A DNA stretch of 27,756 bases from a virus: IMG/VR virus record IMGVR_UViG_3300037875_000660, positions 1 to 27,756 of that record; one strand, written 5' to 3'. The number at the start of each line of letters is the position of its first letter. Positions within the stretch are counted from its first letter, which is position 1. The notes beneath the pieces are model-generated. The model did no database searches and was not told where the DNA came from. It saw only the letters and a program-made list of their open reading frames with translations. Shown piece by piece: positions 1-27,756 of the stretch. The position numbers were made by a program, and so were the translations under genes.

Positions 1-36
1 TACAGGTAGATTTAAAGCCTTTCCTTGGCTTGACAT
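1..36 (-). CDS. Partial small array protein, cut by the window edge
   Basis: The minus strand shows GAAAGGGG, six bases, then ATG at 36-34, and an open frame (MSSQGKALNLPV) running off the left edge. It is the eighteenth cassette of the leftward array: the same 5' stem-loop as its neighbours lies upstream at 75-119. The leader is longer than elsewhere and contains an 11-codon frame (39-74, MADKPNSIERG) that ends just before this start. Only 12 codons are visible, so no function can be given. Confidence 0.6.
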   Translation of the reverse strand, partial: MSSQGKALNLPV

Positions 37-74
37 ATTTAACCCCTTTCAATAGAGTTTGGCTTGTCTGCCAT

Positions 75-119
75 TGCGATAATCCCGGACCCCCAACGTG
101 GGAACCCATCGTTATCGCA
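75..119 (-). promoter_or_regulatory. Array 5' stem-loop 1 (long class)
   Basis: Outer arms TGCGATAA and TTATCGCA close a mostly paired 45-base rod. The inner part keeps the GGGTTCCC...GGGGG pattern of the long class. Unlike the other copies it is not directly followed by a Shine-Dalgarno site; about 30 bases intervene. Confidence 0.75.
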
Positions 120-148
120 TAAAATAAAAAGAAGAGAAATAAAAAAGA

Positions 149-172
149 ACCCACCCCCCGAAGGGGATGGGT
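149..172 (-). terminator. Terminator of the 121-residue Cys-pair gene
   Basis: ACCCACCCC pairs with GGGATGGGT around a CCGAA loop. On the minus strand it is followed by TTCTTTTTTATT, as expected for a factor-independent terminator of leftward transcripts. The plus-strand side also carries a short T tract, so it may work both ways. Confidence 0.8.
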
Positions 173-192
173 CTTTTTCGTAGAAATCGAGA

Positions 193-558
193 CTACGGCC
201 GAGCGTAGTACCGGAACGTGGGCCAGACGAATCCGGTCTTGAGCACCAAGTACCCCATTCGCTCGATGAGGTCATCGGCCTTCTCGAGGGCCATCTCATG
301 AACCCCGTGAATCATCTCGATGCGATCAGCGAACTGAGACTTGCTCTCATCCTTCTGCTGAACATCCTTCCGGTCACCGAGGTCGACTTTCCGGGACTTG
401 AAGATCCCGTCGCACGCCTTCTCGAAGAGGTGCTGGTAGAGATCATTTTCCGTCTCTGGGCACATGTAGTGAGTGTTGAGCACTTCACCGTTCTTGTCCC
501 TCTCCACCGGATCCGACAGTTCTGTCAAACAATTTGAGCACTGAATTTGAGTCTTCAT
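193..558 (-). CDS. Small array protein with N-terminal Cys pair, unknown function
   Basis: 121 residues, starting at 558 after GGGGAG with a three-base gap to ATG. Cysteines at 7 and 10 (CSNC), plus Cys33, suggest a metal-binding knuckle at the N terminus; a fourth ligand is not obvious. The remainder is charged and probably helical (residues 75-105) and ends in an aromatic/basic tail (FRYYARP). The stop codon lies in a six-pair hairpin: ACTACG at 192-197 with CGTAGT at 204-209. I recognise no family. Monocistronic by its bracketing stem-loop and terminator. Confidence 0.8.
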   Translation of the reverse strand: MKTQIQCSNCLTELSDPVERDKNGEVLNTHYMCPETENDLYQHLFEKACDGIFKSRKVDLGDRKDVQQKDESKSQFADRIEMIHGVHEMALEKADDLIERMGYLVLKTGFVWPTFRYYARP

Positions 559-576
559 AGACTCCCCTTTTCATGG

Positions 577-621
577 TGCGATATACGTGAGCCCCCAAAG
601 CGGGAACCCATCGTTATCGCA
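577..621 (-). promoter_or_regulatory. Array 5' stem-loop 2 (long class)
   Basis: Reading the minus strand, TGCGATA pairs with TATCGCA, then ACG with CGT, TGGG with CTCA and CCC with GGG around a GCTTT loop, with single-base bulges. It is followed at once by CCATGAAAAGGGGAG, the ribosome site of the next gene. Confidence 0.85.
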
Positions 622-649
622 TAAAATAAGAATGAGAGAATAAAAGAAA

Positions 650-673
650 ACCCACCCCCCTTAGGGGGTGGGT
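650..673 (-). terminator. Terminator of the 115-residue gene
   Basis: ACCCACCCCC and GGGGGTGGGT form ten pairs around a short loop, followed on the minus strand by TTTTCTTTTATT. Confidence 0.85.
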
Positions 674-695
674 AGTCTCTTGTGGGGAAGAAGCC

Positions 696-1043
696 TTACA
701 GCTTTCTCTTCCCCTTCATGTATTCGATCAGCAGGGCGGGAGCCTTGTGCTCCTCCCTGTTGATCACCTTGATCACCTTGCCGAGATACTCAGTGGTGAT
801 CTTGCCACCGAAGAGCCACTTCATGACTTCCTTCGCAACCTTCGGCTGGCGCGTTACTGCGCTCAGCATCTGGTTGATTTTGGTCAGCTGCGCGGTTTTC
901 TTCTCCGCGAGCAGAGCATCTTGCAGAGCTTTGCGGTCCGCTGCCTTCTTCTGCAGCCAAGCCCTCTGATCTTCATTCGCCTCGGCCGCATCCTTGTCGG
1001 AAATGGCCGGGACCCATACAGTACTTGGACGATCGAAGTTCAT
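696..1043 (-). CDS. Small helical basic array protein, unknown function
   Basis: 115 residues. I place the start at 1043 (MNFDRP), just after GAAAGAGAGAAG. A longer reading from 1085 would translate the regulatory stem-loop and is not believable. The middle (residues 18-60) is rich in Ala, Lys, Glu and Gln and looks like a long helix; the C-terminal half is basic (ends KGKRKL). The stop codon sits in the six-base apex of a strong hairpin, GGGGAAGA (684-691) with TCTTCCCC (707-714) plus an inner AGC/GCT. No family recognised. Confidence 0.78.
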   Translation of the reverse strand: MNFDRPSTVWVPAISDKDAAEANEDQRAWLQKKAADRKALQDALLAEKKTAQLTKINQMLSAVTRQPKVAKEVMKWLFGGKITTEYLGKVIKVINREEHKAPALLIEYMKGKRKL

Positions 1044-1063
1044 AACTTCTCTCTTTCCATGAG

Positions 1064-1108
1064 TGCGATATACGCGAGCCCCCAACGTGGGAACCCATCG
1101 TTATCGCG
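1064..1108 (-). promoter_or_regulatory. Array 5' stem-loop 3 (long class)
   Basis: The same rod as its neighbour, with a CG step added at the base (ATGCGCGATAACG). The inner arm reads CTCGCG instead of CTCACG. Confidence 0.8.
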
Positions 1109-1138
1109 CATAAAAAGAATAAGAGAATATAAAAAAGA

Positions 1139-1160
1139 ACCCACCCCCGAAGGGGTGGGT
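1139..1160 (-). terminator. Terminator of the 125-residue gene
   Basis: ACCCACCCC and GGGGTGGGT pair around CGAA. The minus-strand tail is TTCTTTTTTATATT. Confidence 0.85.
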
Positions 1161-1182
1161 CTTTGTCATCTCGAGTCACCGT

Positions 1183-1560
1183 TCACCGTTCAAGACCGTC
1201 GAGTTTCTCCGCCTTCTCTAGAAGATCCAGAGATAACGTGCAATCGAACATCGCAATGTTCTTTATTGCTGCCGGCAATCTCCTAATGAACTCATCGGGC
1301 GAGTTTGCACCCATCCGATTGATGATAGTGCGGACCTCTTCGAGGTTTACCTCAACGAAAGAGGTAATCCCTGGCTCTCTCTCAACCAGGGTTGGCATCA
1401 GCCAGACTTCGAAATTGCGGTCGAAGCTTTTCGCGACGACTACTTCCACGAAGATCGTTTCGCCAATGCACCCTACTTCTAGGGGCCGCTCATCTATGAA
1501 CGCATAGATAGGCGACCTCCTCGGCCAAACTAGAGACAGTAGCTTAGTCAGAATACGCAT
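1183..1560 (-). CDS. Small acidic array protein, unknown function
   Basis: 125 residues, starting at 1560 (MRILTK) six bases after an AGGAG core. It has a short hydrophobic/basic N terminus (residues 1-15), then alternating hydrophobic strands (ETIFVEVVVAKSF) and a helical, acidic C-terminal half (LDLLEKAEKLDGLER). It has two cysteines and no recognisable motif. The stop lies in a loop closed by CTCGA (1170-1174) and TCGAG (1199-1203), one of the weaker stop hairpins of the array. Confidence 0.78.
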   Translation of the reverse strand: MRILTKLLSLVWPRRSPIYAFIDERPLEVGCIGETIFVEVVVAKSFDRNFEVWLMPTLVEREPGITSFVEVNLEEVRTIINRMGANSPDEFIRRLPAAIKNIAMFDCTLSLDLLEKAEKLDGLER

Positions 1561-1580
1561 AGTATTCTCCTTTCCTTGGA

Positions 1581-1624
1581 TGCGATAATCCCAGGCCCCA
1601 AAGCGGGAACCCATCGTTATCGCA
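1581..1624 (-). promoter_or_regulatory. Array 5' stem-loop 4 (long class)
   Basis: Outer arms TGCGATAA/TTATCGCA. The inner 3' arm is CCTGGGA rather than CTCACGTA. It is followed by CCAAGGAAAGGAGAA, a linker type shared with the 31-residue gene at 5376. Confidence 0.82.
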
Positions 1625-1651
1625 TAAAAAAAGAAATGAGAATAAAAAAGA

Positions 1652-1675
1652 GCCCTACCCCCGAAGGGGTAGGGT
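1652..1675 (-). terminator. Terminator of the 54-residue membrane gene
   Basis: CCCTACCCC and GGGGTAGGG pair around CGAA. The A-T pair inside the stem is moved relative to the CCCACCCC copies, with its partner changed too. Minus-strand tail CTCTTTTTTATTC. Confidence 0.85.
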
Positions 1676-1698
1676 CTTCTTGAGATGTAGCGATTAAG

Positions 1699-1863
1699 CT
1701 ACTTCTTCGTGAGGTGATGTTTCACCCCATCGATTCTGCGCGCCAACCTGACGATCTCCTGCTTGGAGAACTCAGGCTTCCCTGAAGACTTCTTCTCCAG
1801 AGCATCGATCCTGCAAAAGAGCAGGAAGTTGACCACGACCAGTGCGATGACCATGATTTCCAT
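1699..1863 (-). CDS. Single-pass membrane microprotein
   Basis: 54 residues, starting at 1863 (MEIMVIAL) after GGAGG. Residues 3-17 (IMVIALVVVNFLLFC) form one membrane helix at the very N terminus. It is followed by a basic, soluble tail rich in Lys and Arg, presumably on the cytoplasmic side if the N terminus faces out. It has no lipobox and no recognised family. The stop codon is in the 3' arm of GTAGC/GCTAC (1687-1702), whose loop is shared in sequence with the next cassette's 3' region. Confidence 0.75.
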   Translation of the reverse strand: MEIMVIALVVVNFLLFCRIDALEKKSSGKPEFSKQEIVRLARRIDGVKHHLTKK

Positions 1864-1881
1864 GGTGCCTCCGTTTCTTGG

Positions 1882-1904
1882 TGCCATAACCCAACGTTAT
1901 GGCA
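1882..1904 (-). promoter_or_regulatory. Array 5' stem-loop 5 (short class)
   Basis: A perfect nine-pair stem, TGCCATAAC with GTTATGGCA, around a five-base loop. It is followed by CCAAGAAACGGAGG. Confidence 0.85.
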
Positions 1905-1931
1905 TATAAAAAAAGAAAATGATAAAAGAAA

Positions 1932-1953
1932 ACCCACCCCCGAAGGGGTGGGT
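1932..1953 (-). terminator. Terminator of the 201-residue gene
   Basis: ACCCACCCC and GGGGTGGGT pair around CGAA. Minus-strand tail TTTTCTTTTATC. Confidence 0.85.
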
Positions 1954-1971
1954 GATCTTGGGATGTAGCGA

Positions 1972-2577
1972 TTAAGAAGAATCGCGTCTACCTTGGCACC
2001 AGGAATAATTGGACTTTGAAGTCCAATACATCCAAGTACTCAGGTACCGAGAGAAACTCTCCCGGATCGAGCCACTGTCGTCGGCGGGAAGATTCCCAAT
2101 CATCGGTTGGGAAACCGATAACTTCCATGCTTCTTCCACATGGCATCCCTTGGAGGCGTCGAGCACTGGCTTGTCCAGCACTACTTTGCTCGCCTTGAGA
2201 GTTGCTCCCGATCCGCTTTCAAAGCAGACTGAGACGCAATTCTCTTCGGTGAGTTCATCCCACACCTCGTCAAATCCTTCGCCTTCAGCCTCTGCGAAAG
2301 TCTTGACGAGATCTTCGTCAAGGACTGAGAAGTCCCGGCCACCGGTCCATGCTCCAGACCGGCTGGGGTACACAGCATCTTCTCGGGGGAGTTCCCCTTC
2401 GAAGAGCTTTCCGACATCCGTGTGTGCCGCGAATACACGACATACACATGCCCAGGAAACCACTGCCTCAAACAGAAGACATCGCAGTGGCAAGCCTTCC
2501 CTTCTGAGCTTCCTTGTCGATACTGTATCTGGCGTTGAGACCAGACCCTCCGACTGCTCTACAGAAAATGTTGACAT
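1972..2577 (-). CDS. Largest array protein, acidic, reading frame uncertain at 5' end
   Basis: 201 residues from an ATG at 2577, nine bases after AAAGG, the longest gap in the array; an ATG at 2595 is an alternative. Residues 60-130 (GKLFEGELPRED through DELTEENCVSVCF) are clearly protein-like and acidic. The first 60 codons look less typical than those of the overlapping frame (DVNIFCRAVGGSGLNARYS), so a frameshift near 2470 is possible. The stop lies in a hairpin, GTAG-CGATT with AATCG-CTAC (1965-1991). No family recognised. Confidence 0.6.
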   Translation of the reverse strand: MSTFSVEQSEGLVSTPDTVSTRKLRREGLPLRCLLFEAVVSWACVCRVFAAHTDVGKLFEGELPREDAVYPSRSGAWTGGRDFSVLDEDLVKTFAEAEGEGFDEVWDELTEENCVSVCFESGSGATLKASKVVLDKPVLDASKGCHVEEAWKLSVSQPMIGNLPADDSGSIRESFSRYLSTWMYWTSKSNYSWCQGRRDSS

Positions 2578-2597
2578 CAGAGTATACCTTTCCATGG

Positions 2598-2642
2598 TGC
2601 GATATACGTGAGCCCCCAACGCGGGAACCCATCGTTATCGCA
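2598..2642 (-). promoter_or_regulatory. Array 5' stem-loop 6 (long class)
   Basis: Outer arms TGCGATA/TATCGCA. The apical loop reads GCGTT where most copies have GCTTT. Confidence 0.85.
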
Positions 2643-2670
2643 TAAAATAAGAATGAGAGAATAAAAAAAG

Positions 2671-2692
2671 ACCCCACCCGTAAGGGTGAGGT
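2671..2692 (-). terminator. Terminator of the 59-residue zinc-knuckle gene
   Basis: ACCCCACCC and GGGTGAGGT pair around GTAA with one mismatch. Minus-strand tail CTTTTTTTATTC. Confidence 0.82.
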
Positions 2693-2698
2693 CTATTG

Positions 2699-2878
2699 TC
2701 ACTCAGGAGAAAGTTCATCTCTCCATGCCTCCGTGAGGGAGAACTTGCACAGCTGACAAAGGATTACACCCCTTGCCCGGCGCTCTCCCTCTACCTCGAG
2801 GGGGTCGTAACCGTTCCCGTCGTCCAACCCGAGCTTTTTTTCGCAGTCATCGCAGAGAAGCTTGTCTTCTTCTTCCAT
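2699..2878 (-). CDS. Two-knuckle (CxxC...CxxC) zinc-ribbon-like microprotein
   Basis: 59 residues, starting at 2878 six bases after AAAGGA. Cys9-x2-Cys12 (CDDC) and Cys41-x2-Cys44 (CQLC) are the arrangement of a small zinc ribbon, so zinc binding is a fair inference. The N terminus is acidic (MEEEDK) and the linker is rich in Gly and Asp. Such ribbons often touch nucleic acid or RNA polymerase, but nothing here shows the partner. The stop is at the base of an imperfect CTCA-GGAG/CTCC-TGAG hairpin. Confidence 0.75.
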   Translation of the reverse strand: MEEEDKLLCDDCEKKLGLDDGNGYDPLEVEGERRARGVILCQLCKFSLTEAWRDELSPE

Positions 2879-2893
2879 TAGATTTCCTTTCTA

Positions 2894-2936
2894 GCGATAT
2901 ACGTGAGCCCCCAAAGCGGGAACCCATCGTTATCGC
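2894..2936 (-). promoter_or_regulatory. Array 5' stem-loop 7 (long class)
   Basis: GCGATA/TATCGC outer arms, with the extra CG step at the base as in copy 3. It is followed by TAGAAAGGAAATCTA, a linker shared with copies 8, 10 and 14. Confidence 0.82.
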
Positions 2937-2965
2937 GCATAAAAAGAATGAGAGAATAAAAGAAA

Positions 2966-2987
2966 ACCCACCCCCGAAGGGGTGGGT
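2966..2987 (-). terminator. Terminator of the 91-residue gene
   Basis: ACCCACCCC and GGGGTGGGT pair around CGAA. Minus-strand tail TTTTCTTTTATTC. Confidence 0.85.
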
Positions 2988-2992
2988 CTTTG

Positions 2993-3268
2993 TCACCCCT
3001 TGTGCTTATACAAGGGGCAAATCTTCTCGCCTTCAAGCTGTCCAGCGACACCGGCCGACACCAGATACTTGGTGCGCAGCCAGACGGCCTGCGAGAACAG
3101 GCTATCTGGGACTTCAGCATTCGCTGTACATCCCACGACGACCGGTCGTCCAGCGACACCCCGCCACAGCACTGACACCATCCCCGTCTCTTCGCGGAGG
3201 GCGCAGCTTTCGCAGGGAATCTTCCCTCCTACGAAGTCGTTCGCTGTCAACATACCATCGATTGGCAT
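2993..3268 (-). CDS. Small Cys-containing array protein, unknown function
   Basis: 91 residues, starting at 3268 (MPIDGM) after AAAGGA. It has CESC at residues 19-22, a further Cys at 48 and one near the C terminus (KICPLYKHKG), so four cysteines could form a metal site. Residues 30-48 look like beta strands (MVSVLWRGVAGRPVVVGC). A perfect eight-pair hairpin, CCCCTTGT (2996-3003) with ACAAGGGG (3010-3017), lies immediately before the stop codon in the mRNA. No family recognised. Confidence 0.75.
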   Translation of the reverse strand: MPIDGMLTANDFVGGKIPCESCALREETGMVSVLWRGVAGRPVVVGCTANAEVPDSLFSQAVWLRTKYLVSAGVAGQLEGEKICPLYKHKG

Positions 3269-3285
3269 AACAGATTTCCTTTCTG

Positions 3286-3327
3286 GCGATACGTGAGCCC
3301 CCAAAGCGGGAACCCATCGTTATCGCA
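3286..3327 (-). promoter_or_regulatory. Array 5' stem-loop 8 (long class)
   Basis: As copy 7, but two bases shorter in the 3' arm (CACGTATCGCC). This removes the bulge seen in copies 2, 6 and 7. Confidence 0.82.
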
Positions 3328-3356
3328 TAAAAAAAGAAATGAGAGAATAAAAAAGA

Positions 3357-3380
3357 GCCCTACCCCCGAAGGGGTAGGGT
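3357..3380 (-). terminator. Terminator of the coiled-coil gene
   Basis: CCCTACCCC and GGGGTAGGG pair around CGAA, the same variant as at 1652. Minus-strand tail CTCTTTTTTATTC. Confidence 0.85.
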
Positions 3381-3388
3381 CTTCTAAG

Positions 3389-3571
3389 CTACTTCTGAAT
3401 CGACTGCTGAATCGACTGCAGCTTTTCCCACAGCTTATCGATGTAGGCGCCTTGCTTGTCAATCAGCGCCTCCTGATCCTTGATCAGTGCTTCCTGCTTT
3501 CTGAGCAGGGCACTCTGATCCTTGATCAGGCGATCCTGGTCCACCATCAAGTCGACACGTTCGTTGGCCAT
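3389..3571 (-). CDS. Near-pure heptad-repeat coiled-coil microprotein
   Basis: 60 residues, starting at 3571 five bases after AGGAGG. From residue 8 to the end it is a run of seven-residue units (LIKDQSA, LLRKQEA, LIKDQEA, LIDKQGA, YIDKLWE), with hydrophobic a/d positions and charged or Gln positions elsewhere. This predicts a parallel coiled coil, probably a dimer or trimer. It has no other domain, so it is likely an oligomerisation partner or a decoy for a host coiled coil; that role is inference. The underlying DNA is repetitive. The stop is in AAGCT/AGCTT. Confidence 0.82.
   Translation of the reverse strand: MANERVDLMVDQDRLIKDQSALLRKQEALIKDQEALIDKQGAYIDKLWEKLQSIQQSIQK
3395..3418. repeat. 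12-base tandem duplication at the end of the coiled-coil gene
   Basis: CTGAATCGACTG occurs twice head to tail. It encodes the repeated SIQQ-like end of the coiled coil. Confidence 0.85.
3473..3529. repeat. Direct repeats under the heptads
   Basis: CTGATCCTTGATCAG occurs at 3473-3487 and again at 3515-3529. The offset is 42 bases, exactly two heptads, which points to growth of the gene by unit duplication. Confidence 0.85.
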
Positions 3572-3590
3572 GATGGCCTCCTTTTCTTGG

Positions 3591-3638
3591 TGCCATTAAA
3601 CCCGTGAGTCCCCACCATGGGAACCCACCGTTATGGCA
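3591..3638 (-). promoter_or_regulatory. Array 5' stem-loop 9 (long class)
   Basis: TGCCAT/ATGGCA outer arms. The inner stem GTGGGTTCCC with GGGGACTCAC makes ten pairs including two G-T, around an ATGGT loop. This is the most stable copy. Confidence 0.85.
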
Positions 3639-3664
3639 TATGAAAATAAATAGAATAAAAAAGA

Positions 3665-3688
3665 ACTCACTCTCCGAAGAGAGTGAGT
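3665..3688 (-). terminator. Terminator of the 46-residue basic gene
   Basis: ACTCACTCTC and GAGAGTGAGT form ten perfect pairs around CGAA. The stem sequence differs from the CCCACCCC type at several positions, each with its partner changed. A second hairpin, ACCAGCA/TGCTGGT (3694-3723), lies between it and the stop codon. Confidence 0.85.
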
Positions 3689-3747
3689 CTTTTACCAGCA
3701 CCTGAGGGAGAAACCCTGCTGGTTAGGTTCCGACAGAAAAGCCTAAA

Positions 3748-3888
3748 TTAGGCCGGACTGCGGGCAGCCTTTTTCTTGGCTTGCTCGCCGTTCGCCGCCG
3801 AAGAAGACTTCTTCACGCGCTTGGCTTTGTTGGCCTGCGTGTGGGCCAGTCTTTCGGCCGGCGTCCAGTCCGAGTGGGACCTTGGCAT
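3748..3888 (-). CDS. Highly basic Lys/Ala-rich microprotein
   Basis: 46 residues, starting at 3888 (MPRSHSDW) after AAAGGA. From residue 14 on it is dominated by Lys, Arg, Ala, Gln and Ser (KAKRVKKSSS, QAKKKAARSPA), which suggests a disordered or nucleic-acid-binding peptide. It has no hydrophobic core. The stop is within the short palindrome GCCTAAATTAGGC (3741-3753). Function unknown; a DNA- or RNA-binding role is only inferred from charge. Confidence 0.72.
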   Translation of the reverse strand: MPRSHSDWTPAERLAHTQANKAKRVKKSSSAANGEQAKKKAARSPA

Positions 3889-3905
3889 AGTAGATTTCCT
3901 TTCTA

Positions 3906-3947
3906 GCCATGCTGATGCCTCCCACCATGGGAACCCAGCGTTATGGC
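3906..3947 (-). promoter_or_regulatory. Array 5' stem-loop 10 (long class)
   Basis: GCCAT/ATGGC, then GCTG/CAGC, then CCCA/TGGG. The second stem segment replaces the ACG/CGT segment of the GCGAT copies. Confidence 0.82.
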
Positions 3948-3973
3948 ATAAAATAAGAATAAGAATAAAAAAG

Positions 3974-4001
3974 AACCCCACCCCCCGAAGGGGATGGAGT
4001 T
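3974..4001 (-). terminator. Terminator of the 83-residue gene
   Basis: AACCCCACCC with GGGATGGAGTT, with two mismatches and a CCCGAA loop. Minus-strand tail CTTTTTTATTC. Confidence 0.8.
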
Positions 4002-4021
4002 CTTTGGCAAAGAGAGGCTGC

Positions 4022-4273
4022 CTATCTCTTGATACGAGACAGCCTCTTTACGGCCCAACTCGCCACTCGCAGGACTGCGAGTTCGATCTTGTCTCTCGAG
4101 ACAAGATCCTCGAGCCGTAAGATAGTCTCCTCGTTGAGAGAGACTATCTCACGTTCATGTGTTACTGCAAGGGCTCTGATCAGCCCTCGCAGTCGCCCGA
4201 TCTCCTCCACGGAAAGTCGGCTATAGCCAACGATCTTCAGGAGGTTCTGAACGTCCTCAGAGGGGGCACCCAT
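4022..4273 (-). CDS. Small helical array protein, unknown function
   Basis: 83 residues, starting at 4273 (MGAPSED) after GGAGGAGCC. It is probably all helix, with leucine-rich amphipathic segments (EEIGRLRGLIRALAV and KIELAVLRVASWAVKRL). It is cysteine-free and has a strongly basic C terminus (RLSRIKR). The stop falls in the bulge of a 12-pair hairpin, AGAGGCTG (4013-4020) with CAGCCTCT (4040-4047) plus TCTC/GAGA inside. No family recognised. Confidence 0.78.
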   Translation of the reverse strand: MGAPSEDVQNLLKIVGYSRLSVEEIGRLRGLIRALAVTHEREIVSLNEETILRLEDLVSRDKIELAVLRVASWAVKRLSRIKR

Positions 4274-4292
4274 GGCTCCTCCGTTCCTTGGT

Positions 4293-4340
4293 TGCCATTC
4301 AACCCGTGAGTCCCCACCATGGGAACCCACCGTTATGGCA
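4293..4340 (-). promoter_or_regulatory. Array 5' stem-loop 11 (long class)
   Basis: Nearly identical to copy 9. One base differs in the outer 3' segment (GGGTTGAATGGC against GGGTTTAATGGC). Confidence 0.85.
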
Positions 4341-4367
4341 TAGAAAGAGAAATGAGAATAAAAGAAA

Positions 4368-4389
4368 ACCCACCCCCGAAGGGGTGGGT
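4368..4389 (-). terminator. Terminator of the 53-residue gene
   Basis: ACCCACCCC and GGGGTGGGT pair around CGAA. Minus-strand tail TTTTCTTTTATTC. Confidence 0.85.
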
Positions 4390-4418
4390 GATCTTGGGAC
4401 TGGTGATCTAGGGACTAG
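4389..4418. repeat. 15-base tandem repeat at a stop codon
   Basis: TGATCTTGGGACTGG is followed directly by TGATCTAGGGACTAG. Each copy can pair with TCCCAGATC at 4451-4459, so the stop-codon hairpin of this gene has two alternative arms. Confidence 0.75.
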
Positions 4419-4576
4419 TGGCTGCCGCCGTGCAGGTCCACCTTCACGTATCCCAGATCCTTTACGATTTCGAGCACTTCTGTCCAAGAAAGAAACAACT
4501 TATGGTGTTTCTTCTTGTAGGACTCGATCACGGAGATGAACTCTAGTTCATCTGCGCTCAGTGACTTGGGCTTCAT
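4415..4576 (-). CDS. Small array protein with basic/His patch, unknown function
   Basis: 53 residues, starting at 4576 five bases after AGGAGG. The order is an acidic N-terminal helix (SLSADELEFISVIESY), a KKKHHK patch, then an amphipathic segment (WTEVLEIVKDLGYVKVDL), ending HGGSH. The pattern resembles a small helical domain, but I cannot assign a family. Its leader, from stem-loop to start codon, is almost identical to that of the next gene to the right. Confidence 0.75.
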   Translation of the reverse strand: MKPKSLSADELEFISVIESYKKKHHKLFLSWTEVLEIVKDLGYVKVDLHGGSH

Positions 4577-4596
4577 AGAGCCCTCCTTTTCTTAGA

Positions 4597-4617
4597 GCCA
4601 TAACCCAGCGTTATGGC
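4597..4617 (-). promoter_or_regulatory. Array 5' stem-loop 12 (short class)
   Basis: Perfect eight-pair stem GCCATAAC/GTTATGGC around a five-base loop. It is followed by TAAGAAAAGGAGG. Confidence 0.85.
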
Positions 4618-4645
4618 ATATAAATAAGAAGAGAATAAAAAAGAA

Positions 4646-4669
4646 CTCCACCCCCCGGAGGGGGTGGAG
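4646..4669 (-). terminator. Terminator of the 76-residue gene
   Basis: CTCCACCCCC and GGGGGTGGAG form ten perfect pairs around CGGA. Minus-strand tail TTCTTTTTTATTC. Confidence 0.85.
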
Positions 4670-4689
4670 CTGAGGATAGTGATCTCAGG

Positions 4690-4920
4690 TTAGCTAGACC
4701 TGAAGATCACTAGCACCGGGTAGTGCATGCGAGGAAGGAGTTCGTAAGTTCTCCTTCCCCCCGCTGCGATAGTCTTGGTTTTGAACCCTTTCAGGTTTCG
4801 ATCCAAGTACTGATCGCATTCCCCAAGGAACTTTTTAAGCTCCTTGGAGGTCCCCTCAAACTCTTCGCGGATGTCTGTTTCTCCGCCGAGTCCGAGGAAT
4901 TGGGCTTTGAAATGTTTCAT
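4690..4920 (-). CDS. Small alpha/beta array protein, unknown function
   Basis: 76 residues, starting at 4920 (MKHFKAQF) after AGGAGG. A strand-like start is followed by a charged helix (residues 18-45), a basic segment and a final strand (YPVLVIFRSS). Its stop codon is at the apex of the strongest stop hairpin of the array: nine pairs TAGTGATCT/AGATCACTA plus five pairs CAGGT/ACCTG, loop of seven, 4677-4712. No family recognised. Confidence 0.78.
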   Translation of the reverse strand: MKHFKAQFLGLGGETDIREEFEGTSKELKKFLGECDQYLDRNLKGFKTKTIAAGGRRTYELLPRMHYPVLVIFRSS

Positions 4921-4940
4921 AGAGCCCTCCTTTTCTTGGA

Positions 4941-4961
4941 GCCATAACCCAACGTTATGGC
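4941..4961 (-). promoter_or_regulatory. Array 5' stem-loop 13 (short class)
   Basis: GCCATAAC/GTTATGGC stem, loop GTTGG. It differs from copy 12 only in one loop base and the flank. Confidence 0.85.
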
Positions 4962-4988
4962 ATATAATAAGAATGAGAATAAAAAAGA

Positions 4989-5012
4989 ACTCACTCTCCG
5001 AAGAGAGTGAGT
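4989..5012 (-). terminator. Terminator of the 61-residue gene
   Basis: ACTCACTCTC/GAGAGTGAGT around CGAA, the same stem as at 3665. Minus-strand tail TTCTTTTTTATTC. Confidence 0.85.
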
Positions 5013-5065
5013 CTTTGCCATTTTCTGTTCCCAGGCATGGCTGCCCGGCAAGAAGCAGGGGAGGA

Positions 5066-5251
5066 TTACTCCTTCCCCTGCTCCTTGCGGTGTGCCTGCA
5101 TAGCGATTATTGCCGCCAGGCTACTGTGGTCATAGACCGACAACATCTGGCTGAGCTGAGCCGCCCATGCAGGCGCGGCCTTCAGGCGTGCCAACGCTTT
5201 CGCGAAGTGCACCTTGAAGGCCTCCTCCTCTTCAGGAGGGACAATGCTCAT
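5066..5251 (-). CDS. Small helical Ala-rich array protein
   Basis: 61 residues, starting at 5251 after AAAGGA. An acidic N terminus (PPEEEE) leads into two amphipathic helices (residues 11-38 and 43-58). The stop codon is the loop of a 12-pair hairpin (5054-5082, AGCAGGGGA with TCCCCTGCT plus an inner GGA/TCC). The 3' untranslated sequence (about 5013-5045) resembles that of the 67-residue gene at 6301. Function unknown. Confidence 0.75.
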   Translation of the reverse strand: MSIVPPEEEEAFKVHFAKALARLKAAPAWAAQLSQMLSVYDHSSLAAIIAMQAHRKEQGKE

Positions 5252-5265
5252 AGATTTCCTTTCTA

Positions 5266-5307
5266 GCGGCGCCAGTACTTCCCACCATGGGAACCCGGCG
5301 TTGCCGC
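5266..5307 (-). promoter_or_regulatory. Array 5' stem-loop 14 (long class)
   Basis: GCGGC/GCCGC outer arms replace GCGAT/ATCGC. The inner CCCATGGTGGG is kept. This copy is good evidence for selection on pairing. Confidence 0.82.
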
Positions 5308-5340
5308 ATATAAAAAAGAAAAGAAGAAATAAAAAAGAGC

Positions 5341-5368
5341 CCTCTCTACCCCCGAATGGGCAGAGAGG
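5341..5368 (-). terminator. Terminator of the 31-residue gene
   Basis: CCTCTCT/AGAGAGG, a mismatch, then CCC/GGG around CCGAAT. Minus-strand tail CTCTTTTTTATTTC. Confidence 0.82.
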
Positions 5369-5375
5369 ACTCGCG

Positions 5376-5471
5376 CTATGCGATAAACCAGGCGAGCAGC
5401 CATACTGCCAGCCAGACGGCCAACAGCATAGCGACTGCAATCTCCTGGTTAGGGGGACGCTTGATCACCAT
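5376..5471 (-). CDS. 31-residue Trp-rich membrane microprotein
   Basis: Starts at 5471 after an AGGAG core. The N terminus is basic and soluble (MVIKRPPNQE); residues 11-31 are one membrane helix with three tryptophans (LLAVWLAVWLLAWFIA), reaching the stop codon. Topology by the positive-inside rule: N terminus in the cytoplasm. It could be a toxin-like or envelope-modifying peptide, but that is inference. It is real because it has the full cassette (stem-loop, ribosome site, terminator). The stop is inside CTCGC/GCGAG. Confidence 0.75.
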   Translation of the reverse strand: MVIKRPPNQEIAVAMLLAVWLAVWLLAWFIA

Positions 5472-5490
5472 GATCTTCTCCTTTCCTTGG

Positions 5491-5507
5491 TGCGCGGCGT
5501 ACCCGCA
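5491..5507 (-). promoter_or_regulatory. Array 5' stem-loop 15 (short class)
   Basis: The shortest copy, with GCGG pairing CCGC around GTACG. It is followed by CACCAAGGAAAGGAGAA. Confidence 0.7.
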
Positions 5508-5536
5508 TATAAATAAGAAAAGAGAATAAAAAGAAA

Positions 5537-5560
5537 ACCCACCCCTGTGAGGGGGTGGGT
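5537..5560 (-). terminator. Terminator of the 97-residue gene
   Basis: ACCCACCCC with GGGGTGGGT around TGTGAG. Minus-strand tail TTTTCTTTTTATTC. Confidence 0.85.
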
Positions 5561-5568
5561 TACTACTG

Positions 5569-5862
5569 CTAACAGCCCATCATGGACTGGTAGCAGTTGG
5601 CCTTGACGATCTTTCGATCAATCAAGACCCGGAGGTATTGCTCACCACCATTGGTAAGCAATACGGCTGCCTTGGGTTCTGTGTACCCATCGGTCCCGGT
5701 TATACGGTATACGACTGCCGTCCACTCACCACTGGTGAGAGTGAACATGCTCGTACACCGCGGTAGGCAGCCTTCTTGGAAGGCGCCTCCTACCGGCGTT
5801 GCGGCTCCCATGTCCAGAGACAGAGTCTCCGAAGCATGGGAGGTAGAGCGGAATACCATCAT
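5569..5862 (-). CDS. Small beta-rich array protein, paralogue of the next gene
   Basis: 97 residues, starting at 5862 (first of two ATGs) six bases after AGGAGG. The second half aligns with the neighbour at 5968: MFTLTSGEW...ITGTDG...VLLTNGGEQYLRVLIDR against MLTLTPEGI...LTGCNP...LVLTNGECVIEITHSR. It has four cysteines (32, 36, 90, 97). The pattern suggests a small beta domain. Stop in ACTGCTA/TAGCAGT (5565-5597). Family unknown. Confidence 0.8.
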   Translation of the reverse strand: MMVFRSTSHASETLSLDMGAATPVGGAFQEGCLPRCTSMFTLTSGEWTAVVYRITGTDGYTEPKAAVLLTNGGEQYLRVLIDRKIVKANCYQSMMGC

Positions 5863-5882
5863 AGTATTCCTCCTTTTCTTGG

Positions 5883-5905
5883 TGCTATGGCCCTATGCCA
5901 TGGCA
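5883..5905 (-). promoter_or_regulatory. Array 5' stem-loop 16 (short class)
   Basis: TGCCATGGC with GCCATAGCA, nine positions with one mismatch. The upper stem changes from ATAAC/GTTAT to ATGGC/GCCAT. Confidence 0.8.
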
Positions 5906-5925
5906 TAAGAAGAAGAAAAAAGAAA

Positions 5926-5949
5926 ACCCACCCCTGTGAGGGGGTGGGT
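5926..5949 (-). terminator. Terminator of the 59-residue gene
   Basis: ACCCACCCC/GGGGTGGGT around TGTGAG. The G-rich arm runs into a TGGGTG repeat, so the C-rich arm has several possible partners. Confidence 0.82.
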
Positions 5950-5965
5950 GTGGGTGTGGGTGTGG
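5945..5965. repeat. TGGGTG tandem repeat, 3.5 copies
   Basis: Three full TGGGTG units and a half unit, between the terminator and the stop codon of the 59-residue gene. The last copies also pair with CCACCACC to form the stop-codon hairpin. Confidence 0.85.
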
Positions 5966-5967
5966 CC

Positions 5968-6147
5968 CTACCACCACCGGGAATGCGTGATTTCAATCAC
6001 ACACTCGCCGTTGGTGAGCACCAGCGGGGAGTTGTCATCTCCTTCTGGTGGGTTACACCCCGTGAGGGTGATGACCTCGTGGCCATCAACCTCCTCCAGA
6101 AGGCCAATGCCCTCTGGAGTTAGAGTAAGCATGTTGTAGTACATCAT
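5968..6147 (-). CDS. Small beta-rich array protein, paralogue of the previous gene
   Basis: 59 residues, starting at 6147 five bases after GGAGG. Short and acidic, with predicted strands and a C-terminal LVLTNGECVIEITHSRWW that matches the LLTNGGEQYLRVLIDRK region of the neighbour. It looks like the same domain without the neighbour's N-terminal 30 residues, so the pair probably arose by cassette duplication. Stop lies by GGTGTGG/CCACCACC. Confidence 0.78.
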   Translation of the reverse strand: MMYYNMLTLTPEGIGLLEEVDGHEVITLTGCNPPEGDDNSPLVLTNGECVIEITHSRWW

Positions 6148-6167
6148 ACTTACCTCCGTTTCTTGGA

Positions 6168-6189
6168 GCCATGGCCCTATTGCCATGGC
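6168..6189 (-). promoter_or_regulatory. Array 5' stem-loop 17 (short class)
   Basis: Perfect eight-pair GCCATGGC/GCCATGGC around a six-base loop. It is followed by TCCAAGAAACGGAGG. Confidence 0.85.
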
Positions 6190-6218
6190 ATAAGAATAAA
6201 AAATATAAAAAAAAGAAA

Positions 6219-6243
6219 ACCCACCCCCTATGAGGGAGTGGGT
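6219..6243 (-). terminator. Terminator of the 67-residue gene
   Basis: ACCCAC/GTGGGT, one mismatch, CCC/GGG, loop TATGA. The minus-strand T tract is long. Confidence 0.85.
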
Positions 6244-6300
6244 GTGCCATTTCTGTTGCCACGCATGGCTGCGCCGAATCTTATTCGGAGTGCCAGGCTG

Positions 6301-6504
6301 TTACTCCTTGGTACGCAGCAAGGCTTTGCCAGTTTTGAAACTGACGAAGCCCGCGCGCATCAGGAGCTGCCCAGTGCACCATCCGATGACTTTCATCACC
6401 GGACGCACAACGGGCCAGCCGAGCTTGGCGATTCTGACCACGGTCTGAAACAGACCATGCAGCATCTCGCCAAGCACTGACACCCAGTTAAGGAAACCTA
6501 CCAT
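6301..6504 (-). CDS. Small hydrophobic/amphipathic array protein
   Basis: 67 residues, starting at 6504 (MVGFLNWV) six bases after AGGAG. It is almost entirely hydrophobic with regularly spaced Lys/Arg (LFQTVVRIAKLGWPVVRPVMKVIG), which suggests one or two membrane-associated amphipathic helices; the tail is basic. It is the promoter-proximal gene of the array. Its leader has an extra GGAAC/GTTCC hairpin between stem-loop and ribosome site, partly duplicating the linker. Stop in CCAGG/CCTTGG. Function unknown; membrane-active is an inference. Confidence 0.75.
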   Translation of the reverse strand: MVGFLNWVSVLGEMLHGLFQTVVRIAKLGWPVVRPVMKVIGWCTGQLLMRAGFVSFKTGKALLRTKE

Positions 6505-6540
6505 GGCAGGCTCCTTTCCTGGAACTATCCGTTCCTTGGA

Positions 6541-6561
6541 GCCACGACCCATTGTCATGGC
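6541..6561 (-). promoter_or_regulatory. Array 5' stem-loop 18 (short class)
   Basis: GCCATGAC with GTCGTGGC: eight positions, one of them a G-T pair, loop AATGG. It has no terminator upstream; a run of nine C on the minus strand takes that place. Confidence 0.82.
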
Positions 6562-6616
6562 ATAAAAAAAAGAAGATGGGGGGGGGCATGAAACGCCAAG
6601 CACCCAATTCTGCATA

Positions 6617-6667
6617 TATATAAACTGTTCAGGAGCCCAGTCTGAGATTTTTCGACTTATATAAACT
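6617..6667 (-). repeat. Two TATATAAACT direct repeats
   Basis: Identical ten-base motifs at 6617-6626 and 6658-6667, just upstream of the first array cassette. Their number, AT-richness and place suggest promoter or activator sites; this is not proven. Confidence 0.55.
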
Positions 6668-6703
6668 ATCAAAAAAAATATACAATAAAATTTTCAAACT
6701 CAT
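6629..6703 (-). CDS. Possible 24-residue hydrophobic leader peptide
   Basis: ATG at 6703 lies five bases after GAGGAG on the minus strand and opens a 24-codon frame (MSLKILLYIFFDSLYK...) ending in TGA. The ribosome site is good, but the frame overlaps the repeats and has no array-type stem-loop. It may be chance. Confidence 0.25.
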   Translation of the reverse strand: MSLKILLYIFFDSLYKSKNLRLGS

Positions 6704-6715
6704 GGATTCTCCTCA

Positions 6716-6744
6716 TTGCGAGGCGGCCGGGAATAAGATACTAT
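6716..6744 (+). promoter_or_regulatory. Sigma70-like promoter for the reductase
   Basis: TTGCGA (6716-6721), a 17-base spacer, then TACTAT (6739-6744), about 50 bases before the reductase start. Each box matches the consensus at four of six positions. Confidence 0.45.
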
Positions 6745-6793
6745 TGAAGGTTCGCACTAATCTATTATCGACTGTGATGGAAGGAAACTGGGG

Positions 6794-8746
6794 ATGGTCA
6801 AGTTCTCTAATGAGGCAGCAGAGTTTGTTTACACACGTACGTACTCGAGGTGGATAGAAAAAGAAAACAGAAGAGAACACTGGGATGAAACAGTAAAACG
6901 ATATACAACATTCTTGCATAAACACATGCAGGACAAAGTTCCTGCAAAGACATACAAGAAGATATACGACTCAATACTTTCCTTCGACGTAATGCCCTCC
7001 ATGCGGTCCCTCTGGGCTGCAGGCCCCGCGGCGGAACAAGACAACATATGCATGTACAATTGTTCATTCCAGGTAATAGACAATCCAATAGTCTTCTCAG
7101 AAGCACTATATATACTAATGTGTGGTACAGGCTATGGGTTTTCAGTAGAAGAACAGCATGTATCTAACCTCCCAGAGGTCGCTCAGTTCTGCGATGAGCG
7201 TTATACAAAGAAGTATACCATTGAGGACTCTAAGCGCGGGTGGGCTAATTCCGTTAGGCTTCTAATCGACTCACTTTATGAGGGCCATGATGTCGAAATG
7301 GACTATTCAGAAATAAGACCTAAAGGCTCTCTCCTCCATACAATGGGCGGAAGGTCCTCTGGACCCGAACCCTTGGTTCAGCTCCATGCATTTATGCGTG
7401 AGATATTTCAACATGCACAGGGCAGAAAACTCACCTCACTTGAGTGTCATGATATTATGAATCAAATTGCGGAGATAGTTGTTGTCGGTGGCGTACGCAG
7501 GTCTTCGCAGATATCATTATCTGATTTATCAGATACCGAAATGGCCGAAGCCAAGATATGGCCGTTTCCTCTCCGTAGAGCCATGGCGAACAACAGTGCT
7601 GTATATAACGCTAAGCCTACTGCCACAGACTTTCTCGGGGAGTGGAGCACGATTGCTGCCTCAGGAACCGGAGAAAGAGGAATGTTCAATCTAGAGAATG
7701 CTCAAAAACGCGCACCGCGGCGCCGAGATGGTACTTTAATCGCCGGAACGAATCCCTGTGCAGAAATAAGTCTCAGAAATCAAGAGTTCTGTAATTTGTC
7801 GGAAGTTGTGGTACGAGCAGGTGATGATTTAGATAATCTGTTTAAAAAGATAGAAACAGCTGTATGGATAGGGGCTATACAGTCCTGTTTTACGCATTTT
7901 CCGTATTTGAACGAAAGCTGGAAAACAAACTGTGATGAAGAACGTCTCCTAGGTGTATCGTTTACTGGAATTATGGATAACCATTCGCTTTTGTCCGATG
8001 ATGCGTTAAGGGCTATGAAGCGTAAAGCTATTAAGGTAGCTAAGCATGCTGCCGAAAAACTTAACATTAATACTCCAGCAGCTATTACTTGTGTAAAACC
8101 CTCCGGCACTGTATCTCAGCTTGTTAACTCTGCCTCCGGAATACATACTAGATTTGCAAAATACTATAGAAGGAGATATAGGATATCTAGTACAGATCCT
8201 TTATTCAGAATGCTGTGGGACCAAGGACTTAAAATGTCCCCCGAAAATGGACAAAGAGAGTCTGACTGGGAAAAGGCTGCAGGAGGAGATCCTGCTGCCT
8301 GCAGCATATACGAAGAAAATATGAGCTGGAGTAATGACAAAGTAATGACCTGGGTGGCTACGTTCCCTATCGAGTCACCCAAAGATTCTATAATGCGGTC
8401 TGACATGACTGCCGTCGATCAGCTAGAACAGTACAAGAGGCTACAAAGAAACTGGTGTGAGCATAACGCTAGTTGTACTATTTATGTTCAAGACAATGAA
8501 TGGTTTGAAGTAGGCAATTGGGTGTATGGTAATTGGGATCTAATCAATGGAGTATCGTTTCTTCCATACGATGGAGGTAGATATGAGCAGGCCCCTTACG
8601 AGGAATGCACAGAAAAAGAATATAAAGAACTACTTGCAAACTTGCCAAGAATAAATTATGGTAAACTTAGCATGTATGAAAAAGAAGATGGCACCGAAGG
8701 TGCCAAAACTTGGGCATGCAGCGGAGATAAATGCGAGTTAATTTAG
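6794..8746 (+). CDS. nrdJ: Class II ribonucleoside-triphosphate reductase (adenosylcobalamin-dependent)
   Basis: Reduces ribonucleoside triphosphates to deoxynucleotides for phage DNA synthesis, using a radical generated from adenosylcobalamin. It has 650 residues, somewhat shorter than the Lactobacillus enzyme (about 739). The active site is NPCAEIS at 320-326: Asn320, radical Cys322 and Glu324, with Cys333 eleven residues on, matching Cys408/Cys419 of that enzyme. Cys90 (NCSF) is the likely partner of the redox pair. Cys642 and Cys647 near the C terminus fit the reducing shuttle. It lacks a visible second subunit, as expected for the monomeric class. Start: ATG after AAGGA with an eight-base gap. 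It depends on a cobalamin source, presumably the host. Flanked by its own promoter and terminator. Confidence 0.93.
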   Translation: MVKFSNEAAEFVYTRTYSRWIEKENRREHWDETVKRYTTFLHKHMQDKVPAKTYKKIYDSILSFDVMPSMRSLWAAGPAAEQDNICMYNCSFQVIDNPIVFSEALYILMCGTGYGFSVEEQHVSNLPEVAQFCDERYTKKYTIEDSKRGWANSVRLLIDSLYEGHDVEMDYSEIRPKGSLLHTMGGRSSGPEPLVQLHAFMREIFQHAQGRKLTSLECHDIMNQIAEIVVVGGVRRSSQISLSDLSDTEMAEAKIWPFPLRRAMANNSAVYNAKPTATDFLGEWSTIAASGTGERGMFNLENAQKRAPRRRDGTLIAGTNPCAEISLRNQEFCNLSEVVVRAGDDLDNLFKKIETAVWIGAIQSCFTHFPYLNESWKTNCDEERLLGVSFTGIMDNHSLLSDDALRAMKRKAIKVAKHAAEKLNINTPAAITCVKPSGTVSQLVNSASGIHTRFAKYYRRRYRISSTDPLFRMLWDQGLKMSPENGQRESDWEKAAGGDPAACSIYEENMSWSNDKVMTWVATFPIESPKDSIMRSDMTAVDQLEQYKRLQRNWCEHNASCTIYVQDNEWFEVGNWVYGNWDLINGVSFLPYDGGRYEQAPYEECTEKEYKELLANLPRINYGKLSMYEKEDGTEGAKTWACSGDKCELI

Positions 8747-8771
8747 GCTTCACCGTTCTCCTTCTTCCTAG

Positions 8772-8804
8772 GGCCCCGCTAGTCCCCACTGGCGGGGCCT
8801 TTTT
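8772..8804 (+). terminator. Terminator after the reductase
   Basis: GGCCCCGC pairs with GCGGGGCC (eight pairs) around TAGTCCCCACTG, followed by five T. The next gene's ribosome site begins only three bases later, leaving no room for a promoter in between. The packaging genes therefore depend on read-through or on a promoter inside the reductase gene. Confidence 0.88.
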
Positions 8805-8818
8805 ATAGGAGAAGATAA

Positions 8819-9064
8819 ATGAGTCGTAGTGTAAAATATATGTCTAACGCATTTGCGAAACTTATACATAATGAGGATGCCGCCGTTAAATACATGTATA
8901 AGAACCAGCAATCACTTATGAATCACTATTTTGCTCTAGTGGCGCAAAGGGGTCGGGGGTGTCCAAATGCTAGGATTTGCTTAAGGCTGGCATTTGCGAA
9001 TGAGATGAAAGAGAATAAAGATGTCTTCGATAAATCACTTCGGTCCTGGGGTTACTGTTCCTGA
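8819..9064 (+). CDS. Small unknown protein at the start of the packaging block
   Basis: 81 residues. AGGAG lies seven bases before ATG. It is helical and basic, with cysteines at 49, 55 and 80 (GRGCPNARICLRL, ending GYCS). Its last 44 bases overlap the next gene in another frame, so the two are translationally coupled. Its place before the terminase genes suggests a packaging accessory, but no motif supports this. Confidence 0.7.
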   Translation: MSRSVKYMSNAFAKLIHNEDAAVKYMYKNQQSLMNHYFALVAQRGRGCPNARICLRLAFANEMKENKDVFDKSLRSWGYCS

Positions 9065-9782
9065 TGAGCCTAACAATCTTCCTGCGCCCCTTCCTGAACC
9101 CAACAGCATAGCTATCTCAGGCAACAAAGCATTAACCGAAGTACAAAAAAACAATATAGCTAAATACGAAGAATCAGTTAAATATGGTTTTACTCCTATG
9201 GCTGGACCTATGGTGTGTAGGGATGATAAATGCCCATACTTCGACAAATGCCCATTAGTGAGGAATAGTATAGATAGACCTATGGGCGAGGACTGCCCCG
9301 TAGAGGCTTTTCAAATAAAACAATGGACTGAACAATTTAGTGCGGCTGCGGCCATAGATCCAGATGATCCATCTTCCGCATATGACAGAATGTTAGTGGA
9401 TCAAATAGTATTCCAAATGACGCTTGAGGCAAGAGCTGCTATGCAGCTTGCTCTTGACCCAAGAATAGAAAGAAAAGCAGTTAGTGGATATAGTCCTACT
9501 GGCCAGCCTTTTTACGCTACAGAAAATTCAAAGGCTGCAGAATTTTATGAAAAATTAGTTAAAACAAAACTTAGGATTATGCGCGAGCTACTAACTACAA
9601 GAAAATCTAAAGCGGATGCAGCTTCCAAGGGATATGCCGATCCCTCAAAAGTCGCTGCGCACCTTATGGAGAAGGCAAAGAAAATACGTCTTGCTTCGCA
9701 ACATTCTGATGGCAGCGTCAGCGCGACAGAAATAGAAATGCATGAGTCTAGTCCCAAAGCCCCCGAAGTATTTGGTGAATAA
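9021..9782 (+). CDS. Four-cysteine protein, candidate small terminase subunit
   Basis: 253 residues. A disordered Pro-rich N terminus (residues 10-30) precedes a cluster Cys66-x4-Cys71-Pro-x4-Cys77-Pro...Cys92-Pro, which should bind zinc or an iron-sulphur cluster. Residues 110-230 are helical, and the C terminus is charged. In tailed phages the gene before the large terminase is commonly the small terminase, which binds phage DNA. Here four genes intervene, so the role is inferred from the cluster's start position and the DNA-binding-like composition. The stop TAA overlaps the next ATG. Confidence 0.55.
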   Translation: MSSINHFGPGVTVPDEPNNLPAPLPEPNSIAISGNKALTEVQKNNIAKYEESVKYGFTPMAGPMVCRDDKCPYFDKCPLVRNSIDRPMGEDCPVEAFQIKQWTEQFSAAAAIDPDDPSSAYDRMLVDQIVFQMTLEARAAMQLALDPRIERKAVSGYSPTGQPFYATENSKAAEFYEKLVKTKLRIMRELLTTRKSKADAASKGYADPSKVAAHLMEKAKKIRLASQHSDGSVSATEIEMHESSPKAPEVFGE

Positions 9783-12781
9783 TGGATGATTTAAAGTATA
9801 CCTTTCTAGATTTCGATTTTGAAACTGTAGGTTTTGAAAAAGGAGAAGTCCTAGATATTTGGATGGGCTCTCGTCGGCTTACCCGCAACAAAGGGGCGTC
9901 GCTCACGAGACCAAATACTCCAAATATTATAGAGATATTTGGGCAAACAGAAGAAGATTCTATTCATATAAAAACACCGTTTTATGACGGTAACGAGCAA
10001 GCAAAAAAATTAGCAGAAGAGATCAGATACGAGTTTCAATATAAAGATACTACTGCCGACCTGGAATCCGGCGAAGTTAAATGGAAAACTTTAAGCCATG
10101 AACAAATTAAAAAACATATTTCGGGAGAAGAAGTTCATCCTCAATTGGCTAGGAGGGAAGGAAGATTCCAAACTAGCGACACGGCTAAAACCAGGGATGC
10201 CTTGCATGGATTGTGGTCTTTTGGTCCTTCTGAGCCAAACCGGGCACAGTGGGATACCGGGATAACCATTAGGGGTAGTACGCTAAATAGAAATCTAGCC
10301 GAAAATCTATTTGATATAGAATCACAATCTGAGGCGATAGGAAAAGGACCAGATAGGGCGGCAGCGCTACATAGTTTTGTTGATTATATATCGGGGGCCA
10401 AAGAGAAAGCCGCGAGCGAAGGTAAGACGCTGGCTATGCGGGCATGGAATGCGCCATTCGATATGCGTGTTTTTGCACAAACCATAGATGAAACGGGAGA
10501 TGAGGACTTACTCCGAAAATTTACGAGATTATTTGATGAGTCTGGATCGATTAGATTGGTTGAAGCTTCAGATAAATTTAGAGATATTATGTTTGAGCTG
10601 ACTAAAAGAAGTGACAAAAACCATTTTATGAATTTGGACCACGGAGCGATTCAGAGAAGTTTAGGCAATAGTACTGAGTTAAGAGAAATCGCCGACCGGG
10701 TATACGGCACTCTAAGTGGGCAAGTCACTGACGGTTTACCTTCGCAATATATTAAGGAGAGTACGCTCCTTGGCAACTTAGCCGAGAGAGTCAAAGAGGG
10801 TGAGGGACGTTCTAGTCAAACAGTCGCAGATATAAAAGCTGAAGTTATAGGCAGGATAACTGGACAAAATCAAGAACAGGGCTTTAGAGATTTCGGCGGA
10901 CATCTTGGCAATGTCCAGAGCAACGAAGGAAAAATAGTTGATGCTGTTGCTGAGTTATTACATAATTTAATTAATCCATTAGAGGAACTTGGTCCCACAG
11001 AAACTCTCAGAAGAAGTATGCTTGAGATACGTGCTCTTGATCAAGCAGACCTGGCAAATGAAATTATGCAAAGAGCCGTAATGCCATCCAGCCCAGGCAG
11101 GATAGTTCCCGGCCTTCTATTAGACTTTGGCTCTCCTCCCCCTGCCCCCGAAGGCACCGCACTACATCTTGTTCACAAGCATCTAGGGAATGCGTTGGGC
11201 GGAACTTTACCCGACTTCATGGGCGGAGCTACCTTAAGCTCGGGGAATACTGGTCTTCTCGGAAGTATAATGACCGCCAAGGACAACTATCTCGAGACTA
11301 TAAATGCTGGTAGGCCAAGTGAACATTTGCAAGAGATATTTGGTTTGATCGATGACAATCTAGCAGTTCAATTAAATACGTTAGAAACAACAGGAGGACA
11401 CTCAGCAAGTATTGATGTTGACAATATGGCTAGAATATTAAGAAATGTGTTAGATCAGGGATATAAAAATATAGCGGATCCTGATGTTCAATCCTTTATG
11501 AGCGATGTATTTCATGAAAATGTAATTAAAAGCAGCGAGGATCGCCTTGCTCAGAAATATGGAACATGGGATGAGCTCGATGAAATAGTTCGGGGAAAAC
11601 TAGCATCTCTCGTTGGAAGAACACCAGAAGAAGTCATGGATCCTTCGGCAAAGAATCACTCTGGAAAATCAGGCATAGTGGGGAGCGTGGATCCGGGATT
11701 TCGAGGTAAAGCAAGTATTTTTGCAAAGTCTGCATTTGTTCTTTCGGGGATCGTTTTAATAGCAAACAGGACTGGAGATATAAAGGACCAGGGGTCGAAG
11801 TACAATACGTTGGAGGGCATGTCTCCTTCTGGAGATCCGCTCTTGCACTCTTTTGGTTCAGGAAATAGCCATATGAATAACATGGCTATAAATAATTTGA
11901 TATATAACTTCGATATAGGCTCAGATACGCTTAGGTCTTCCATGCTGGGATATAAGGGAGACCAATTAGCCAATCAGCTTATTGGTAGGGAATTATTTGA
12001 TGATTATACAAATTCCTCAGAAAGAGGAAGTATAGTCCACGGTATTATTGAGCAAGAGTATCTGCAGAAAAAACTTGCACAAAATACTGAACACTATATC
12101 TATTCTTCTGAGTTAGATGTCGCAGGACACGTTGACATAATATTAAATTCCGGTGTTCCGCTAGAAATTAAGACTGTAGCCGACTTCGATGCGTTGAAGG
12201 AATTATCATACCCTAAAGACAAGCACGTATCTCAAGCGAACTTTTACGCGTATGCATTAAACCAACCATACGCACTGATAGGTTATGCTGCGAGAAATGA
12301 TCCTAGCAAAATAAAATATTTTAAAATTGACGTTAATATCAAAAGACTTATGGACGAGGTGGCGATAGTTAGAAACGTCGCAACTAATCTTAAGACGCAG
12401 GGATATCAGATTAGCACATATCCTGTATATCAGCAGTCTCAAGATATGATTAGAAATATGACTCAGAATAAGTATTCAAGAAATCCAGGTGTATATACTT
12501 CTATGCAAAATGGGCTAGTGCATTCAACTGAACGAGAGAATCAGTATTCTGCCATAAAGGGACTGGGCGACTATAAGAAAAGAAATAAAAACACAAATGT
12601 ATTTAGAGGCACTGACCCCAGGGTAGCTCAAAAGAAGTTCAGAAATCGTAGCTCTGAGGGCAGGGGGCCTTCGGGTAATAAAACAAATCATCTGTTTGCT
12701 GGTATAATAAGAAGTAGCCCCAGAGAAAGCGGATACCATCCAGGATCTAGGGCAGAACGTACAGCGACAGCTACCACGTAG
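9782..12781 (+). CDS. Large protein with DEDD-exonuclease-like N terminus and RecB-type PD-(D/E)XK nuclease domain
   Basis: 999 residues, no cysteine seen. N terminus: LDFDFET gives Asp12-x-Glu14, the first motif of DEDD 3'-5' exonucleases; NAPFD (Asn223...Asp227) fits the second. I did not find the third, so this half is tentative. C-terminal half: GSIVHG (His753), GHVD (Asp785), EIK (Glu795, Lys797) and QANFY (Gln818, Tyr822) are the ordered RecB/Cas4-family nuclease motifs, a confident call; the lack of cysteines rules out a Cas4 iron-sulphur cluster. A hydrophobic stretch near residues 644-664 could cross or touch a membrane. The last 80 residues are basic and disordered. It lies between terminase-linked genes, so roles in packaging, head-DNA processing, or ejection with the DNA are all possible. 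Confidence 0.75.
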   Translation: MDDLKYTFLDFDFETVGFEKGEVLDIWMGSRRLTRNKGASLTRPNTPNIIEIFGQTEEDSIHIKTPFYDGNEQAKKLAEEIRYEFQYKDTTADLESGEVKWKTLSHEQIKKHISGEEVHPQLARREGRFQTSDTAKTRDALHGLWSFGPSEPNRAQWDTGITIRGSTLNRNLAENLFDIESQSEAIGKGPDRAAALHSFVDYISGAKEKAASEGKTLAMRAWNAPFDMRVFAQTIDETGDEDLLRKFTRLFDESGSIRLVEASDKFRDIMFELTKRSDKNHFMNLDHGAIQRSLGNSTELREIADRVYGTLSGQVTDGLPSQYIKESTLLGNLAERVKEGEGRSSQTVADIKAEVIGRITGQNQEQGFRDFGGHLGNVQSNEGKIVDAVAELLHNLINPLEELGPTETLRRSMLEIRALDQADLANEIMQRAVMPSSPGRIVPGLLLDFGSPPPAPEGTALHLVHKHLGNALGGTLPDFMGGATLSSGNTGLLGSIMTAKDNYLETINAGRPSEHLQEIFGLIDDNLAVQLNTLETTGGHSASIDVDNMARILRNVLDQGYKNIADPDVQSFMSDVFHENVIKSSEDRLAQKYGTWDELDEIVRGKLASLVGRTPEEVMDPSAKNHSGKSGIVGSVDPGFRGKASIFAKSAFVLSGIVLIANRTGDIKDQGSKYNTLEGMSPSGDPLLHSFGSGNSHMNNMAINNLIYNFDIGSDTLRSSMLGYKGDQLANQLIGRELFDDYTNSSERGSIVHGIIEQEYLQKKLAQNTEHYIYSSELDVAGHVDIILNSGVPLEIKTVADFDALKELSYPKDKHVSQANFYAYALNQPYALIGYAARNDPSKIKYFKIDVNIKRLMDEVAIVRNVATNLKTQGYQISTYPVYQQSQDMIRNMTQNKYSRNPGVYTSMQNGLVHSTERENQYSAIKGLGDYKKRNKNTNVFRGTDPRVAQKKFRNRSSEGRGPSGNKTNHLFAGIIRSSPRESGYHPGSRAERTATATT

Positions 12782-12789
12782 GAGATAAG

Positions 12790-13317
12790 ATGGCCAGACA
12801 TACCATAATACAGGACTACATGGGTAAGAAGATGGGTGACTTTTTATCCGGCGTGATAGGAGATTTAAATCCCATATCGGTAGCTAGGGGACAACAAGCA
12901 TCAAAGAATAGTATTACTGGAAATGTGAAAGCTATCAAAGACCTGATGCTAACCAAGAAGGGGAAGGGCATGTCGCTATCTGATTTTTTTTCCGGTAAAA
13001 GGATACACACAGACATGCAGTCCGGCAATAAAGCTAGATTCGGCCGAATAATAAGCGATGGAAGCGATGATGCTAGAGCATCCGTAAGGGCGGTGGCCGC
13101 GGGTACGATAGCTGCTTACGGAGCTGCCCCGGTACTACTCGGCGAGGATAATATAGTAAGTAGGACAATAGAAGGTGGAGCAGCTATTGGTATGCACGCA
13201 GGAATAATTGCGGCTTCAATAAGATCTGGTGGATCTGGACCAATGTTCGGTGTTGGCTATGCGGGGTTTGCAGCAGTTAACGCTATACGTCAGGGTAATA
13301 ATTTTGGACCATTCTAA
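12790..13317 (+). CDS. Basic Gly/Ala-rich protein with hydrophobic segments, probable virion protein
   Basis: 175 residues. The AGGAG ribosome site overlaps the previous stop. The N-terminal 90 residues are basic. Residues 98-118 (ASVRAVAAGTIAAYGAAPVLL) and 128-145 (GGAAIGMHAGIIAAS) are weakly hydrophobic, Gly/Ala-rich segments like those of membrane-inserting peptides. The C terminus is short and aromatic (NNFGPF). It is the first of three such genes in a row. Known internal or ejection proteins of other phages share this style, but I see no homology, so the role is inference. Confidence 0.7.
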   Translation: MARHTIIQDYMGKKMGDFLSGVIGDLNPISVARGQQASKNSITGNVKAIKDLMLTKKGKGMSLSDFFSGKRIHTDMQSGNKARFGRIISDGSDDARASVRAVAAGTIAAYGAAPVLLGEDNIVSRTIEGGAAIGMHAGIIAASIRSGGSGPMFGVGYAGFAAVNAIRQGNNFGPF

Positions 13318-13329
13318 GGAGTAATAAAC

Positions 13330-14355
13330 ATGGGTAGAGTCGCAACAATAAAAGCCCTCCTCAAAAATACCATAGGTGTTGCTAATAGGGGAGCAGAGGC
13401 CGCTAAAAGAGTATCGAAGTCGCTAGACAGTTACAAGGCTTCACCCGGGAAATATACGGGCTATTCTGCTAGAAACTTCGATTCCGGTATTGGGATGCTA
13501 GGCTTTGGCGCCGGAGCACATGTCGCCGGCACATCTTTTCAAGATGCATTCGGTGATCAACTCTCACCTATGCAGAACTTTCTGGTGGGTGGAGCGACAA
13601 AGGCCTTAACCACTGCGGCTGCAATGAGGGGTTTTACTCATTTTGGCAGAGCCGGTATGGCAAAATTCGGAGGTGGGAATGAATTAAGGACGCTAAAGAA
13701 AGATCTACCCGGTAGAAAGAAACTGGACAAAGCTAAGCGAAGGGCCCAAAAGGCCGCAAGGATACAAGACGACTTAGATCAAGACTTCCACGCAACTGGG
13801 GAAGCCCTGAGAATCGGCCTTAGACCAACCGAGCGTGTAGTCGCATGGCAACATGGTGGCGCCTACGGGACTACTCTTACAAGACATAGGGGCATGCCAA
13901 GGGCTACACGTAAGACTGTCGATAGGCTCAATCGTACCCAAAAGGGCGGAACACTATTACGTGAAAAACCCGTCAAAGTCGATGGCGTAAAGCAAAAAAG
14001 TAATATGGAAAAGGTGAAAAATGTACTTGCTGTAGAGCGGGCCCAAAAATTTAGCTCTCTGGGTATTCTGGCGAAAGGCTTCGCACTTCCCGGAATGTTA
14101 CTAGGTCCCATGCTAGGTAAAGGTACATTGGGTAAGGTGAAAGACCCGGTAATGAGCTTCATTGGAAAATCCATGCCATTATCAATATATGGAGGAGCTC
14201 TTGCCGGCATCGGTGGAGGTATCTGGAGTCGCAACCGTGGAAACGGTTTGGGCCCCGTCGCTGGACCCAGGAGTAGACAGAGTAGAAGTTTTTCAAACAT
14301 AAATCATAACGCAACCCTTAGTGCACATGGAATGAATTCAAATGTCTTACGATAG
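13330..14355 (+). CDS. Basic Gly-rich protein with hydrophobic segments, probable virion protein
   Basis: 341 residues. AAGGAG at the previous stop. Residues 52-68 and 84-100 are Gly/Ala-rich and hydrophobic. Residues 118-150 are strongly basic and probably helical (RKKLDKAKRRAQKAARI). Residues 243-265 and 280-299 are again hydrophobic (LGILAKGFALPGMLLGPML; IYGGALAGIGGGIW). The basic middle between membrane-like ends suggests a protein that contacts both DNA and lipid, but this is inferred. It overlaps the next gene by 14 bases. Confidence 0.7.
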   Translation: MGRVATIKALLKNTIGVANRGAEAAKRVSKSLDSYKASPGKYTGYSARNFDSGIGMLGFGAGAHVAGTSFQDAFGDQLSPMQNFLVGGATKALTTAAAMRGFTHFGRAGMAKFGGGNELRTLKKDLPGRKKLDKAKRRAQKAARIQDDLDQDFHATGEALRIGLRPTERVVAWQHGGAYGTTLTRHRGMPRATRKTVDRLNRTQKGGTLLREKPVKVDGVKQKSNMEKVKNVLAVERAQKFSSLGILAKGFALPGMLLGPMLGKGTLGKVKDPVMSFIGKSMPLSIYGGALAGIGGGIWSRNRGNGLGPVAGPRSRQSRSFSNINHNATLSAHGMNSNVLR

Positions 14356-15139
14356 AATAATTTCGACTGCTGGCTTCCAGCCCTTAACTTCGGCGTCAAG
14401 TACTGAGAATATGGGCTTCGGCCATATGGCTGCCGACATAGGGATAGCTATTGGCCTAGAAAGTCTTGGTGCAGGACTAGCTGGGTATCAAGGCGGATTT
14501 GGTGGTGGTAAACCTTTAATGGGGATGATAAAACCATTTTGGACAGGTAGATTCACATCAGATGGTGTCCATCGATCCGGCATCGAAGTACTAAGAAGAC
14601 AAGCGGCTTCAGTGGATGCAATCCTCCAAGGCAATGCGCCACCACGCAGAGGCAATTGGGACGCTTTTGATGATTTACATGATAATACCTATAAGACTAT
14701 GGACCGGAAGCAGATGTTTGAACGAATCCAGCGTCTTCGGGAGAAAGCAAGCGAGAAATATGAGCCGGGGCATGCAAAAGCCGGAAAATATAAACATGGC
14801 GGTAAACTCCATGGAAGAGCAAAAGCTCTAGGTACTACACTTGGTAAAATAAGCATAGGGGTAGCTTTAAGGACACTTAGTCGCGCTTGGGTAGCTAACG
14901 ACTTATTTTCTATGGCGCTTGGAGGCGCAATGGCGGTAACCCAGGGGTTGGAGACGTTTCAATATAATAGAGCTGCCGAAGAGCCTTCAGCCTGGGGAAC
15001 AGACATAGATCTAGGAGCTGGCTTCGCAGAGACAAAAAGTAGTTTTACTCAAAGGCAGCGAGCCATGCAAGCCATACATAACTCGCAAATGAATACAAGG
15101 GCCGCAATGGGCAACGAAGCGACATTCATGCATGTCTAA
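14342..15139 (+). CDS. Basic protein with hydrophobic segments, probable virion protein
   Basis: 265 residues. The start lies inside the previous gene with a weak ribosome site, so coupling is likely. Residues 29-56 are Gly/Ala-rich and hydrophobic; 60-160 are mixed and charged with a basic stretch (HAKAGKYKHGGKLHGRAK); 167-195 are hydrophobic again. The end (SFTQRQRAMQAIHNSQMNT) is amphipathic and loosely like the end of the preceding protein (SFSNINHNATLSAHGMNS). It overlaps the terminase by eight bases. Confidence 0.68.
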   Translation: MSYDRIISTAGFQPLTSASSTENMGFGHMAADIGIAIGLESLGAGLAGYQGGFGGGKPLMGMIKPFWTGRFTSDGVHRSGIEVLRRQAASVDAILQGNAPPRRGNWDAFDDLHDNTYKTMDRKQMFERIQRLREKASEKYEPGHAKAGKYKHGGKLHGRAKALGTTLGKISIGVALRTLSRAWVANDLFSMALGGAMAVTQGLETFQYNRAAEEPSAWGTDIDLGAGFAETKSSFTQRQRAMQAIHNSQMNTRAAMGNEATFMHV

Positions 15140-17177
15140 AGAAAAGGAAGAGTCTCGCGAAATCAGGATCGCGGGTGAAAAACCTATTAAAATAGGTATT
15201 GATCATAGCGAAAACTATATACCTATGGATAACTACAAGGACAATAACTATAAACCTATAATCAAAAGGGATTGTCATTTCTGTAAAAAATGCGTAAGCT
15301 ACTATAAAGAAATGCACGATAACGGAATAACCTCTGAGCCATTCATGCCTGCCTGTGAAGGCGACTATCGACTGCTAGCCAAGAAGATGAAAGATCAAGG
15401 CTTATCTGACGAAGAGTTACAGAGCTACAAGATACTACAAGACCCAGTCGCTTGGGCTAAGTTCGAGTTCGATTGGGAAGCCAGATGGTATCAGGAAGAG
15501 ATTATGCGATGTTCATCTCAGTTTAAGGCGATACGCGCAGGACGTCGTGTCGGCAAAACTGAAGCGATGAGCGTTCTTGCTCTTTGGAAATTATTTACTA
15601 ATGGTGGATTAATTGATAGACAATTTGAGATATTAGTACTCGCCCCGTATCAGCCACAGGTCGCAAAGATTTTTGACACTATGCGTGATTTTATACGTCG
15701 GTCCTCTACACTAAACATGCCAGGCATGATCAAGAGGAATGTCCTTAATCCACAAATGATTGAATTCAGCTCAGGTGGAGTTATCCGAGGCTGGTCTTCT
15801 GGCGCACATTCGGGCGCAAAATCCGATAAGGTTCGCGGCCAAGACGCAGACTTTATCATCATGGACGAAGTTGATTATATCAATGACAGCGACATCGAAG
15901 TAATCATGGCGATAATGGCTTCTCACCCGACTTGCGAACTCATTGTCTCGTCCACACCTACCGGAATACGAAAAAAACTTTATAACTGGTGCTATGACAA
16001 AAGCCAGGGATTTAAAGAATTTTGGTTTATATCTGCTGAGTCTCCTAGTTGGACTCCAAAAGTAGATCATATGTTTAAGCAGAACTATTCACAAACTGGA
16101 TATAATCGAGAATTTCTAGCCGAATTTGGTGACGAAGCAGAGGGTGTGTTCCGAAGTGAGGATGTGAACAGGACTCTTGCCGACTATACCTATGAGGATT
16201 GTATTCCGCATGCTGAGTCTAAATATGTTATTGGAGTCGATTGGGGTAAAACTACGGGTACGCATATCGTCGTGGTAGAGTCTATGAATCTTGATGGCAA
16301 GATAATATATAAGTCTGTTGAAAAGCATATAATAAGAACTCAGGAATTTCAGCAAATAGAAGCTATAAAAAAGATAATGGATCTAGATAAAAAATGGGGT
16401 AATCAAACTGCATTTATTTATGTGGATGCCGGGTATGGACATGTCCAAGTTGAAATGATGTGGAAATATGATGTAGACTATCCGCAGGAAAGAACTAGAT
16501 ATAAAGAGCGCGTTAAGCCCATAACAATGAATAAGAACATAGAAATATCAGATCCCATTAGTGGGCTTCCCATTAAAAAACCCGTGAAGCAATTCATGGT
16601 TGATGCCTCGTCTAGGTCAGTAGAAATGAGACAGATTATATTTCCTGCCTCCGAAGATACAACAACGCGGATAGTTCCTAGCGAAATTCCTTTCGCAAAT
16701 ATTGGGATTTTGCAACAAATGAGGAACTTTAAGATTGTAAAATATAGCCCCACAGGCGTGCCCACCTATTCTCAAGACTATGAACATACACTCACGGCGT
16801 GGATGCTTGCGATTATGGGTCATATACTTGAGTTTAGTGATATGAAAAAAATAGAGTACATTATGGATGTTGCGTATTCTGTTGGATTCAGTAGTGATTC
16901 TGATCAGGATCAGCAATTCCCAGAACTTGCCAAGCTAGATAAAGAGGTTGGATTAGACGAAGCTAAATTATTCCAAAAGAAAATGCAAAAAGATTTGAAG
17001 CCACAAAAAAGGTCCGATGAAGATCAGGGAGAAAATTTGATAGCTGGTTCAGATATAGGGCTATATGTTTCCAGACGTCAAACTATTGTCAGAACTAAGG
17101 GCGAGTCGATAAAGCCTAGAACCGGCTATTATGGGAAAAGCCCTAGAAGTAATTATCGGGGCAGGAGAAATATATAA
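15132..17177 (+). CDS. terL: Terminase large subunit (packaging ATPase and nuclease)
   Basis: 681 residues. It drives DNA into the prohead with ATP and cuts the concatemer. ATPase: Walker A AGRRVGKT (136-143) and Walker B FIIMDE (241-246), with the following SSTPTG coupling motif (273-278). Nuclease, RNase H fold: VIGVDWG (Asp370), YVDAGYG (Asp432) and DYEH (Asp549, His552). The N terminus carries an extra Cys48-x2-Cys51-x2-Cys54...Cys75 cluster that most terminases lack. The C-terminal 70 residues are basic and disordered (ends YRGRRNI). The stop overlaps the next ATG (TAATG). Confidence 0.95.
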   Translation: MSKEKEESREIRIAGEKPIKIGIDHSENYIPMDNYKDNNYKPIIKRDCHFCKKCVSYYKEMHDNGITSEPFMPACEGDYRLLAKKMKDQGLSDEELQSYKILQDPVAWAKFEFDWEARWYQEEIMRCSSQFKAIRAGRRVGKTEAMSVLALWKLFTNGGLIDRQFEILVLAPYQPQVAKIFDTMRDFIRRSSTLNMPGMIKRNVLNPQMIEFSSGGVIRGWSSGAHSGAKSDKVRGQDADFIIMDEVDYINDSDIEVIMAIMASHPTCELIVSSTPTGIRKKLYNWCYDKSQGFKEFWFISAESPSWTPKVDHMFKQNYSQTGYNREFLAEFGDEAEGVFRSEDVNRTLADYTYEDCIPHAESKYVIGVDWGKTTGTHIVVVESMNLDGKIIYKSVEKHIIRTQEFQQIEAIKKIMDLDKKWGNQTAFIYVDAGYGHVQVEMMWKYDVDYPQERTRYKERVKPITMNKNIEISDPISGLPIKKPVKQFMVDASSRSVEMRQIIFPASEDTTTRIVPSEIPFANIGILQQMRNFKIVKYSPTGVPTYSQDYEHTLTAWMLAIMGHILEFSDMKKIEYIMDVAYSVGFSSDSDQDQQFPELAKLDKEVGLDEAKLFQKKMQKDLKPQKRSDEDQGENLIAGSDIGLYVSRRQTIVRTKGESIKPRTGYYGKSPRSNYRGRRNI

Positions 17178-19102
17178 TGGGTTTATTCGCTAAAAAACCA
17201 GGCAAGTATAAGAAGGAAAGGGTCCTTCAGGATAATTTTAACAAGCCGGTTAGAAGAGAAAATACGAATCAAGAGGATCTTGCCGAAGAGCTTGCTAAAA
17301 ATACTTTCGGACCTATCAAAAGAAATATAGATCTTGCCAATAAGCTCCTACCATTATTCGAAGAAAAATGTAGAGCCACTCATATCTTTGTTCCTGAAAT
17401 TATGACTGAAGTTAGATCGGCAGTCAAAAGAAAAGATAGTTCAAACATACTGGGTGATAAAATTAGTTTTGCGCTATTTTTAACCTGCATCAAAAAATAC
17501 GAAGAGCTAAAGATAGAGTACGCATTAACTATACAAGATAGTATTTCCGACAACCCAGAAATGGCCGCGAGATCTGTAACTAGATTAAAATCTAGAGTAA
17601 TTGCAGGTATCTCGGAAGAGGATTATCTGCTATTTGTATCTCTTTGGTTACTGAACTATTCAGCTTCTAAGTACCAGCAAATATTTAATGTCCCGATGGC
17701 CACGAGTATCGCGAATAAGCACTCTGAAGGAGCTGGGGCCACAGCTCAGGGCGTAGCTATTCTAATATCCGCCACTGCTTTTGCTACAGCCGTTGATACG
17801 ATATATGAAAATTTAAATGATTTATATAATTTAAGGCGCACAAATGTCCATACCGATGAAACTCCAATTTTGGAGGGCAACAGATTAGATCAGCTTGCGC
17901 TTAAAAAAGTATCTGAAGGCGACTACGAGACGATACTTAATTTCGCCGTGCGATACATATATTCATCTGGAGATCAAAAATATGATCCTTGGATAAATTA
18001 TCTAACAACAAGACAAACCAGAAACGCGTCTATAGATGCGTATAAATATTATCCTGCGTATTCAAAAGAGATTTTTTTAAAGATAAATTCTTTTTCTGAT
18101 AAAGACGATCACGATACAGACTATGTCCAATCAGCATTAAGTGAAGAATTCGATCAGAGATTCGCAGAAAGGTTTAGATATAATACTAATGGACTAATCG
18201 GGCTTAGTCAGACATTGCAGAAGTCCGCCGCCAGAAACAATGCATTCTTGTTAACCGCAGGCCAAAGCGCTAGTTACCGTATGAAAAAGAGCCAGACTTG
18301 CTGCCTAGTCCGGATTCTCACTCTCTCTACACAAATTACAAAAAGAGATATCAAGATAATGCGGAGTCTTTTGAGATGTGCGTCATCATCAATAACAATA
18401 ACCGAAAGTGAGAAGGCAGGCATTACTATAGCAGATCTAAAGGCTTTTGACGGTATAAATTATGCAGTCACATATGCTAGATCGGTATTTGCCTCGCTAT
18501 TAGGTCAACTAGGGAATAATATATATAACAATATAAATGATAATGTGGAACGAAGTATCGGAGTAAAGTGTTTAGCATTCTTCAATTTACAGCAGTTATT
18601 TATTGAAGAAGCAGAAGCCCTCGTGTCGAAGTTTAACAATGAGTCCAATATGGTTTTTGGAGATGAGTACAGAAGGTATTTGAATTCTGACAATACCATA
18701 AAAGAAAGATATAGGCTGCGATTGCTGAATGACACCCAATATATTCTCTCTAGGATATTGGATGAAGCCCTATATGAATGCAGTGATATATCCGATGATA
18801 TCGCTGATGAGAACATCAATGCCACAGTAAGCGGTTTGGAATTACCCTCAGAACAGTATACAATTGATATTCCAGAAGATGTGCTAGATGAATACTTCTC
18901 GGATAGTCAGCCGATACAGCTGAACACAAAGTCTAGCCTATTCGAGGATCGTTCGAAGCTCTTTATACCTGCGATAGATAGGGTGGGTGGCTTAGAAACT
19001 TCCGAGGAAGTTATTAGAAATATACTAAGAACTTGTAAAATAGAACTTAGCACAGAAGAAATAAAACGGATGTTAAAGGATACAGATGGGACTTCTAGGT
19101 AG
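17177..19102 (+). CDS. Unknown 641-residue helical protein between terminase and portal
   Basis: Mostly helical and charged; residues 1-40 are basic and disordered. A hydrophobic Ala-rich stretch lies around 188-206 (GVAILISATAFATAVDTIY). The C-terminal third is acidic (ISDDIADENIN...DVLDEYFSD). I recognise no domain. A protein between large terminase and portal that overlaps both (1 and 17 bases) is probably a head or neck component made in step with the portal; that is inference from position. Confidence 0.75.
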   Translation: MGLFAKKPGKYKKERVLQDNFNKPVRRENTNQEDLAEELAKNTFGPIKRNIDLANKLLPLFEEKCRATHIFVPEIMTEVRSAVKRKDSSNILGDKISFALFLTCIKKYEELKIEYALTIQDSISDNPEMAARSVTRLKSRVIAGISEEDYLLFVSLWLLNYSASKYQQIFNVPMATSIANKHSEGAGATAQGVAILISATAFATAVDTIYENLNDLYNLRRTNVHTDETPILEGNRLDQLALKKVSEGDYETILNFAVRYIYSSGDQKYDPWINYLTTRQTRNASIDAYKYYPAYSKEIFLKINSFSDKDDHDTDYVQSALSEEFDQRFAERFRYNTNGLIGLSQTLQKSAARNNAFLLTAGQSASYRMKKSQTCCLVRILTLSTQITKRDIKIMRSLLRCASSSITITESEKAGITIADLKAFDGINYAVTYARSVFASLLGQLGNNIYNNINDNVERSIGVKCLAFFNLQQLFIEEAEALVSKFNNESNMVFGDEYRRYLNSDNTIKERYRLRLLNDTQYILSRILDEALYECSDISDDIADENINATVSGLELPSEQYTIDIPEDVLDEYFSDSQPIQLNTKSSLFEDRSKLFIPAIDRVGGLETSEEVIRNILRTCKIELSTEEIKRMLKDTDGTSR

Positions 19103-21230
19103 AGTTGCCGCGCTTTTTTCTGCAACAAAGGTAGAGCATGAAGATATTAAGCTTGCTCAGGGCAAGAAATCTGAGTCGATAGGGGAGGCGATAAAGACCT
19201 CTCCGAGACAAGCAGTATCTACACTTTATTATAAAACAAGCTTATCCGCAAGAGGGTATCCGGGTTTATCTTCGGGATCTGAAAATGGCTTCATTTCTCC
19301 GATGTATAACTTAGGCGAAATAGGTAAAACTTTAGATATTGAATCTTATTTTGCTGCCTCGATCAGAAGGCATAGAGAACTAGTAATGAAGGAGGGATGG
19401 TATCTGCAGGGTAAAGACAACGAGACCATCTCTTACGTAAAAGACAGGCTTGCAGAAATAGAACTTATAACTGGTGAACCTATCTCCGCAATAGTCAGAG
19501 AGCTTTTAACTAATCTCATTGCATATGGCAACTCAATGCTGATACTCAAAAGAGATCCGTTAAGATCTAGTGGCTCATCTATAAGAATGTTTGGTAAAAC
19601 AATGCAGCCTATATCCGGGCTGTATCCTTCAGATCCCACGAGTATGGCTGTTAAAAAGAATGAGTTCGGTAGACCGATGCAGTGGAAGCAAAAACTTTGG
19701 GATGCCCAAAAGGAAAAAAAGTTTAGTTCATCAGATGTAGTGCACTTCACACTCGACAGAAAATCCGGATTTACATTTGGCACACCCTATATAATTCCCG
19801 TGCTCGAAGATATTAGGGCTCTCAGAAGACTTGAAGAGCTAGCAGAACTCGTAACACACAAGCACACTTTTCCTCTGTTTCATGCCAAGGTTGGGACTAA
19901 GGATAAGCCCGCGGGGTATGTTACTGCGCCGGATGGATCCAGTTATTCAGAAGTAGATATGATCGGATCACAAGTCGATGCACTTCCTCCGGAAGGCGGC
20001 CTTGTTACTACGGAGCGAGTGGAAATAAATATGCTTGGGACTGAGGGGCAAGTGTTAGACCTCCAGCCATATTTAGCTCACTTCGAAGCCAGGGTTTTAG
20101 GTGGGTTAAGGTTATCCGGTATCGATCTAGGTCGAGGAGATACTGCCAACAGAGCTACTGCCCAGACAGTCACAAAGAGCTTAGTCGACGCATGTTCTGA
20201 AATACAGAATGTATTTGCAGAAATATTTACGGCTAAAGTTATTGACATATTGCTGTTAGAGGGCGGGTTTGATCTTAACAAAGAGACCAGAGTTGTCCTA
20301 AAATTCCCCGATATTGATCGTGAGGAAATGCGTGCGCATCAAAATCATGGGATACAACTATTTTTACAAAATGCCATAACGCAAGACGAGCTTAGAACTG
20401 AATATCTGAACAAAGAATCATACCTCGATAAAGATCGAAAGAATACTTTCCATGAGTTGTATACCAAGCCGTTGACTGAACTTAGCGCACAGAACAAGAG
20501 TCGTTCAGAAGGATCATCTAACGCGACTGCTAATAAATCTCGTCCAACTAATCAGCATGGTACCGCCAGCACTAAAAAGGCAGTCGCTCAGAATAGTGAA
20601 GTATCTAAGAAGTTATATGATGAGTTCGGATATTCTTGGGGAGAAATGTGCGATGGGATATGCAATCTTACCAATAATAGCGTTAAGTATAATAAGATAG
20701 TTAAATCCGAAGATATCAAAAGATGCCTAATCGCTAAAACAGAGATGATGGTTGCAGACGCGAAAAAATATTTACTTTCTGAGATAGAACGCGGATGTAA
20801 GAAAGCAAATCTTGATATTAACTCCAATAAGTTATTGACAAAAGATGATATATCTGGCTTCATATCTAAGCATATACGTATACCGTTGATAAAACTCAAC
20901 CGTAAGGCTATGATAATGTTAAAGATAGATCTCGAAAGGGACTCGAAGATAGATATCGATCTATCGAGAATTAGTAGCATATTTGATGTGCTAAAAACGG
21001 AGCTAGAGGGAATTGCTGTACAGAATACGGACTTTTCATACAAGTATGGTTACCTAATGATTTTAGAAAAGAATGGGATAGATAAAGTAAAAATCATGAC
21101 TACAGATGATGAAAATATTGAAAAAATTGAAATAAAAAAAATAAATGAGATTAAAAAAAGAGACGTCTCAAATTATTTTTTAAATAACATATCGATAGGT
21201 TTAAGTCGAGAGGATGTAGCGAATGAATAG
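19086..21230 (+). CDS. Portal protein with long C-terminal extension
   Basis: 714 residues. It forms the ring at the head vertex through which DNA passes and on which the terminase docks. Portal-type features: LLTNLIAYGNSMLILKRD (141-158) and VVHFTLDRKSGFTFGTP (218-234), followed by a helix with DIRALRRLEELAEL. Typical portals have about 400-550 residues; here some 230 extra residues (about 480-714) follow a disordered Ser/Asn/Thr linker. They form a Lys-rich helical domain that may be a fused minor head protein. AAAGGA lies five bases before ATG. It overlaps the next gene by eight bases. Confidence 0.85.
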   Translation: MGLLGRVAALFSATKVEHEDIKLAQGKKSESIGEAIKTSPRQAVSTLYYKTSLSARGYPGLSSGSENGFISPMYNLGEIGKTLDIESYFAASIRRHRELVMKEGWYLQGKDNETISYVKDRLAEIELITGEPISAIVRELLTNLIAYGNSMLILKRDPLRSSGSSIRMFGKTMQPISGLYPSDPTSMAVKKNEFGRPMQWKQKLWDAQKEKKFSSSDVVHFTLDRKSGFTFGTPYIIPVLEDIRALRRLEELAELVTHKHTFPLFHAKVGTKDKPAGYVTAPDGSSYSEVDMIGSQVDALPPEGGLVTTERVEINMLGTEGQVLDLQPYLAHFEARVLGGLRLSGIDLGRGDTANRATAQTVTKSLVDACSEIQNVFAEIFTAKVIDILLLEGGFDLNKETRVVLKFPDIDREEMRAHQNHGIQLFLQNAITQDELRTEYLNKESYLDKDRKNTFHELYTKPLTELSAQNKSRSEGSSNATANKSRPTNQHGTASTKKAVAQNSEVSKKLYDEFGYSWGEMCDGICNLTNNSVKYNKIVKSEDIKRCLIAKTEMMVADAKKYLLSEIERGCKKANLDINSNKLLTKDDISGFISKHIRIPLIKLNRKAMIMLKIDLERDSKIDIDLSRISSIFDVLKTELEGIAVQNTDFSYKYGYLMILEKNGIDKVKIMTTDDENIEKIEIKKINEIKKRDVSNYFLNNISIGLSREDVANE

Positions 21231-22887
21231 GCAAATCCGATTCACTGATTTATTTGGTATGCCAGACAGATCTAACGTGTTCTCAGATGCCGCCAATCTC
21301 TTAGAGGATTTATATGGTTCAAGCAACTCGCCCACTTTTAGAGTTGCCATCAGAGCTACCCACGCGGGATATCTGCTAAATAATCGTGTCTACCCCGGTA
21401 AGGGGGTAAAGGCTGGAGCTCCCACCTGGGTTTCAAAAGACAATGGCGGAACAGCCGGATATGATAAACCTTTTCTTAAGCATCACGAGTCTAAATCAGA
21501 ACCAATAGGTAGAGTAGACGCCCAAAAGTTTGTTCAGCTATGGGACGATGATAAATTCAGCAATGACTGGAAACATCCTGATCATGGAACAAGTATGGGT
21601 TCGGGGTATATACTTATCGGAGGTAGCATATCCGATAGAGATGCTCAACAAAAAATATTGGATGGCAGATATAAAACTGTTTCTACTGGTCAAACCAGTA
21701 ATAAAGCTAGATGCTCTATATGCGGATACGATTGGTTAAATGATTCTAAAGAAGAAGAAATTTGCGAGCATAGACCTGGAAGTGTTTATGACGTAGATGG
21801 AATTAAGTATAGAGCTTATCTAGTCACTGGTAAAATGAAGTACCTAGAATGCTCTTTTGTTAACCATCCCGCCAACGAACTTGCCGGAATACTCAGTGCA
21901 GACTTTGATAGCTCACTTGTTCCTGAGTCTAGAGAAGAGAATGTTGAGGTTGTCACGGCAGATTCCATGGGAGGGCTTTGCTCTATTGCCTTAACGGACT
22001 CTGATGGGAGAATCACTGAATTGATTAGATCAGAAGATAAAAAAGATGAACTACCTTACGGAGCAGACAACATCAGAAATTCCGTAAGAGTCTCAGTCCC
22101 AGAAACGTTTAAAGAGGCTAAGACAGCACAATCTTTAACTAAAAGACTTGAAGCCATTGAAGGAATTTCCAATAAAAAGTATGAACTGGAGGAAGATTCC
22201 GACAGAGACAAGATCAAATTTGCTTTTTTAACAGAAAATGCCATCAAGAATATCGATGTCGATAAAGTAAAAGAAACTGTAGAAAAACACTTTAATCAGC
22301 TTTTAGATAAATTTAAAAATGACGGAAGGGAATCAGAGGAAGCCATGAGCGACCAAACTAAAAATAATGAGCCCGAGGTAGTTGCTGAGGACACCCAGCA
22401 TGTCAAATCCCCTGATGGCTCCGACAGAACTTTAAACATTTTAGAAACTGCTTTGGCAGATAGCCAGATCAGGACTGCGGAACTTGAAGCAGAGTTAGCG
22501 AAAGCAAAGCAATTATATGATACCAAAATTGGTGAGTATAATGCTTTAATGGACCAGAATGCTAGTCTTAATGAACAATTTAAGAAGCAGCTTTCTTCTC
22601 AGCTTGTGACTATCCAATTGCAATTGCAGAAACCTCACGTCAAATCGATTAAAGACAGTGAGACTTTTGCTGAAGCAATTGAAAAGGTCGCGACTAGAAG
22701 TGTCGAAAGCCTAAGAGACAGCATCGAGGATCTTGTGCCTGAGCTGGCAAGTAGCTTTAAGACCAAAGGACTTCCTTCTTTTATAAAAGACCGTACAGAG
22801 GAAAAACCTCCAATTGTGCGCTCTATGAAAGAAGAACTTGTCGTTAATCACAAACAAGAACAAATTGATCCTAGAGATCAAATTTAA
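21223..22887 (+). CDS. Prohead protease fused to scaffold
   Basis: 554 residues. The N-terminal half is a prohead serine protease of the S78/herpesvirus-assemblin type: KHHES...PIGRV (His87 or His88), KTVSTGQ (Ser154) and LECSFVNHPAN (209-219) in the expected order. It matures head proteins after assembly. An unusual insert CSICGYDW...CEH (Cys164, Cys167, Cys181, His183) looks like a zinc knuckle next to the active serine. The C-terminal half has a long coiled coil (about 404-470), as in scaffolds. A second in-frame start at 22345 would make the scaffold alone. AGAGGA lies before the first ATG. Confidence 0.85.
   Translation: MNRQIRFTDLFGMPDRSNVFSDAANLLEDLYGSSNSPTFRVAIRATHAGYLLNNRVYPGKGVKAGAPTWVSKDNGGTAGYDKPFLKHHESKSEPIGRVDAQKFVQLWDDDKFSNDWKHPDHGTSMGSGYILIGGSISDRDAQQKILDGRYKTVSTGQTSNKARCSICGYDWLNDSKEEEICEHRPGSVYDVDGIKYRAYLVTGKMKYLECSFVNHPANELAGILSADFDSSLVPESREENVEVVTADSMGGLCSIALTDSDGRITELIRSEDKKDELPYGADNIRNSVRVSVPETFKEAKTAQSLTKRLEAIEGISNKKYELEEDSDRDKIKFAFLTENAIKNIDVDKVKETVEKHFNQLLDKFKNDGRESEEAMSDQTKNNEPEVVAEDTQHVKSPDGSDRTLNILETALADSQIRTAELEAELAKAKQLYDTKIGEYNALMDQNASLNEQFKKQLSSQLVTIQLQLQKPHVKSIKDSETFAEAIEKVATRSVESLRDSIEDLVPELASSFKTKGLPSFIKDRTEEKPPIVRSMKEELVVNHKQEQIDPRDQI
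22345..22887 (+). CDS. Internal in-frame scaffold product (180 residues)
   Basis: ATG at 22345 is codon 375 of the protease gene, and AGAGGA lies five bases upstream. The frame from here (MSDQTKNNEPEV...) begins in a disordered acidic stretch and covers the whole coiled coil. Lambda C/Nu3 and many other phages make scaffold this way. Not shown by sequence alone. Confidence 0.55.
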   Translation: MSDQTKNNEPEVVAEDTQHVKSPDGSDRTLNILETALADSQIRTAELEAELAKAKQLYDTKIGEYNALMDQNASLNEQFKKQLSSQLVTIQLQLQKPHVKSIKDSETFAEAIEKVATRSVESLRDSIEDLVPELASSFKTKGLPSFIKDRTEEKPPIVRSMKEELVVNHKQEQIDPRDQI

Positions 22888-22901
22888 TAAGGAGACCTTA
22901 A

Positions 22902-23852
22902 ATGGCAATCCGAATTGCACGAGGCTACGAAAAGATCCATCATCCTTACCAGGAGCTTTACGAAGGTGTAAGACCTTCTATCCAGGGTCTTAGAGCCGCA
23001 AAATTTCTTCCAATTTCAATGCTAGACAAGCTTCATGACGATGACCCCATTGTTTTGTTACCAGGTACTTTTGTTGGTAGACTGAATGACACTGGTCAGT
23101 TTGACGCTACTAACCTCTTCACTACCGCCGAAGTAGGCGCAAGAGCATTAACTCCAGCCTGTTGGGGAAAATACACTGTCCAGTACACTTCTAAGGATAG
23201 TGATTTTGGAACCCATAACATTGATGATGCCACTGCTGCAGGCGCTGCGGTAAATGCTGACGGAACCGATGAGGGCGCTAGTACGATGCTTGTACAAAAC
23301 ATTAAGCCCATCGGTGTCTTGACTGCCCCTGTTTACTCTGAAGTCCTTAAGTCTAAATACACAAATTACAAACGCGACTTAATGCCTTCAATCTTGATGG
23401 GTAATTACTCTATCGTAATGCCCGCCATAACTACTGCTGAGCTTGACATTGAGCCCGGTGACATTGTTAGAGTCGCTGGAGACGGTACTAGTACTGGAAA
23501 CCACAAAGCCACCAATAAGGCATACAACGTTGCCGCGATTACTCCTGGCCGCCTTACTACTTGGGATGGTGCGACAGCTTCTGCCAATTACGTTGTTGGC
23601 CGTTGTATCGATAAGTACAAAATTGCTGGCGGCGGAGGCAGTGGAACTAGACTTTCTGCTAAACTTGCCGCAGGAACTACTCTTACTAATCTTAATAGTG
23701 ACCATCAATTCAACACCCTGAAAAAGGTTCAGACTGTTCCTGGCCTTGGCCTTAGTGGCTCCGGTACTCAGGGTATCCCCGCAATGTTCGAGCATGCAGT
23801 CTCTGATTCTGCTGGAGACTATTTTGCTCTCGTGATCAAAGTTGATCTGTAA
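22902..23852 (+). CDS. Probable capsid decoration protein
   Basis: 316 residues with a strong AAGGAG site. It lies between protease/scaffold and major capsid gene, where lambda gpD and other head-stabilising proteins sit. The sequence is rich in Gly, Ala, Thr and Asp, with many predicted strands and a Gly-rich hinge (AGGGGSGT, about 241-248); it is poor in Lys/Arg compared with the neighbours. Codons here shift to C-ending and CGN/GGC types, as in the capsid gene, implying high expression. I do not recognise the family; a head fibre is an alternative. Confidence 0.55.
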   Translation: MAIRIARGYEKIHHPYQELYEGVRPSIQGLRAAKFLPISMLDKLHDDDPIVLLPGTFVGRLNDTGQFDATNLFTTAEVGARALTPACWGKYTVQYTSKDSDFGTHNIDDATAAGAAVNADGTDEGASTMLVQNIKPIGVLTAPVYSEVLKSKYTNYKRDLMPSILMGNYSIVMPAITTAELDIEPGDIVRVAGDGTSTGNHKATNKAYNVAAITPGRLTTWDGATASANYVVGRCIDKYKIAGGGGSGTRLSAKLAAGTTLTNLNSDHQFNTLKKVQTVPGLGLSGSGTQGIPAMFEHAVSDSAGDYFALVIKVDL

Positions 23853-23863
23853 GGAGATAACAA

Positions 23864-25321
23864 ATGAGTGATAGATTGATTGGAGTCGACGAGGGCGCCA
23901 TTGAACGGTGCTTTGATGAGGATCAGAAGGATACCATCCTTCGCCTTGTCGAAGATACCGAGAATGGTATCACCCATGCAGTCGACAACGCCATAGCCGA
24001 TAAGCTTGAAGATAAAGGATTCGACGCAAAAGCGCTTAACAGACTTAAGGCTTTTGCTGACGATACTTTACCCAAGAGAGAGTTTGATCAAAAGTTTGAC
24101 CGAATGTATAGCATTTGGAAAAATAATGGTTCTCTCCCAAGTGCCCCCGGCCATAAGTTTACTCTTGATGACATGATTCAAGCCGATAGTAAGCGTAAAG
24201 CTTCTTTCGATTCTGGTGAAACCAAGAAGGAAGAATTTTACGATACACAATTTGCGTTTGAGCAGCCGATGCTTATCCCAAAGGTGATTTCTCAGACTGT
24301 TAGGGATGCAATTGAACCAACAATTGCTCTTACTCCCCTTCTTCAGAGAATTAATTTCCAGGTTGGCACGACTCTTACCTTCCCGGCTATGGGCGCATTC
24401 ACTGCTGCCGATATCCCAGAGGGTGGGGAATACCCAGAACAGACGATGGAATTCGCAGGACAAGTTACTGCGACCATCGGAAAGTCGGGTGTTGCTGTTA
24501 AATTTACCGAAGAGATGCTTCGTTATTCTTTGTTTGACGTAATGAGTATGCATCTGCGTGCAGCAGGTCGTGCTTTGATTCGTCATAAGGAGCAGAAGGT
24601 GGCTGACATGATCACCACTTCTGGAATTTCCTACATCGATAACACTGGTGCTGCTGCTGGGTCTGTAATGAGTAATGGTCGAGGTATTGATGGTATAAAA
24701 AATGGAACCATCACTATCGAAGATGTTTTCCGGATGTACGCTAGTATGGTTGATGACGGATACGTTCCGAATGCAATCGTCATGCATCCCTTCGGATGGC
24801 TCACCTTTGCCCTTAACCCCCAGCTTCGCGCCTTTGGTTTTGCTAACAATGGAGAAATGTTCCAAAACTACCAGGGGAAACCTGGATCTGGGGACCTTTT
24901 CCGAGTTGGCGGATTAAACCAAGAGACGCAGCTCACGGATCCTGCAGCGATTGCGACAACCTCCAGTAGACTTCCTGCTGGATTCCCGTCTGGACTCAAC
25001 ATCATTGTTTCTCCATTTGTTCCTTACGATGCCAACCTAAACATGACTGAGTTCTGGATGGTTGATACTAACGAGCTTGGAGTTCTTGTTGTTGACGAAG
25101 AGGTAGTCACTGAAGAGTTTGATGATCCCGCACGTGACATCCGCAAGATCAAACTTCGCGAGCGTTACGCTGTTGAAAATATCAACAACGGTAAGGCGAT
25201 TAGAACTGCCAAAGGAATTGTCATCGATAAGTCCATCGATCCTGAGTCTGCTCCGGTGCTTCAGTTCGGTACTGGCCAGGTAACTACGAGCGACTACGCT
25301 GGTAACTCGTACAATCCTTAA
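23864..25321 (+). CDS. Major capsid protein (HK97 fold)
   Basis: 485 residues. Residues 1-125 are helical and acidic/basic mixed, like the delta domain removed by the prohead protease. The shell domain starts near 130 (AFEQPMLIPKVISQTVRDAIEP). The AADIPEGGEYPE segment (181-192) is typical of the E-loop region, followed by the long spine helix (KFTEEMLRYS...HLRAAGRALIRHKEQKVADMI, 213-250). It has a strong AAGGAG site. Codon choice is the most biased of the window (Arg mostly CGT/CGC, few ATA). A terminator follows immediately. Confidence 0.92.
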   Translation: MSDRLIGVDEGAIERCFDEDQKDTILRLVEDTENGITHAVDNAIADKLEDKGFDAKALNRLKAFADDTLPKREFDQKFDRMYSIWKNNGSLPSAPGHKFTLDDMIQADSKRKASFDSGETKKEEFYDTQFAFEQPMLIPKVISQTVRDAIEPTIALTPLLQRINFQVGTTLTFPAMGAFTAADIPEGGEYPEQTMEFAGQVTATIGKSGVAVKFTEEMLRYSLFDVMSMHLRAAGRALIRHKEQKVADMITTSGISYIDNTGAAAGSVMSNGRGIDGIKNGTITIEDVFRMYASMVDDGYVPNAIVMHPFGWLTFALNPQLRAFGFANNGEMFQNYQGKPGSGDLFRVGGLNQETQLTDPAAIATTSSRLPAGFPSGLNIIVSPFVPYDANLNMTEFWMVDTNELGVLVVDEEVVTEEFDDPARDIRKIKLRERYAVENINNGKAIRTAKGIVIDKSIDPESAPVLQFGTGQVTTSDYAGNSYNP

Positions 25322-25329
25322 ACAGTAAT

Positions 25330-25358
25330 TTGACATAGGGTTGGCCCGGGAGTAATAC
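25330..25358 (+). promoter_or_regulatory. Sigma70-like promoter overlapping the capsid terminator
   Basis: A perfect TTGACA (25330-25335), a 17-base spacer, then TAATAC (25353-25358), which lies in the loop of the following hairpin. A transcript starting about seven bases later would lack the 5' arm of the terminator and so would not form it. Confidence 0.45.
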
Positions 25359-25375
25359 ACTCCCGGGCATTTTTT
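25344..25375 (+). terminator. Terminator after the major capsid gene
   Basis: GCCCGGGAGT pairs perfectly with ACTCCCGGGC (ten pairs) around AATAC, followed by ATTTTTT. The next ribosome site starts directly after the T tract. Confidence 0.92.
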
Positions 25376-25387
25376 AAGAGGTTTAAT

Positions 25388-25969
25388 TTGTCGATAAAAA
25401 TTTCCAATACTTCTGCTTCTCTCCCCGGGGATAAGCCTATCAAAGTTAATACCTACGTCTCGTTAAACATGAAGCGTAGACAATTTTACGCGTTAGATAC
25501 TTTTGTTTTATCTCCGGATAAACCTACCGCAAAAGTTACAACCGATGTTTCTGCCGAGGATAGACGTTCAATACAAAAATCTATAGATATGGGTTTTTTA
25601 GTTAAATCTAAGTCCCATATCCCATTTATAGACAAACCTACCGATTTAATGCAAGATCTTAAGACGTGCTTAGACACTTGTAAAAGTGTAAAAGATCTGC
25701 ATCCTAAAATTGTTCCCATAATTTCTGGCAAACTTGCTAAGGACTATGGGGCAAGAGCCATAATCGAAGAGCTTGTCGAATACGAACAAGCGAAACAAGA
25801 CAGATCTAGAATCCTAGAGTACTTCGAGTTTGCCTTAAGCAATATTCCGGGACCCGGAAAAATTGTTGATACAACGCTTTACAAAAAGAAAATCGATGTT
25901 GGAATGCGTACAGCCGAAATAGGAATGCGTGTAGGCGTAGAAACTCCCCCCAATAAAGATTTAATTTAA
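25388..25969 (+). CDS. Unknown probable structural protein, TTG start
   Basis: 193 residues if begun at TTG 25388, seven bases after AGAGG; the first in-frame ATG would lose about 28 conserved-looking residues. The N-terminal half has strands (KVNTYVSLN, AKVTTDVS), and the C-terminal half is helical and ends with basic and Met/Gly-rich segments (GMRTAEIGMRVGV). Following the capsid gene, it may be a head-completion or connector protein, but no motif confirms it. Confidence 0.7.
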   Translation: MSIKISNTSASLPGDKPIKVNTYVSLNMKRRQFYALDTFVLSPDKPTAKVTTDVSAEDRRSIQKSIDMGFLVKSKSHIPFIDKPTDLMQDLKTCLDTCKSVKDLHPKIVPIISGKLAKDYGARAIIEELVEYEQAKQDRSRILEYFEFALSNIPGPGKIVDTTLYKKKIDVGMRTAEIGMRVGVETPPNKDLI

Positions 25970-25982
25970 CTAAGGATGTGTG

Positions 25983-27350
25983 ATGCCAGCCCCAACGTTT
26001 TCATCGTCGGATCCCATACATGGCGCCACAAACGTTTACTTAAATAAAAAAGTAACTGCTACCTTTAGCGAAAGTTTAGATACTGCTTCCGTATCTGGAT
26101 CTACGGTCATTTTAAGATCCGTAGCTTTAGATACCGTGATAGATGCTGAGATAAGTGTATCCGGGGCTATCATAACGATAATCCCCTATACCGTGCTTTT
26201 AGGTAATTCTATATACAGGCTAACTTTTATTGGTGCAGACCTCTCTCTTCCTACTGGGGCGATACAATCTGGGGGCAATAATTTTGCGACTACTCAAACT
26301 ATCTCTTTTCAAACAGGAGAACAGCTTGATACCACATCTGTAGCTAAGACAGCAGAAGAGATAGTGCTGGCTGGGGATCTAAACTTACCGTCGGATATTG
26401 CGATAGCCTCTTCTGGAATGAAAATAGTCTCTTCCTTGCCGACTAACCACAAGTTTGGCGTTTCAACTACGGAAAACACCATACAAATAAAATTTTCTAA
26501 TACGATAGATGCTGCGACCGTGACTACGGAAACGGTTCAGTTAGAACAATATGCATTTTTGGACGAAAAGCAGCTATTGGCAAAAGATAAAGTATTTTAT
26601 ATAAATGCTACTGACGCAGATTATTCCCCTCTTTCAGTGACTAGAAGTGTATTAGATAAAACTATTACTATAACTCGAGATAGTACTAGAGATTGGATGA
26701 ACAATTCAACGATAGAAGTCTATTTAGCGTCTACTATCGCAGACACGTCGGGTGATACTCTTGGCACGGCACAGAAAATAACTCTCCATATAGAGCCCTA
26801 CCCTAATCTTGTAGGGATACGTATGATTAGAAATGAGCTCGGCACTCTTATCCCAAATACTTACCTCGACGATTACCTTGGTTTACGTATATGGCTAAAC
26901 ACAATAGAAGAGTATGAAACTTTAGGTTCTAAAATAGACATAGGCCCTTTTTCAAAAAATAGGGCATTTAGGGAATATATAAAGTATAAGACATGCTTAG
27001 ATATAATCCAAGACATGCGTGGAGAAAAGGATACAAACGCTGGCGTCAGTAAACAATTAAACGACTTAAGGATTTCCTTCTTCCCTGCTGGAGCGGACTC
27101 AGTAGGTCAAAAAGAGAAGATGTTGCATAAGCGCATGGATACTGCCAGAGAGTCCATGATAGGCTATATGAATAGCCCAAGAATTACTGTAATAGACCGG
27201 GGGTCAGCCATAATCAGAGGCTCTAGACAGATCAGGGGACCATTCTTGTTTAATCCATTAAGAAATGTCTACGTTTCAGACCCAATACCTGCCGCGAATA
27301 CATCTAGGGAACGAGACCGACTTATCGCTGGCCTTTCTGATCAGGAGTAA
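25983..27350 (+). CDS. Structural protein with two Ig-like (Big_5/SbsA-type) domains
   Basis: 455 residues from ATG 25983, six bases after AAGGA; a GTG directly upstream is less well spaced. Residues 3-112 show the Big_5 pattern: PIHGATNVYLNKKVTATFSE at the start, SGSTVIL in the middle and YRLTFIGADL near the end. Residues 150-272 repeat it more loosely (ENTIQIKFSNTIDAATV...STIEVYLASTIAD). Residues 275-455 are mixed and basic, probably the part anchored in the virion. Ig-like domains on phage heads, necks and tails are thought to bind host surface sugars; which structure this one joins is not visible. Confidence 0.75.
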   Translation: MPAPTFSSSDPIHGATNVYLNKKVTATFSESLDTASVSGSTVILRSVALDTVIDAEISVSGAIITIIPYTVLLGNSIYRLTFIGADLSLPTGAIQSGGNNFATTQTISFQTGEQLDTTSVAKTAEEIVLAGDLNLPSDIAIASSGMKIVSSLPTNHKFGVSTTENTIQIKFSNTIDAATVTTETVQLEQYAFLDEKQLLAKDKVFYINATDADYSPLSVTRSVLDKTITITRDSTRDWMNNSTIEVYLASTIADTSGDTLGTAQKITLHIEPYPNLVGIRMIRNELGTLIPNTYLDDYLGLRIWLNTIEEYETLGSKIDIGPFSKNRAFREYIKYKTCLDIIQDMRGEKDTNAGVSKQLNDLRISFFPAGADSVGQKEKMLHKRMDTARESMIGYMNSPRITVIDRGSAIIRGSRQIRGPFLFNPLRNVYVSDPIPAANTSRERDRLIAGLSDQE

Positions 27351-27352
27351 AA

Positions 27353-27676
27353 ATGGCGAATAATCCGGAAGGTGCCGCAAGGGCATTTGGCAGCTTAGCT
27401 GCCGTGATAGCACTTGTCGGTGGAATCTGGGGAATGATGAATCAACAGGAGTTGACGCTAAATAGACAAATTGCACCCATTAGAATTAACCAAGAGAATA
27501 TACTTAATGATTTAAGGGAACTAGAAAACAAATTTCAAAAGCATATTAACGATGGTCACCCTGATTCATTCAATATGCTATTCAGAAGTGAGATAAAGGA
27601 CTTAACACAAATTAGGCAAGCGATTATTGCGCTTCAAGTAACTTTGGCTGAACTTCACGGAAAAACTAAAAAATGA
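27353..27676 (+). CDS. Membrane-anchored small coiled-coil protein
   Basis: 107 residues. The GGAG site overlaps the previous stop. One membrane helix at residues 11-28 (AFGSLAAVIALVGGIWGM), then a polar, probably coiled-coil domain (QENILNDLRELENKF; LTQIRQAIIALQVTLAELHG). The layout suits a lysis-linked or virion-membrane protein; it is the reverse of XhlA-type proteins, whose membrane helix is at the C terminus. The stop overlaps the next ATG (ATGA). Confidence 0.7.
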   Translation: MANNPEGAARAFGSLAAVIALVGGIWGMMNQQELTLNRQIAPIRINQENILNDLRELENKFQKHINDGHPDSFNMLFRSEIKDLTQIRQAIIALQVTLAELHGKTKK

Positions 27677-27756
27677 TGTTTATCGGGATACTAACAGTTA
27701 GTATAATCTGTTTAGTGGCATGCATCGATGCCAGAAGCGTCATGAATCATTGGATT
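27673..27756 (+). CDS. Start of a membrane or lipoprotein gene, cut by the window edge
   Basis: 28 codons visible (MMFIGILTVSIICLVAC...). A hydrophobic stretch ends in LVAC, which fits a lipobox, though the N terminus lacks the usual positive residue. It could be a spanin-like lipoprotein or a simple membrane protein. ATGA overlap with the preceding gene implies coupled translation. Confidence 0.55.
   Translation, partial: MMFIGILTVSIICLVACIDARSVMNHWI

Follow-up and report, generated by a model that had tools for sequence, protein, structure and literature searches.

An array of single-gene units

The window analysed here, a stretch of 27,756 nt (IMGVR_UViG_3300037875_000660, positions 1-27,756), carries on the minus strand of positions 1-6564 an array of 18 units, comprising 17 complete small genes, unrelated to one another, and the beginning of one large gene (Table 1). 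The units are assembled in one order: a G-free tract of T, C and A that closes with TATGC, a predicted 5' hairpin rooted at the G of TATGC or immediately beside it, a free Shine-Dalgarno site, a single gene, and an intrinsic terminator. Hairpin and Shine-Dalgarno site are found in 18/18 units. The first-pass annotation of this DNA had described an array of units with a 5' stem-loop and a terminator, and this description was upheld, with predicted hairpins at all 18 units and intrinsic terminators covering 17/17 gene-to-gene borders. The terminator that it assigned to every cassette is present at these borders, but none is seen for the leftmost gene, which is incomplete in the window. Similarly, the 17 complete genes are indeed tiny (31-201 aa), but the partial eighteenth, also taken to be tiny, is not; its reading frame, encoding P0001, extends over 855 aa or more in the near-identical contig L008. 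Across the first 6731 bases of the window L008 shows no differences, so the array is unlikely to be an artefact of assembly.

Table 1. Units of the array and the leader element ahead of it (positions in the window; ORFs and terminators in the direction of the genes)
Feature	Position	Strand	5' element	ORF	Terminator
Leader element ACAGTTTATATATATG, ahead of array	6613..6628	-	TATATG common to two relatives		
Unit 1	6212..6564	-	TATGC, short hairpin	6504-6301, 67 aa	6243-6219
Unit 2	5919..6192	-	short hairpin	6147-5968, 59 aa	5949-5926
Unit 3	5530..5907	-	short hairpin, z -1.3	5862-5569, 97 aa	5561-5536
Unit 4	5332..5509	-	weak 4-bp hairpin, z -0.5	5471-5376, 31 aa, hydrophobic	5372-5337
Unit 5	4982..5310	-	long hairpin	5251-5066, 61 aa	5013-4988
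Unit 6	4638..4964	-	short hairpin	4920-4690, 76 aa	4671-4644
Unit 7	4361..4620	-	short hairpin	4576-4415, 53 aa	4389-4368
Unit 8	3968..4342	-	long hairpin	4273-4022, 83 aa	4005-3970
Unit 9	3658..3950	-	long hairpin	3888-3748, 46 aa, basic	3689-3664
Unit 10	3350..3640	-	long hairpin	3571-3389, 60 aa	3379-3358
Unit 11	2959..3329	-	long hairpin	3268-2993, 91 aa, one CxxC	2990-2963
Unit 12	2664..2941	-	long hairpin, stem from 2 bases past G	2878-2699, 59 aa, two CxxC	2694-2669
Unit 13	1925..2644	-	long hairpin	2577-1972, 201 aa	1953-1932
Unit 14	1645..1906	-	short hairpin	1863-1699, 54 aa	1674-1653
Unit 15	1132..1626	-	long hairpin	1560-1183, 125 aa	1161-1138
Unit 16	643..1112	-	long hairpin, stem from 2 bases past G	1043-696, 115 aa	673-650
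Unit 17	142..623	-	long hairpin	558-193, 121 aa, one CxxC	173-148
Unit 18	1..121	-	long hairpin	first 12 codons of P0001 (855 codons open in L008, DFDGDQ)	not seen

Coding status of the small ORFs was assigned from position, Shine-Dalgarno sites and GC3, with diverged homologues forming no part of the basis; a simple gene caller picked several antisense frames within the array. For the 7 of 17 array proteins compared with Pfam, the best E was 0.018, under every cut-off, and for the 9 of 17 compared with PHROGs it was 0.034. Searches of annotated phages returned no match for window positions 1-8000 (near mode) or 1-6600 (distant mode), or for four of the 17 complete array proteins, and no tRNA was found in the window. 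The proteins that were searched and yielded no relatives may be candidates for functions in host takeover.

Conserved elements at the unit borders

Ahead of every hairpin stand a G-free T/C/A tract of 19-29 bases and an invariant TATGC (18/18), features of the borders that were absent from the first-pass annotation. The bases ahead of TATGC vary among units. The word TATG occurs 248 times on the two strands of the window, and those occurrences that follow at least 19 G-free bases coincide exactly with the array's 18 sites. The TATGC and T-rich tract are also present at unit 1, even though no gene border precedes it. TATG is short, and its invariance could stem from descent by border duplication. 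In the leader element, TATATG is invariant in the three phages that were aligned. A search with the leader pattern returned six stretches, two of them from known phages; the remaining four (L061, L063, L064 and L065) lack relatives of seven window proteins and were regarded as chance.

The predicted hairpins have a mean fold z of -2.9 (range -0.5 to -4.5), the weakest being that of the 31-aa gene, and fall into 11 long and six short forms, plus the weak 4-bp hairpin of unit 4. The G of TATG is paired in 16 of the 18. A covariance model built from the 18 hairpins recovered this set of 18 both in the window and in L008; across 29 sources (474,579 bases, E up to 1) it otherwise gave one antisense match each in the window and L008 (E 0.36). 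Compensatory changes were found at 3/18 pairs of the 11 long hairpins (5 cells; 0/500 shuffles as high), for a structure derived from the fold of a single member, and at 2/8 pairs of the six short hairpins (5 cells; 3/500 shuffles as high). Further pair types (373/500 shuffles for the long form, 490/500 for the short) and pairs with double changes (14/500 and 160/500) did not rise above shuffles. Rfam gave nothing at gathering scores on the window, and the same-species contig was the only match to the hairpin patterns. A loose version of the short-hairpin pattern, with up to three mismatches, matched 3 of 15 records, namely the same-species contig and one three-mismatch place in each of the relatives G003 and G004; these two places lie off the array side and are unseen by the covariance model, and were therefore taken as chance.

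A single hairpin family ahead of 18 different genes might chiefly be a regulator site, either for an RNA-binding translational repressor or as a DNA operator, placing all units in one regulon as has been proposed for the SAS/ESAS repeats of mycobacteriophages. The invariant GGG at the junction of loop and 3' arm in all six short forms fits such a site, and ESAS carry putative promoters and may bind a regulator, according to the portion of the source available (PMC11373665). However, the hairpins differ from one another in stem sequence, in loop and in length (24 to about 45 bases) while pairing is kept, which favors structure over a sequence-specific site, and we consider this explanation improbable. 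Hairpin promoters of the N4 type have a fixed size, with a stem of 5-7 bp and a 3-base loop; this type was rejected given the range of spans and short-form loops that mostly reach at least five bases.

Terminator-like sites in positions 1-6800 number 37, compared with a mean of 7.6 in shuffles, and a stricter script gave 15 on the minus strand; upstream of unit 1 there is no minus-strand terminator-like site. Sites resembling sigma-70 promoters number 4 in the same interval, against 4.3 expected, a figure that speaks to this promoter type only. None of them faces the genes at a border; one in the unit 18 leader, at 30-58 with 10/12 matches, is oriented opposite to the gene. A likeness to T4 late promoters on the other strand was dismissed by eye as an A-rich coincidence.

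Since strong terminators stand at 17/17 borders, transcription of all 18 genes from a single upstream promoter would require antitermination. One could imagine one or a few long leftward transcripts that are antiterminated and then cut in the unstructured U-rich tract by enzymes like RNase E or RNase Y, with the 5' hairpin and that of the terminator capping the new ends. Such processing would suit an AU-rich tract lying between two hairpins, as both nucleases favor AU-rich single-stranded RNA (PMC3997798, in the part available), and it would accord with the lack of sigma-70-like promoters facing the genes at borders and with a leader TATATG kept in three phages. It would, however, demand efficient antitermination through 17 strong serial terminators, for which an unsystematic look recognized no element or gene, and it sits poorly with unit 1, where the TATGC and T-rich tract occur with no gene border before them. 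Long transcripts thus seem to us a rather improbable explanation. Instead, the array genes are probably independent transcription units. The claim in the first-pass annotation of a separate structured mRNA for each gene is to this extent in keeping with the anatomy, in which each terminated border is followed by a unit with its own start-like element and hairpin; the transcripts so predicted would measure 175-717 bases.

Exchange of gene content between relatives

The relatives G003 and G004 share 98.3% identity across 2583 bases adjoining the array, and their alignment ends about ten bases past TTTTATTATATG, which holds the shared TATATG. Beyond that point, where just the first genes of each are visible, no alignment between them was found at E up to 1. 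Gene content therefore swaps between near-identical phages just past TATATG. The first G003 gene has a GC3 of 0.63. The covariance model did not detect the hairpin family in either relative, and the terminator script found none in the array direction; the 5' UTR of G004 is folded (z -2.7), and the visible 5' UTRs of G003 are unfolded (z -0.2 and -0.6). Queries with the G004 hairpin and the G003/G004 leader brought no further contigs. More distant reductase relatives (L009, which offers 732 bases ahead of the gene, L011, L013 and L014) showed no terminator array by script, and the terminase had no relative among the genome contigs.

Within the array, Mantel comparisons (six tests on 17 points) related hairpin similarity more closely to that of the downstream terminator of the same gene (r 0.37, p 0.0004) and to the upstream tract (r 0.33, p 0.003) than to the preceding gene's terminator (r 0.17, p 0.08). 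At a given border, terminator and tract were correlated as well (r 0.24, p 0.04), which fits an exchange of borders as well as an exchange of whole cassettes.

Single-gene cassettes that all point the same way and are separated by imperfect hairpins also recall integrons, in which the hairpins would be recombination sites. The attC core motifs are RYYYAAC and GTTRRRY; from 70 bases before TATGC through the start codon, the former occurs in 0/18 leaders and the latter in 4/18. Moreover, the hairpin lies 5' of the gene and is followed by a Shine-Dalgarno site, and a PHROG scan of nine array proteins (of 17) and of the 16 right-arm ORFs, which left smaller ORFs outside, matched no recombinase. 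Recombination sites of this kind are very improbable here.

A model of expression and its parallels in other phages

Together, these observations lead us to favor, by a modest degree of confidence, a reading in which the array occupies a hypervariable region of a tailed dsDNA phage and its units, each autonomous, insulated and monocistronic, are passed between phages as cassettes, with transcripts that would start at or near TATG. The alternatives weighed here overlap in part with this reading, and their probabilities do not sum to one. RNA synthesis would begin at the G of TATG or at an adjoining base, so that each mRNA opens as a hairpin; for this start alone our confidence falls just short of even. 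Secondary structure at the 5' end stabilizes mRNA because RppH and RNase E require single-stranded 5' ends (PMC3997798, in part). The terminal hairpin may therefore slow decay from the 5' end, and it may also free ribosome access from the influence of flanking sequence; together these effects would allow genes to be swapped without retuning of expression, and the intrinsic terminator would insulate the cassette that follows. If true, units with their own start, structured 5' end and stop would be the naturally occurring equivalent of synthetic insulated cassettes, and would account for the ability of phages to trade small genes and keep them expressed.

The first-pass annotation held that no named system has this layout, which is too strong a statement, since near kinds exist in the PeSLs (promoter early stem-loops) of T4-like phages, the SAS/ESAS of cluster K and the repeated motifs at the left end of phage P23-45. 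Parts of the plan are thus known from other phages, and the full combination, which was not found in the literature searched, looks unusual. A PeSL places a sigma-70-type early promoter beside a stem-loop, and details are reportedly given by Arbiol 2010 and Comeau 2014. PeSLs are composites of terminator and promoter that lie between small genes of an intensely shuffled region (PMC4503421, in the part available). The array resembles them in its terminator stem-loop at 17/17 borders and in the shuffling of gene content between G003 and G004; in contrast, its borders lack a sigma-70-like promoter on the array strand (another host promoter type is possible), its mRNAs would carry an additional 5'-end hairpin, and no T4-like gene set was seen. 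The PeSL plan, in which genes are swapped and every border has a terminator plus a start element (PMC4503421), leads to a variant that makes the array a PeSL-type hyperplastic region; the units are the same but the host polymerase acts on an unrecognized host promoter in the tract. Sigma-70-like sites are not in excess, although the host may use another promoter type, and we regard this variant as somewhat unlikely.

The SAS/ESAS of cluster K mycobacteriophages (PMC3203893, PMC11373665) and the repeats of Microbacterium cluster EG and mycobacteriophage cluster O are inverted repeats just 5' of the starts of many small non-structural genes, and those of cluster EG are kept while surrounding genes differ (PMC3203893, PMC11373665, PMC7302621, PMC4351075). 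Here an inverted repeat lies directly upstream of the translation start in 18/18 units by fold, one of them weak. Unlike these, however, the repeats in those phages accompany a subset of genes, a terminator at every gene is not described in the available parts of the sources, and ESAS overlap SigA-like promoters. The 13-bp SAS GGGATAGGAGCCC was not found with up to two mismatches on the array strand of 1-6600, and once with three.

Two further systems bear on the polymerase. The pre-early region of Thermus phage P23-45 has 14 starts with a common AT-rich motif; near the left end, seven terminator sites also share a motif. A DFDGD sequence first revealed a two-barrel RNA polymerase there, in a protein for which no further similarity was detected (PMC10770324, as excerpted). 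The array likewise has a recurring start-like element and a terminator at its borders and includes a DFDGD-bearing protein, P0001, but no 5' hairpin family is described in that excerpt, and P0001 has no detected similarity and would be a putative polymerase. The non-virion RNA polymerase of phiKZ starts at the G of TATG in late promoters (PMC4666361, in part), the word present at 18/18 array units; its promoter, however, requires further downstream sequence, neither a G-free tract nor a hairpin is described in the part available, and the enzyme is multisubunit.

The start would not be sigma-70-like, and a phage RNA polymerase, which may be the DFDGD-bearing product of the last cassette, is our leading candidate; that a phage rather than a host polymerase acts on the array is proposed tentatively. 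Less probable, and in our view unlikely, is the complete scheme of a phage-owned early expression system, in which a single-chain polymerase from the last cassette reads a TATG promoter behind a G-free tract to give hairpin-first mRNAs with private terminators from exchanged, plug-and-play cassettes. The TATG element and the DFDGD protein make a testable claim for a phage polymerase and promoter pair.

The DFDGDQ of P0001 resembles the active-site motif of RNA polymerases and is a weak lead to such a function. In two-barrel RNA polymerases the DxDGD motif lies within a double-psi beta-barrel. The strict form DxDGD occurs once in 61,768 aa of long frames, close to the roughly 0.3 that we estimate by chance. 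P0001 had no polymerase match in Pfam (best E 0.22), PHROGs (best E 0.35) or PDB, where the matches were to ligase and cadherin at E 0.03 or worse; it had no match among annotated phages, and a search of 14 other phage records did not recover it. Three annotated-phage matches to a 196-aa piece (E 6-7) were taken as noise, and two structure predictions (mean pLDDT 35.5 and 37.6) were unusable. Codon log-odds were lowest for the sense frame in the right-arm genes (-0.15), and slightly favored the sense frame of P0001 (0.04; other frames 0.00 to -0.11).

Genes and borders of the array

The first-pass annotation had read the small leftward genes as 18 single-gene cassettes, each with a 5' hairpin and a terminator, and this array is real, far exceeding what chance would produce. 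Each of the 17 complete genes (31-201 aa) follows a hairpin and a Shine-Dalgarno site rich in purines, an intrinsic terminator lies at 17/17 gene-to-gene borders, and the array region holds 37 terminator-like sites versus 7.6 in shuffles (right arm, 25 versus 16.7). To this anatomy we add a further border element: every array hairpin is preceded by TATGC, itself preceded by 19-29 bases without G. The word TATG occurs 248 times in the whole window, and at least 19 G-free bases precede exactly 18 occurrences, which are the 18 array sites. Unit 1, the rightmost cassette, has the T-rich tract and TATGC although no terminator-like site comes before it. The G of TATG is paired in 16 of the 18 hairpins, where it belongs to the first pair or the second; the stems of the two remaining hairpins begin two bases later.

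The array genes are mutually unrelated, except that units 3 and 13 are alike over a short stretch, and the borders have exact stretches of 40-49 bases in common; sequence comparison therefore identifies the borders, not the genes, as what repeats. The likeness of units 3 and 13, the best among array genes, is a stretch of about 28 aa. CxxC pairs occur in three array proteins, two of them in one of 59 aa, and these proteins look like small zinc-binding proteins. Third-position GC reaches 0.66 in the array and 0.60 in the large leftmost gene (product P0001), against 0.37 for the right arm.

The window spans the whole of a virus record of 27,756 bases. PHROG matches identify genes for ribonucleotide reductase, terminase, portal, head protease and major head protein, which assign the source to a tailed dsDNA phage. 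The same array is carried by a near-identical contig (L008), with 0 differences over the first 6731 bases and 9 across all 18,743 compared, and is continued there leftward by 2531 bases. In the right arm, PHROG 1706 (CRISPR/Cas system associated) matches residues 747-865 of a 999-aa protein, and a strong terminator immediately follows the major head protein gene.

Coordinates of the array and neighbouring features (window positions unless a contig is named)
Feature	Position	Strand
Array	6564 to 1	minus
Complete array genes	6504 to 193	minus
Leader element with TATATG	6613-6628	minus
Nine-G run (C on array strand), just past leader element	6578-6586	
Unit 3 gene	5569-5862	minus
Unit 13 gene	1972-2577	minus
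Genes of CxxC proteins	2699-2878; 2993-3268; 193-558	minus
Sigma-70-like site in unit 18 leader	30-58	plus
Reductase, terminase, portal and head genes	from 6794	plus
999-aa protein	9782-12781	
Rightward terminator	25344-25368	plus
P0001 gene	L008 1-2567	minus
Tandem repeat of about 28 bases, end of G003 contig	L050 3439-3521	
2502-aa frame, 117-kb relative	L059 5598-13103	

Covariation of the hairpins and possible exchange of units

The hairpins take a short form (6 units; 8 bp stem, 5-6 base loop) or a long form (11 units), and unit 4 has a weak 4-bp hairpin. Double changes that keep pairing were found at 3/18 long-form pairs (5 cells; 0/500 shuffles as high) and at 2/8 short-form pairs (5 cells; 3/500). 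When the partner was shifted by 1-3 columns, paired cells in the long forms fell from 89% to 37-51%, and those in the short forms from 98% to 21-40%. Other measures did not all concur: the count of doubly changed pairs was equalled in 14/500 shuffles (long) and 160/500 (short), and further pair types did not exceed shuffles (373/500 and 490/500 as high).

In six tests on 17 points, hairpin distance between units correlated with the distance of the terminator following the unit's own gene (r 0.37, p 0.0004), with that of the tract preceding the hairpin (r 0.33, p 0.003) and with array position (r 0.38, p 0.002), and more weakly with the preceding gene's terminator (r 0.17, p 0.08); same-border terminator and tract gave r 0.24 (p 0.04), and terminator distance did not correlate with array position (r 0.02). 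Exchange of borders rather than whole units is possible; exchange of whole units is weakly favoured.

Gene content in related phages

Two related phage contigs, G003 (60.5 kb) and G004 (117.6 kb), have the same divergent layout, with the reductase gene one way and a small GC-richer gene the other (third-position GC of the first leftward gene, 0.63 and 0.75). They are 98.3% identical across 2583 bases, and their alignment ends about ten bases past the common TTTTATTATATG, beyond which no more matches were found (E up to 1) and only short pieces persist (for example ATTCATG and a C-run). The window's counterpart at the leader position is TTTATATATATG, and TATATG is invariant in all three. Because the alignment stops just after this element, these near-identical phages are seen from their sequences to differ in gene content from there onward.

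Both contigs have strongly folded visible borders (z -3.9 and -4.3); of their 5' UTRs, that of G004 is folded (z -2.7) and that of G003 is not (z -0.2, -0.6). The TATGC hairpin family is absent from both, and our terminator script found no terminators in the array direction in their visible part; both contigs end inside this region, and any full arrays would lie beyond their ends. G003 ends in a tandem repeat, so the assembly probably broke there. C-runs, with ATTCATG ahead of them, lie in both at the place equivalent to the window's nine-G run. In the 117-kb relative, a 2502-aa frame with an endolysin-type PHROG match probably encodes a virion protein.

Transcription and known systems

We consider it likely that the array consists of independent transcription units. 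The terminator would block readthrough and insulate the next unit, the tract with TATG would begin the next RNA, and the hairpin would make the 5' end of the mRNA while the Shine-Dalgarno site stays free. Since RppH and RNase E are described as requiring single-stranded 5' ends (PMC3997798), such mRNAs would be expected to be stable, and the array may have a role in takeover.

The PeSLs of T4-like phages, as described in PMC4503421, are closest in plan. The sigma-70 form of their early promoter was not recovered in the array: sigma-70-like promoters showed no enrichment (4 versus 4.3 expected), and none faced the genes at any border. One such site (10/12 matches) lies in the unit 18 leader, pointing away from the array genes. 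The SAS/ESAS of cluster K phages and the repeats of clusters EF, EG and O likewise precede many small genes, but, in the available descriptions, only a subset, unlike the array; ESAS come with SigA-like promoters, and SAS itself is absent from the array. Near the left end of phage P23-45, an AT-rich motif is reported at 14 starts and a common 26-base motif at seven terminator sites (PMC10770324). In the open-licence papers searched, we found no description of a system in which every gene jointly has terminator, TATG tract and 5' hairpin. The array is unusual for its regular, fully insulated design; its purpose is probably ordinary, as a region in which phages swap small genes.

Late transcripts of phiKZ are reported to begin at the G of TATG, as products of an unusual phage polymerase (PMC4666361). 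The array shares this word, but phiKZ requires further sequence and TATG is short, so the likeness is suggestive and not proof.

In L008 the leftmost gene, of which the window has only a part, stays open for 855 codons up to the contig end, and its product P0001 contains GGGCDFDGDQGSF. DxDGD is the motif with which the beta' barrel of cellular-type polymerases binds metal (PMC7598289), and in Thermus phage P23-45 DFDGD was the clue that a protein without other detected similarity is a real polymerase (PMC10770324). For P0001, no family or structure-database match supported a polymerase, no relatives appeared among 14 other phage records, and predicted structure models were unusable. Long frames totalling 61,768 aa hold the strict motif once, near chance by our estimate. 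From its motif, P0001 may be a phage RNA polymerase, a candidate that we rank as a lead.
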